Virus record (IMG/VR): IMGVR_UViG_3300046454_000619 | Coordinates: 1 to 20,896 of that record | Length of the DNA: 20,896 nt | Reading direction: 5' to 3' (one strand) | Origin: a virus | In this document: positions 1 to 20,896 of the stretch, piece by piece | How positions within the stretch are numbered: position 1 is the first letter of the stretch | How the letters are laid out: each line of letters begins with the position of its first letter | The notes under the pieces: generated by a model | Database searches by the model: none | Told to the model about the DNA's origin: nothing | What the model saw: the letters and a program-made list of their open reading frames with translations, nothing else | Translations under genes and position numbers: made by a program

Positions 1-2
1 CG

Positions 3-1553
3 TTATTCAAGGCCCTGGGGATGGAGAAGGACGTCCCCCAGGACGCGATGAAGGGCGTCGCCGATAAGTGGCAGAAGGCGGTCGACGCCCAGCAGAAGGC
101 GACGGACCTCCAGGGCAAGGCCGCGCAGGACCTGTCGAAGGCCGCGGAGGCGCTCCAGGGCGCGGCGGGCAGGGGCGGTACGGGGAGGACTGGGGCCGCC
201 GGCGAGGGCGACTACGGCGCGACCGGCGAGTACGGCGGCGTGGATACGGACCCGAGGAACAAGGCCGGCGTTGTCCGCGCCGCCGCCGAGAAGTACGGCA
301 TCGATCCTAACGTCGCGGTCGCGGTTGCCCGATCGGAGGGCCTCGGGACCTTCAAGGGCGACCACGGCACGTCGTTCGGCGCGATGCAGCTCCACGTCGG
401 CGGCGGAGTGGGCGACCGTTTCCGCAAGGAGACCGGGCTAGACCCGAGCGATCCCGCGAACGAGGACGCGACCATCGATTACGCGATGAAGGTCGCGGCG
501 CGGGAGGGCTGGGGGCAGTGGCACGGCGCCCAGCGAGTCGGCATCGGGAACTGGCAGGGGATCGGGACTGGGAAGGCTGGTGGCGCCGACACGTCGTTCG
601 GCGCGGCGGGGGAGTACGGAGCTAATCAAAGCGCCACGCAGCTCAAGGCCTCGGTCGACAAGCTCGACTCGACGACGAAGAGCCAGACGACGACGCTGAC
701 CCGAGCGAACGACAACTCGCAGCAGCTGGCGAGCAAGATCACCGCGAACGACGCGAGCTTGGACCAGGACAAGCGGACGACCGATGAGCTCAAGGCGACG
801 ACGAGTGACGACAAGAACGCGACGACGGCGAATACCCAGGCGATCCAGGCGCTCACGCAGAAGATGGGGTCGGCGGGCACGGGCGGGCTCGCCTCACCGC
901 CGGCCGGCCTGGGTGGCGGAAACGCGGGGAACGACTTCGGCGGGGGCGGCGCGCCCCTGGGGGTACCCGACCAGCCGGGGCTGAACGTCTCCCCGGGGAC
1001 GGGCATCGCGTCGGCGACATCGAGCCTGTCCGGCGCGTTCGGAACCCTGACCTCCGTCGTTGGGATCGCCGCGTCGGCAACGTCGCTGTTCGGCGGCCAG
1101 ATGTCGCAGACGATGAAGATGATAAGCGGGGGCATCGGGCTCATCTCGCAGGTCGCCGGGCTGCTCGGGGGAGGCGGCGGGGGCGGTGGACTGCTGAGTG
1201 GCCTGGGCGGGATCGGGAGCTTCTTCAGCGGGATCGGCGCGCTCTTCGCCCTGGAGGGTGGCGGGATCATCCCCTCGGCGGCCGGGGGCATGGTGGCCGG
1301 CGGTGGCACGCTCGCGGTCCTCCACCCGCGCGAGATGGTCCTCCCCTCGGCCATCTCCGGCGGCCTCCAGAGCATGATCGCGGCCGGCGGGGCGAACGAC
1401 AACGGCGGGGCGACCGGCGGCGACACGCACAACTACGCCATCCACGTCCACGCGATCGACACGCGGTCCGGCGCCCAGTTCCTGATGTCCCACTCCGACG
1501 CCATCGCCGCCTCGCTCCACCGAGCGAAGCGCAACTTCAACGCGAGGGCGTAG
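3..1553 (+). CDS. Tail tape measure protein, C-terminal part with muralytic domain (5' partial)
   Basis: The frame is open to the left window edge, so the ATG at 21 is probably internal and the gene starts upstream. Residues below count from that ATG. About 1-55 is Ala/Lys/Gln-rich and helical. About 80-180 resembles a lysozyme or lytic transglycosylase domain, with a candidate catalytic Glu106 in ARSEG followed by TSFGAMQLHVGG and GWGQWHGAQR. About 200-280 is a second helical stretch, then a Gly/Ala-rich hydrophobic segment (about 325-425). The tail has HPREMVLPSAI and a His-rich end typical of tape measure C-termini. Family knowledge: tape measures set tail length and may open the peptidoglycan layer at DNA entry. 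The distal tail gene follows 5 bases downstream, as expected for tail gene order. Confidence 0.82.
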   Translation, partial: LFKALGMEKDVPQDAMKGVADKWQKAVDAQQKATDLQGKAAQDLSKAAEALQGAAGRGGTGRTGAAGEGDYGATGEYGGVDTDPRNKAGVVRAAAEKYGIDPNVAVAVARSEGLGTFKGDHGTSFGAMQLHVGGGVGDRFRKETGLDPSDPANEDATIDYAMKVAAREGWGQWHGAQRVGIGNWQGIGTGKAGGADTSFGAAGEYGANQSATQLKASVDKLDSTTKSQTTTLTRANDNSQQLASKITANDASLDQDKRTTDELKATTSDDKNATTANTQAIQALTQKMGSAGTGGLASPPAGLGGGNAGNDFGGGGAPLGVPDQPGLNVSPGTGIASATSSLSGAFGTLTSVVGIAASATSLFGGQMSQTMKMISGGIGLISQVAGLLGGGGGGGGLLSGLGGIGSFFSGIGALFALEGGGIIPSAAGGMVAGGGTLAVLHPREMVLPSAISGGLQSMIAAGGANDNGGATGGDTHNYAIHVHAIDTRSGAQFLMSHSDAIAASLHRAKRNFNARA

Positions 1554-1558
1554 GATAG

Positions 1559-2179
1559 ATGAGCACCGACGTCTTCCCGGTCTTCAAGGGCCTGACGTTC
1601 TCGGTCGTCAAGACGCCGACGTGGGGCACCCGCATGCAGCGCGCGGTGTCCGGTCGCGAGCTTCGGGTGTCGGACTACGCCAACCCGATCTGGAACTTCA
1701 CGCTGACCTACTCGGTCCTACACGACGCGACGTTCGGCACGACCTACGTCTCGCCCAACACGGAGCTCCGGACGCTGATGAACTTCGTCAACGTCCACCG
1801 GGGAGCGTGGGACACGTTCCTGTTCGACGACATTACCGACGACACGGTCGTCGGCGGGGCGATCGCCACGGCGGACGGCGTCAACTCGGGCTACGGGCTC
1901 GTCCGCGCGCTCATCCCCGGGGGGTTCAAGGAGCAGATGTTCGCGCCCCACACGGTCTCCGCGGTCTACCTCAACGGAACCCCGACGAGCGCCTACACGC
2001 TGGACTCGAACACCGGCGTGATCACCTTCACGTCGCCCCCCAGCGCGGGGGTCGCGATAACGGCGGACTTCACTTACTACTTCCGGGTGAGGTTCGCCGC
2101 CGACCGGCTGGACTTCGAGGAGTTTTACCATAATTTCTGGGAAGTCAAGCAGCTCAAGCTGGTATCGGTGGTCCTGTGA
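1559..2179 (+). CDS. DUF2460 distal tail protein (GTA gp12-like)
   Basis: 206 residues, close to the family length. The N-terminus VFPVFKGLTFSVVKTPTW followed by SGRELRVSDYANPIWNFTLTY is the hallmark of DUF2460/TIGR02217, and ELRTLMNFVNVHRGAWDTF-like spacing is also typical. Family knowledge: in gene transfer agents this is the distal tail protein, a ring joining the tail tube to the hub. Neighbours fit exactly: tape measure upstream, DUF2163 hub downstream. The next gene starts at a GTG overlapping this stop (GTGA), which suggests translational coupling. No anomaly seen. Confidence 0.9.
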   Translation: MSTDVFPVFKGLTFSVVKTPTWGTRMQRAVSGRELRVSDYANPIWNFTLTYSVLHDATFGTTYVSPNTELRTLMNFVNVHRGAWDTFLFDDITDDTVVGGAIATADGVNSGYGLVRALIPGGFKEQMFAPHTVSAVYLNGTPTSAYTLDSNTGVITFTSPPSAGVAITADFTYYFRVRFAADRLDFEEFYHNFWEVKQLKLVSVVL

Positions 2180-3087
2180 AGCCCGCCCTCGCCGCGGTCC
2201 GGACGCTGCTCGACGGGTGGAACCCGCGGTCTCAGATCCAGATCGTCGACCTCTACACGTTCACGCTGGTGACCGGGGAGGTCCTCCATTACTCGGGCTT
2301 CCAGACTGCGCTCCAGGCGCCCGCGCCGAGCACGACGACCCCGCTGATCTACTTCGCCCTCGGACCGATCTTCAACCGGACGAAGACGAAGACGATCATC
2401 GGGACCCAGGTGGATCAGATCGAGATCGACATCTACGCCGGGACGACCGATACGATCGGCACGCTGACCTGGCAGAACGCCTTTCACGCCGGGCTGTTCG
2501 ACGGGGCATACTGCGAGGTCCTGCGCGGCTTCATCTCCGCCGGCACGGTCGTCGGCACGGTCACGTGGTTCTACGGCCGGACGTCGGACGTCGAGGTGGG
2601 GCGGACCCAGATCAAGCTGAAGGTCTCGTCGCTGCTCGACCTCCTGACGGTCCAGATGCCGCGGCGGCTGTACCAGGCGCAGTGCAACTTCGTCTTTGGG
2701 AACCCGATGTGCGGGTACGACCGCGTCAACGGCAAGAACGCCCTCGGGGTGAGCACGGGCATCGGGCAGCAATCGATCACGGCCCAGGCCGGATCGGACC
2801 AGAACTCGATCACGACGACGTTCGTCCCGTCGCCGTTGACGTGCTATAACCAGGGGACGATCACCGGGACCTCGGGGGCGAACAACGGCTACGCCCGGAC
2901 GATCGGGAAGCTGGACTCGGGGGTCATCTATTTCCTGAAGCCGTGGTTCTTCCCGGTCACGGTCGGGGACGGGTTCAACCTGCTCCCGGGGTGCGACCTG
3001 ACGCTGCCGACCTGTACTAACACGTTCCAGAACGACGAGCGGTACGGTGGCTTTCCGTACATTCCGCCGCCGGAAACGGCAATTTAA
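2176..3087 (+). CDS. DUF2163 tail hub protein (GTA gp13-like), probable Fe-S ligand cysteines
   Basis: 303 residues from a GTG start that overlaps the upstream stop. It has the DUF2163 layout: an N-terminal beta-rich part (HYSGF near 38), then DGAYCEVLRGF around 109-119, VEVGRTQIKLKVSSLLDLL around 139-157, and the C-terminal cysteine region. C170 and C179 (AQCNFVFGNPMCGYDRV) with C273 and C280 (CDLTLPTC, then GGFPYIP) match the cysteines that hold an iron-sulfur cluster in the GTA hub protein. The cluster is inferred from family knowledge. The tail peptidase that normally follows directly is displaced by about 0.8 kb by an AT-rich endonuclease gene. Confidence 0.9.
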   Translation: MKPALAAVRTLLDGWNPRSQIQIVDLYTFTLVTGEVLHYSGFQTALQAPAPSTTTPLIYFALGPIFNRTKTKTIIGTQVDQIEIDIYAGTTDTIGTLTWQNAFHAGLFDGAYCEVLRGFISAGTVVGTVTWFYGRTSDVEVGRTQIKLKVSSLLDLLTVQMPRRLYQAQCNFVFGNPMCGYDRVNGKNALGVSTGIGQQSITAQAGSDQNSITTTFVPSPLTCYNQGTITGTSGANNGYARTIGKLDSGVIYFLKPWFFPVTVGDGFNLLPGCDLTLPTCTNTFQNDERYGGFPYIPPPETAI

Positions 3088-3163
3088 GGCAACGGTATAT
3101 TAAATATTTACGTTAAACGCTAGAATGAGTATAGTGGCTCATCTTTTCAAAAAGGTGAGAATG

Positions 3164-3949
3164 ATGAAACCTAAACAGATATACGGGTTAATTGATCCGC
3201 GCAATGATCAAATTAGATATATTGGTGCCAGTATAAATCCTGTAAAACGTATTGCTATCGGTGCTCAACATAATGCGGCCAAAATAGATTGGTTAAAAGT
3301 TCTAGCCATATTGGGATTAAAGCCGCGAATTGATATTATAGAAATTGTTGATGAGACATCTGACTGGGTAGAGCGTGAGAGATACTGGATCGCCTATTAC
3401 CGAGAACAAGGTGAAGATCTGTTGAATCTTGCTGATGGAGGCCCTGGGCGTCCGGGGGTATCTACTTCAGACGAAACTCGTGCTAGAATGGTAATAGCTT
3501 GGGAAAGGCGTCGTAAGCGTGGAGAGCCCCAATTCACTCCAGAAGGACTTCAACGTTTAAGAGAAAAAGGGTATATAAATAGCCGTAAATTTTGGGATAA
3601 TCCTACTCCGGAGGGATTGACGGCAATTCAGGAAGCTAATGCGCGCGGTTGGGAAAAGATTCCACCCGAAGAACGATCTCGCCGAGCTACGGAACAGAAC
3701 GAACGCACTTGGAACGCTTATACCGAAGAGGAACGCGCGGAACGTGGTAGGGGAATCAGTAAAGGCCATATGTCTAGACCAGCGGCGGAACGCTCGGAAA
3801 GCGCGAGAGCCGGTGGATTTTCTTCACATAAAAAGGATCCAGAAGCGGCACGTAAACGCATCAAAGAATGGTGGGATAGCCTGACGCCAGAGCAGAGGTC
3901 TGAGGAAGGTAGAAAGCGTGCTGAAACTAGAAGAAAAAACCGCGACTAG
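3164..3949 (+). CDS. GIY-YIG homing endonuclease, inserted between hub and tail peptidase genes
   Basis: I chose the ATG at 3164 because AAAGGTGAG (3151-3159) is placed as its ribosome site and the catalytic domain starts at once; an in-frame ATG at 3125 has no such site. The N-terminal domain (about residues 5-90) has IYGLI (variant GIY), RYIG (YIG), a conserved Arg region KRIAIG and the ERYWIAYY glutamate segment. The rest repeats short basic segments of the type 'TPE..R' or 'EER' with Trp and Lys/Arg, resembling the modular DNA-binding repeats (NUMOD3-like) of phage homing endonucleases. It is clearly AT-rich against its neighbours, so probably acquired. Its last 32 bases overlap the peptidase gene and carry that gene's ribosome site. 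Confidence 0.88.
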   Translation: MKPKQIYGLIDPRNDQIRYIGASINPVKRIAIGAQHNAAKIDWLKVLAILGLKPRIDIIEIVDETSDWVERERYWIAYYREQGEDLLNLADGGPGRPGVSTSDETRARMVIAWERRRKRGEPQFTPEGLQRLREKGYINSRKFWDNPTPEGLTAIQEANARGWEKIPPEERSRRATEQNERTWNAYTEEERAERGRGISKGHMSRPAAERSESARAGGFSSHKKDPEAARKRIKEWWDSLTPEQRSEEGRKRAETRRKNRD

Positions 3950-4385
3950 TCGACTCCGCGCCGCCGTCCTCCGTGAGGCCGAGACGTGGCTGTCGACGCC
4001 ATATCACCACATGGCCCGGGTCAAGGGCGCGGGGTGCGACTGCCTGACCTTCCTCGCCGAGGTCTACGCCGCCGCGGGCGTCATCGAGCCCGTGGGTAAG
4101 ATCCCCTTTTACCGCCTGGACTTCATGCGCCACCAGGACGACGAGACCTACCTGAACGGCCTCCTCGCGCGCGGCCACGAGGTCGCCGCCCCGCTCCCGG
4201 CCGACGTGGTGCTGTACAAGTGGGGCCGGGTATTCTCCCACGGGGCGATCGTCGTCGACTGGCCCCGTCGGATCATCCACGCCTCGCCGAGCCACTCCGG
4301 GGTCATCTGGGCGCACGGCACGCAGGGGCGGCTCGCGGGCCACGAGATGCGGTTCGTCTCGCCGTTCGCCGACGAGGCGGCCTGA
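3918..4385 (+). CDS. NlpC/P60-type tail peptidase (GTA gp14-like)
   Basis: 155 residues from a GTG start with GAGGAAGG about 8 bases upstream, both lying inside the end of the homing endonuclease gene. The catalytic Cys is most likely C42 in GAGCDCLTF, and His is H108 in FSHGAIVV, with a third polar residue at H121 (IIHAS). The motif order and length match the TIGR02219-like tail peptidases that follow DUF2163 in GTA-type modules. Role by family: a cell-wall hydrolase at the tail tip that helps penetration. The stop directly abuts the ATG of the next gene (TGA then ATG). Confidence 0.88.
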   Translation: MLKLEEKTATSRLRAAVLREAETWLSTPYHHMARVKGAGCDCLTFLAEVYAAAGVIEPVGKIPFYRLDFMRHQDDETYLNGLLARGHEVAAPLPADVVLYKWGRVFSHGAIVVDWPRRIIHASPSHSGVIWAHGTQGRLAGHEMRFVSPFADEAA

Positions 4386-6509
4386 ATGCCCTCCCTCTTC
4401 AAGCCCCTCAAGCCGTTCCTCCAGACGAACGCCTGGCAGCACCAGAACCTCAACTCGCTCCAGTACAACACGTCGATCGCCGGGTCGGTCATCCCGATTA
4501 TCTACGGGAAGACGCGCCAGTCGATCAACCTCATCGGGTTCGGGAACTTCTCCGGCCCCCAGGGTAAGAAGGGAAAGGTCGGCCCGCTGCCGATCACCGG
4601 GACCAACCAGAACGCTAAGGGCGGTAAGGGCGGCGGCGGGAGCAAGAAGGGGGCGACGGGCAAGAAGAGTCAGGATTTCTCGATCGACGTGTCGATGGGA
4701 ATCTGCCAGGGGCCGGCGAACATCGAGGCCAACAATTTCGTATGGGCGAGCGCCGGGGTCGCGTTCTTCCAGAGCGTTGGGCTGAACCTCTACACCGGGG
4801 CGGACGGTCAGGCCGCGGACCCGGTGATGGCCGGCCTGGGGCAGGTCGTCGGGTACTCGGGAACCCTCTACGTCACCGGGACCCCGATGGATCTGGGGTC
4901 GAGCCCGGTGCTCCCAAACTTGAGCTTTGAGGTTACGGGCTTCCTCAGCGGGACCGGCGGGACCCAGTACACGGTCGACGCCAACCCAGCGCAGGTCGTC
5001 GTGGACTTCCTCTCCAACGCGCGCTACGGGGCGGCCTTCCCCGCCGCGAACATCGCGGCGGACATCGGCACGGTCTACGGAGACTACTGCGTCGCGGCGC
5101 AGCTCCCGATATCGGTCTCGCTGAACGTCCAGAACATGGCCCACGAGTGGCTCGCGGGGCTCGCGAAGAACACGAACTCGGCGATCGTCTGGTCGGGGAA
5201 GATCCTGAAGATAATTCCCTACGGCGACCTCCAGTTGTCGGGCGGCGGCGTCACGTGGACCCCGAACATGGTGCCCGAGTACGACCTCGGCGACGACGAC
5301 TACCTGCCGTGGTCTCCCCACCTGGACGTCGACGCGCCACAGGAGGGCCAGGAAGACCCGGTGTTGATAACCCGGTCCAACCCGGCAGACGCGATCAACT
5401 GGCTGACGATCGAGTACCTGGACCGGAACAACTTCTACAACGCGACGGTCCTGCCGGTCTTCGACCAGAACTCGATCGACGCCTACGGGATGCGCTCCGG
5501 CGAGAACCTCCAGGGCCACATGTTCTGCAACGCGGCGTCGGCCCAGATATCAGCTCAGCTCTGGCTCCAGCGGCTCCTCTATATCCGCAACACCTACAAG
5601 TGGCAGATGGGGTGGCAGTTCGCGCTCCTTGAGCCGATGGACATCGTCCTGCTGACCGACTCGCGGAGCGGCCTGAACCAGCAGGCCGTCCGGATTACCT
5701 CGATCGAGGAAAACGAGAACGGGGATTTGACCTTCGAGGGCGAGGAGATCGTCATCGGGACGGCGCTGCCGGCCCCGACGCCGGTTTCGCCGACGCTTGA
5801 CACCGTTGCAAACAGCTTCTTTGATAATGCGATCAGCGGAAACAGTAACTTCTTCGGTGACCTCACACCGACCCCGCTCAGCACCACGAGCACCAACGAG
5901 ATCATCATCGTCGCGGTATATAACCAAGAAGCGTCTGGAGCCGGCGCTTCCTCGACCGTGGCGTCGATAACGAGTACCCCGTCGGGCCTCGTCTTCTCGC
6001 GCATCGGCGGCGGAAATTTCCACGACGCGGCGGCGGGCGGCACGCCTTGGCAGAACTTGGAGTTTTGGGCAGCCTTCTCTTCCGGAATCCTGCTCAACGA
6101 GATCCTGACGATCACCTTCCACGCGGTTGCCAATACGGTCTGCTGGTGCGCGTTCGGGATCAAGGGCGCTAACATTTCTTCTCCGATGGACCCGAATGGC
6201 TCGCTCCCCGCGGTCACGACGAGCCTGGTGCCAGCTAACGTCACCGCGACGATCAGCACGACGGACCCGAATGACATCCTAATCTGGGCGGCGGGTGGTC
6301 AAGGCGCGGGCGCGAACGCGGGACCGCCGGCCGGCTTCTCGCAGATCGTGGATAATTTCGCTAACCCGTTCGGGGCGGCGCCGACGGCGATTTTGTCGGT
6401 GAGCTATCAGGTAGTGGCCGCGACGCAGACCGGCCTGGTCCTACACGCAACGACCGCGTTCCCCAGCGCCGCGGGCGTCTGCGTGGCAACCGCGCTCAGG
6501 GGGTACTGA
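4386..6509 (+). CDS. J-like tail tip / baseplate hub protein, N-terminal portion with appended beta domain
   Basis: 707 residues. IAGSVIPIIYGKTRQSINLI (about 31-50) and a Gly/Lys-rich linker (about 57-95) are typical of the host-specificity protein J / GTA gp15 family. The middle (to about 460) carries further recognisable parts such as MAHEWLAGLAKNTNSAI, YLDRNNFYNATV and EPMDIVLLTD. Residues about 470-707 look like a beta-rich jelly-roll module rather than the usual continuation. The usual C-terminal region of single-chain homologues is in the next gene, so the protein appears split. The stop overlaps the next ATG by one base (TGATG). Role: central tail tip scaffold and part of host recognition. 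Confidence 0.85.
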   Translation: MPSLFKPLKPFLQTNAWQHQNLNSLQYNTSIAGSVIPIIYGKTRQSINLIGFGNFSGPQGKKGKVGPLPITGTNQNAKGGKGGGGSKKGATGKKSQDFSIDVSMGICQGPANIEANNFVWASAGVAFFQSVGLNLYTGADGQAADPVMAGLGQVVGYSGTLYVTGTPMDLGSSPVLPNLSFEVTGFLSGTGGTQYTVDANPAQVVVDFLSNARYGAAFPAANIAADIGTVYGDYCVAAQLPISVSLNVQNMAHEWLAGLAKNTNSAIVWSGKILKIIPYGDLQLSGGGVTWTPNMVPEYDLGDDDYLPWSPHLDVDAPQEGQEDPVLITRSNPADAINWLTIEYLDRNNFYNATVLPVFDQNSIDAYGMRSGENLQGHMFCNAASAQISAQLWLQRLLYIRNTYKWQMGWQFALLEPMDIVLLTDSRSGLNQQAVRITSIEENENGDLTFEGEEIVIGTALPAPTPVSPTLDTVANSFFDNAISGNSNFFGDLTPTPLSTTSTNEIIIVAVYNQEASGAGASSTVASITSTPSGLVFSRIGGGNFHDAAAGGTPWQNLEFWAAFSSGILLNEILTITFHAVANTVCWCAFGIKGANISSPMDPNGSLPAVTTSLVPANVTATISTTDPNDILIWAAGGQGAGANAGPPAGFSQIVDNFANPFGAAPTAILSVSYQVVAATQTGLVLHATTAFPSAAGVCVATALRGY

Positions 6510-7597
6510 TGCCGCTTCCGCCCGTTGCCCCGAGCGGCGTGGGGACCGCGTTCCAGTATCCGACCCAGGCCACCACGGGCATCGGAATCATCCAGCAGCT
6601 CAACGCTCTCCCCGGGGACGTAAACCCTCCGATCTTCTTCGAACCGGGACCGCTGCTGACCAACGACCGCGCGCAGCTCTTCATAATCGTGACCGGCGCC
6701 GCGGTCGCCTGGGGCGGGTGCATCGTCAACCTGTCTCTGGATAACACGACGTTCGGGACCGTCGGGACCATCCTCCGGGGCGGCATCCAGGGGGTCACGA
6801 CGGCGACCTTTCCGTCCCACGCTGACCCGGACACGGTCGACACGCTGTCCGTCGACATAACCATGAGCGGCGGGCAGATCATCGCGGGGACGGTCAGCGA
6901 CGCCGACCACGGGGTCACGCTGCTGTACGTCGGTGGGGAGCTGGTGTGCTACACCGCCGCGACGCTGACGAGCGCGTTCAACTACGACCTGGACACGTAC
7001 ATCCGGCGTGGGTTCTACGGGTCGCCGATCGGGAGCCACGGCGCGGGATCGCAGTTCGCGTTCGTGAGCACGAGCACGTTCCAGGAGAACTTCCTGCCCC
7101 AGCTGATCGGGACCACGGTCTACTTCAAGTTTCAGTCCTTCAATAACCTCGGCGGCGCGATCCAGGACCTCGCCACCGTCACGTCCTACCCGTACACGCT
7201 ACTCGGCACCGGATTCGTCCCGAAGCCGTGGTACCAGTCCGTGAGCGTCGGCGGCAAGTTTACCGACATTCCGATCGACACGTGGGACGGGAACTACGAG
7301 CTGTTCGATGTCGAGATGCCGGTGCCGGTCACGTTCCCGGCGGGCTTCGGGAGCAGCCCGGTTCCGGGGTGCGAGATCGCCCCGGCGGCGGACGTTCACC
7401 TGACGTTCCAGACCATTCATTCCGGGGCGCCGACGACCCGCGGTACGCTGGATATCCTCGCCGGGAACACCACGGGTGGCTTCACGGTTGCCTCGGGATT
7501 CACGGTGCCGGCCGGCGATCGGCTGCGCTGCTACGCCCCGGCGGCGGTAGATCAGACCATCGTCGGTCTGTTCGGAACGATCGTGGGGACCCGCTAA
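6509..7597 (+). CDS. J-like tail tip protein, C-terminal portion encoded separately
   Basis: 362 residues. The body matches the C-terminal region of J-like tip proteins: NPPIFFEPGPLL, WGGCIVNLSLDN, ADPDTVDTLSVDI, LLYVGGELVCYTAATL, YIRRGFYGSPIGSHGAGS and GTTVYFKFQSFNNLGGAIQDL. In many phages this region is one chain with what is here the upstream gene. Residues about 240-362 form a further beta-rich segment that probably extends outward. The one-base overlap with the upstream stop implies coupled translation and joint assembly. Function as a tip protein is confident; which part touches the receptor is inference. Confidence 0.78.
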   Translation: MPLPPVAPSGVGTAFQYPTQATTGIGIIQQLNALPGDVNPPIFFEPGPLLTNDRAQLFIIVTGAAVAWGGCIVNLSLDNTTFGTVGTILRGGIQGVTTATFPSHADPDTVDTLSVDITMSGGQIIAGTVSDADHGVTLLYVGGELVCYTAATLTSAFNYDLDTYIRRGFYGSPIGSHGAGSQFAFVSTSTFQENFLPQLIGTTVYFKFQSFNNLGGAIQDLATVTSYPYTLLGTGFVPKPWYQSVSVGGKFTDIPIDTWDGNYELFDVEMPVPVTFPAGFGSSPVPGCEIAPAADVHLTFQTIHSGAPTTRGTLDILAGNTTGGFTVASGFTVPAGDRLRCYAPAAVDQTIVGLFGTIVGTR

Positions 7598-7598
7598 G

Positions 7599-8678
7599 AT
7601 GCCCGCGCCGGTCATCTACTTCGCCGGGGGCGAGGACAGCGATTTTACGTCGACTGGCACCGTTTCGGTCGACACGACATCAAGTCACCGGCGCACGTCA
7701 TACTGTCGCTGCTCGTTGAAGGCCAACAACGGTAGTAGTTATTGGAACACCGGCAGCGTTATGAGCGTCACTAGCGCGTGGTTCCACGCTCGGGTTTGGA
7801 TGACATCGGACGCCACATACATAAACCCTACTCCGGCTGGCCTGACGGCTGCCGCAGCCATAAGGATTACGGACGGTGCGGGGATCGTAAGACTCGGGCT
7901 GATCCATAATCCAACGAATCACGGTGCCTTCGTCGCAGCGCCGAACACCGTTGCGAGTAATTGGATGGTGGTCAAATTTAACGCCGCGGGTACGGCCACG
8001 CAGATCGGTTCGGTGCTGAGTGGCACCTTCACCGGGTCGCCCGGGTCGCCCGACGCGCTGGATATTCAAATATCCAGTTATGGAGTTTCCGGTACGATTA
8101 ACATCTATATAAACGGAACTCTCGTCTATAACTTCACCGGGGATGTACACACCGACAGCAACACGACGGTGAACGGCCTACGCCTAGCGGGCGTGATGGA
8201 CTCGACCCAGAGTGATACGTATGCGCTCTACTACAGCGAGGTTATCGTCTCCGACAGCGACACCCGCGGCATGTCACTCGCGACGCTCACGCCCGCGGCA
8301 GACGGCAACACGGACAACTGGGACATCGGCGGGGTCACGAACATCAACGAGCTGGTCGAGGATGACACGACGCTCAACGCGTCGGGAACGCCGGGGCAGA
8401 TCCAGCAGTACACGACCAACGCCCTGCCATCCGGTACCTTCGGCGTCGTCGCCGTGATGATATCGGGCCGGATGATGGCTGGCTCGTCGGGCGGCCCAAC
8501 GAAGGTGGACTTCGGGGTCAGGACCGCGGGCGTGGACCACTGGTCGGCCGACGTCACGCTGCCTGGGTCTCTCGCGACGGTGCAGAACGTCTTCATGACC
8601 GACCCCGGTACGTCGGCCCCGTTCGATCCCACGGTCCTCGGGACCGGGTTCAACGTCGGCCTGAAGTCAGTCGCATAA
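7599..8678 (+). CDS. Phage structural protein with LamG/jelly-roll-like domain, probable tail adhesin
   Basis: 359 residues, starting 1 base after the previous stop. It is Ser/Thr/Gly-rich and beta-rich, with little charge. A central segment (DIQISSYGVSGTINIYINGTLVYNF) resembles a concanavalin/LamG-type jelly roll, and the last third (WSADVTLPGSL...FMTDPGTSAPFDPTVLGTGFNVGLK) is a pattern seen at the end of many phage particle proteins. The base composition is somewhat lower in GC around 7680-8120 than in flanking genes, suggesting the variable domain was exchanged. It is probably a tail fibre or adhesin. I cannot name a ligand. Confidence 0.6.
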   Translation: MPAPVIYFAGGEDSDFTSTGTVSVDTTSSHRRTSYCRCSLKANNGSSYWNTGSVMSVTSAWFHARVWMTSDATYINPTPAGLTAAAAIRITDGAGIVRLGLIHNPTNHGAFVAAPNTVASNWMVVKFNAAGTATQIGSVLSGTFTGSPGSPDALDIQISSYGVSGTINIYINGTLVYNFTGDVHTDSNTTVNGLRLAGVMDSTQSDTYALYYSEVIVSDSDTRGMSLATLTPAADGNTDNWDIGGVTNINELVEDDTTLNASGTPGQIQQYTTNALPSGTFGVVAVMISGRMMAGSSGGPTKVDFGVRTAGVDHWSADVTLPGSLATVQNVFMTDPGTSAPFDPTVLGTGFNVGLKSVA

Positions 8679-8694
8679 CGAGAGGAATCCCAAG

Positions 8695-9159
8695 ATGGCT
8701 CGCGGCGTCTACAGCGTACAATTCAACAACGTGTCGGTCTCGGCGACGCAGGACTTCTTCCTGATCATCGCCGGGGCGACCCACAAGGCGATCATCCACG
8801 GGGCGCAGATCGGCTGCATAAGCACGGCGGTCCAGAACCTCCGGATCACCGGGAAGCGCCTTCCCGCGACCCTCACCAACGGCTCGGGCGGCACGACCCC
8901 GACGCCGCAGAAGACGGATCCTCAGGACGCGGCGGCGTCGATCACGGCTCACGCGAACGACACCACGCCGGCGACCACGTCGGGCACGGCGTCCACGATA
9001 TTCGCCGACGTCCTGAACACGGTCAACGGCTACGTGTGGTTCCCGCCGCGGGAGGATCGACCCAAGATCGACCTGTCGGAGGGGTTCGTCCTCTCGCTGG
9101 ATACCGCGCCCTCGGCCGCGATGGTCATGAATGGGACCATCTGGGTCGAGGAGATCTAG
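8695..9159 (+). CDS. Small phage structural protein, function unknown
   Basis: 154 residues, ATG preceded by GAGAGGA (8680-8686). The sequence (MARGVYSVQFNNVSVSATQDFFLI, IIHGAQIGC, SEGFVLSLDTAPSAAMVMNGTIWVEEI) is compact and beta-rich with no signal peptide or membrane segment. Its composition and position among tail adhesin genes suggest a minor particle protein, for example an adaptor or capping protein. I do not recognise a named family. GC content matches the late operon. Confidence 0.6.
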   Translation: MARGVYSVQFNNVSVSATQDFFLIIAGATHKAIIHGAQIGCISTAVQNLRITGKRLPATLTNGSGGTTPTPQKTDPQDAAASITAHANDTTPATTSGTASTIFADVLNTVNGYVWFPPREDRPKIDLSEGFVLSLDTAPSAAMVMNGTIWVEEI

Positions 9160-9169
9160 GCTCCAAGCC

Positions 9170-10537
9170 ATGACCACGATCTTCGTTAGCGCGGTCGATG
9201 GGTCAAACGCCGATAATGGTACGACCTGGGCGCTTGCCAAGCAAACCGTGGCTGGCGCTCTTGCTATTGCAACATCGGGCGATGTCATCGTCGTAGATAA
9301 TGCTGGAACATTTACGGCTAATGCGGCTCTAACCTGGACGGTTCCCGTAGGTAACATTGCAATAATTAGTGCTACGAGATCGGGCACGACGACATTTGTG
9401 CCCTCGGCAGGAGCCATTGAAGCACTCGGAGCAGCTTCTTTTACATTTCTTTTGGCTGCAACCAATGTCGCGTCGGTCTATGTATTTGGTATGACCATAA
9501 AAGGAGGAACAAACAATAGCACGAATTGCAGCATCGGTATTGATTTTACCGGCAATGCTACGATGGTGTGGGATATTGAATCTTGTACGTTTGATATACC
9601 ATCGCCTGCTGCGTGTAATATAACGCTGGGTCGTGGAGCAAGCACAACTGCCGAGCCGTCTCTTCTTCGTATGACAAATTGTACGTATAACCGGACGGGT
9701 TCCAGTACGTCGCAATATATAATTGTGGGAAATATTGTAGCAGAAATCATAAACCCCACGTTTTCTTTTACAGGAGCTAGCAAACCAGCATTTCTTACCG
9801 GCACGTCATCATTAGTACGCGGGTCTTTGACAATTCGAGACGGCGACATTTCTGGGTATAATGTCTCTGGCGGTGCGTTAATTCAAGCAGCACAGATGAC
9901 GCATTGTAACATATTGCTTGAAAATCTAAAGTTAAGTGCGACACCCACTATAATTAGCGGTACATGGGCGGTGGGGACCGGTGGTGTAACAATTAGAAAC
10001 TGCGATAGTGGGAACACGACCTACGTTTTTGAGTTCATCAATGCCTATGGTACACTGACGGTTGATAATACTATCTATATTACTTCTGGTGGGGCAGTGT
10101 TTAATGGTAGTGGAGTTTCCTGGAAAATCGTCACCACGAGCCTGTGTAATGAATGGTATCCATTCGTCATACCGCTTTTATACGTTTGGGATACGACCCT
10201 GACGGCGCAGACCGTCTCGATAGAATTTATTCGCGACAACGCAACTGCCCTGACCGATCGGGACATATGGTCTGACCTCGACAGCGCGGCATCGGTGAGC
10301 TTCCCGAACTACGCCTACCAGACCAATCGCAACGCCCAGCCCTTCACGGGGACTCCGGCCAACCAGCCGACCTCAACGGCAGCGTGGACCGGAACGGGCG
10401 GGTTCGCCAACCCGACGAAGCAGAAGCTCCAAAATACCTTCACTGCGGCGGCGACCGGGCTTCTTCAGTCCCGCGTCTACGTCGGAAAGGCCAGCGAGAC
10501 GCTCTATCTGGACCCATTTCTCGGTGGGGTAGGTTAG
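9170..10537 (+). CDS. Probable beta-helix tail spike / adhesin, mosaic composition
   Basis: 455 residues from ATG 9170; an upstream in-frame ATG at 9131 lies inside the previous gene and is less likely. The N-terminus MTTIFVSAVDGSNADNG leads into repeats typical of a right-handed parallel beta-helix (GDVIVVDNAG, IAIISATRSG, VYVFGMTIKGGTNN, ITLGRG, VTIRNCDSGN). The first about 340 residues are encoded by clearly AT-rich DNA (about 9200-10200). The last about 115 residues (ALTDRDIWSDLDSAASVSFPNY to the end) return to the GC-rich style of neighbours. That pattern suggests an exchanged receptor-binding domain on a resident C-terminal domain. No catalytic residues can be assigned. Confidence 0.65.
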   Translation: MTTIFVSAVDGSNADNGTTWALAKQTVAGALAIATSGDVIVVDNAGTFTANAALTWTVPVGNIAIISATRSGTTTFVPSAGAIEALGAASFTFLLAATNVASVYVFGMTIKGGTNNSTNCSIGIDFTGNATMVWDIESCTFDIPSPAACNITLGRGASTTAEPSLLRMTNCTYNRTGSSTSQYIIVGNIVAEIINPTFSFTGASKPAFLTGTSSLVRGSLTIRDGDISGYNVSGGALIQAAQMTHCNILLENLKLSATPTIISGTWAVGTGGVTIRNCDSGNTTYVFEFINAYGTLTVDNTIYITSGGAVFNGSGVSWKIVTTSLCNEWYPFVIPLLYVWDTTLTAQTVSIEFIRDNATALTDRDIWSDLDSAASVSFPNYAYQTNRNAQPFTGTPANQPTSTAAWTGTGGFANPTKQKLQNTFTAAATGLLQSRVYVGKASETLYLDPFLGGVG

Positions 10538-10538
10538 T

Positions 10539-11000
10539 TTGGCGCGCACCATCTGGACCCGTTCCGGAGCCATTCAGCAGCCGCCCTACACCGTATGGAC
10601 CACAGTAGCGGCGATCGACGCCGTCGCTGCCACACCACCCCCGCCGTCCGGAGTCGTCACCAGCCGCCGGATTCGGCTGGCGGAAGAGGACGCCGACGAC
10701 GAGATATGGCGCCCGATCCGGTCGACCACGGCGGACTCGGTCGTCCCGCCCGAGCCGGTCGTCCCGGCGCCGCCGCGCCTCTGGCGCCAGCTGTGGCACC
10801 TGGACGAACCGGAGCCGTGGCGCCCGCGTCGGTTCGCGCTCGGGTCGGTTCCCACGACCGACGAGATCGTAACCAAGCTCTCCGGCTACGCGGTCCTAAA
10901 CGCCTCCCCGGGCGAGACGTCCGTGGTCGTGACCAAGCTCAACGTTTACGTTATAGCACAGAACGCGCTGCTGAGGCCGTACCTCAGCATAAACCTTTGA
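10539..11000 (+). CDS. Hypothetical protein, Pro-rich, between spike and lysis genes
   Basis: 153 residues from a TTG start two bases after the spike stop, with GGTGGGG just upstream as a possible ribosome site. The N-terminal part is polar and Pro/Arg-rich (TPPPPSG, PPEPVVPAPPRLW). The last about 50 residues (TDEIVTKLSGYAVLNASPGETSVVVTKLNVYVI) look like a beta-strand module. No signal peptide or transmembrane segment. The position suggests a late structural or tail accessory protein; I do not recognise a family. Confidence 0.55.
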   Translation: MARTIWTRSGAIQQPPYTVWTTVAAIDAVAATPPPPSGVVTSRRIRLAEEDADDEIWRPIRSTTADSVVPPEPVVPAPPRLWRQLWHLDEPEPWRPRRFALGSVPTTDEIVTKLSGYAVLNASPGETSVVVTKLNVYVIAQNALLRPYLSINL

Positions 11001-11013
11001 TGAGAGGAAGAAC

Positions 11014-11784
11014 ATGAGTACCTACCGGGGTGTCGACGACTGCACGGACATTATCCTGGACTTCATCGCCGGCGGCGTGCCGGGGAACCCGAGCGGGGAG
11101 AGCGACGGAAACTACAACGCGGTCATCGGCGACGCGGGGGCGAGCGACGACCTGGGCGCGAAGACGATCACCGACATCTACGCGCTCATGGACGCGCGCC
11201 TCGCCGCCGGGATGCCGTCCACGGCGATCGGGCGCTACCAGATCATCCGCGCGACGCTCAAGGCGTCGCTCGCGGCGCTCAGCCTGGGCGACGACGTGAA
11301 GTTCACCCCCGAGCTCCAGGACCACCTCGCGGTGAAACTGATGGTAGGGCGCGGGTACTCGAGCTGGTTCAAGGACGCGATCACCGACGAGGAGTTCGCC
11401 CACGGGCTGAGCTTGGAGTGGGCGTCGCTGCCGGACCCGGGCAACGGAGGGAAGAGCCACTACGACGGGGTGGGACCGAACCACGCGAGCACGTCGCTGG
11501 CGGTGGTCTACGCGATGCTCGGCAAGGCCCGGGCCGCCCGGGCGGCGCCCGCGGCTCCCGCACTCCCGGCAGCGCCTACCGTACCCGATACCTCGCCCGC
11601 CAAGCCTTCCGTCCCGGCCAAGGGCGCCGTCGGTACCGCCGACGTCCTCGACGCGAGCGTCCGGCTCATGCAGACCGTGATGACGGTCGCCGGGTATTAC
11701 GTCGGCCCGACCGACGGACGACCGAGCGCGGCGCTGGCCGCGGCGCTGGACAAGTACGGCGCGTGGCTAGGAGGCGCGAAATGA
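11014..11784 (+). CDS. Endolysin, lambda R / GH104-like with C-terminal extension
   Basis: 256 residues; ATG preceded by GAGAGGAAG. Residues about 10-165 follow lambda gpR-type lytic transglycosylases: GESDGNYNAVIGD (candidate catalytic Glu29), a middle segment ending PSTAIGRYQII that mirrors GAGRYQLL, FTPELQDHLAV, and LEWASLPDPGNGGKSHYDG matching IWASLPGAGYGQF. An Ala/Pro linker (about 170-205) leads to a short helical tail (VLDASVRLMQTVMTVAGYYVGPTDG) of unknown role, possibly wall binding. Role: cleaves peptidoglycan glycan strands at lysis. There is no signal peptide, so it should need the holin encoded next; the stop overlaps that ATG (ATGA). Confidence 0.82.
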   Translation: MSTYRGVDDCTDIILDFIAGGVPGNPSGESDGNYNAVIGDAGASDDLGAKTITDIYALMDARLAAGMPSTAIGRYQIIRATLKASLAALSLGDDVKFTPELQDHLAVKLMVGRGYSSWFKDAITDEEFAHGLSLEWASLPDPGNGGKSHYDGVGPNHASTSLAVVYAMLGKARAARAAPAAPALPAAPTVPDTSPAKPSVPAKGAVGTADVLDASVRLMQTVMTVAGYYVGPTDGRPSAALAAALDKYGAWLGGAK

Positions 11785-12149
11785 CCGCCCCCGCCGAGAT
11801 CCCCCCGATGCCCCTGGTCCCCCCGCTGCCAGAGGTCGTGATTCCGCCCTCGCCGTCCTACGCCCAGGCGGTCATAGAGCGGGCGCCGTGGTGGATGCTG
11901 CCGACCCTCGGGACGTTCGTCCTGCTGATCTTCGCCGGAGCCCTGACCGCGTCCTGCTTCATGGACAACGACACGCTCCGGACCCAGATGTTCGCCATCG
12001 CGGGGGCGGGCTTCACGACCGCGCTGGGCTTTTTCTTCGGGTCGAGCGCAGGGAGCCAGAAGAAGGACGACACGAACGCCACCCTGACGGCCGCGCTCGC
12101 GGTCAGTGGGCCGAATGGAACCGCAAACAACCCGCCGGCTGTCCGCTAG
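11781..12149 (+). CDS. Holin-like two-TM membrane protein
   Basis: 122 residues from ATG 11781, which overlaps the endolysin stop by four bases. A Pro-rich N-terminus (about 1-30) is followed by two hydrophobic segments, about 37-60 (WWMLPTLGTFVLLIFAGALT) and about 68-90 (MFAIAGAGFTTALGFFFGSS), then a Lys/Asp tail (QKKDDTN). The ending 'FFFGSSAGSQKKDD' is common in phage holin-like proteins. Role by context: a membrane pore that triggers endolysin release. The longer frame upstream (from 11418) is out of frame with the endolysin and is a shadow. Confidence 0.75.
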   Translation: MTAPAEIPPMPLVPPLPEVVIPPSPSYAQAVIERAPWWMLPTLGTFVLLIFAGALTASCFMDNDTLRTQMFAIAGAGFTTALGFFFGSSAGSQKKDDTNATLTAALAVSGPNGTANNPPAVR

Positions 12150-12237
12150 GGGGCGCCTCCTGGTCGGGGGCTCCGTCGTGCTGATGGCCTTTCTAGCGAC
12201 GTGCTCGCTAATCTTCTCTGGAGGATGGATGCAATGA
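12115..12237 (+). CDS. 40-residue single-TM membrane peptide in the lysis cassette
   Basis: The frame runs from ATG 12115, inside the end of the holin gene, to TGA 12235-12237, overlapping the lipoprotein ATG (ATGA). The peptide starts with basic residues (MEPQTTRRLSARGRL) and continues as one hydrophobic stretch (LLVGGSVVLMAFLATCSLIF) ending GGWMQ. A positive N-terminus plus one TM segment fits an inner-membrane lysis accessory (second holin, antiholin or part of a spanin pair). It fills an otherwise empty 84-base gap exactly, with coupling overlaps at both ends. No strong ribosome site precedes it. It is too short to span the periplasm alone. Confidence 0.5.
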   Translation: MEPQTTRRLSARGRLLVGGSVVLMAFLATCSLIFSGGWMQ

Positions 12238-12497
12238 AGAAGTTACTCGCCGCGGCCACCCTGGTCGTCCTGACCGGCTGCGTCTCGGCGCCGTCGAACC
12301 TGGCCCGGCTCCAAGCCGAGTGCGCCGTGGCGCCGCTGGCCGAGATTGGAGCCTCATTCATCCCCGTGCCCGGCGCGGGCGGGGTGGCCAACCTGACGAT
12401 CGGCGCGGTGTGCGCCAACACCGCGCTCGTCGCCAACAGCGAGGCGGCGGTCGCGGCGGCCATTCAGGCCATCGCTCAGCGGAAGGCCGCTCCGTGA
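12234..12497 (+). CDS. Small lipoprotein in the lysis cassette
   Basis: 87 residues from ATG 12234, with GGAGGA (12220-12225) about 8 bases upstream. The signal peptide MKKLLAAATLVVLTGC carries a lipobox LTGC, so lipidation at Cys16 is predicted. The mature part is Ala-rich (APLAEIGASFIPVPGAGGVAN...). Its place after holin and membrane peptide genes suggests a role at the outer membrane during lysis, such as an o-spanin-like partner, but the Ala-rich sequence gives no direct proof. The next gene begins at a GTG overlapping this stop. Confidence 0.7.
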   Translation: MKKLLAAATLVVLTGCVSAPSNLARLQAECAVAPLAEIGASFIPVPGAGGVANLTIGAVCANTALVANSEAAVAAAIQAIAQRKAAP

Positions 12498-12916
12498 GGG
12501 CCAGGGGTGTCCTCGCGCTTCTGGCATTGCTTACGGCAGGCGCCGACTTCCCCGACCAGGGCCTTACCCCCGGCGCGGTCGCGACGACCGACGTGCGCGA
12601 GGTCTGCGGCTACGTCGACGGATCGTCGTACTCGCACCGCCACCGCGCGACGACGTGGAAGGTGAGGCGGGAGATCCTCCGCGAGTACGGCGTCCCGCGG
12701 CCGTTCTACGGCGAGATCGACCACCGCGTGCCGCTCTGCCTCGGTGGGGCTGACGCCCCACCGAACCTGTGGCCCCAGGATGACTTCCGCGAGAAGGACC
12801 GGCTCGAGGCCGAGACGTGCCACGCCGTCTGCCGCCACGTAGACCCGATGCCGTTGGACGAGGCTCAGGGGATCTTCCTGGGCGACTGGAGAGACAGGTT
12901 GCGAAGAACTCGCTAG
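12494..12916 (+). CDS. Exported HNH-like nuclease-fold protein
   Basis: 140 residues from GTG 12494 (GTGA overlap with the upstream stop); the longer frame from 12320 would overlap the lipoprotein and is rejected. The first about 17 residues (MRARGVLALLALLTAGA) look like a signal peptide. The core EIDHRVPLCLGGADAPPNLWPQ (D76-H77, N91) is the HNH signature 'ELDH..PL.LGG....NLWPQ', with Cys at 38, 82, 109 and 113 that might form disulfides or bind metal. HNH-like proteins with this core occur in many phages and bacteria. An exported form at the end of a lysis cassette is unusual; the substrate is unknown. Confidence 0.7.
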   Translation: MRARGVLALLALLTAGADFPDQGLTPGAVATTDVREVCGYVDGSSYSHRHRATTWKVRREILREYGVPRPFYGEIDHRVPLCLGGADAPPNLWPQDDFREKDRLEAETCHAVCRHVDPMPLDEAQGIFLGDWRDRLRRTR

Positions 12917-12937
12917 GGCTGCTCGGAAGTAGAAAAC

Positions 12938-12962
12938 GCCGCCAGCATCGTCCGCTGGCGGC
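12938..12962. terminator. Bidirectional intrinsic terminator between convergent operons
   Basis: A perfect 9-bp stem (GCCGCCAGC / GCTGGCGGC) with a 7-base loop is followed on the plus strand by ATTTTTCG and on the minus strand by GTTTTC. It lies 22 bases after the last late gene and just below the Ro60 stop, so it can end both transcripts. Confidence 0.9.
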
Positions 12963-12971
12963 ATTTTTCGT

Positions 12972-14396
12972 TTAGCCCGGCAGCGCCTCGAACTCGTGGA
13001 CCCAGCGGATCACCTGTTCCGAGAACCCGTCCAGGTGGGTCCACCGCTCCCCGTAGCCGACGCCGTTCTGGTAGGCCGCGACGTTGATCAGGTACGCGCG
13101 GGCGGCGCGGGGCGGCGGCACGTGGTCGCGCGACTGCTCGTCGGTGATCACGATCAGCCGGTCCATATCGAGGTTCGCGAGGCTGCCCACCGCCGAGCCC
13201 AGCTGGGTTCCCTGGTGGGGCTGGCTGTCGATGATCTGGCGGATGCCGGATAGCCCCTGAGGAACCTCGTTGTTGAGCGCGACCAGGTGGTTCGAGAACG
13301 TATAGACGCGCACGTCGCCGTGGATCATAACCGCGAGCGCCGCTGCCGCGTCGATGCGGGAGAGGTCCGACTTGGCGGAGATCTTAGCGTCCATGGAGCC
13401 GGAGACGTCGACCAGCACGACCGTCCGGCCCGGTAGGACCGGGAGCTCGGCCACGGCGGCCCTCATGGCCGGGTCGAGGAACGGTACCATCTCCGGGCAC
13501 GCCCGCGCCGCCGCGACGTAGCGGAACGGCAGCACGCGGCGCGCCCCCTTGCGGGCGAGGATCGCGGACGAGACGAGGCTCGGGTCGACCCCGGCCTCGG
13601 TCATGTTCCGCAGGTTGCGCAGCAGCGCCAGATAGCCCAGCTTGCCGTCGCGCAGCTGACCCTCGAAGACGTCCTTCTTGTGCTGCTCCTTGGTGACGCC
13701 CTCGGCGGGGCCGGCGGACAGCCCCACCTCCCACGTGTCGGCGGACTTCACCTCGCCGGCGACGAGCTGTTTCCACAGCGCGGCCTGCTCGGCGTCCCTC
13801 GGCTTGGGGTGGACGAGGAACATCACGTCGCGGCCCTTGATCGGCTGGCCGGCCTCGCCGGAGGGCGAGAAATACTTCGCCAGCGCGTAGCGGTCGAACT
13901 TACCGAACGCCGCGGCCAGGCCCTTCTTGACCTGGGCTGACAGCTTCTTCTTGAGCGCCTTCGGCTCCACGCCGTTGGCCCGCGCGTAGACCGCGAGGAA
14001 CTCGCTCAGCTCGTCGGCGCGTTGGATAGTTTGGGAGATCGTATCGCTTACGATACGAGTTCCCGAACCGGTGCGCGCGAGGACGGCGCACAGCAGCAGC
14101 GGCACGTGCCGCAGGTTGAGGTGCGACCGCGCGTCGATCGCCAGCTGGGCGAGGACGGTCGGGGCCACCTGCCCGGCGAGGTCGGTGATCCGCGCCGCGA
14201 TGTCCTGGCCGGACTCGTAGAAGGTGTCCTCCCACAGGAGGCACGCGCAGACCGAGCGGCGCAGCGCCATTTCGGGCGAGATGAGCGCGGCCGGCGCGCC
14301 CTCGTGGGTGCGTAGCGTGTTGCTGGGCTCGAAGACGCGCGGCGGGGTTCCGCCCTGTGGCGGCAGCGCCGGCTTACGGGAGTTGAGTGCGGCCAT
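12972..14396 (-). CDS. Ro60 orthologue (TROVE domain plus vWA/MIDAS domain)
   Basis: 474 residues from ATG 14396, chosen because AGGAGG (14406-14411 on the complement) sits 9 bases upstream; ATG 14405 is an alternative. The N-terminal about 320 residues are the HEAT-like TROVE ring (PEMALRRSVCACLLWED, HLNLRHVPLLLCAVLA, RADELSEFLAVYARANG, YLALLRNLRNMTEAGV). The C-terminal vWA domain has a complete MIDAS motif DVSGSM (D330, S332, S334) and a later ITDEQS. Family knowledge: Ro60 is a doughnut-shaped protein that binds misfolded RNA ends and Y RNA; in Deinococcus, Y RNA tethers it to PNPase. Three structured RNAs with Y RNA features lie directly upstream on the same strand, behind promoter P1. 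Confidence 0.95.
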   Translation of the reverse strand: MAALNSRKPALPPQGGTPPRVFEPSNTLRTHEGAPAALISPEMALRRSVCACLLWEDTFYESGQDIAARITDLAGQVAPTVLAQLAIDARSHLNLRHVPLLLCAVLARTGSGTRIVSDTISQTIQRADELSEFLAVYARANGVEPKALKKKLSAQVKKGLAAAFGKFDRYALAKYFSPSGEAGQPIKGRDVMFLVHPKPRDAEQAALWKQLVAGEVKSADTWEVGLSAGPAEGVTKEQHKKDVFEGQLRDGKLGYLALLRNLRNMTEAGVDPSLVSSAILARKGARRVLPFRYVAAARACPEMVPFLDPAMRAAVAELPVLPGRTVVLVDVSGSMDAKISAKSDLSRIDAAAALAVMIHGDVRVYTFSNHLVALNNEVPQGLSGIRQIIDSQPHQGTQLGSAVGSLANLDMDRLIVITDEQSRDHVPPPRAARAYLINVAAYQNGVGYGERWTHLDGFSEQVIRWVHEFEALPG

Positions 14397-14448
14397 TGAG
14401 ATCATCCTCCTGGGGTGATCGACCGCTGGGAGAGGCACCGGGGGAACG

Positions 14449-14565
14449 GGCGGTAACGGGTTGTGTGGACCCCCTTGCGGGGGCACGCCGGGATTTGAAC
14501 CCGGACCCACGGCTTGATGGGCCGTTGCTCTACCAAAGAGCTTCGATGCAACCGTAACCTACGCC
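14449..14565 (-). ncRNA. Candidate Y RNA 3 (YrlA-like, with tRNA-like module)
   Basis: The ends pair: 5' GGCGTAGGTTACGGTTG (14565-14549) with 3' CAACCCGTTACCGCC (14463-14449). This gives helices of 3, 3, 4 and 3 bp separated by a GUA bulge on the 5' strand, a U-U mismatch and one bulged C. Inside is a tRNA-like module without acceptor stem: D arm GCTC/GAGC with GG in the loop (14541-14527), anticodon-like arm ACGGC-CCATCAA-GCCGT (14525-14509), canonical T arm CCGGG-TTCAAAT-CCCGG (14504-14488), then a hairpin CCCCC-GCAA-GGGGG with GNRA loop (14483-14470). A D, anticodon and T arm set on a long closing stem is what tRNA-mimicking bacterial Y RNAs show. It ends about 50 bases before the Ro60 start codon. 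Confidence 0.75.
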
Positions 14566-14595
14566 ACCCGGCGTCTATCCAGCGATCGAGGAACA

Positions 14596-14690
14596 AGCGG
14601 AAGCGGTACACCCACCGAGGTGGGTTCTGGGTTCGAACCAGATAGGATGCCCGAGGGCATCTTTTCACCGAAGTACCCGCGTCCTACGCC
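14596..14690 (-). ncRNA. Candidate Y RNA 2 (reduced tRNA-like module)
   Basis: 5' GGCGTAGGACGCGGGTAC (14690-14673) pairs with 3' GTACCGCTTCCGCT (14609-14596) as helices of 3, 3, 4 and 3 bp, with the same GUA bulge, a C-U mismatch at the same place as in copy 3, and one bulged G. The interior has a short D-like arm (TTCGGTGAA), a hairpin GATGCC-CTCG-GGCATC (14661-14646), a canonical T arm TCTGG-TTCGAAC-CCAGA (14642-14626) and an abutting hairpin ACCCAC-CTCG-GTGGGT (14625-14610). It is followed by TGTTCCTCG, matching the 3' flanks of the other copies. Confidence 0.75.
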
Positions 14691-14719
14691 ATCGACCTAA
14701 AACTCTGCGCTCGGGAACA

Positions 14720-14786
14720 GGCGGGATCGAGAGCGGGGCCGAAGCCCCAGGCGCTGTTCAAGTGCGATGAACTCGATCCCTACGCC
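14720..14786 (-). ncRNA. Candidate Y RNA 1 (minimal copy without T arm)
   Basis: 5' GGCGTAGGGATCGAG (14786-14772) pairs with 3' CTCGATCCCGCC (14731-14720): 3 bp, the GUA bulge, then 9 perfect bp. Inside are a small hairpin TTCA-TCGCACT-TGAA and GGGGC-TTCG-GCCCC with a UUCG tetraloop (14748-14735). There is no D or T arm. It starts about 8 bases downstream of the expected start of transcription at P1, and its 3' flank TGTTCCCGAG matches the other copies. It looks like a Ro-binding stem without the tRNA mimic. Confidence 0.6.
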
Positions 14787-14800
14787 ACGAGCACGGGGGG

Positions 14801-14829
14801 TTTATACTCTCCTTCGGCGGATAAGTAAA
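14801..14829 (-). promoter_or_regulatory. Promoter P1 for the Y RNA / Ro60 transcript
   Basis: On the complement: TTTACT (-35, 14829-14824), a 17-base spacer, TATAAA (-10, 14806-14801). The expected start is about 14794, just before candidate Y RNA 1. The layout, including the preceding T/A-rich tract, GGTTTACTT and CCCC after the -10 box, repeats at P2. Confidence 0.75.
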
Positions 14830-14856
14830 CCTAAAAAGCGCCCACTGAGTCACTTT

Positions 14857-15468
14857 TTACGCCAACTCCACGTTATGATACAACCATGAGCCAAAATCTT
14901 CCCGCACGTCGTTCGCGAGGAACTCCAGGCCCGCGCGCAGCAGCTCCGCCGGGGTTGGTGCCCGCGGCGGCTTGAGCGGCCGGAGGCCCGACGCGCGCCG
15001 GGCCGAGTACCGCGGAAGGCTGTCCCGCTTGCGCTTGTTGCACTCGACGCACGCCGACACGATGTTGTCCCACCGCGTCTCGCCACCGCGCGAGCGCGGT
15101 ACGACGTGGTCGTACGTCAGCTCGGCTTCGTCGAATCGCTCCCCGCAGTACTGGCACCTATACCGGTCGCGCAGGAGGATCGAGCGCCGGCAGAACTTCG
15201 GCTCGGCGTCGACGCAGGCGTATGCACGTAGCATCATCACTTTCGGCACGGCGATGGTCGTGCTCGGTGAGCGAAAGAACGCGCCGGGCCACTCCTCGAC
15301 CACGATCGCCTTGTCCAGCCACGCGGCCGTGACGGCGTCGGCGGCCGAGATTAGGTTCAGCGGCCACGTGGATAGCGGACGGCCGTCGGCATTGAGCACC
15401 AGGGTGCGCAGCGTCGTCGGGTGGCGCAGCGAACTTCGCTCTTTGCTCTTAGCCCACGTGTGGATCAT
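14857..15468 (-). CDS. HNH endonuclease (C2C2 zinc type) between tRNA array and Ro60
   Basis: 203 residues. The N-terminal part (TLVLNADGRPLSTWPLNLISAADAV...) is the conserved leader of a common bacterial and phage HNH family. The core has C105-x2-C108, then YDHVVPRSRGGETRWDNIV (D120, H121, N135) and C140-x2-C143 followed by basic residues. Typical roles are nicking or cutting DNA, as a free-standing homing enzyme or in packaging or recombination. The ATG lies two bases after the encoded CCA of tRNA-Thr(CGT), and its only visible ribosome site (AGGAG) lies in that tRNA's acceptor stem. It ends 28 bases upstream of promoter P1. GC-rich like the phage backbone, so probably long resident. Confidence 0.9.
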   Translation of the reverse strand: MIHTWAKSKERSSLRHPTTLRTLVLNADGRPLSTWPLNLISAADAVTAAWLDKAIVVEEWPGAFFRSPSTTIAVPKVMMLRAYACVDAEPKFCRRSILLRDRYRCQYCGERFDEAELTYDHVVPRSRGGETRWDNIVSACVECNKRKRDSLPRYSARRASGLRPLKPPRAPTPAELLRAGLEFLANDVREDFGSWLYHNVELA

Positions 15469-15470
15469 GA

Positions 15471-15545
15471 TGGTGCTCCTGGAGAGAATCGAACTCGTCG
15501 TCTACCGCTTACGAGGCGGTTGTCCTGCCACTGAACGACAAGAGC
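15471..15545 (-). tRNA. tRNA-Thr(CGT)
   Basis: Acceptor GCTCTTG/CAGGAGC, A73 and CCA encoded. Anticodon loop CTCGTAA in a 5-bp stem ACCGC/GCGGT. T loop TTCGATT, but the T stem has only three good pairs. The acceptor strand also holds the ribosome site of the following HNH gene. Confidence 0.85.
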
Positions 15546-15547
15546 GT

Positions 15548-15622
15548 TGGTGCCCCGAGAGGGACTCGAACCCCCGACTCCCCGGTTAAAGGCCGGGAAC
15601 TCTGCCGCTGAGTTACCGAGGC
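15548..15622 (-). tRNA. tRNA-Lys(TTT), C33
   Basis: Acceptor GCCTCGG/TCGGGGC with wobbles, A73, CCA encoded. Anticodon arm CCCGG-CCTTTAA-CCGGG; position 33 is C instead of the near-universal T. T arm GGGGG-TTCGAGT-CCCTC is canonical. Confidence 0.88.
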
Positions 15623-15624
15623 GG

Positions 15625-15701
15625 TGGTGCGCAGTCTCGGATTCGAACCGAGAGGACCCGGTTTTTGAAACCAGGATGTCTACCAGTTGCATCAACTGCG
15701 C
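15625..15701 (-). tRNA. tRNA-Leu(CAA), short variable loop
   Basis: Acceptor GCGCAGT/ACTGCGC, A73, CCA encoded. Anticodon arm CTGGT-TTCAAAA-ACCGG. T arm CTCGG-TTCGAAT-CCGAG. D loop AACTGGTA is leucine-like, but the variable loop is only five bases where bacterial leucine tRNAs have a long arm. Confidence 0.82.
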
Positions 15702-15703
15702 CC

Positions 15704-15780
15704 TGGTGCGCACCGGGAGATTCGAACTCCCACTGGGCCGGGCTTAAACCGGCTGCCTCTACCAGTTGGGCTACGTGCGC
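15704..15780 (-). tRNA. tRNA-Leu(TAA), short variable loop
   Basis: Acceptor GCGCACG/GGTGCGC (last pair mismatched), A73, CCA encoded. Anticodon arm GCCGG-TTTAAGC-CCGGC. T arm GGGAG-TTCGAAT-CTCCC. Variable loop five bases. Close relative of the adjacent CAA copy (same acceptor start and D loop), so probably a duplication. Confidence 0.82.
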
Positions 15781-15782
15781 GG

Positions 15783-15857
15783 TGGTGGTCTCGCCGGGAG
15801 TCGAACCCGGATCTTAGGTTTCGGAGACCTACGCTCGGTCCATCGAGCTGCGAGACT
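15783..15857 (-). tRNA. tRNA-Arg(CCG)
   Basis: Acceptor AGTCTCG/CGAGACC (first pair mismatched), A73, CCA encoded. Anticodon arm TAGGT-CTCCGAA-ACCTA, D arm GCTC/GAGC, T arm CCGGG-TTCGACT-CCCGG. Its 5' 29 bases are also the 3' end of an HNH reading frame. Confidence 0.88.
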
Positions 15858-16293
15858 TAAGTTGTAAGCCAAGCTTAGTGAGTCTGCCTAATGCCCCTTT
15901 ACGGCCGCCTATTTTTAACCGTTCAAACGCTTCTGAACTAATATTCAGAGTTCCCCAAGTATCAGTCTGAGAATGACAGTTTGGGCAAAGACCTTGAAGA
16001 TTTTCACGCGAATTATCGTTTTTATTTCCGTTCAAGTGATCAAGTTCTAACCTAATAGGACGACCATTCCACTCAGTTATACCACAAATTAAGCACGCAT
16101 TTGATTGTTCTTCAAATACACGCTTTCTCCGTTTAGTTCTACCTAGCATTTCAAATGTACGTGGCAGCGTTATACGTTTTATTTTTCTAATCCTACGCGG
16201 GTTATTAAATTTAGCCGAACAAGATTGGCCGCAAAATTTGCCATTTCGATTTTTATAAGGTAATTCTTTACCGCAGTTTTGGCATATTTTCAT
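15829..16293 (-). CDS. HNH homing endonuclease inside the tRNA array, AT-rich
   Basis: 154 residues; ATG preceded by GAGAGG. The N-terminus is a small zinc motif (C4-x2-C7, C21-x3-C25: MKICQNCGKEL...FCGQSC). The HNH core has C67-x2-C70, LELDHLNGNKNDNSRENLQGLCPNCH (D85, H86, N98) and C103-x2-C106-H107. Such proteins are free-standing homing endonucleases common in phages. The DNA is far more AT-rich than the flanking tRNAs, so it is a recent insert. Its last nine codons and stop run into tRNA-Arg(CCG), so its C-terminus is partly dictated by tRNA sequence. No remnants of a split gene are visible. Confidence 0.9.
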   Translation of the reverse strand: MKICQNCGKELPYKNRNGKFCGQSCSAKFNNPRRIRKIKRITLPRTFEMLGRTKRRKRVFEEQSNACLICGITEWNGRPIRLELDHLNGNKNDNSRENLQGLCPNCHSQTDTWGTLNISSEAFERLKIGGRKGALGRLTKLGLQLKSRSSMDRA

Positions 16294-16312
16294 ATATACC
16301 TCTCGATAAAGA

Positions 16313-16384
16313 TGGAACCCCGCCCGAGGATCGAACTCGGCGCTGCTGGCTTAGAAGGCCTGCGTGCGTCCCAGCGCGCGGGGT
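16313..16384 (-). tRNA. tRNA-Arg(TCT), short D arm
   Basis: Acceptor ACCCCGC/GCGGGGT, T73, CCA encoded. Anticodon loop CTTCTAA in CAGGC/GCCAG (one A-A mismatch). T arm CCGAG-TTCGATC-CTCGG. Only 72 bases because the D region is 15 bases with a weak stem. Confidence 0.8.
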
Positions 16385-16386
16385 AT

Positions 16387-16458
16387 TGGCGCCCCCTGAG
16401 AGAGTCGAACTCCCCTTCCCGGGTTCGTAGCCCAGGTGCCGGGTCCGCCGGAGAGGGC
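16387..16458 (-). tRNA. tRNA-Arg(ACG), short D arm
   Basis: Acceptor GCCCTCT/AGGGGGC, G73, CCA encoded. Anticodon arm CTGGG-CTACGAA-CCCGG; A34 would need deamination to inosine by host TadA to read CGC. T arm GGGAG-TTCGACT-CTCTC. 72 bases with a reduced D arm. It directly abuts the next tRNA. Confidence 0.82.
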
Positions 16459-16532
16459 TGGTCGAGCGGACGGGATTTGAACCCGCGTTGGACAGATTGA
16501 AAATCTGTGGTCCTACCTTAGACGACCGCTCG
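16459..16532 (-). tRNA. tRNA-Glu(TTC)
   Basis: Acceptor CGAGCGG/CCGCTCG, A73, CCA encoded. D arm GTCT/GGAC, anticodon arm ACAGA-TTTTCAA-TCTGT, T arm GCGGG-TTCAAAT-CCCGT. Canonical throughout. Confidence 0.92.
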
Positions 16533-16534
16533 GT

Positions 16535-16786
16535 TTACCAGTAGTAGATGTGCGGCTTCTTCTCGACCGGCCAGACGATTCCCTCCGGGTCGCGCCCCTG
16601 CATCACCAGGACGACCGCGGCGCGGGTCCGGCGACGACGCGGCCGGGTGTGAAACGTGATGTCCCAGGCCCGCGGCCACTGGGAGAGCCAGTGGTAGCGG
16701 TCCCAGTCCGGCTGGCGCCGACGATGCTTGTCGCGTCCGCGGCAGTGGCGGGTCGTCCGCGGGTATCCGCGTTTGTAGTTCGCCAT
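16535..16786 (-). CDS. Small very basic phage protein of unknown function
   Basis: 83 residues; ATG preceded by AGGAGG at good spacing. The sequence is rich in Arg, His and Trp (MANYKRGYPRTTRH, HRRRQPDWDRYHWLSQWPRAW, HTRPRRRRTRA, ending KKPHIYYW). The high positive charge suggests nucleic-acid binding, but no named domain is recognised. It sits between tRNA-Glu and a 140-base structured gap and ends two bases before the tRNA start. GC content matches the backbone, and the strong start signals make it a real gene. Confidence 0.75.
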   Translation of the reverse strand: MANYKRGYPRTTRHCRGRDKHRRRQPDWDRYHWLSQWPRAWDITFHTRPRRRRTRAAVVLVMQGRDPEGIVWPVEKKPHIYYW

Positions 16787-16926
16787 GAGTAGCCTCCTGT
16801 GGGTAAGCTATGACATGACGAACCTCCTTTCATGGACGCGGGGCGACCCGAGGCGTTACCCAGAGCCGAGTCACCAAAAGTAACGAGCCGCCCGTCGGCG
16901 ACGGCTCCGGGGCTCTGTCCGCTTGT
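16787..16926 (-). other. Intergenic segment with hairpins and a two-codon leader frame
   Basis: No tRNA found. On the complement there are inverted repeats GAGCCG/CGGCTC with inner CCGTC-GCC-GACGG, AGAGCC/GGCTCT, and GTTAC/GTGAC. Near the downstream gene a strong ribosome site (AAGGAGG) precedes ATGTCATAG, a two-codon frame, before the gene's own AGGAGG. This could be the 5' leader of the 83-residue gene. Confidence 0.4.
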
Positions 16927-17000
16927 TGGTGGGTCCCCGAGGAATCGAACCCCGATCTGGAGTGTGTAGGACTCCGGCCCTGCCATTAGACGAGGGACCC
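16927..17000 (-). tRNA. tRNA-Val(TAC), C33
   Basis: Acceptor GGGTCCC/GGGACCC, A73, CCA encoded. D arm GTCT/AGGGC region with GG; anticodon arm GGAGT-CCTACAC-ACTCC with C at 33. T arm CGGGG-TTCGATT-CCTCG. Confidence 0.88.
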
Positions 17001-17004
17001 TGTA

Positions 17005-17076
17005 TGGCGCCGACGCGGGGACTCGAACCCCGGCTCCCTCGCTTAGGAGGCGTGGGCGCGATCCGTCGCCGTCGGC
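17005..17076 (-). tRNA. tRNA-Arg(CCT), short D arm
   Basis: Acceptor GCCGACG/CGTCGGC, G73, CCA encoded. Anticodon loop CTCCTAA in CACGC/GCGAG (one A-A mismatch). T arm CGGGG-TTCGAGT-CCCCG. 72 bases; D arm GCGA-CGGA-TCGC. Confidence 0.82.
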
Positions 17077-17081
17077 GGTAT

Positions 17082-17159
17082 TGGTCGGAGTGAGAGGATT
17101 CGAACCTCTGGCAACCCGCTTCCAGGGCGGGGACTCTGGCCTGACTGAGCTACACTCCG
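17082..17159 (-). tRNA. tRNA-Pro(TGG), C33
   Basis: Acceptor CGGAGTG/CACTCCG, A73, CCA encoded. D arm GCTC/GAGT, anticodon arm CCCGC-CCTGGAA-GCGGG with C33, T arm AGAGG-TTCGAAT-CCTCT. Confidence 0.88.
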
Positions 17160-17162
17160 TAA

Positions 17163-17237
17163 TGGCGCGCCCGACCGGGATCAAACCGGCCTGACCCGGT
17201 AGACAGCCGGGTGTCCTCTTCAGATGACTACGGGCGC
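17163..17237 (-). tRNA. tRNA-Asp(GTC)
   Basis: Acceptor GCGCCCG/CGGGCGC, G73 (expected for Asp), CCA encoded. Anticodon arm CCCGG-CTGTCTA-CCGGG. T loop TTTGATC has T in place of C56. Confidence 0.88.
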
Positions 17238-17242
17238 TTTGA

Positions 17243-17317
17243 TGGTGCGCGCGGAGGGACTCGAACCCCCGTCCTACTGGTTAAGGGCCAGCAGCTCTGC
17301 CGCTGAGCTACGCACGC
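17243..17317 (-). tRNA. tRNA-Lys(CTT), C33
   Basis: Acceptor GCGTGCG/CGCGCGC, A73, CCA encoded. D arm GCTC/GAGC, anticodon arm GCTGG-CCCTTAA-CCAGT with C33, T arm GGGGG-TTCGAGT-CCCTC. Related to tRNA-Lys(TTT), which also has C33. Confidence 0.88.
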
Positions 17318-17324
17318 GTGAAAC

Positions 17325-17398
17325 TGGTACCCCCACCCTGTACTGACCAGGGATTTCGCGGTTATCGGCCGCGCTCTCTACCATTGAGATATAGGGGC
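17325..17398 (-). tRNA. tRNA-Ile(GAT), C33 and non-canonical T loop
   Basis: Acceptor GCCCCTA/TGGGGGT, A73, CCA encoded. D arm TCTC/GAGA, anticodon arm CGCGG-CCGATAA-CCGCG with C33. T stem CCCTG/CAGGG is perfect but its loop is GTCAGTA, lacking the TTC motif. Confidence 0.78.
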
Positions 17399-17400
17399 GT

Positions 17401-17486
17401 TGGTGGGGAAAGGCTGAGTCGAACAGCGCGCCCGTAGGCGACCGGGTTACAGCCGGCTTACCGCGTCCCGCGGCTGACACTTCCCC
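17401..17486 (-). tRNA. tRNA-Tyr(GTA), class II
   Basis: Acceptor GGGGAAG/TTTCCCC, A73, CCA encoded. Anticodon arm GCCGG-CTGTAAC-CCGGT, long variable arm (CGCC..GGGCG) as expected for bacterial Tyr, T loop TTCGACT. Confidence 0.87.
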
Positions 17487-17487
17487 G

Positions 17488-17562
17488 TGGTGCCGTCGGC
17501 GGGGATCGAACCCGCAGCCTCCCGCTTACCAAGCGGATGCACGCCCATCGTGCTGCGACGGC
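17488..17562 (-). tRNA. tRNA-Thr(GGT)
   Basis: Acceptor GCCGTCG/CGACGGC, A73, CCA encoded. Anticodon arm TCCGC-TTGGTAA-GCGGG, T arm GCGGG-TTCGATC-CCCGC. Canonical. Confidence 0.9.
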
Positions 17563-17563
17563 T

Positions 17564-17653
17564 TGGCGGACAGCCTCGGGCATGATCCGAATCCCCTCTC
17601 GGGGACACACCGCTTAGCAGGCGGGTCCGGCAACCGTACCGGCTGTGCTGTCC
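17564..17653 (-). tRNA. tRNA-Ser(GCT), non-canonical T loop
   Basis: Acceptor GGACAGC/GCTGTCC, G73 (serine), CCA encoded. Anticodon loop CTGCTAA, long variable arm (TCCCC..GGGGA). T stem TTCGG/CCGAG encloses ATCATGC rather than a TTCRA loop. Confidence 0.8.
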
Positions 17654-17657
17654 TAAT

Positions 17658-17746
17658 TGGCGGGCGACCGAGGTCCTGATCCCCATGCCCCGGAGGGCAC
17701 CACCGGTGTTCGAAGCCGGGCCGCGCGCTCGCGCGGTTGATCGCCC
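17658..17746 (-). tRNA. tRNA-Ser(CGA), non-canonical T loop
   Basis: Acceptor GGGCGAT/GTCGCCC, G73, CCA encoded. Anticodon loop TTCGAAC in CCGGC/ACCGG (last pair C-A), long variable arm TGCCC..GGGCA. T stem TGGGG/CCTCG with loop ATCAGGA. Confidence 0.78.
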
Positions 17747-17749
17747 TTA

Positions 17750-17838
17750 TGGAGGAAGGCGGGTGGTGTCGATCCCCACCCCTTTGCGGGGCCACCGGGT
17801 TTCAAAGCCGGGCCGCGAGCCGTCGCGGTTCACCTTCC
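17750..17838 (-). tRNA. tRNA-Ser(TGA), degenerate T arm
   Basis: Acceptor GGAAGGT/GCCTTCC, T73, CCA encoded. Anticodon loop TTTGAAA, long variable arm GGCCCC..GGGGT. The T arm is atypical: GGTGG/CCACC with a nine-base loop. Confidence 0.74.
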
Positions 17839-17996
17839 GTAAACCTTCTTCCCCTGGCTAGGATTATGAGTCCGCGCGCCAGCGCACCAAGCAGGTTTAG
17901 AGCCCACCAGCACTCGGGGCTGACTAGGCCCCTATGGGGAGTTGGGGTGGGACCCTCTGCCCAGTAGTCAGCCGGGCCGCTTTCCCACCGTGCCTC
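17839..17996 (-). other. 158-base unresolved structured gap between two serine tRNAs
   Basis: No complete tRNA fits. On the complement there is a 9-bp inverted repeat GGCTGACTA/TAGTCAGCC, a 7-bp pairing GGTGGGA/TCCCACC, and a part closed by TAAACC/GGTTTA (next to the Ser(TGA) 5' end). That part contains CTGGC/GCCAG and a methionine-like hairpin GGA-CTCATAA-TCC, but has no room for a T arm. It may be decayed tRNA genes or another small RNA. Confidence 0.4.
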
Positions 17997-18085
17997 TGGA
18001 GGATGCCGTCGCTGCCGACGCGAACGCCCTCCCGGGCGCCAACCGGCTTCCGACCGGTGCCGGGGGCCGCCCCGGTTCAGCATCC
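17997..18085 (-). tRNA. tRNA-Ser(GGA), C33, degenerate T arm
   Basis: Acceptor GGATGCT/GGCATCC, T73, CCA encoded. Anticodon arm ACCGG-TCGGAAG-CCGGT with C33, long variable arm GCGCCC..GGGCG. The T arm region lacks a TTCRA loop. Fourth serine acceptor, completing NCU/UCN coverage with the other three. Confidence 0.74.
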
Positions 18086-18091
18086 ATTAAC

Positions 18092-18168
18092 TGGTGCGCA
18101 GGGAGGGAGTCGAACCCTCAAAACTCCACGGTCTGAACGTGGCGACTTTACCGTTTGCCCACCTGCGC
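18092..18168 (-). tRNA. tRNA-Leu(CAG), short variable loop
   Basis: Acceptor GCGCAGG/CCTGCGC, A73, CCA encoded. Anticodon arm CCACG-TTCAGAC-CGTGG, T arm GAGGG-TTCGACT-CCCTC, D loop with ACGGTAAA. Variable loop six bases, no long arm. Confidence 0.83.
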
Positions 18169-18175
18169 GGTGGCT

Positions 18176-18251
18176 TGGTACGCGCGGGGCGACTCGAACG
18201 CCCACTTGCGAGGCCCTCGACCTCGTGCCTCTACCGTTGGGCTACGCGCGC
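18176..18251 (-). tRNA. tRNA-Leu(GAG), C33, short variable loop
   Basis: Acceptor GCGCGCG/CGCGCGT, A73, CCA encoded. Anticodon arm CGAGG-TCGAGGG-CCTCG with C33, T arm GGGCG-TTCGAGT-CGCCC, variable loop five bases. Confidence 0.83.
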
Positions 18252-18256
18252 ATAAT

Positions 18257-18333
18257 TGGTCGTCCCAGGGGGAATCGAACCCACCTCCTCCGCCTTGAGA
18301 GGGCGGCGTCCTAGGCCGGTAGACGATGGGACG
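18257..18333 (-). tRNA. tRNA-Glu(CTC)
   Basis: Acceptor CGTCCCA/TGGGACG, A73, CCA encoded. D arm GTCT region, anticodon arm CCGCC-CTCTCAA-GGCGG, T loop TTCGATT. Abuts tRNA-Gln(TTG). Confidence 0.88.
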
Positions 18334-18407
18334 TGGAAGGCCTCCAGGGATTCGAACCCCGATACACGGCATCAAAAACCGTGGGCTTGCCGTTAGCCGA
18401 GAGGCCC
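18334..18407 (-). tRNA. tRNA-Gln(TTG)
   Basis: Acceptor GGGCCTC/GAGGCCT (first pair G-U), T73, CCA encoded. Anticodon arm ACGGT-TTTTGAT-GCCGT, T arm CGGGG-TTCGAAT-CCCTG. Confidence 0.88.
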
Positions 18408-18551
18408 GTCGTCGCTGGTAGGGGATGCGGGAATCGAACCCACGTCCTCCGGGTCAGAGCCGGATGCACTGGCCGCTGTGCTAATCCCCATCAATTCGTT
18501 GCGCTGCTCCTCGGCCAGGGCCAGGAGGCGCTCGATCTCGTCCCGCGTCAT
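18393..18551 (-). CDS. Short protein (52 aa) running through tRNA-Gln genes
   Basis: ATG 18551 has AGGAGG at ideal spacing. The first 20 codons (MTRDEIERLLALAEEQRNEL) look like a charged amphipathic helix. The frame then reads through the whole of tRNA-Gln(CTG) and stops inside tRNA-Gln(TTG), so the last about 30 residues are dictated by tRNA sequence. It may be a real small helix protein whose natural stop was lost. Function unknown. Confidence 0.4.
   Translation of the reverse strand: MTRDEIERLLALAEEQRNELMGISTAASASGSDPEDVGSIPASPTSDDGPLG
18416..18490 (-). tRNA. tRNA-Gln(CTG)
   Basis: Acceptor TGGGGAT/ATCCCCT with an open first pair (U-U); a weak 1-72 pair is typical of glutamine tRNAs. A73, CCA encoded. 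Anticodon arm TCCGG-CTCTGAC-CCGGA, T arm GTGGG-TTCGATT-CCCGC. A short reading frame runs through it. Confidence 0.88.
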
Positions 18552-18666
18552 CGCGCCCTCCTCTCAAGATCGTGTTGAACCGGCACGGGCCTCCGGAGGC
18601 CGGGCATCGGAGCTCGTGGAGCTCCGGGTCGTAGGTCGCGCATGGCGTTAGGAGGTCCGACGGCAT
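18481..18666 (-). CDS. Short Cys-containing protein (61 aa) in the tRNA array
   Basis: ATG 18666 is preceded by GGAGGT at good spacing; an upstream in-frame ATG at 18699 lies within tRNA-Thr(TGT) and is unlikely. The sequence MPSDLLTPCATYDPELHELRCPASGGPCRFN contains three cysteines that could bind zinc. The second half overlaps the next short frame out of register and is Gly/Arg/Pro-rich. Function unknown. Confidence 0.4.
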   Translation of the reverse strand: MPSDLLTPCATYDPELHELRCPASGGPCRFNTILRGGRDDAGRDRAPPGPGRGAAQRIDGD

Positions 18667-18683
18667 ATCGCTTACCTCCGAAT

Positions 18684-18760
18684 TGGTGCCCACGGTCACG
18701 ATTCGAACGGACGACTTCCGGCTTACAAAACCGGCGCTCTGCCGACTGAGCTACGCGGGC
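18684..18760 (-). tRNA. tRNA-Thr(TGT)
   Basis: Acceptor GCCCGCG/CGTGGGC, A73, CCA encoded. D arm GCTC/GAGC, anticodon arm CCGGT-TTTGTAA-GCCGG, T loop TTCGAAT with an imperfect stem. Third threonine isoacceptor. Confidence 0.87.
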
Positions 18761-18766
18761 GAATAA

Positions 18767-18931
18767 GCATACGCGGGCTACGCGATGGGACTTTCATGCG
18801 TCGTGTAATTCCAAGCGGATTAGATGGTACTCTTAGGCCGCCCTCGTGCCCCGCAGTCTCCGCTCACCGGGGTACCGCCCGTACGGACAACCGCTTCCCT
18901 GTACACGCTCAGGGCGTAGCCCACGTATGCT
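18767..18931 (-). ncRNA. 165-base structured RNA closed by a 17-bp helix, unknown type
   Basis: GCATACGTGGGCTACGC (18931-18915) pairs with GCGTAGCCCGCGTATGC (18783-18767). The single imperfect pair is a G-U wobble on the minus strand but a C-A mismatch on the plus strand, which points to a minus-strand RNA. Inside are CCCTG/CAGGG, AAGCGG/CCGCTT, GGTAC/GTACC and CCCCG/CGGGG pairings. It lies tightly between tRNA-His and tRNA-Thr(TGT) and does not fit a tRNA, tmRNA or RNase P RNA by eye. Confidence 0.55.
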
Positions 18932-18934
18932 TAC

Positions 18935-19010
18935 TGGGGTGAGGTGCGGGTGCTGGCCCCGCTGCTTCGCCTTCACAGGGCGACGTGTCCTCTGGTTCAC
19001 TAACCTCACC
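18935..19010 (-). tRNA. tRNA-His(GTG), encoded G-1, non-canonical T loop
   Basis: Extra 5' G pairs with C73, the histidine identity element: GGTGAGGT/ACCTCACC then CCA. Anticodon arm TCGCC-CTGTGAA-GGCGA, D arm GTG/CAC. T stem GCGGG/CCCGC is perfect but the loop is GCCAGCA. Confidence 0.82.
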
Positions 19011-19011
19011 A

Positions 19012-19084
19012 TGGAGCCACGCTGGCGAATCGAACGCCTTGTCCCGGGTTGCAACCGAGCGCCTCTCCATTTGGCTTGCGCGGC
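19012..19084 (-). tRNA. tRNA-Cys(GCA)
   Basis: Acceptor GCCGCGC/GCGTGGC, T73 (expected for Cys), CCA encoded. D arm GCC/GGC, anticodon arm CTCGG-TTGCAAC-CCGGG, T loop TTCGATT. Confidence 0.88.
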
Positions 19085-19085
19085 T

Positions 19086-19158
19086 TGGCACCGGCGGAGC
19101 GGAATTGAACCCTCCTGCAGGGGTTTGGAGTCCCTGATGTTCACCAGAACGCGCCGGT
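19086..19158 (-). tRNA. tRNA-Trp(CCA)
   Basis: Acceptor ACCGGCG/CGCCGGT, G73 (expected for Trp), CCA encoded. Anticodon loop CTCCAAA in AGGGA/CCCCT (last pair A-C). T loop TTCAATT, T stem with one bulged base. Confidence 0.87.
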
Positions 19159-19161
19159 AAT

Positions 19162-19237
19162 TGGCTCCCATCCCAGGTACCGCCCCTGGCCGCATCGGAT
19201 TAACAGTCCGCGCCGTTCGCTTGCTCGGTCGATGGGA
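19162..19237 (-). tRNA. tRNA-Asn(GTT), non-canonical D and T loops
   Basis: Acceptor TCCCATC/GATGGGA, G73, CCA encoded. Anticodon arm GCGGA-CTGTTAA-TCCGA. T stem CCAGG/CCTGG perfect with loop GGCGGTA. The D arm CCG/CGG has loop AGCAAGCGAA without the usual GG, so both tertiary-contact partners changed together. Confidence 0.8.
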
Positions 19238-19342
19238 ATGAAACTGTTGAGTGAGAATTTTACATAGCCCCCACTCACGGCTCTCATCGCGACGCTTCAA
19301 CCCAAGCTATCCTAGGTCCGGGGTGTATACGAGTCGCGAAAC
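19238..19342 (-). other. 105-base gap with short hairpins
   Basis: No tRNA or gene recognised. On the complement TCGCGAC/GTCGCGA pairs over about 40 bases, and GTGAG/CTCAC encloses ATGTAAAATT. It may be spacer, a processing element or a decayed tRNA. Confidence 0.35.
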
Positions 19343-19417
19343 TGGAGCGGACGGCGGGAATCGAACCCGCTACCGGGTGCTTGGAAGGCACCGACTCTGC
19401 CAATGAGTTACGCCCGC
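19343..19417 (-). tRNA. tRNA-Gly(TCC)
   Basis: Acceptor GCGGGCG/CGTCCGC, T73, CCA encoded. Anticodon arm GGTGC-CTTCCAA-GCACC, T arm GCGGG-TTCGATT-CCCGC. Canonical. Confidence 0.9.
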
Positions 19418-19418
19418 G

Positions 19419-19494
19419 TGGTGCCGAGACCTGGGATCGCACCAGGATGTCGCCGCCTTCAACGGCGCGCGAGGACTACCTTTGCTATCTCGGC
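19419..19494 (-). tRNA. tRNA-Phe(GAA)
   Basis: Acceptor GCCGAGA/TCTCGGC, A73, CCA encoded. Anticodon arm CGCCG-TTGAAGG-CGGCG. T stem CCTGG/CCAGG with loop TGCGATC, in which position 55 is G instead of T. Confidence 0.87.
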
Positions 19495-19499
19495 GAAAT

Positions 19500-19576
19500 T
19501 GGAGGCAGGGAGCGGATTCGAACCGCTGACCTCGAGGTTATGGGCCTCGCGCGCTGCCAGGCTGCGCCACCCTGCG
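19500..19576 (-). tRNA. Initiator tRNA-fMet(CAT), C33
   Basis: Closely follows bacterial initiator tRNA: CGCAGGGTGG start, GCAGCCTGGCAGC D arm, and an unpaired C1-C72. Anticodon arm CGAGG-CCCATAA-CCTCG has C33, and only two of the three usual G-C pairs at the loop end. T arm AGCGG-TTCGAAT-CCGCT, T73, CCA encoded. Confidence 0.82.
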
Positions 19577-19584
19577 TCAAAATC

Positions 19585-19660
19585 TGGTCCCGGTGGGTGG
19601 AGTCGAACCAACCGACCTAGCCGTTATGAGCGGCCCGATCTTCCGCTGATCTACACCGGG
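19585..19660 (-). tRNA. tRNA-Met(CAT), elongator (or Ile2)
   Basis: Acceptor CCCGGTG/CACCGGG, A73, CCA encoded. Anticodon arm GGCCG-CTCATAA-CGGCT. T loop TTCGACT. With a paired first position it is not an initiator; a lysidine-modified isoleucine tRNA for AUA cannot be excluded by sequence. Confidence 0.85.
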
Positions 19661-19661
19661 G

Positions 19662-19735
19662 TGGAGCGGCCATGGGAAATCGAATCCCACCCTTCTCGTT
19701 GGCAACGAGATGCTCGACCTCCGAGCTGTGGCCGC
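19662..19735 (-). tRNA. tRNA-Gly(GCC)
   Basis: Acceptor GCGGCCA/TGGCCGC, T73, CCA encoded. D arm GCTC/GAGC, anticodon arm TCTCG-TTGCCAA-CGAGA, T arm TGGGA-TTCGATT-TCCCA. Confidence 0.92.
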
Positions 19736-19739
19736 AATT

Positions 19740-19814
19740 TGGTGGAGAACGAGGGAATCGAACCCTCATGACGCGATCTTGCAAGGATCGCCGCCGCCCC
19801 AGCAGCCGTTCCCC
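19740..19814 (-). tRNA. tRNA-Ala(TGC)
   Basis: Acceptor GGGGAAC/GTTCTCC, A73, CCA encoded. Anticodon arm CGATC-CTTGCAA-GATCG, T arm GAGGG-TTCGATT-CCCTC. First tRNA of the array after the leader; the canonical G3-U70 pair of alanine is present (third pair G-T). Confidence 0.9.
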
Positions 19815-19816
19815 GT

Positions 19817-19933
19817 GTTGACTTACGCCTACTGTCAGGTGAATGGCTGTACCTGGCGCATTCTTAGCCGCAGGATTCGCGTGGGTCATCACTTGCTCAC
19901 CTGCAGTTACGCCGACAGTAGGCGTAAGTCAAC
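19817..19933 (-). ncRNA. 117-base hairpin RNA closed by a perfect 20-bp helix
   Basis: GTTGACTTACGCCTACTGTC (19933-19914 read on the complement) pairs perfectly with GACAGTAGGCGTAAGTCAAC (19836-19817). An inner AGGTGA/TCACCT helix encloses about 50 bases with a possible GTG/CAC arm. It stands two bases before tRNA-Ala. It could be an RNase III processing substrate, an independent small RNA, or a tRNA-like element; no family is recognised. Confidence 0.55.
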
Positions 19934-20188
19934 TACATCAAAAAGACGCTGCGGCCGGCTGTACGGCTCCTGCCTGGGGGTTTCCACCCAAGCTCCCGGT
20001 ACCGGGGTCTACCCCCTAAGAATCAAAATCCCCGCCAAACTCTCGTCGGGCGGGGTTCCAAACTCGCTGGTGCCGGGTTGAACTTACCCGGCCGGAACCT
20101 CCGCACAGCCCCGCTGATTCCGGGGCGATTGCCCCGACGCGGCGGCCGTCGGCTCTTTGTGTGTGGTCGTTAACCAGCTCATGGCGGG
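19934..20188 (-). other. Structured non-coding leader of the tRNA array
   Basis: No gene. Reading down from P2 there are GGGGC-AATC-GCCCC, CCGGGT/ACCCGG with a seven-base loop, CCCCGCC/GGCGGGG (20055-20030) followed by ATTTTGATT, then GGGG-TAGA-CCCC and GGGT-GGAA-ACCC. The 7-bp stem with a T-rich tail resembles an attenuator. Confidence 0.45.
20030..20055 (-). terminator. Possible attenuator in the tRNA-array leader
   Basis: Stem CCCCGCC/GGCGGGG with a 12-base loop, followed on the minus strand by ATTTTGATTCTT. The T run is interrupted, so it is probably a weak terminator. Confidence 0.4.
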
Positions 20189-20217
20189 GTTATAACGTAC
20201 CCCGGCGTTGAAGTAAA
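20189..20217 (-). promoter_or_regulatory. Promoter P2 for the tRNA array
   Basis: On the complement: TTTACT (-35, 20217-20212), 17-base spacer, TATAAC (-10, 20194-20189). The surroundings TTTTTGGGTTTACTT and CCCC after the -10 box match P1, so both RNA transcripts probably use one polymerase form. Confidence 0.72.
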
Positions 20218-20225
20218 CCCAAAAA

Positions 20226-20417
20226 TTACGTCGACGACGCTTTTTCTTCCCCCGTCGCCCAGGTCGCCAGCTCGTCGGCCCTCCTCATCCGTTCCTCCCA
20301 GTCCCAGGGGTCAACGAGCCTCTCAATAGGGTCCGTCGCGTTGGGATTGCGCCTTCCCCATCCCGAGATGGCCTTCCAGGCCTCCAGTCGTAGCGTCGCC
20401 ATTTCGTAGTCGGTCAT
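20226..20417 (-). CDS. Small hypothetical protein
   Basis: 63 residues; ATG 20417 overlaps the upstream stop (ATGA), with AAGGATGATAG ahead as a ribosome site. Acidic and Trp-rich helical sequence (MTDYEMATLRLEAWKAISGW, DPIERLVDPWDWEERMRRADELATWA). No membrane segment or known motif. Coupled to the preceding gene and followed directly by promoter P2. Confidence 0.65.
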   Translation of the reverse strand: MTDYEMATLRLEAWKAISGWGRRNPNATDPIERLVDPWDWEERMRRADELATWATGEEKASST

Positions 20418-20896
20418 CTATCATCCTTTACCGTGGTTAGCTTGAACTCCGCGACGCCGTACAGCTCGCGGAGCTGCCTGAGGGACTTCTGGTCCCTCGC
20501 GCGGCACTCGTCGTCCTTCGTCCGCGGCTTGTCCTTCCCCTGGTTCCGCGTCCACAGGTCTGCGTAATCTAGCGAGACGACCTTGGCGTACTGCGCGCGG
20601 TAGCCCGTCTCGTGCTCGACCACCTCTCCCCACAGCGCGACGCGGCCGACGACGCCCAGTCGAGCGAGCCGCAGGTACTCCAGCGCCGCGCGCTTGGTCT
20701 TCCACGCGTGCACCCCGATGGTGTCGTGGTCCCCCGGCTCGCCGGTCATCGGCTCGCCCGGCGGCCAGATGGGCCGATGACCGTCCGCGTTCTTGCGGAC
20801 ACTCGTCAGGAACTCGCCGCCCTCTTCGAACCAATACCAGTGCCGCCAGGCGATGATCTCCCCGGTCTCTAGGCCGGAACTGGGGAGGGCACGGGC
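20414..20896 (-). CDS. Phage hypothetical protein with GYRAQYA motif (5' partial)
   Basis: The frame is open to the right window edge; the ATG at 20749 is internal, because upstream codons (GEIIAWRHWYW, FLTSVRKNADGHRPIWPPGEP) read as protein. At least 160 residues are visible. The core GVHAWKTKRAALEYL...VVGRVALWGEVVEHETGYRAQYAKVVSLD matches a common uncharacterised family in phages and bacteria with 'WG.V.EHE.GYRA.YA'. The tail is basic and polar. Role unknown. Its stop overlaps the next ATG. Confidence 0.7.
   Translation of the reverse strand, partial: ARALPSSGLETGEIIAWRHWYWFEEGGEFLTSVRKNADGHRPIWPPGEPMTGEPGDHDTIGVHAWKTKRAALEYLRLARLGVVGRVALWGEVVEHETGYRAQYAKVVSLDYADLWTRNQGKDKPRTKDDECRARDQKSLRQLRELYGVAEFKLTTVKDDR

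What the first reader, a model, noticed from the sequence alone, without database searches (positions are those of the whole stretch)
12972..14829. A phage-encoded Ro60 operon with its own promoter beside a tRNA array
P1, the three RNAs and the Ro60 gene form one minus-strand unit. Known roles of Ro60 are binding of misfolded RNA and, with Y RNA, directing PNPase. A phage that makes a large and odd tRNA set could use this for tRNA quality control, or to redirect host RNA decay. The MIDAS motif is intact, so the protein is probably functional.
Basis: partly seen in the sequence, partly recalled or inferred. Interest (0 to 1): 0.85.

Follow-up and report, generated by a model that had tools for sequence, protein, structure and literature searches.

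The report
Phage Ro60 with three Y RNAs
This phage carries a gene for the ring-shaped RNA-binding protein Ro60 and, directly in front of it, three small RNAs that look built to sit on that ring, two of which imitate parts of transfer RNAs; such sets occur in many phages and bacteria, but how phages use them is untested.

Summary
The gene and the three RNAs are real. A 474-aa TROVE-vWA (Ro60/Rsr) gene lies at 12972-14396 (-) with an intact MIDAS; three tandem Y RNAs lie directly upstream at 14794-14706, 14698-14582 and 14573-14435. A covariance model built only from other viral loci finds them at 48.0, 51.0 and 33.0 bits; the next window match scores 11.3. The model finds Y units in 80 of 82 viral Ro60 loci, training loci included, and in 0 of 49 viral records without Ro60. 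Promoter P1 can be read but failed the consensus scan. Phage Ro60 and phage Y RNAs are already in print, so this is a new member. The tRNA-array link is partial: Ro60 contigs are richer in tRNAs than controls, but 30 of 65 have none, and three tRNA-rich relatives of CcrColossus lack Ro60. Own-tRNA quality control therefore cannot be the general role. New details: the third Y RNA has its tRNA body in natural order (2 of 456 units on a strict test); in relatives, 112 of 191 units with tRNA-like arms are circularly permuted, many with an anticodon arm. Likely function, inferred: a ring with exchangeable tRNA-like handles redirecting RNA decay or repair.

The parts
12972..14396 (-). Ro60/Rsr gene (TROVE ring + vWA domain), 474 aa, stop codon included
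14406..14411 (-). Shine-Dalgarno AGGAGG, 9 nt before the ATG
   Evidence: sequence
14435..14573 (-). Y3: Ro60-binding stem with a tRNA-like head in natural order (D-arm 14541-14527, anticodon-like arm 14525-14509, T-arm 14504-14488), then a CCCCC-GCAA-GGGGG hairpin; most of the acceptor stem, CCA and U33 are missing
   Evidence: R1 33.0 bits, E 8.2e-8; Rfam tRNA 40.5 bits over model positions 6-65 of 71; order test
14582..14698 (-). Y2: Ro60-binding stem with a hairpin, a T-arm (14642-14626) and a closed acceptor-like hairpin; no D-arm found
   Evidence: R1 51.0 bits, E 4.7e-13; fold; classifier
14706..14794 (-). Y1: Ro60-binding stem with simple hairpins, no tRNA-like part found
   Evidence: R1 48.0 bits, E 3.5e-12; fold; classifier
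14801..14829 (-). possible promoter P1, TTTACT-17-TATAAA, predicted start at the first base of Y1
   Evidence: read by eye; not reported by the consensus scan
14857..15468 (-). HNH endonuclease gene upstream, same strand (neighbour, probably not part of the unit)
   Evidence: Pfam HNH_5 4.2e-16
15471..19814 (-). array of 26 tRNA genes, all with encoded CCA (neighbour)

Best explanation
The locus makes a phage Ro60 ribonucleoprotein. Ro60 is a HEAT-like ring closed by a vWA domain. The three Y RNAs are transcribed together as the leader of the Ro60 mRNA and cut apart. Each has the same base-paired foot (GGCGUAG...GUUCC, with an upper 9-bp stem) that docks on the ring, and a different head: plain hairpins, a T-arm minihelix, or a tRNA body. 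The heads act as handles for enzymes that normally handle tRNA or structured RNA (in Deinococcus the Y RNA tethers PNPase), so the ring can gate, deliver or hold structured or damaged RNA for decay or repair during infection. Shown here: gene, predicted fold, three feet, heads, linkage to Ro60. Inferred: binding, cutting of the leader, partner enzymes, benefit to the phage.
For: Profile and fold match Ro60: PDB 9kop and 9l5y (9l5y is titled Ro60 of Thermus phage phiLo) E 2.5e-58 over 10-434 of 437 profile positions; TM 0.70 for 9kop, 0.65 for D. radiodurans Rsr, 0.57-0.64 for vertebrate Ro60 (model pLDDT 86). Feet: 90% of pair cells kept, 15 of 17 pairs with two-sided changes, covariation 0.762 vs 0.226 shuffled (units were picked partly by pairing). 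Linkage: 303 of 303 units outside the window lie on the Ro60 strand; 217 of 228 are upstream, the last one ending within 150 nt of the Ro60 match in 61 of 77 loci; strong units in 0 of 49 records without Ro60 and in 10 of 10 with it. Two or more units in 69 of 82 viral loci. Cellular Ro60 loci have the same arrays: 52 of 54 searched, of 80 fetched. RtcB RNA ligase in 10 of 45 Ro60 records. In Listeria phage CKA15 three highly transcribed regions precede an Rsr-like gene (PMC12282133, passages).
Against: No expression or binding data for this phage. The promoter did not pass the scan. PNPase as partner is borrowed from Deinococcus. Five isolates with more distant Ro60 gave no unit at E 0.01 (crAss001, RHph_TM21B, HGTV-1, Satis, pv27), nor did viral loci L036 and L131, so the foot is not universal or the model is too narrow. 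35 of 45 Ro60 records lack RtcB (other repair genes were not sought).
Confidence: 0.62

Rival explanations
1. Decoy or sensor for tRNA damage: the tRNA-like heads compete for, or bind, host anticodon nucleases or tRNA fragments released by host defence, protecting phage and host tRNAs; the tRNA array is a second answer to the same attack.
For: Of 51 distinct 41-nt head segments from relatives, chosen by T-arm and spacing alone, 42 form at least 4 of 5 anticodon-stem pairs, and of these 40 have U33 and 40 a purine at 37 (pair counts). tRNA-rich contigs are enriched among Ro60 phages. PMC7790460 (passages) suggests YrlA might inhibit an anticodon nuclease. RtcB in 10 of 45 Ro60 records.
Against: In the window itself the anticodon-like loop of Y3 lacks U33, and Y1 and Y2 show no anticodon arm. 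Ro60 contigs often have no tRNAs (30 of 65). No nuclease was tested. In the anticodon helix only 2 of 5 pairs show two-sided changes.
Confidence: 0.2
2. One reading: quality control of the phage's own large tRNA set.
For: In the window the unit adjoins 26 tRNAs. In RHph_TM21B and Atuin the Ro60 gene lies inside the array. In 23 records of at least 40 kb with 3 or more tRNAs, 98 tRNAs lie within 5 kb of Ro60 against 42.0 expected if evenly spread (tRNAs cluster, so no p-value). TROVE genes in 20 of 29 archaeal tRNA clusters (PMC6333295, passages).
Against: 30 of 65 Ro60 contigs have no tRNA; three tRNA-rich relatives of CcrColossus have no Ro60; L043 (CcrColossus), L138 and L025, with 28-31 tRNA matches each, have none within 5 kb of Ro60, and L027 has one.
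Confidence: 0.1
3. Autoregulatory leader only: Ro60 binds its own mRNA leader to control its own synthesis, and the Y units are not released as separate RNAs.
For: The last Y unit ends 38 nt before the ATG here and within 150 nt of the Ro60 match in 61 of 77 loci.
Against: Arrays reach 8 units (CcrColossus) or 12 (L041, spread over 4 kb), and heads are elaborate, which a simple leader switch does not need.
Confidence: 0.06
4. Y3 and Y2 are decayed tRNA genes at the edge of the array, not Y RNAs.
For: ARAGORN and Rfam call Y3 a tRNA.
Against: Both carry the full foot on either side (E 8.2e-8 and 4.7e-13); Y3 lacks most of the acceptor stem, and CCA.
Confidence: 0.02

Closest known systems
Bacterial Rsr-Y RNA modules (D. 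radiodurans Rsr/Y RNA/PNPase; Salmonella rsr-yrlBA-rtcBA)
   Same: Ro60 gene with adjacent Y RNAs, a base-paired foot, a tRNA-like domain in YrlA (PMC8394870, PMC7790460 passages)
   Different: Phage-borne; three units in the leader; no RtcB gene found beside it; third RNA has the tRNA body in natural order and lacks most of the acceptor stem
Ro60 of Thermus phage phiLo (PDB 9l5y; 9kop has nearly the same match)
   Same: Near whole-length profile match E 2.5e-58; TM 0.68 (9l5y) and 0.70 (9kop)
   Different: About 26% identity in the structural alignment
Ro60 of Xanthomonas phage Olaya, Caulobacter phage CcrColossus, Brevundimonas phage Kabachok
   Same: 52-57% identity; Y arrays of 4, 8 and 3 units at E 0.01
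   Different: Other phages; Olaya has one tRNA match in its whole genome
Listeria phage CKA15 ncRNAs and Rsr-like CKA15_055 (PMC12282133)
   Same: Three highly transcribed regions upstream of an Rsr-like gene (passages)
   Different: In Listeria phage A511, a relative by recall, neither TROVE nor R1 matched, so homology is not shown here

Membership tests
Ro60/Rsr protein | TROVE domain | tested here: met
   PF05731 2.6e-8 over cut-off, but only 48 residues align; near whole-length profile hits to the phage Ro60 structures
Ro60/Rsr protein | HEAT-like ring closed by a vWA domain with MIDAS | tested here: met
   predicted model and Foldseek; MIDAS residues invariant in 35 sequences
Ro60/Rsr protein | binds Y RNA and misfolded RNA ends | not testable with these tools
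   needs protein and RNA
Bacterial Y RNA | encoded beside Ro60, same strand | tested here: met
Bacterial Y RNA | 5' and 3' ends pair into a conserved Ro60-binding stem | tested here: met
   identity of this motif with the motif mapped in Deinococcus or Salmonella was not compared
Bacterial Y RNA | at least one Y RNA with a tRNA-like domain | tested here: met
   Y3 Rfam tRNA 40.5 bits; Y2 T-arm
YrlA-type head (D, T and acceptor arms, as described in PMC8394870) | D, T and acceptor arms present | tested here: not met
   Y3 has D, anticodon-like and T arms but most of the acceptor stem is missing; Y2 has a T-arm and acceptor-like hairpin but no D-arm found
Functional tRNA (Y3) | acceptor stem, CCA, U33 | tested here: not met
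   Rfam match covers positions 6-65 of 71; loop CCAUCAA
RNA repair operon rsr-yrl-rtcBA | RtcB beside Ro60 | tested here: not met
   ORFs beside Ro60 are an HNH gene and a plus-strand ORF with no Pfam match; the record is a fragment and RtcB was not sought elsewhere in it

The most novel reading that the evidence does not exclude
Phage and related bacterial Ro60 loci are adaptor arrays: one ring, several Y RNAs with one foot and interchangeable tRNA-derived heads (none, T-arm minihelix, a whole tRNA permuted between positions 26 and 27 with a working-looking anticodon arm, or a tRNA body in natural order as in window Y3). Different heads recruit, or act as decoys for, different tRNA-reading enzymes, such as anticodon nucleases or modification enzymes, and may be renewed from tRNA genes.
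Probability: 0.28. Interest if true: 0.8.

Novelty: new member of a known kind. Interest (0 to 1): 0.5.

Why it matters
Ro60 genes are annotated in many phages (89 records matched), but in the papers I found (searches; passages only) none shows a function in a phage. The mapped feet, heads and unit borders give exact RNAs to blot, pull down and mutate, and the tRNA-like heads could make ideas of tRNA-based defence and counter-defence testable. Rfam 15 called no Y RNA in the four sources tested (window, L011, L016, L043), and programs call some units tRNAs, so annotation can miss these arrays.

Tried and rejected
A first regular-expression search found only 26 units and one of the three in the window; replaced by a paired score and a covariance model. 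Four single-protein control queries for viral contigs gave 4, 29, 9 and 0 loci; the terminase alignment gave 80 and the tail alignment 9. The control set is therefore of other phage lineages and shorter (median 20.2 vs 39.9 kb). No tRNA in the window is an obvious source of the Y3 head; the best alignments have 43 identities over its 60 bases. Listeria phage A511 was checked as an analogue of CKA15: no TROVE or R1 match. A FastTree of 197 Ro60 proteins put the window on a long branch with no supported partner; viral and cellular sequences are mixed, with at least 12 (cellular) to 16 (viral) label changes forced by supported branches, which fits repeated exchange, but some cellular loci may be prophages. 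The search of controls with profile A1 had no positive control in that call, though A1 found 473 viral stretches. The whole-record R1 search uses a loose first look: it missed the weak unit of phage Atuin that the direct search found and listed 1 unit each in L112 and L003 where the direct search has 3, so 0 of 49 is a statement about strong units. The shuffle null of the anticodon-arm test was made only on the 78 segments that scored, and 22 of the 163 were too short to test.

Rows dropped: L013, L014, L037, L097, L133, L137, L165, L166 as duplicates from the Y RNA alignments (other near-copies such as L161/L164 stayed in); 32 of the 77 loci searched from the tRNA count (45 of 77 given); 26 of 80 cellular loci, and 1 of its 151 matches from the alignment; 40 of 80 loci, 3 of 9 and 6 of 9, and all, from the control set (controls under 10 kb were left out); the three 221-224 kb records from the 46 used in the Fisher tests.
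Full report
What is there. The window is a 20,896-base virus record. On its minus strand a 474-aa ORF, 12972-14396, follows a perfect Shine-Dalgarno. It matches Pfam TROVE above cut-off over a short stretch and vWA_Ro60 just below it. A profile of 35 viral sequences, the window included, hits Ro60 structures 9kop and 9l5y over nearly its whole length, and vertebrate Ro60 and D. radiodurans Rsr over parts. The predicted structure (pLDDT 86) matches 9kop, 9l5y (titled Ro60 of Thermus phage phiLo), Rsr and vertebrate Ro60. The MIDAS D330, S332, S334 and D419 are invariant in the alignment. The protein is therefore a Ro60 of normal build.

The three RNAs. By eye, the 420 bases upstream hold GGCGTAG...GTTCC three times. 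The same arrangement recurs upstream of Ro60 in other viral contigs. A score of motif plus pairing, written after seeing these, found 42 units at 20 or more upstream of 41 Ro60 genes (three duplicate contigs included), against 1.05 in shuffled sequence. Twenty-three compact units from other loci were aligned. The two proposed helices are kept in 90% of cells, with two-sided changes in 15 of 17 pairs and a covariation score of 0.762 against 0.226 when shuffled and at most 0.208 when slid; the units had been picked partly for pairing, which inflates this. The covariance model R1 built from them found the three window units at 51.0, 48.0 and 33.0 bits, with the next match at 11.3. The window was not in the training set.

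How general. With R1, 306 units were aligned from 119 sources, the window included; 109 sources had at least one. These include the training loci and related sequences. The 303 units outside the window all lie on the Ro60 strand. Of 82 viral loci, 80 have at least one unit, 69 at least two and 43 at least three. Of 228 units in 80 loci, 217 lie upstream of Ro60. CcrColossus has 8 and contig L041 has 12. Whole-record searches found units in 10 of 10 Ro60 records and in 0 of 49 records without Ro60. Fifty-four of the 80 cellular Ro60 loci fetched (Caulobacterales, Acidobacteria and others) were searched, with 151 matches; of the 150 aligned, 52 of 54 loci hold at least one. So tandem Y RNA arrays go with this Ro60 subfamily in cells and phages alike. 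Rfam 15 at gathering threshold found nothing in three such loci and only tRNAs in the window.

Heads. Y1 shows no tRNA-like part. Y2 has a T-arm with a closed acceptor-like hairpin. Y3 matches the Rfam tRNA model over positions 6-65 of 71, that is D, anticodon and T arms in natural order with most of the acceptor stem missing. ARAGORN reports it as tRNA-Pro. In the other loci the common tRNA-like head is permuted: T-arm, closed acceptor hairpin, D-arm. By a simple classifier, of 306 units (viral contigs, isolates, window) 66 are clearly permuted, 42 have a T-arm only, 195 have none, one has a D-arm only, and 2 are in natural order: window Y3 and L167:7882-8012. In the cellular set 46 of 150 are permuted, 30 have a T-arm only, 4 a D-arm only, 70 none, and none is strictly natural; two with a weak D-arm, L293 and L297, look natural to me.

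Anticodon arms. Of 163 units with a T-arm, 78 have a hairpin of 4-5 bp with a 7-nt loop before it, 59 of them with U33 and a purine at 37; on shuffles of those 78 segments the rates are 19% and 2%. On 51 distinct segments of one length, chosen by T-arm and spacing alone, 42 form at least 4 of 5 anticodon-stem pairs, and of these 40 have U33, 40 a purine at 37 and 28 U36. With both arms counted together covariation is 0.480 against 0.177 shuffled; the anticodon helix alone has 85.9% of cells paired, but only 2 of its 5 pairs show two-sided changes. Many permuted heads thus look like whole tRNAs opened between positions 26 and 27. PMC8394870 (passages) describes the YrlA head by D, T and acceptor arms. 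A search for Y RNA, tRNA-like, anticodon and Rsr together found two papers; the passages I read in them do not mention an anticodon arm in Y RNA. The primary papers on YrlA are not held, so I do not claim this is unpublished.

Transcription. TTTACT-17-TATAAA ends at 14801, which would start RNA at Y1's first base. The scan reports no promoter. The upstream HNH gene and tRNA array lie on the same strand, so read-through is also possible.

tRNA arrays. Whole-record tRNA counts were made for 49 and 45 Ro60 records and 49 controls. For Ro60 contigs of 10-75 kb (65, duplicates dropped) and controls (46): 3 or more tRNAs in 18 of 65 vs 0 of 46; lower bound 11 of 65; none in 30 of 65. At 25-75 kb: 13 of 49 vs 0 of 19, lower bound 7 of 49. 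Eight of nine isolates that I picked have 13-34 tRNA matches, but these are large phages and my choice. Three records of 221-224 kb, NrdB relatives of CcrColossus, have 23-26 tRNAs and no Ro60 match. Ro60 lies inside or beside the array in some phages (window; RHph_TM21B; Atuin) and not in others. TROVE genes in 20 of 29 archaeal tRNA clusters are in print (PMC6333295, passages). The link is thus likely real but partial, and lineage was not controlled.

What is known. Phage TROVE or Ro60 proteins are in print (PMC7824862, PMC7765460, passages) and match 89 of 50,697 phage records by this query. A passage in PMC12282133 says Y RNAs were identified in diverse bacteria and in mycobacteriophages, citing Chen and colleagues 2014; from recall, that paper reports Y RNAs near Ro60 in more than 250 bacteria and phages, with a tRNA-like domain in at least one per species; it is not held. 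The same passage proposes Y RNAs and an Rsr-like protein in a Listeria phage, with strong transcription. The window is therefore a new member of a known kind. What it adds is a dated example with a three-unit leader and the natural-order head of Y3.

Mechanism. Tethering of a nuclease by the Y RNA is reported for Deinococcus (PMC4726728, PMC8394870, passages). I infer the same geometry here, with several heads offering several partners. RtcB in 10 of 45 Ro60 records and the damage-induced rsr-yrlBA-rtcBA operon of Salmonella (PMC7790460, passages) make RNA repair or a tRNA-damage response the nearest functional setting. Every step past the sequence is inference.

Noticed in passing
L126 (contig G071): RtcB at contig 3147-4289: RtcB RNA ligase directly downstream of the Y RNA-Ro60 unit in a viral contig, like the bacterial repair operon.
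   Followed up: partly
L043:5179-5246 (Caulobacter phage CcrColossus): The annotated tRNA-Gln lies inside a Y RNA unit (5174-5341) and is probably a misannotation.
   Followed up: partly
permuted Y RNA heads, alignment A10: 28 of 42 anticodon-arm heads have U36 (GUU, UGU, GCU, CUU and others), the type that carries t6A37 in real tRNAs (recalled); sequences are related, so no test was made.
   Followed up: no
L041:3071-7123: Twelve Y RNA units spread over 4 kb upstream of one Ro60 gene.
   Followed up: no
window 15829-16293 (-): A second ORF with a weak HNH match (HNH_3, under its cut-off), in an AT-richer stretch inside the tRNA array.
   Followed up: no
L045, L046, L047, L048, L049: More distant phage Ro60 genes (crAss001, RHph_TM21B, HGTV-1, Satis, pv27) show no unit of this Y RNA model at E 0.01; they may have another foot.
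   Followed up: partly

What the first reader, a model, noticed from the sequence alone, without database searches (positions are those of the whole stretch)
14449..14786. Three tandem Y RNA-like RNAs between a promoter and a phage Ro60 gene
Seen directly: three segments on the Ro60 strand share 5' GGCGTAGG and 3' CC-GC[C/T][C/T]GTTCC, yet their middles differ. In each, the ends pair with a GUA bulge in the 5' strand. Copies 2 and 3 also share a pyrimidine-pyrimidine mismatch at the same place while the paired bases differ (GGTTACGG against GGACGCGG), which is covariation inside one window. Family knowledge: bacterial Y RNAs are usually encoded next to Ro60, and one type mimics tRNA. Inference: these are the Ro60 partners, and three copies might give particles with different gate or tether modules.
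Basis: partly seen in the sequence, partly recalled or inferred. Interest (0 to 1): 0.95.

Follow-up and report, generated by a model that had tools for sequence, protein, structure and literature searches.

The report
Three tandem phage Y RNAs beside Ro60
A virus of bacteria carries, between a promoter and its own copy of the RNA-binding ring protein Ro60, three small RNA genes that share a Ro60-binding handle but present different heads, one of them an almost complete transfer RNA in normal order, a layout unlike the known bacterial Y RNA and kept by compensating changes in a sister phage.

Summary
In detail: three ro60-strand elements (14714-14786, 14590-14690, 14443-14565), each closed by GGC-GUA(bulge)-P2 / P2'-GCY-YGUUCC, directly upstream of a bona fide Ro60 gene. 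Shuffles never give three. They are Y RNAs: the same handle recurs upstream of phage ro60 genes on the ro60 strand (84 against 1 on the other strand) and bacterial ones (47 against 1); its free pairs covary (85% paired against 47% shuffled); and a scan of IMG/VR for the handle alone found 26 loci, 24 with Ro60. Y RNAs beside phage Ro60 are known in kind, so this is mainly a new member. What differs: none of the three is the permuted YrlA (T arm, acceptor hairpin, D arm), and Rfam YrlA does not hit the array. Y3 carries D, anticodon and T arms in normal tRNA order, with the Ro60 helix where the acceptor stem would be. A sister phage lineage (Ro60 61% identical) keeps promoter-Y1-Y2-Y3-ro60; Y3 shows nine compensatory pairs, none broken, and a conserved CYAUCAA anticodon loop. 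Expression, Ro60 binding and gate or tether roles are inferred.

The parts
14801..14829 (-). probable promoter of the array: -35 TTTACT (14829-14824), 17 bases, -10 TATAAA (14806-14801)
   Evidence: 9 of 12 consensus bases by eye; sister phage has TTGACA-18-TATATT at the same place, 11 of 12, boxes kept while the spacer changes in L179
14714..14786 (-). Y1, 73 nt: Ro60 handle GGC-GUA-GGGAUCGAG/CUCGAUCCC-GCC-UGUUCC with two plain hairpins as head
   Evidence: orthologues in Brevundimonas jumbo phages with a compensatory P2 change and in L177-L179
14590..14690 (-). Y2, 101 nt: handle with C-U mismatch, head = hairpin, T arm, hairpin
   Evidence: sister Y2 at L177 3351-3444 with its own T arm
14626..14642 (-). 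T arm of Y2: UCUGG-UUCGAAC-CCAGA
14443..14565 (-). Y3, 123 nt: handle with U-U mismatch, head = tRNA body in normal order plus a GCAA hairpin
   Evidence: Rfam tRNA 40.5 bits over 14486-14545, model positions 6-65 of 71; nine compensatory pairs against L177-L179
14527..14541 (-). D arm of Y3: GCUC-UUUGGUA-GAGC
14509..14525 (-). anticodon arm of Y3: ACGGC-CCAUCAA-GCCGU (anticodon position AUC)
   Evidence: stem fully rewritten in the sister lineage by three double changes, loop conserved as CYAUCAA
14488..14504 (-). T arm of Y3: CCGGG-UUCAAAU-CCCGG
   Evidence: three double changes
14470..14483 (-). hairpin CCCCC-GCAA-GGGGG of Y3
   Evidence: kept as CCCC-GCAA-GGGG
12972..14396 (-). ro60 gene of the phage, 474 aa, Shine-Dalgarno-like AGGAGG shortly before the ATG
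   Evidence: Pfam; Foldseek to 9KOP, 1YVP, 2NVO, 9NEN; MIDAS D330-x-S332-x-S334 and D419 invariant, T397 nearly so

Best explanation
The three elements are Y RNAs, the RNA partners of the phage's own Ro60, probably made from one promoter in front of Y1, cut apart, and bound by the Ro60 translated from the same transcript. Shown: a common end helix with a three-base GUA bulge and a GUUCC tail, kept by covariation next to ro60 genes. Inferred from studied Y RNAs: the handle binds Ro60's ring, and the head limits what else reaches the ring (gate) or ties it to a partner such as the host's PNPase (tether). The heads differ: Y1 plain hairpins, Y2 a T arm between hairpins, Y3 a tRNA body in normal order whose acceptor stem is replaced by the Ro60 helix. 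One protein can thus be loaded with three heads, two of them with tRNA-like arms. Most likely use (inferred): directing phage Ro60 to tRNA-binding enzymes or to an exonuclease during infection. Confidence: about 0.95 that they are Y RNAs, about 0.5 for the gate or tether use.
For: Handle enriched on the ro60 strand upstream of ro60: 84 against 1 in phage loci, 47 against 1 in bacterial loci. Covariation of the free P2 pairs, 85% against 47% with shuffled partners and at most 42% with slid partners. Handle-only scan of IMG/VR: 24 of 26 loci have Ro60 on the same strand. Real Ro60 neighbour. Related arrays give sub-cut-off full-length YrlA matches. Three-RNA array, order and promoter conserved in a sister lineage. 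No terminator-like site between Y1 and ro60 in the window or in the sister array.
Against: No expression or binding data. Window RNAs have no match to Rfam YrlA. The minimum-energy fold of Y3 draws another anticodon hairpin (-50.6 against -44.4). None of ten array-bearing or Ro60-bearing phages searched codes an RNase PH/PNPase domain, so a PNPase partner would have to be the host's.
Confidence: 0.85

Rival explanations
1. The elements are cis-acting parts of the ro60 mRNA leader: Ro60 binds its own 5' leader to control its synthesis, and no separate RNAs are made.
For: Nearly all elements lie 5' of ro60 on its strand, and no terminator-like site separates them from the gene.
Against: In L063 and L083 elements lie downstream of ro60, and in L069 one lies more than 4 kb upstream. 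Studied bacterial Y RNAs are separate RNAs of about 90-150 nt (PMC8394870). Tandem copies with different heads are not needed for a leader switch.
Confidence: 0.1
2. Y3 (and Y RNAs like it) is a decoy that offers an anticodon arm to host anticodon nucleases and thereby shields the phage's tRNAs; Ro60 stabilises it.
For: Full anticodon arm with a loop kept as CYAUCAA while its stem was rewritten; location next to a 26-tRNA array; a competitive-inhibitor role was proposed for Salmonella YrlA (PMC7790460).
Against: Loop conservation rests on two lineages; other unpermuted Y RNAs carry tetraloops in that arm; Y1 has no tRNA arm at all.
Confidence: 0.15
3. Y3 is an ordinary or decaying tRNA gene of the phage array that happens to lie near ro60, and Y1 and Y2 are chance repeats.
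For: Rfam tRNA score 40.5 bits above the cut-off of 29; ARAGORN calls tRNA-Pro there.
Against: No acceptor stem or CCA end: the Rfam match covers model positions 6-65 of 71 only. The ends form the Ro60 handle with three double changes in P2 against the sister lineage. The ARAGORN call uses D-loop bases as anticodon. Chance of three handles is negligible.
Confidence: 0.02

Closest known systems
YrlA, the tRNA-mimicking bacterial Y RNA (Rfam RF02553)
   Same: Encoded beside Ro60, ends paired into a Ro60-binding stem, tRNA-like head; relatives of the window's array match the model over its full length below cut-off.
   Different: YrlA order is T arm, acceptor hairpin, D arm; the window's Y3 is D, anticodon, T in normal order with a full anticodon arm, Y2 has no D arm after its T arm, Y1 has no tRNA arm. 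No RF02553 match in the window's array.
Y RNAs of Caulobacter phages CcrColossus and CcrPW, Brevundimonas phages and Xanthomonas phage Olaya (found here)
   Same: Same handle in tandem in the gap upstream of ro60; Y1 orthologue in Brevundimonas phages; unpermuted Y RNAs in CcrColossus, CcrPW and Gurke.
   Different: They also carry YrlA-type permuted RNAs, which the window's array lacks; CcrColossus has at least six elements. Some of these RNAs are annotated as tRNAs in the records.
Deinococcus radiodurans Y RNA with Rsr and PNPase (RYPER)
   Same: A Ro60 orthologue with a Y RNA encoded beside it; presumed working model (PMC8394870, PMC4726728).
   Different: Sequence not compared here; tethering to PNPase is shown there and only inferred here.
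Vertebrate Y RNAs
   Same: Ro60-binding lower stem with a three-nucleotide bulge (PMC4726728).
   Different: Not homologous in sequence (PMC4726728); different heads; no match to the Rfam Y RNA family in the window.

Membership tests
bacterial/phage Y RNA | encoded next to a Ro60 orthologue | tested here: met
   ro60 starts 46 bases after Y3
bacterial/phage Y RNA | 5' and 3' ends paired into a Ro60-binding helix with a bulge, kept by covariation | tested here: met
bacterial/phage Y RNA | at least one RNA of the set with a tRNA-like head | tested here: met
   Y3: Rfam tRNA 40.5 bits without acceptor stem; T arm in Y2
bacterial/phage Y RNA | separate small RNA bound by Ro60 in the cell | not testable with these tools
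   no expression or binding data
YrlA (Rfam RF02553) | score at or above the gathering cut-off of 69 bits | tested here: not met
   no match in the array; only weak chance-level matches elsewhere in the window
YrlA (Rfam RF02553) | order T arm, acceptor hairpin, D arm | tested here: not met
   Y3 is D, anticodon, T; Y2 has no D arm after its T arm; Y1 has neither
tRNA (for Y3) | D, anticodon and T arms in normal order | tested here: met
tRNA (for Y3) | seven-pair acceptor stem with CCA end | tested here: not met
   Rfam match stops at model positions 6 and 65; ends form the Ro60 handle instead
Ro60/Rsr protein | TROVE ring fold plus vWA domain with MIDAS residues | tested here: met
Ro60/Rsr protein | binds Y RNA on its outer surface | not testable with these tools
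   no binding data; no complex was modelled

The most novel reading that the evidence does not exclude
There is a second kind of tRNA-mimicking Y RNA, in phages and some bacteria, with the arms in normal tRNA order and Ro60's helix in the place of the acceptor stem, so that Ro60 holds a tRNA by its aminoacyl end and presents the elbow and, in the Y3 type, a real anticodon arm with a conserved loop. Phages use it to aim Ro60 at, or to mislead, enzymes that act on tRNA.
Probability: 0.4. Interest if true: 0.78.

Novelty: new variant of a known kind. Interest (0 to 1): 0.6.

Why it matters
What Y RNA heads do is still largely open, and most work rests on a few RNAs. Natural arrays that combine one Ro60 with several heads, some with a tRNA body oriented differently, give ready-made comparisons of head function. 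The handle motif is also a search key that finds Y RNAs below Rfam's cut-off or mislabelled as tRNAs in phage records, and it makes the role of phage Ro60 testable in cultured Caulobacter and Brevundimonas phages.

Tried and rejected
Rfam search of the window: tRNA only in the array, no Y RNA family. A covariance model of whole RNAs was not built because the heads are not homologous in length or order; composite handle statistics were used instead. The MAFFT alignment of Y3 with its sisters misplaces the 3' strand, so compensations were counted by named helices. ARAGORN on the isolated RNAs does not call Y3, and its call in the window is a misfold. Looking for a source tRNA of Y3: nearest phage tRNAs about 77-85% over 46-55 bases, tRNAs of the window no better, so no donor is named. 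The key papers on bacterial Y RNAs (Chen 2014, Sim and Wolin 2018, Wang 2018, Wolin 2013, Sim 2020) are not in the library, so whether the unpermuted kind has been described could not be checked. The 'D before T' rule also flagged L023, L100, L137 and L139; these were judged spurious on reading the arms. The pyrimidine mismatch as a family signature was rejected. A Y3-type scan starting with GGTGTAG found nothing.

Full report
Observation. The window is a 20,896-base IMG/VR virus record. On the minus strand, GGCGTAGG begins at 14786, 14690 and 14565; the elements, 73, 101 and 123 bases long, end in GCC/GCT-[T/C]GTTCC. In each copy the two ends pair: three pairs, an unpaired GUA in the 5' strand, then about eight pairs. 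A scanner written for this handle finds exactly these three; 1000 dinucleotide-preserving shuffles gave one hit in four cases and never more.

The neighbour. The gene 46 bases further on (12972-14396) is Ro60: Pfam TROVE above cut-off and vWA_Ro60 just below its cut-off (27.4 against 27.7 bits), and an AlphaFold model of mean pLDDT 83.7 whose 13 PDB matches with E below 0.001 are all Ro60 or TROVE proteins, led by Thermus phage phiLo Ro60 and including Xenopus Ro60 in complex with RNAs and Deinococcus Rsr. Its nearest cellular relatives by sequence come from Caulobacterales and other alphaproteobacteria (about 55-60% identity). The MIDAS residues are kept.

The handle across phages. Forty IMG/VR relatives of the Ro60 and twelve annotated phage loci were examined. 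Upstream of ro60 on its strand the first scanner found 32 elements with the TTCC tail in 86 kb, against 0 on the opposite strand and 0 to 2 in each of the other regions. A relaxed scanner gave 84 against 1. In 80 bacterial ro60 loci it gave 47 against 1, so the handle is a general feature of this branch of Ro60 loci, not of phages alone. Picking elements by sequence anchors only (65 elements; 60 distinct handles), the four P2 pairs that the anchors leave free are 85% paired, against 47% (sd 3, maximum 57) with partners shuffled and 34-42% with partners slid; with one element per locus 89% against 50%. Four to six standard pair types occur at these positions. This is strong covariation, though shuffling does not remove relatedness. 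As an independent test, IMG/VR was scanned for the handle alone: 26 loci, of which 24 carry Ro60 on the same strand, nearly all adjacent. The two others (L064, L072) show none in the stretch held.

What the heads are. Of 70 distinct elements in 34 phage loci, 17 are minimal hairpins of 60 bases or less, 18 or so have a T arm followed by a D arm as in YrlA, and the rest have a T arm only or no tRNA arm. Rfam's YrlA model gives full-length matches below its cut-off to RNAs of Xanthomonas phage Olaya (50.0 and 39.6 bits), CcrColossus (42.3) and Gurke (38.8), and its consensus shows the permuted order T arm, acceptor hairpin, D arm. No RNA in 33 array loci reaches the YrlA cut-off.

The window's heads differ from YrlA. 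Y1 has two plain hairpins. Y2 has a T arm between two hairpins; it could also be read as a YrlA that lost its D arm. Y3 has a D arm (GCUC-UUUGGUA-GAGC), an anticodon arm of five pairs and seven loop bases (CCAUCAA), a four-base spacer and a T arm (CCGGG-UUCAAAU-CCCGG), then a GCAA hairpin, then the 3' strand of the handle. Rfam scores this body as tRNA at 40.5 bits, positions 6-65 of 71, that is nearly everything except the acceptor stem. By thermodynamics alone the drawn fold (-44.4) is not the minimum (-50.6, with another anticodon hairpin), so comparative evidence was sought.

A sister lineage settles the order. A scan for handle, D arm and T arm in that order hit only three contigs, L177, L178 and L179, one lineage, each with the same D-anticodon-T-GCAA hairpin layout directly upstream of a Ro60, 61% identical to the window's in L177 and L178. 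Between the window and this lineage nine pairs change on both sides (three each in P2, anticodon stem and T stem), one changes on one side, 18 are the same, one mismatch stays a pyrimidine mismatch, and none is broken. The anticodon loop stays CYAUCAA. The anticodon would be AUC; an adenine at the first anticodon position is unusual in bacteria (own knowledge), and there is no CCA end, so a decoding role is unlikely. L177 and L178 also carry Y1 and a Y2 with its own T arm, in the same order, with a consensus promoter TTGACA-18-TATATT just upstream of Y1. In L179 Y2 is missing, and the promoter boxes are kept while the spacer differs.

A wider unpermuted kind. Several array RNAs have a short GG-containing hairpin (CUUC..GG..GAA or GAG), a hairpin in the anticodon position, and a T arm that abuts the handle's 3' strand: L006 1874, Gurke (L044 2645), CcrColossus and CcrPW (L046 2381, L047 2382), L086 2108, L069 1227, L176 6575, L173, and bacterial L149 and, less clearly, L133 and L146. 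Their middle arm ends either in a seven-base loop such as CUCUAAA or in a tetraloop. The D-like element is short and its reading as a D arm is an inference; only Y3 and its sisters have a canonical D arm. I read these as tRNA mimics in normal order in which the Ro60 helix takes the acceptor stem's place, whereas YrlA is opened elsewhere and has its acceptor closed as a hairpin.

How it most likely works. Shown: conserved handle, linkage to ro60, conserved three-RNA array with promoter boxes, tRNA body in Y3. Inferred from studied systems: in Deinococcus the Y RNA tethers the Ro60 orthologue to PNPase and gates access to it (PMC8394870, PMC4726728, PMC7790460). The ten phage records searched code no RNase PH/PNPase domain, so such a partner would be the host's; four of the ten code RtcB, fitting the RNA-repair setting discussed for TROVE proteins in jumbo phages (PMC7824862). 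With three heads the phage can form three kinds of particle. A decoy role against anticodon nucleases is possible and was suggested for YrlA (PMC7790460), but is weakly supported.

Novelty. Y RNAs near Ro60 in phages are known in kind: PMC7765460 cites reports of YrlA in phages, and from memory Chen et al. 2014 describe likely Y RNAs near Ro60 in many bacteria and phages. So the array is a new member. The unpermuted tRNA body with a full anticodon arm is, as far as I could check, a new variant; the defining papers were not available, so it may have been described.

Noticed in passing
window 15471-19814: Array of 26 tRNA genes on the same strand, interrupted by HNH endonuclease genes (14857-15468, 15829-16293) and a small ORF (16535-16786).
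   Followed up: partly
L044 2769-2843, L046 2179-2246, L054 2804-2871; window 14479-14568: Y RNAs annotated or called as tRNAs: tRNA-Ser in phage Gurke, tRNA-Gln in CcrColossus, tRNA-Thr in Xanthomonas phage 10KY502B, and ARAGORN's tRNA-Pro in the window.
   Followed up: yes
L044 6345-6690, L045 6766-7021, L069 3913-4204: Rfam tmRNA matches (permuted or alphaproteobacterial tmRNA) near the Ro60 locus of Brevundimonas phages and of L069.
   Followed up: no
L080 4227-4426, L086 1967-2090, L078 4750-4874: Minimal Y hairpins of 50-55 nt, up to three in tandem, that are little more than the Ro60 handle and a small loop; they could be pure Ro60 caps without a head.
   Followed up: partly
L064 261-356, L072 1927-1988: Handle motifs with no Ro60 in the stretch held: chance, truncation, or Y RNAs without their own Ro60.
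   Followed up: no
L173 2046-2135 (reverse complement of the locus), L176 6575-6661: Unpermuted Y RNAs whose anticodon-like loops read CUCUAAC and CUCUAAA, that is a CUA (amber) triplet at the anticodon position; L173 has no Ro60 in the stretch held.
   Followed up: no
W01, W02, W04, W05 (Brevundimonas and Caulobacter jumbo phages): All four of these array-bearing jumbo phages also code RtcB RNA ligase, elsewhere in the genome.
   Followed up: partly

Follow-up and report, generated by a model that had tools for sequence, protein, structure and literature searches.

An RNA element beside a viral ro60 gene appears to present a tRNA cloverleaf with its arms in natural order. The window, the whole 20,896-base virus record analyzed here, carries three Y-like RNAs on its minus strand, and we interpret the third (copy 3), from its sequence and that of its relatives, as a phage Ro60-associated Y RNA whose effector module is a natural-order tRNA cloverleaf tethered by its acceptor end (probability about 0.6). 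We favor the Y RNA reading because copy 3 lies ∼30 bp upstream of the ro60/TROVE gene, carries the TGGCGUAGG motif found in its two neighboring copies and in the Y-like RNAs that precede other ro60 genes, and is matched in layout by relatives. These observations also support the initial annotation, which had called copy 3 a Y RNA with a tRNA-mimicking part. The minus strand additionally carries a 26-gene tRNA array and an HNH gene (14857-15468), and the plus-strand tail genes resemble gene-transfer-agent-like families. The main features of the locus are as follows:

12972..14405, minus strand: Ro60/TROVE-vWA protein, 477 aa (PF05731, PF25045, PHROG 850, PDB TROVE chains)
14437..14572, minus strand: Y-RNA-like element copy 3 in full, both lower-stem strands included (supported by its fold and by the TGGCGUAGG motif it shares)
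14584..14697, minus strand: Y-like RNA copy 2, with a tetraloop hairpin, T arm, and capped hairpin
14707..14794, minus strand: Y-like RNA copy 1, with two hairpins and without a tRNA-like T arm
15471..19814, minus strand: tRNA array, 26 genes, CCA encoded in each

The Ro60/TROVE gene scored 33.9 bits against PF05731 (cut-off 23) and 27.4 against PF25045, marginally below the cut-off of 27.7. It matched PHROG 850 with an E value of 1.5e-46 as well as the TROVE chains of PDB entries 9l5y and 9kop, and phage records with related Ro60 proteins number 89. The copy 1 region resembles Brevundimonas phage DNA over a partial match (72-75%). Endonuclease genes are also present in the window: a GIY-YIG endonuclease at 3125-3949 between tail genes and, in or near the tRNA array, the HNH endonuclease at 14857-15468 and a weak HNH_3 match at 15829-16293.

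From 5′ to 3′, copy 3 consists of a lower stem, GGCGUAGG, an upper stem, UGCAUCG, the D, anticodon-like, and T arms, a GCAA-capped hairpin, and the returning strands of the upper and lower stems, all on the minus strand:

14558..14565, minus strand: GGCGUAGG, 5′ side (conserved) of the bulged stem presumed to bind Ro60, shared by copies 1-3 and the Y-like RNAs preceding related ro60 genes
14552..14559, minus strand: upper Y stem, 5′ strand GGUUACGG, partner 14452-14459 with one U.U mismatch (pair probabilities 0.36-0.99, mismatch at 0; L115 counterpart compared by eye)
14544..14550, minus strand: UGCAUCG, equivalent to the class motif UACUUCG, its last two bases pairing with 14486-14487 (acceptor stub)
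14527..14541, minus strand: D arm with GG, GCUC-UUUGGUA-GAGC (pair probability 0.995-0.997)
14509..14525, minus strand: anticodon-like arm ACGGC-CCAUCAA-GCCGU, 5-bp/7-nt with C33 (by class comparison)
14488..14504, minus strand: T arm CCGGG-UUCAAAU-CCCGG, canonical
14470..14483, minus strand: GCAA-capped hairpin CCCCC-GCAA-GGGGG, 3′ of the T arm (probability ∼0.99)
14437..14459, minus strand: 3′ strand of the upper and lower Y stem

Prediction and comparison together give copy 3 paired 5′ and 3′ ends with a bulged stem and the conserved motif. The D arm with GG, 7-base anticodon-like loop, and canonical T arm described initially are all present, and the bulged Y stem and GNRA (GCAA) hairpin are seen in the fold next to the module; the interval originally assigned, 14488-14565, covers the arms but neither the GNRA hairpin nor the 3′ strand of the Y stem. 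Likewise as described, copy 3 is not followed by CCA, with which all 26 array tRNAs end. The tRNA likeness exceeds chance, since the Rfam tRNA model matches copy 3 with 40.5 bits (E 1.3e-5) over model positions 6-65 of 71. A model built without copy 3 placed it top in the window, narrowly (55.4 bits versus 54.6 for a real tRNA-Gly). ViennaRNA assigned the 5-bp/7-nt anticodon register a probability of ∼0.15-0.16 and favored a 6-bp/6-nt hairpin; class comparison is the basis for the canonical register. The whole fold is only slightly more stable than dinucleotide-shuffled sequences (z −1.9; 4 of 100 shuffles were as low). Compared with Rfam 15 at E up to 5, positions 14390-14850 matched tRNA and, below threshold, mascRNA and no Y RNA family; across 12 loci scanned, no Rfam Y family matched at the gathering threshold.

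The cloverleaf is joined to the Y stem through a shortened acceptor. In copy 3 this stub comprises 2 bp, C6-G67 and G7-C66, on the T-proximal side, or five pairs if a U is bulged. That there is no acceptor stem, as first annotated, is correct for a 7-bp acceptor, which neither the window copy nor L115 formed continuously on folding, but not for the stem altogether, as the 2-bp stub remains and covaries in the class. Among 21 aligned sequences, positions 7 and 66 pair in 21 (GC 15, UA 5, GU 1) and 6 and 67 in 21, with pairing falling outward to 18 at 5-68, 14 at 4-69, and 8 at 3-70; the 5′-strand letters at positions 3-6 had been set by the search pattern, which left position 7 and the 3′ strand free. 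Outside the pattern, L181, L212, and L243 have stubs of 5-6 pairs with different letters (by eye). Because relatives keep a stub of 2-6 bp and pair 7-66 covaries, we regard the acceptor as truncated rather than absent. A complete acceptor hidden in the flanks, as a bulged 5-bp GCA(U)CG/CGUGC pairing in copy 3, was considered and rejected: L115 retains at most 3 bp of it. The constrained energy of copy 3 was −48.5 with the hidden acceptor and −50.5 without it (MFE −64.2), and the bulged pairing is possibly, at most, an extension of the stub.

The linear layout recurs well beyond this phage. The first relatives with the same order, spacing, and GCAA hairpin were L063, L115, and L157, whose Ro60 proteins are ∼61-63% identical to that of the window; the spacing from Y motif to D arm is 24 nt in copy 3, L063, and L115, and the unconstrained MFE structure of L115 is exactly the linear fold. 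A descriptor result that had confined the linear order to the window phage and L063/L115 was overturned by a pattern search, which returned 37 stretches, 23 of them with a D-anticodon-T (D-AC-T) core. A ro60 gene was present on 20 of the 23 contigs with this core versus 0 of 14 without it. The order was found in 20 further distinct sequences and in three more loci (L181, L212, L243), which the descriptor missed and which were recovered with model R1 and read by eye. Models R1 and R2 separate poorly from ordinary tRNAs, and their matches were filtered by eye, with 20 inspected; a BLAST search of linear Y RNA against phages was swamped by tRNAs. The linear form was not found in L368-L372 and L049-L051 when scanned with the motif used.

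Covariation was assessed on 21 deduplicated sequences including the window (L354, an insertion variant of L342, was omitted). Pairing was retained in 99.0% of 293 cells versus at most 46.4% when the alignment was slid, and compensatory changes on both sides were seen at all five pairs of the anticodon stem and four of five in the T stem. The D stem and UACUUC are fixed by the search pattern, and their invariance was not counted as evidence. The same GCAA-capped hairpin is found in L115, L063, and L366, and a capped hairpin is missing in 5 of the 21 aligned sequences.

The arms of copy 3 follow one another as in an ordinary tRNA, D-AC-T, without circular permutation. Bacteria as well as phages with related ro60 genes have Y-like RNAs upstream of these genes. 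Scanning 216 ro60 loci by motif and stem, we obtained 349 distinct Y-like calls, of which 199 lacked a T arm, 100 were permuted, 43 had just the T arm, 5 were linear, and 2 were mixed. Among the five labeled linear, L063 and L115 alone were genuine; L044, L045, and L311 proved false on inspection. Shuffled loci yielded 63 chance calls (one strand) versus 416 real ones (ro60 strand), both before removal of duplicate and distant calls, so part of the class lacking a T arm is due to chance. By eye, a permuted Y RNA also occurs in 9 of 26 linear loci (L338, L341, L345, L349, L350, L351, L355, L363, L366); the scan itself counted 11 of 26, with the L063 and L353 rows being ordinary tRNA matches. 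The window falls outside these nine, its copy 2 having the arm order of the permuted type with the D arm absent after the T arm.

The permuted order in related phages agrees with the description of PDB 6CU1, whose superposition on tRNA involves a circular permutation (PMC11472068). Like YrlA-type Y RNA (Salmonella; PDB 6CU1), copy 3 is encoded with ro60/rsr and has a long stem of paired ends; the YrlA module has D, T, and acceptor-like arms (PMC8394870), of which copy 3 has the D and T arms. Copy 3 departs from the permuted 6CU1 (PMC11472068): its D arm is followed by a closed anticodon arm, and its Y stem joins at the acceptor end. Permuted phage Y RNAs (L042, Xanthomonas phage Olaya; L044 and L045, Caulobacter phages; L046, Brevundimonas phage Gurke) share the GGYGUA and UACUUC motifs and the arrays upstream of ro60, but their order is anticodon-like hairpin, T arm, capped acceptor, D arm, with the tether between the D and anticodon arms. 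Linear Y RNAs of uncultivated phages (L115, L063, L181, L366, L338, and others) share the order, spacing, stub, and often a GNRA-capped hairpin, and differ from copy 3 in having U33 in 19 of 20 seven-base loops and, in some, stubs of up to 5-6 bp. tmRNA and viral tRNA-like structures have partial tRNA mimicry in common with copy 3, which has neither a tag reading frame nor an aminoacylatable 3′ end.

The copy 3 module is most likely the effector end of a phage Ro60 RNP, a prediction for which anatomy, order, stub covariation, and recurrence beside ro60 provide the sequence-level basis. The acceptor stem is cut to a T-arm-proximal stub, its two strands continuing into the presumed Ro60-binding Y stem with the capped hairpin next to the stub. 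The Y stem would bind the phage Ro60 ring, and the tRNA-like elbow and exposed anticodon arm may engage a tRNA-binding factor, which, judging from Deinococcus, could be PNPase, or alternatively tRNA-modifying enzymes. In this way the module could act as a tether or a gate for the RNP as it deals with structured or damaged RNA (tRNA included) in the course of infection. Ro60 (Rsr) and Y RNA of Deinococcus tether PNPase for the decay of structured RNA (PMC8394870), and YrlA is modified by DusA and TruB (PMC8394870, PMC7790460). Against our interpretation stand the ambiguous anticodon arm, the held-out model score barely above tRNA-Gly, and a stub of only 2 clean bp.

The main rival to recruitment of a tRNA-binding factor is that linear Y RNAs display anticodons as decoys or competitive inhibitors of host anticodon nucleases, sparing real tRNAs, which we consider unlikely. 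The 20 seven-base loops of the class do look like genuine anticodon loops rather than one fixed loop (U33 in 19, a purine at 37 in 20, G/U at 34 in 18, and 13 different triplets), the phages are rich in tRNAs, and the tRNA-like domain of YrlA has been suggested as a competitive anticodon nuclease inhibitor (PMC7790460). However, the window copy, with loop CCAUCAA, is the sole class exception at position 33, and its preference for another register when folded alone makes it less likely that the anticodon arm matters much in this phage. Moreover, YrlA was not a substrate of the nuclease in the same study (PMC7790460), and no nuclease partner is known for the window phage.

C33 was the ground for the suggestion that the mimic may derive from a local tRNA gene. 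It is indeed shared with several array tRNAs, 6 of 26 (Met, Leu-GAG, Lys-CTT, Pro-TGG, Val-TAC, Lys-TTT), compared with 14 of 212 tRNAs in 11 other loci. Evasion of tRNA cleavage is a subject of PMC10264068, and the anticodon-loop changes in the array might be related to it. Set against the U33 of its class, C33 is a feature of copy 3's own. Recent capture of a tRNA gene from the adjoining array, merged with a Y RNA, would account for the shared C33 and the 70-72% similarity of copy 3 to the best tRNAs. Yet over its 60-nt core copy 3 shows the same identity, 72%, to the orthologous Y RNA of phage L115 as to Gly-TCC and Arg-CCG, the array tRNAs that score best, and no array tRNA outscores the L115 Y RNA (19.5 for the array, 19.5-20.5 for the L115/L063 relatives). 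As array tRNAs score 8-37 among themselves, the 19.5 of copy 3 lies within the array's own range and equals that of its relatives, so no local parent is indicated. L115 and L063 keep the same layout, hairpin, and spacing, and far ro60 lineages have the same layout, which, being common to other phages, is probably older than the window array; we judge local capture improbable. A decaying tRNA relic or chance fold in GC-rich DNA, with which the modest z of −1.9 would fit, is less probable again, being contradicted by the compensatory changes over 21 sequences, the conserved site beside ro60, and the 0 of 14 chance pattern matches beside ro60. Least credible of all is a functional tRNA. ARAGORN calls tRNA-Pro TGG at 14479-14568 and Rfam finds a tRNA there, but we dismissed this identity given the short acceptor and missing CCA; the ARAGORN structure places the anticodon elsewhere, and a normal tRNA-Pro(TGG) exists at 17082-17159. 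A 7-bp acceptor, 3′ CCA, and U33 are all lacking in copy 3, the last also in six of the 26 array tRNAs.

The reading of copy 3 as a linear, acceptor-tethered Y RNA bears on how such RNAs arose. Chen 2014 reportedly described Y RNAs that mimic tRNA, in phages as well as bacteria. Listeria phage CKA15 has been proposed to encode Y RNAs (PMC12282133), jumbo phages have been noted to carry TROVE proteins (PMC7824862), and a Ro60-related protein is on record for a Vibrio phage (PMC7765460). Searches turned up no account of a Y RNA in linear order in the open-licence literature, within which, as far as we have read, the layout is new and tRNA-mimicking Y RNAs, phages included, are not. A quick Ro60 tree of 65 rows, whose "other" rows were not individually shown to be free of the linear form, requires at least four changes of the linear label, four being forced by well-supported branches, which suggests either repeated origin or movement of Y RNAs between ro60 genes. 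We tentatively propose, at somewhat less than even odds, that prokaryotic Y RNAs comprise two topologies of one tRNA fold, a known permuted form tethered between the D and anticodon arms and an undescribed linear form tethered by a truncated acceptor; the latter would have arisen or spread on at least four occasions in the phage Ro60 lineages, coexisting with the permuted form in one array and carrying real-looking, variable anticodon loops. If so, phage Ro60 particles would display tRNA mimics differing in orientation and anticodon. The tie of bacterial Y RNA to tRNA mimicry came through one permuted structure; a second topology would separate the features, the elbow being retained in both and the attachment point not. 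The linear topology would make it possible to test what the mimic recruits and whether tRNAs gave rise to Y RNAs once or several times.

ARAGORN- and Rfam-based annotation labels such Y RNAs as tRNAs and calls for caution. Upstream of ro60, an annotated tRNA-Gln in CcrColossus (L045, 2179-2246) and an annotated tRNA-Ser in Gurke (L046, 2769-2843) overlap permuted Y-like RNAs and look misannotated. Brevundimonas phage Gurke also carries a permuted tmRNA (L046, 6345-6690; RF04321, 57.7 bits), and an ARAGORN tmRNA call adjoins a phage tRNA array in L018 (4027-4386). Divergent uncultivated phages (L338, L341, L345, L349, L350, L355, L363) have extended series of Y-like RNAs in which several types of module occur, including linear, permuted, T-arm-only, and D-arm variants. 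A possible third layout, in the order capped hairpin, D, anticodon, T, was seen in L224 (2728-2792).

Follow-up and report, generated by a model that had tools for sequence, protein, structure and literature searches.

The tRNA array and its neighbours

The window analysed here is a viral record of 20.9 kb, itself a fragment (IMGVR_UViG_3300046454_000619, 20,896 nucleotides), in which 35 well-supported tRNA genes were identified on the minus strand between positions 15471 and 19814 by ARAGORN, the Rfam tRNA model and a custom cloverleaf scanner. Beside the array lie three unannotated Y RNA genes in tandem, preceding a gene that encodes a Ro60 protein (Table 1).

Table 1. Coordinates of features in and around the tRNA array.
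Feature	Coordinates	Strand	Evidence
Promoter-like motif TTTACTT-N16-TATAA, upstream of tRNA array	20190..20217	-	motif scan
Highly structured leader before first tRNA	19815..20183	-	fold of 19815-20190, z = -7.8
tRNA-Ala(UGC)	19740..19814	-	default ARAGORN, scanner; D stem weak
tRNA-Gly(GCC)	19662..19735	-	default ARAGORN, Rfam, scanner
tRNA-Met(CAU), elongator Met or Ile2	19585..19660	-	default ARAGORN, Rfam, scanner
Initiator-like tRNA-fMet(CAU), C1-C72 mismatch, C33	19500..19576	-	default ARAGORN, Rfam, scanner
tRNA-Phe(GAA), T loop TGC	19419..19494	-	default ARAGORN, scanner
tRNA-Gly(UCC)	19343..19417	-	default ARAGORN, Rfam, scanner
tRNA-Asn(GUU), T loop G54...G58	19162..19237	-	relaxed/metazoan ARAGORN, scanner
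tRNA-Trp(CCA)	19086..19161	-	Rfam, relaxed/metazoan ARAGORN
tRNA-Cys(GCA)	19012..19084	-	default ARAGORN, scanner
tRNA-His(GUG), T loop G54...G58	18935..19009	-	relaxed/metazoan ARAGORN, scanner
tRNA-Thr(UGU)	18684..18760	-	default ARAGORN, Rfam
tRNA-Gln(CUG)	18416..18490	-	default ARAGORN, Rfam, scanner
tRNA-Gln(UUG)	18334..18407	-	default ARAGORN, Rfam, scanner
tRNA-Glu(CUC)	18257..18333	-	default ARAGORN, Rfam, scanner
tRNA-Leu(GAG), C33	18176..18251	-	default ARAGORN, Rfam, scanner
tRNA-Leu(CAG)	18092..18168	-	default ARAGORN, Rfam, scanner
Weak CAU tRNA-like relic, acceptor TAAACCT/AGGTTTA, uncounted	17840..17899	-	sequence reading
tRNA-Ser(UGA), unusual T loop	17750..17838	-	relaxed/metazoan ARAGORN
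tRNA-Ser(CGA), T loop A54	17658..17746	-	scanner
tRNA-Ser(GCU), T loop A54	17564..17653	-	relaxed/metazoan ARAGORN, scanner
tRNA-Thr(GGU)	17488..17562	-	default ARAGORN, Rfam, scanner
tRNA-Tyr(GUA)	17401..17486	-	relaxed/metazoan ARAGORN, scanner
tRNA-Ile(GAU), C33, T loop G54...G58	17325..17398	-	Rfam, relaxed/metazoan ARAGORN, scanner
tRNA-Lys(CUU), C33	17243..17317	-	default ARAGORN, Rfam, scanner
tRNA-Asp(GUC)	17163..17237	-	default ARAGORN, scanner
tRNA-Pro(UGG), C33	17082..17159	-	default ARAGORN, Rfam, scanner
tRNA-Arg(CCU)	17005..17079	-	default ARAGORN, scanner
tRNA-Val(UAC), C33	16927..17000	-	default ARAGORN, Rfam, scanner
83-aa ORF within array	16535..16786	-	family searches: no match
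tRNA-Glu(UUC)	16459..16532	-	default ARAGORN, Rfam, scanner
tRNA-Arg(ACG)	16387..16458	-	default ARAGORN, scanner
tRNA-Arg(UCU)	16313..16386	-	relaxed/metazoan ARAGORN, scanner
HNH-like endonuclease ORF, AT-rich, inserted between tRNAs	15829..16293	-	weak HNH matches
tRNA-Arg(CCG)	15783..15857	-	default ARAGORN, Rfam, scanner
tRNA-Leu(UAA)	15704..15780	-	default ARAGORN, Rfam, scanner
tRNA-Leu(CAA)	15625..15701	-	default ARAGORN, Rfam, scanner
tRNA-Lys(UUU), C33	15548..15622	-	default ARAGORN, Rfam, scanner
tRNA-Thr(CGU), final gene of array	15471..15545	-	default ARAGORN, Rfam, scanner
HNH endonuclease gene	14857..15468	-	Pfam HNH_5 4e-16; phrog_16726
Second motif copy, just before Y RNA 1	14802..14829	-	motif scan
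Y RNA 1, of the short type and lacking a tRNA-like part	14713..14789	-	end motifs + stem, fold
Y RNA 2, with T-arm-like hairpin	14589..14693	-	end motifs + stem, fold
Y RNA 3, D, anticodon-like and T arms forming a tRNA-like tip; called 'tRNA-Pro' by ARAGORN	14442..14568	-	ARAGORN, end motifs + stem, fold
Ro60 (TROVE + vWA) gene, ATG start at 14396	12972..14396	-	Pfam, PHROG, PDB, fold matches

Default ARAGORN called 26 tRNAs across the array, most of them in agreement with the Rfam tRNA model. Relaxed settings, which the initial annotation had proposed, upheld the array, and together with the metazoan mode and the custom scanner they added nine genes (Arg-UCU, Ile-GAU, Tyr-GUA, Ser-GCU, Ser-UGA, Ser-CGA, Trp-CCA, His-GUG, and Asn-GUU). 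The scanner was run on the region and on 20 Markov shuffles of it: at a score of at least 26 it found 34 candidates against 0.05 in shuffles, and at a score of at least 28 it found 33 against none. The earlier count of about 36 thus stands for 35 genes; the CAU-like 36th was left out because its T arm and CCA are missing, though acceptor and anticodon arm are present. Two further claims, that every amino acid has at least one tRNA and that CCA is encoded throughout, were borne out by 34 distinct anticodons serving all 20 amino acids and by a 3' CCA in all 35 genes. Trp, Ser-UGA, Thr-UGU, and Arg-CCU were parsed with stem mismatches, which may stem from the parser having chosen the wrong register. 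Given that some of the tRNAs have mismatched stems or unusual T loops, the array may include non-functional members.

Large phage tRNA arrays, including full 20-amino-acid sets and an initiator, are already known, and the array itself is another of these. Xanthomonas phage XacN1, whose tRNAs cover 20 amino acids (PMC5852040), T5 and cluster C1 mycobacteriophages likewise have dense CCA-encoding arrays with HNH genes between the tRNAs, whereas the array described here packs 35 tRNAs into 4.3 kb beside Y RNAs and Ro60, with cytosine at position 33 (C33) in 20% of them. A search for relatives through the tail genes yielded nothing beyond small fragments and distant phages of Acinetobacter, Brevundimonas, and Pseudomonas.

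The tRNA-fMet(CAU) carries an unpaired C-C at position 1-72, an initiator mark, and its anticodon stem (CGAGG/CCTCG) has GG..CC, that is, two of the three initiator G-C pairs. Its designation as an initiator in the initial annotation is supported; we call it initiator-like, because only two of these pairs are present and pair 11-24 is C-G. The accompanying remark that initiator tRNAs are rare in phages was too strong, as T5 is annotated with one and viral contigs commonly carry initiator-like C33 tRNA-Met genes.

Only CUA and AUA, 1.1% of codons, are left without a reader, provided that four-box U34 tRNAs decode every codon of their box. Of the phage codons counted, 62% have an exact-match tRNA, which would suit improved decoding of codons that the phage uses often and its host seldom, the direction in which XacN1 tends (PMC5852040). 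Such codon compensation is nevertheless improbable as the purpose of the set, since every amino acid is covered, down to the hardly used codons UUA and AGA, and since Ala, Pro, and Val each have one generalist U34 tRNA, leaving their commonest codons (GCG, CCG, and GUC) without an exact match.

The Ro60 gene and the adjacent Y RNAs

We took the ATG at 14396 as the start of the Ro60 gene; a start at the GTG further upstream (14510) would make the gene overlap Y RNA 3. The protein, which fits the architecture of a HEAT-repeat TROVE ring joined to a vWA domain, matches Pfam TROVE above the cut-off (3e-8) and vWA_Ro60 just below it, and by sequence phrog_850 (1.5e-46) and PDB entry 9l5y (1.6e-24). 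Foldseek matches to 9kop, 9l5y, 2nvo, and 1yvp, each with probability 1.0, relate its fold to Ro60 of Thermus phage phiLo (9l5y), Deinococcus radiodurans and animals, so that by both sequence and fold it belongs to the family of known phage Ro60 proteins. In the vWA metal site (D-x-S-x-S...T...D), residues D330, S332, S334, and D419 are invariant and T397 nearly so among 24 sequences.

The tRNA-like domain differs between the three Y RNAs, with D and T arms in unit 3, a T arm in unit 2 and none in unit 1. As in bacterial Rsr/YrlA and the RYPER of D. radiodurans, the Y RNA genes lie directly upstream of Ro60 and in part bear tRNA-like tips; in contrast to these, they are found in a phage, combine short and tRNA-like units in tandem, and do not match Rfam YrlA, neither this model nor tmRNA giving a hit in the window up to E = 5. 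The layout recurs across most viral and bacterial Ro60 loci examined: 73 Y RNA-type units were found upstream of Ro60 in 30 of 47 loci, compared with six downstream, two on the reverse strand and none in shuffled sequence, and the stem joining the unit ends formed 5.93 of 7 pairs, as against 4.19 ± 0.14 when ends were re-paired. Ro60 probably binds the three Y RNAs. The units of Caulobacter phage CcrColossus and Brevundimonas phage Kikimora match Rfam YrlA below its curated cut-off, and those of CcrColossus, CcrPW, and Kikimora are unannotated or called tRNA. We found no account of phage Y RNAs in the literature searched, which covers Y RNA work incompletely. The Ro60 gene and tandem Y RNAs provide a phage model for studying the function of bacterial Y RNAs.

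Whether the Ro60/Y RNA cluster belongs with the array is a separate matter. Large sets of at least 20 tRNAs occurred in six of 38 viral Ro60 records and were lacking from most, so the pairing is not obligatory; an array of tRNA genes is missing from the surroundings of most Ro60 loci, whether viral or bacterial, as would be expected of an unrelated passenger that adjoins the array by chance. We regard such a chance association as somewhat unlikely, given that the pairing recurs in three other loci (L024, L014, and L015, with 33, 19, and 22 tRNAs) and that the two parts share a promoter-like motif. This motif, TTTACTT-N16-TATAA, has just two copies in the whole window, one ahead of the Y RNAs and one ahead of the array, and was absent from 300 Markov windows.

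Cytosine at position 33

U33 is among the most conserved bases of tRNA. In the window, seven of 35 tRNAs (fMet, Leu-GAG, Ile-GAU, Lys-CUU, Pro-UGG, Val-UAC, and Lys-UUU) have C33 instead, compared with U33 in all 98 bacterial control tRNAs (Fisher p = 5e-5). Arrays of other viruses carry C33 in the same isoacceptors (Ile-GAU, Leu-GAG, Val-UAC, and fMet). At least 120 viral stretches, but none of 200 Pseudomonadota genomes, carry the C33 tRNA-Met pattern; 190 of those genomes have the U33 form.

One explanation would be relaxed cargo: tRNA genes would pile up alongside homing HNH genes and then drift, and early decay would show as C33 and unusual T loops. HNH genes do lie inside and beside the array, and tRNA stem mismatch rates are 4-12% compared with 0.3-2% in bacteria. 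However, the stems of the seven C33 tRNAs are free of mismatches, save the 1-72 mismatch that marks the initiator, CCA is retained throughout, and 20 of 21 non-U33 bases at position 33 in phage arrays are C, as expected if a pyrimidine is needed there. Moreover, the viral contigs that carry C33 tRNA-Met span 30-69% G+C, which argues against decay and led us to reject simple GC drift as the cause. Altogether, relaxed cargo appears quite improbable. C33 showed no significant avoidance of TGT or TadA substrates in the window (P = 0.30).

C33, a change in the anticodon loop, could make part of the pool insensitive to nucleases that read U33. It is not required for nuclease escape, since T5 tRNAs counter nucleases and yet every annotated one that ARAGORN finds has U33; no C33 was seen among the T5 tRNAs so found, and XacN1 has one C33 tRNA within the 50 kb looked at. 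Phage tRNAs that resist nucleases also have anticodon loops that differ from those of host tRNAs (van den Berg et al., 2023; PMC10264068), a comparison made there with the host and here with bacterial controls; the main text of that study does not mention position 33 or U33. In phage Sf14, loop positions 1 and 7 hold most of the changes, position 6 has one, and position 2 (U33) has none. Replacement of U33, nearly always by C, seen in viral tRNAs that are otherwise intact and in none of the bacterial genomes checked, is a simple, testable mark of tRNAs possibly built for a tRNA-cleavage arms race.

Possible role of the locus

The initial annotation had offered two functions, maintaining translation when host tRNAs are cleaved and correcting codon bias. 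By sequence inference the former fits better, with a broad, near-autonomous set of which a fifth is C33, and the latter less well, given the generalist U34 tRNAs. Array, Ro60 and Y RNAs together suggest a kit that would sustain protein synthesis once host tRNAs are damaged. We consider it quite possible, if short of probable, that the array is a replacement pool working when host tRNAs are cleaved, with Ro60/Y ribonucleoproteins handling damaged tRNA or acting as decoys. Host tRNAs would be lost most likely to tRNA-cleaving defence nucleases, and a near-complete phage pool, if expressed and charged as we infer, would then keep phage translation running, its C33 members perhaps escaping U33-reading enzymes. 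The three Y RNAs and Ro60 would form a ribonucleoprotein, whose tRNA-like parts may either bring RNA-decay enzymes to tRNAs that are damaged or misfolded, or serve as decoys for tRNA-binding nucleases. Phage tRNAs of the T5 type restore infection in the face of retron-Eco7, PrrC170, and PARIS (PMC11555353; PMC12409363), and cleaved tRNAs induce the Rsr/YrlA operon of Salmonella, the YrlA tRNA-like part possibly inhibiting an anticodon nuclease according to the authors (PMC7790460).

A near-complete set would equally meet the needs of late translation if host tRNAs were lost through the phage's own destruction of the host genome or transcription shut-off, with no defence nuclease involved and C33 incidental, the conclusion drawn for Sf14 (PMC12482277). 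This we find unlikely, as it leaves unexplained both the C33 absent from bacterial controls and the tRNA-mimicking Y RNAs. A bolder form of the replacement-pool reading, which we think rather doubtful, is that C33 tRNAs, initiators included, form a class specific to viruses and normal in other respects, selected to escape U33-dependent nucleases or surveillance; in this phage they would work with a Ro60/Y RNA particle, and the tRNA mimics of that particle would divert or remove tRNA-damaging machinery.

As for the start of the array, a standard sigma-70 promoter scan detected nothing there, and the leader before the first tRNA, which had no match in a phage sequence collection, contains an inverted repeat of about 20 bp (19817-19836/19914-19933).

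The tRNA array

The window analyzed here is an entire record, a linear virus fragment of 20,896 bp. ARAGORN called 26 minus-strand tRNAs at 15471-19814, and the addition of relaxed ARAGORN settings and a custom cloverleaf scanner requiring CCA raised the total to 35; 33 scanner matches scored at least 28, compared to none in 20 shuffles. As the initial annotation had proposed, all 20 amino acids are represented, CCA is encoded in 35 of 35 tRNAs, and one tRNA-Met shows the unpaired 1-72 of an initiator. Its estimate of about 36 tRNAs was correct to within one gene, since the candidate 36th element has neither T arm nor CCA. The array itself is of an already known kind. The T loop was TTC in 98 of 99 bacterial control tRNAs, and several array tRNAs have other T loops, including TGC in tRNA-Phe.

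Under classical wobble, 14% of the phage codons (4,297 codons from its own genes, third positions 84.9% G or C) have no reader among the 34 anticodons. Assuming that a U34 tRNA can decode its whole four-codon box, the unread codons shrink to CUA and AUA (1.1%). Ala, Pro and Val each have a single generalist U34 tRNA. The set therefore looks more like a near-autonomous kit than a correction for particular codons, favoring the first of two roles originally suggested, sustained translation when host tRNAs are cleaved or adjustment of codon bias.

Features of the window and of related loci
Feature	Position	Strand	Observation
tRNA array	15471-19814	-
Leader	19815-20183	-	folding assessed over 19815-20190
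Candidate 36th tRNA	17840-17899
tRNA-Ile	17325-17398		T loop GTCAGTA (G54...G58)
tRNA-His	18935-19009		T loop GCCAGCA (G54...G58)
tRNA-Asn	19162-19237		T loop GGCGGTA (G54...G58)
Two tRNA-Ser	17564-17746		A54 T loop
HNH-like ORF	15829-16293		within array; AT-rich, composition of recent insert
Y RNA 1	14713-14789	-
Y RNA 2	14589-14693	-
Y RNA 3	14442-14568	-	ARAGORN tRNA-Pro, 14479-14568
Ro60 gene	12972-14396	-
GIY-YIG homing-type endonuclease	3125-3949		low-GC island among tail genes
CcrColossus Y units (L054)	2864-3956		seven in tandem
tmRNA, L024	4027-4386
tmRNA match, Kikimora (L053)	7344-7689

C33 in viral tRNAs

Seven window tRNAs (fMet, Leu-GAG, Ile-GAU, Lys-UUU, Lys-CUU, Pro-UGG and Val-UAC) carry C33 instead of the usual U just before the anticodon, with stems intact except for the 1-72 mismatch of the initiator. 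All 98 distinct tRNAs from three Ro60-carrying bacterial genomes, our control for the full tRNA set, had U33; the host of this virus may differ from them. Across phage tRNA loci of ten groups, 20 of 206 tRNAs had C33 and one had A33. C33 recurred in Ile-GAU (Ro60-tRNA virus loci L014 and L024, Xanthomonas phage XacN1, Rhodobacter phage RcXuper), in Leu-GAG (L024 and virus Rctr197k) and in Val-UAC and fMet (Rctr197k), and was absent from the annotated T5 tRNAs that ARAGORN finds.

For tRNA-Met, where the bacterial control was Pseudomonadota, a pattern search found C33 in none and U33 in 190 of the same 200 genomes of this phylum, and gave at least 120 C33 matches in viral contigs. A genuine C33 tRNA-Met was present in 61 of 80 fetched viral loci (contigs of 30-69% G+C); 36 of these 61 scored unpaired at 1-72, a score that may be wrong where ARAGORN shifted gene ends. 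Anticodon-loop escape has been proposed in an article whose main text does not mention position 33 (PMC10264068), and the tRNA changes described for phage Sf14 do not include it (PMC12482277). C33 in array tRNAs is a new variant that deserves a test.

Ro60 and candidate Y RNAs

Downstream of the array follow an HNH gene and the Ro60 gene, all on one strand. Ro60 was identified by Pfam TROVE, phrog_850 and similarity to a structurally solved phage Ro60 (1.6e-24), and its AlphaFold model (pLDDT 82) matched Ro60 of phage phiLo, Deinococcus and animals in Foldseek. ATG 14396 is the likely start codon, since a reading frame begun at the GTG further upstream would extend into an RNA gene. Large arrays also accompany Ro60 in L024 (33 tRNAs and a tmRNA), L014 (19) and a third virus locus, L015 (22); 20 or more tRNAs occurred in 6 of 38 viral Ro60 records, a count from which no enrichment is claimed.

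Three tandem units share their terminal sequences, GGYGGCGUAG-like at the 5' end and CGCYYGUUCC at the 3' end, which surround a stem. This stem is kept despite sequence divergence: among 45 units chosen by end motifs alone, 5.93 of 7 positions were paired, compared to 4.19 +/- 0.135 when randomly re-paired. In 47 loci (40 viral contigs, six phage records and the window), 73 units lay upstream of Ro60, 6 downstream and 2 on the reverse strand, with none in shuffles, and 60 of 79 bacterial Ro60 loci had at least one unit (maximum five). The Rfam YrlA model matched units of Caulobacter phage CcrColossus (E = 3e-6) and Brevundimonas phage Kikimora below the curated cut-off, and did not match those of the window. 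Based on the position by Ro60, the conserved stem and these sub-threshold matches, the units are most probably YrlA-type Y RNAs. In the window, unit 3 shows both a D arm and a T arm, and the matching stretch is unannotated in CcrPW and called as a tRNA in CcrColossus and Kikimora. By eye, two CcrColossus units seem to be class II tRNA mimics with a Leu/Ser-like D arm, one with a variable arm, and the mimics of this phage look diversified. Ro60 with tandem Y RNAs adjoining an array is likewise a new variant worth testing.

Two copies of the promoter-like motif TTTACTT-N16-TATAA are present in the window, compared to none in 300 Markov windows; one lies 12 nt upstream of Y RNA 1 and the other ahead of the array leader. 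This leader, which immediately precedes the first tRNA, is much more stably folded than its shuffles (z = -7.8) and contains an inverted repeat of about 20 bp; a search among phages for its relatives found none.

Phage tRNAs rescue infection from retron-Eco7, PrrC170 and PARIS (PMC11555353, PMC12409363). Bacterial Rsr, YrlA and PNPase form a decay machine (PMC8394870), and the Salmonella Rsr/YrlA operon responds to cleaved tRNAs, with a decoy role suggested for YrlA (PMC7790460). With the genes and motifs present here, our best reading is that the array tRNAs, if expressed and charged, would provide a replacement pool, partly altered at position 33 and possibly escaping cleavage, co-expressed with a Ro60/Y-RNA particle. 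This particle may handle damaged tRNA or compete for tRNA-binding nucleases.

A tmRNA and a tmRNA match were also observed near Ro60: in L024, a phage-encoded tmRNA with a tag ending in MAA heads the 33-tRNA array by Ro60 and two Y RNAs, and in Kikimora a permuted tmRNA matched at gathering level.

Follow-up and report, generated by a model that had tools for sequence, protein, structure and literature searches.

Covarying substitutions in the D and T loops of phage tRNAs with non-canonical elbows

A tRNA array with altered elbows

The window, by which we mean the whole 20,896-nucleotide stretch of viral DNA analysed here (IMG/VR record IMGVR_UViG_3300046454_000619), carries on its minus strand a tRNA array (15471..19814) with about 36 genes by our own reading, adjoined by an HNH endonuclease gene (14857..15468, minus strand; PF14279, E 4e-16). 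We used this HNH gene as a hook to retrieve relatives, and these show the same arrangement: a dense same-strand tRNA cluster with conserved gene order and an HNH neighbour. Relatives found through the tail protein had no tRNAs within the fetched part of their sequence. The tRNAs were detected with a structure-only scan that is blind to loop sequence.

The elbow bases G18, G19, T54, Psi55, C56 and A58 are textbook near-invariants. Eight tRNAs of the window, all in the array and on the minus strand, depart from the canonical elbow (T54-T55-C56-R57-A58 with G18-G19) at one position at least. Six unusual T loops had been quoted in a preliminary description, and all six are present where it had placed them. 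It had also credited these tRNAs with well-paired stems and CCA, which is borne out for five by the structure-only scan and for tRNA-Ile by an Rfam match.

tRNA-Asn(GTT) (19166..19237) has the T loop GGCGGTA (G54-G58, G55, A60), and in its D loop AG replaces GG; the D arm, CCGAGCAAGCGAACGG, indeed lacks the GG reported missing. The T loop of tRNA-His(GTG) (18939..19009) is GCCAGCA (G54-G58, C55, A60), and that of tRNA-Phe(GAA) (19423..19494) is TGCGATC (G55), with a D loop that contains AG as well as a GG. Two serine tRNAs begin the loop with A: Ser(GCT) (17568..17653) with ATCATGC (A54-T58) and Ser(CGA) (17662..17746) with ATCAGGA (A54-G58, A60), the latter having no GG in its D loop. Acceptor, anticodon and T-stem pairs number 7/5/5 in His and Phe and 7/4/5 in Asn, Ser(GCT) and Ser(CGA), each followed by CCA. 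The sixth, tRNA-Ile(GAT) (17328..17399), has GTCAGTA (G54-G58, A60) and GG in the D loop; it was missed by the structure-only scan because C33 replaces T33 in its anticodon loop, and was recovered as an RF00005 match at 17328-17398 (45.6 bits, cut-off 29).

Two further departures had gone unnoticed. tRNA-Asp(GTC) (17167..17237) has the T loop TTTGATC (T56) and GA in the D loop, with A19-T56 replacing G19-C56, intact helices and CCA. tRNA-Ser(GGA) (18001..18085), with GTCGGCA (G54-G58, A60), was read by eye and left out of the counted sets. Cloverleaf helices are intact and CCA is present throughout the eight, apart from one T-stem mismatch in Ser(GGA). Altered elbows are real and more widespread than had been described. 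Ser(TGA) (17754-17838) is also odd-looking; its T arm is ambiguous, so it was not counted.

Which elbow, canonical or alternative, occupies a given anticodon slot differs between phages. The T loop and D loop of tRNA-Asn are identical in loci L051 and L055 and canonical in L053, L054, L056 and L057. The syntenic tRNA-Ile of L050 has the T loop of its window counterpart; the Ser(GCT) slot in L052 and L072 carries ATCGTGC; and tRNA-Asp shows the same A19-T56 swap in L050, with T19-A56 in L053 and L076.

Covariation of the D-T contacts

Our main set excludes tRNAs without encoded CCA, locus-strands with fewer than six such tRNAs, and duplicate sequences. For the strict set (891 tRNAs from 52 loci), T stems with fewer than 5/5 pairs, acceptor stems with fewer than 6 pairs and D-loop cores of fewer than 3 bases were excluded. 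This filtering reduced 812 unique tRNAs to 701 in the earlier set and 207 to 190 in the set of the last batch, and itself removes some atypical serine tRNAs. The rule relating D and T loops was written before two further batches (L071-L136 and L137-L216) were fetched.

In the strict set, positions 54/58 are T-A in 817 tRNAs, G-G in 26, A-A in 20, A-T in 19 and G-A in none. The G-G and A-A classes also change base 60 from a pyrimidine to A; among the 20 A54-A58 tRNAs, A60 is found in 18/20 and a purine in 20/20. This combination of A54-A58 with a purine at 60, resembling the T loop of eukaryotic initiators, occurs in none of the window's listed tRNAs. A54-T58 is no obvious isostere of T54-A58.

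The D loop follows the T loop. Among strict-set tRNAs with T55-C56, the D-loop core contains GG in 769/797, while those with G55-C56 have AG in 48/48 and GG in 4/48; T56 is accompanied by GA in 14/15 and A56 by GT in 5/5. The rule was right in 34/39 cases of the first held-out batch (shuffle mean 17.9, sd 2.6, 0/10000) and in 13/14 of the second. Where the register was exact, a Watson-Crick 19-56 pair was kept in 178/178 (G-C 172, A-T 6) with no mismatch, and 18-55 was A-G five times and never G-G or A-T. Chromosomal control tRNAs were canonical in 37/38, the lone exception being a compensated C19-G56 swap.

The preliminary description had proposed a covariation check in related phages and suggested that the D-T contact had changed as a unit. 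The check strongly supports this: judged by covariation, 54-58, 18-55 and 19-56 behave as tertiary contacts that change together, and random decay in homologues, which the description had named as a refutation, was looked for and not found. The odd loops are not chance, since they belong to a few classes, are seen again in other phages and change in step with the D loop. The substitutions run from T-A to G-G, A-A or A-T at 54-58, from G-T to A-G (or G-C) at 18-55, and from G-C to A-T or T-A, rarely C-G, at 19-56. No clear signal emerged at the approximate positions used when we asked whether 54-58 varies together with the 15-48 pair.

The rule failed in 10/80 cases of the 701-tRNA set; some failures are probably chance scanner matches, and some D loops are too short to test. 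T55-C56 tRNAs without GG in the tested core (20/621 in the 701-tRNA set, 28/797 in the strict set) partly have very short D loops, and the window's Ser(CGA), itself an exception to the rule, looks uncompensated, as do a Thr of L071 and a Lys of L111. The G54-C55-C56-G58 class is accompanied by AG, not GG, so that no one simple rule covers C55. Among named phages, included by the looser requirement of CCA or full helices, 15/227 tRNAs have a loop other than T55-C56, and 10/15 obey the rule. Several of the named-phage misfits resemble scanner false positives. Cultured phages with alternative elbows include Brevundimonas phage vB_BpoS-Gurke, whose Val(GAC) and Leu(CAG) combine G55 with AG, Synechococcus phage S-CBWM1 and Ochrobactrum phage vB_OspM_OC.

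Compensatory rewriting and its possible drivers

From the sequences compared, we consider it very likely that the tRNAs are genuine and in use by the phages, with elbows remodelled through compensatory substitutions. The contact is rewritten and not decayed because the odd loops covary with the D loop, hold in the further batches, keep 19-56 pairing and fill unique anticodon slots: in the main classes, 128/132 alternative-elbow tRNAs have an anticodon that no other tRNA of their array carries. For the ribosome and RNase P, recognition of the elbow depends mainly on stacking against the flat 19-56 pair, not on which bases form it; each tRNA should therefore still fold into the L shape, and would supply decoding during infection.

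The structural claim is strong; on what drives the change, whether escape from enzymes that read the elbow or drift that is tolerated, we can only infer. It had been suggested that these tRNAs escape T54 and Psi55 modification, which the sequence makes certain only where another base has replaced T: among the six quoted tRNAs, position 54 in Ile, His, Asn, Ser(GCT) and Ser(CGA), and position 55 only in His, Asn and Phe. Going by its bases, a tRNA of the G54-G55-C56-R-G58/A18 type certainly cannot carry T54, Psi55, m1A58 or Gm18. Such changes may have been kept as tolerable in tRNAs needed only briefly, and may in part have been favoured because they remove the marks by which host modification enzymes or tRNA-attacking defences recognise a tRNA.

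Two explanations of the driver are compatible with compensatory rewriting. We give about an even chance to relaxed constraint alone, in which weak selection lets slightly bad intermediates arise and be repaired, producing new elbows without benefit. The scatter of G55 over 16 amino acids and of G54-G58 over 12 (strict set) agrees with this, as does a share of alternative elbows that varies from 0/21 (L057) to 10/17 (L053) per array. Against it, intermediates are rare, there being not one mismatch among the 178 19-56 pairs, and different isoacceptors share the very same seven-base loop, GGCGGTA and GTCAGTA being examples; both observations are also compatible with drift under strong structural selection.

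Somewhat less probable is selection to hide the tRNA from elbow-reading host enzymes (TruB, TrmA, TrmH, the m1A58 enzyme, tRNA-targeting defence effectors) while keeping its shape. Such selection predicts what is observed, a change that preserves shape and loses sequence, and no TruB_N or TrmA-type domain was found in 15 related virus records, many of them fragments. Passages of PMC10264068 report phage tRNAs that escape anticodon nucleases through anticodon-loop changes. Yet the papers reached by our literature search, in the parts available, mention no nuclease of a defence system that recognises bases 54-58, and Cas12a3 is described in part of PMC12851939 as contacting the T-arm backbone. 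Nor is there a link to anticodon class beyond a modest excess at GUN anticodons (24/88 vs 89/613), uncorrected for the many classes looked at. Tentatively, phage tRNA arrays may use a limited repertoire of elbow codes that can stand in for one another, each preserving the shape while discarding the bases on which almost every elbow-specific enzyme of the cell relies; this would be molecular stealth directed at the host's tRNA modification and at immunity that attacks tRNAs. The same data would give natural covariation proof of tertiary pairs which comparison in cells cannot see because they are nearly invariant there.

That the tRNAs serve outside translation, as decoys or for special purposes like the staphylococcal cell-wall tRNA-Gly, seems improbable. 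Altered T loops do mark cell-wall-type tRNAs in staphylococci, but nearly all the phage tRNAs in question have an anticodon found nowhere else in their array, and they alternate with canonical tRNAs in the same slot, which speaks against such a role. Decay into pseudogenes with broken elbows is very unlikely: several of the tRNAs are missed by gene finders, and in the window both Ser(CGA) and Ile are unusual in other respects too, but full helices, CCA, unique anticodon slots, covariation, the held-out batches and the 178/178 19-56 pairs all stand against it. Decay is thereby refuted as a general account, though it could hold for single genes.

We also considered an anticodon shift, in which one odd lineage is copied into many anticodons; stem nearest neighbours gave no sign of it. 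The nearest tRNA from another locus had the same amino acid for 78/141 atypical and 91/150 sampled canonical tRNAs, short stems making this a weak test. An HNH tree intended for counting independent switches left 10/17 inner branches open, its resolution being too poor. A connection with the Ro60 gene was another idea set aside: TROVE is present in 6/15 related virus records, and it is absent from the covered sequence of L052 and L053, both of which have many odd elbows.

Known counterparts and detection by gene finders

With the canonical bacterial tRNA (RF00005) the phage tRNAs share acceptor, anticodon and T helices, a seven-base T loop, mostly C56, encoded CCA and array neighbours; they differ at 54/58, 55/18, 56/19 and 60. 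Comparable laboratory work is found in the suppressor tRNA libraries of Zagryadskaya and Steinberg (2003, 2004), reportedly selections on 54-58, 18-55 and 19-56 with randomised elbow bases. The phage elbows would be a natural counterpart, likened by the same contacts and not by the allowed pairs. As a natural mutation experiment, they indicate across many isoacceptors which elbow pairs can replace which, separate the requirements of the fold from those of enzymes, offer a direct test of why cells scarcely vary these bases, and suggest that phage tRNA evasion has a further layer not recognised before.

According to passages of PMC7566577 and PMC7912444, eukaryotic initiator tRNA-Met and AGC tRNA-Ala have A54/A58, in tRNA-Ala with a purine at 60 as in the phage A-A class; unlike these, the phage cases come from viruses of bacteria, span many isoacceptors, and add G-G and A-T classes and changes at 18-55 and 19-56. 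Type II mitochondrial tRNAs and tRNA-Pyl, described in part of PMC7609411 as without the G18, G19 and TPsiC motifs, lose or replace the D-T contact, whereas the phage tRNAs keep it by matched changes. The nuclease-evading tRNAs of PMC10264068 likewise depart from the host's tRNAs at a site of enzyme recognition, but there the changes lie in the anticodon loop, and that text uses none of the words T-loop, D-loop, T-arm and elbow. Among open-licence PMC papers, in the parts searched, we found none that describes covariation at the elbow of phage tRNAs.

The expectation that such tRNAs escape gene finders holds for one class in particular. ARAGORN made 27 tRNA calls in the window and an Rfam search up to E=10 gave 42 matches; His, Asn, Ser(GCT) and Ser(CGA) are in neither. 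ARAGORN recovers 719/750 canonical tRNAs, 13/14 with T56 and 16/19 with A54-T58, but only 7/26 with G54-G58, which means that counting phage tRNAs with a standard finder underestimates this class.

The tRNA array and its relatives

The window is a virus record of 20896 bases with genes for tail proteins, a Ro60-like protein and an HNH protein. Its tRNA array, at 15471-19814 on the minus strand, was delineated with ARAGORN, Rfam, a structure-only search and reading by eye. The structure-only search requires the acceptor, anticodon and T helices together with T33, and ignores the sequence of the T and D loops. ARAGORN called 27 tRNAs in the window; adding those it missed (Ile, Tyr, Arg(TCT), four Ser, His, Trp and Asn) and removing the 'Pro' at 14479-14568 gives a total of about 36, partly established by eye. 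The T-loop sequences that the preliminary description had reported as non-canonical in six tRNAs were all recovered, five by the structure-only search and that of Ile by Rfam, and odd T loops were further found in Asp (TTTGATC) and Ser(GGA) (GTCGGCA). At a lowered score threshold, the structure-only search returned 22 CCA-bearing matches on the array strand versus 2 on the opposite strand of the window, a comparison that gives a rough gauge of chance matches.

Relatives were collected by an HNH protein query (18 loci), a profile built from 10 HNH sequences (80 loci, partly overlapping the former), a Ro60 query (40 further loci) and a profile search run on contigs of bacterial genomes (80 more loci), with arrays present in Bradyrhizobium and others. 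The closest relatives keep nearly the gene order of the window array (Ala, Gly, Met, Met, Phe, Gly, Asn, Trp, Cys, His, Thr, Gln, Gln, Glu and onwards).

Several features of the array lie outside the elbow. Position 33 of tRNA-Ile (17328-17399, minus strand) is C rather than T. In bacteria, tRNA-Leu usually carries a long variable arm; the variable loops of the window Leu tRNAs (15625-15780 and 18092-18168, minus strand) have 5-6 bases, versus 13-14 in the Leu tRNAs of the related locus L052. By eye, a 120-base stretch within the array without a tRNA assignment (17859-17979, minus strand) carries a 9-bp inverted repeat and CTCTAAA, and a 19-base inverted repeat (about 19818-19836 and 19913-19931, some 75 bases apart) lies directly upstream of the first tRNA.

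Covariation of the T and D loops

In the first loci the odd T loops sort into classes, and the D loop shifts with the class. After these loci, and ahead of the later batches, we fixed in writing a rule by which bases 55 and 56 predict the D-loop pair: AG for G55, GA for T56, GT for A56 and GG for C55. In the strict set of 701 tRNAs the rule is obeyed by 70 of the 80 tRNAs with a loop other than T55-C56 (shuffle mean 33.4, sd 3.8, 0/10000), comprising 36/41 fetched before it was fixed and 34/39 fetched after; a later batch from genome contigs gave 13/14. The covariation in relatives strongly supports the earlier proposal that the D-T contact changed as a unit.

The combined set (891 tRNAs, 52 loci) resolves the contacts further. 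The 54-58 pair is T-A in 817 tRNAs, G-G in 26, A-A in 20, A-T in 19 and something else in 9, with no case of G54-A58; base 60 is a pyrimidine in 792/817 T-A loops and A in 25/26 G-G and 18/20 A-A loops. The D-loop core contains AG in 48/48 tRNAs with G55-C56 (GG in 4/48), GA in 14/15 with T55-T56, GT in 5/5 with T55-A56 and GG in 769/797 with T55-C56, where the background of AG is 120/797. G55 combined with T56 is accompanied by AA, a double swap, in two of three cases. In an exact-register subset (n=178), positions 18 and 19 are set directly, because the D stem has 4 fully paired bp and the loop 7 bases: 19-56 is G-C in 172 and A-T in 6 with no mismatch, and 18-55 is G-T in 165, G-C in 6, A-G in 5, C-T in 1 and T-T in 1.

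Ten of the 80 tRNAs break the rule. Three (L025 Ala, L075 Gln, L087 Pro) look like false positives of the scanner, and the D loops of two (L052 Arg, L053 Lys) are shorter than the test window needs. The window His, L076 His and L077 Glu share G54-C55-C56-G58 and have AG in the tested core where GG was predicted; what pairs with C55 therefore varies with the 54-58 class. The others are L055 Glu (ATTGTTA) and L083 Cys (GGTAGCA). Among T55-C56 tRNAs of the strict set, GG is absent from the tested core in 20/621.

Detection, distribution and probable use

It had been suggested that such tRNAs may be missed by gene finders, which holds mainly for G54-G58 (ARAGORN overlap 7/26) and not for T56 (13/14) or A54-T58 (16/19); the overlap was 22/30 for G55-C56, 14/20 for A54-A58 and 719/750 for canonical tRNAs. 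In the window, His, Asn, Ser(GCT) and Ser(CGA) were reported by neither ARAGORN nor Rfam. The record of the cultured phage S-CBWM1 annotates its T56 and A54-T58 tRNAs and leaves Ser 12446-12526 (ATCGGCA) and Glu 13208-13279 (GTCAGCA) unannotated.

Alternative elbows occur in the cultured phages S-CBWM1, OC, Gurke, Papperlapapp and DSS3_MAL1, and an artefact of metagenome assembly is therefore ruled out. Five of 12 phage stretches (TM30, Atu_ph07, GodonK, Mx1, RcXuper) had none, and the single odd matches in PA5oct and CcrColossus appear to be errors of the scanner. As chromosomal controls we took 40 lower-scoring tRNA regions among the 122 matches listed for one Brevundimonas and one Bradyrhizobium genome, outside the Bradyrhizobium array, and excluded two (L238, no structure; L256, a poor match without CCA). 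TTCNA and GG were present in 37 of the 38 remaining tRNAs. The exception, a Brevundimonas Arg(CCT) (L229, G002:C4:235152-235265) with TTGGA and GC in its D loop, is a cellular, compensated swap that puts C19-G56 in place of G19-C56.

Within the phage family of the window, a given anticodon slot is filled by a canonical tRNA in some members and by an alternative one in others. The Asp slot has TTTGATC, TTTGACT, GTCGGAA, TTAGATC, GGCGGCA, GGCAGCA, TTAGATT or a canonical loop, the His slot has 7 alternative and 4 canonical entries, and Asn has GGCGGTA in 3 and a canonical loop in 8. Of the 132 alternative-elbow tRNAs in the main classes from all loci, 128 have an anticodon detected nowhere else in their array; this, together with the alternating slots, argues for their use in decoding. 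Amber (CTA) tRNAs occur in the arrays of L050 (9345-9418; T loop GGCGGCA, D loop AG), L054 and L075.

Published accounts describe the T loop as closed by 54-58 and joined to the D loop by 18-55 and 19-56 (PMC7912444, PMC4810234), the latter pair presenting a flat face for stacking by the ribosome and other partners (PMC4810234). A matched swap would preserve this face, so function could survive it; an isolated change should disrupt it, and such changes are rare in this dataset. In the fullest class the bases bearing Gm18, T54, Psi55 and m1A58 are gone, and these marks must therefore be absent. TruB_N or TrmA-type domains were found in none of 15 related virus records, many of them fragments. 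Phages rather than cells might show such elbows if the marks are of minor importance within a single infection, or if their loss helps against host enzymes. Tolerated drift under strong selection for shape, we judge, has a roughly even chance of being the explanation. A selected stealth role, in which loss of the marks helps against host enzymes, is possible but rather doubtful; phage tRNAs are reported to dodge tRNA-cutting defences through changes in the anticodon loop (PMC10264068). The two explanations can hold together.

According to PMC7566577, A54-A58 is known from eukaryotic initiator tRNA and, with purine 60, from eukaryotic tRNA-Ala. Searches of open-licence PMC papers turned up no description of phage tRNAs with the G-G and A-T classes or with covariation at 18-55 and 19-56. 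Zagryadskaya and Steinberg reportedly carried out laboratory selections on these elbow contacts (2003 and 2004).

The Ro60 locus and endonuclease genes

The Ro60/TROVE-vWA gene (12972-14510, minus strand; PF05731, E 3e-8) adjoins the ARAGORN 'tRNA-Pro' (14479-14568, minus strand), which has an improper anticodon loop and an Rfam match without the ends of the acceptor stem (6-65 of 71). The element probably represents a Y-RNA-like RNA that includes a tRNA-like portion. A lone tRNA call likewise lies upstream of the Ro60 match in some other phage loci (L009, L010, L017, L029). Folding of 14440-14660 showed no clear advantage over shuffles (z -1.5). A GIY-YIG gene among the tail genes (3125-3949, plus strand; PF01541) and a second gene (15829-16293, minus strand), which lies within the array and matches HNH weakly, are likely homing endonucleases.
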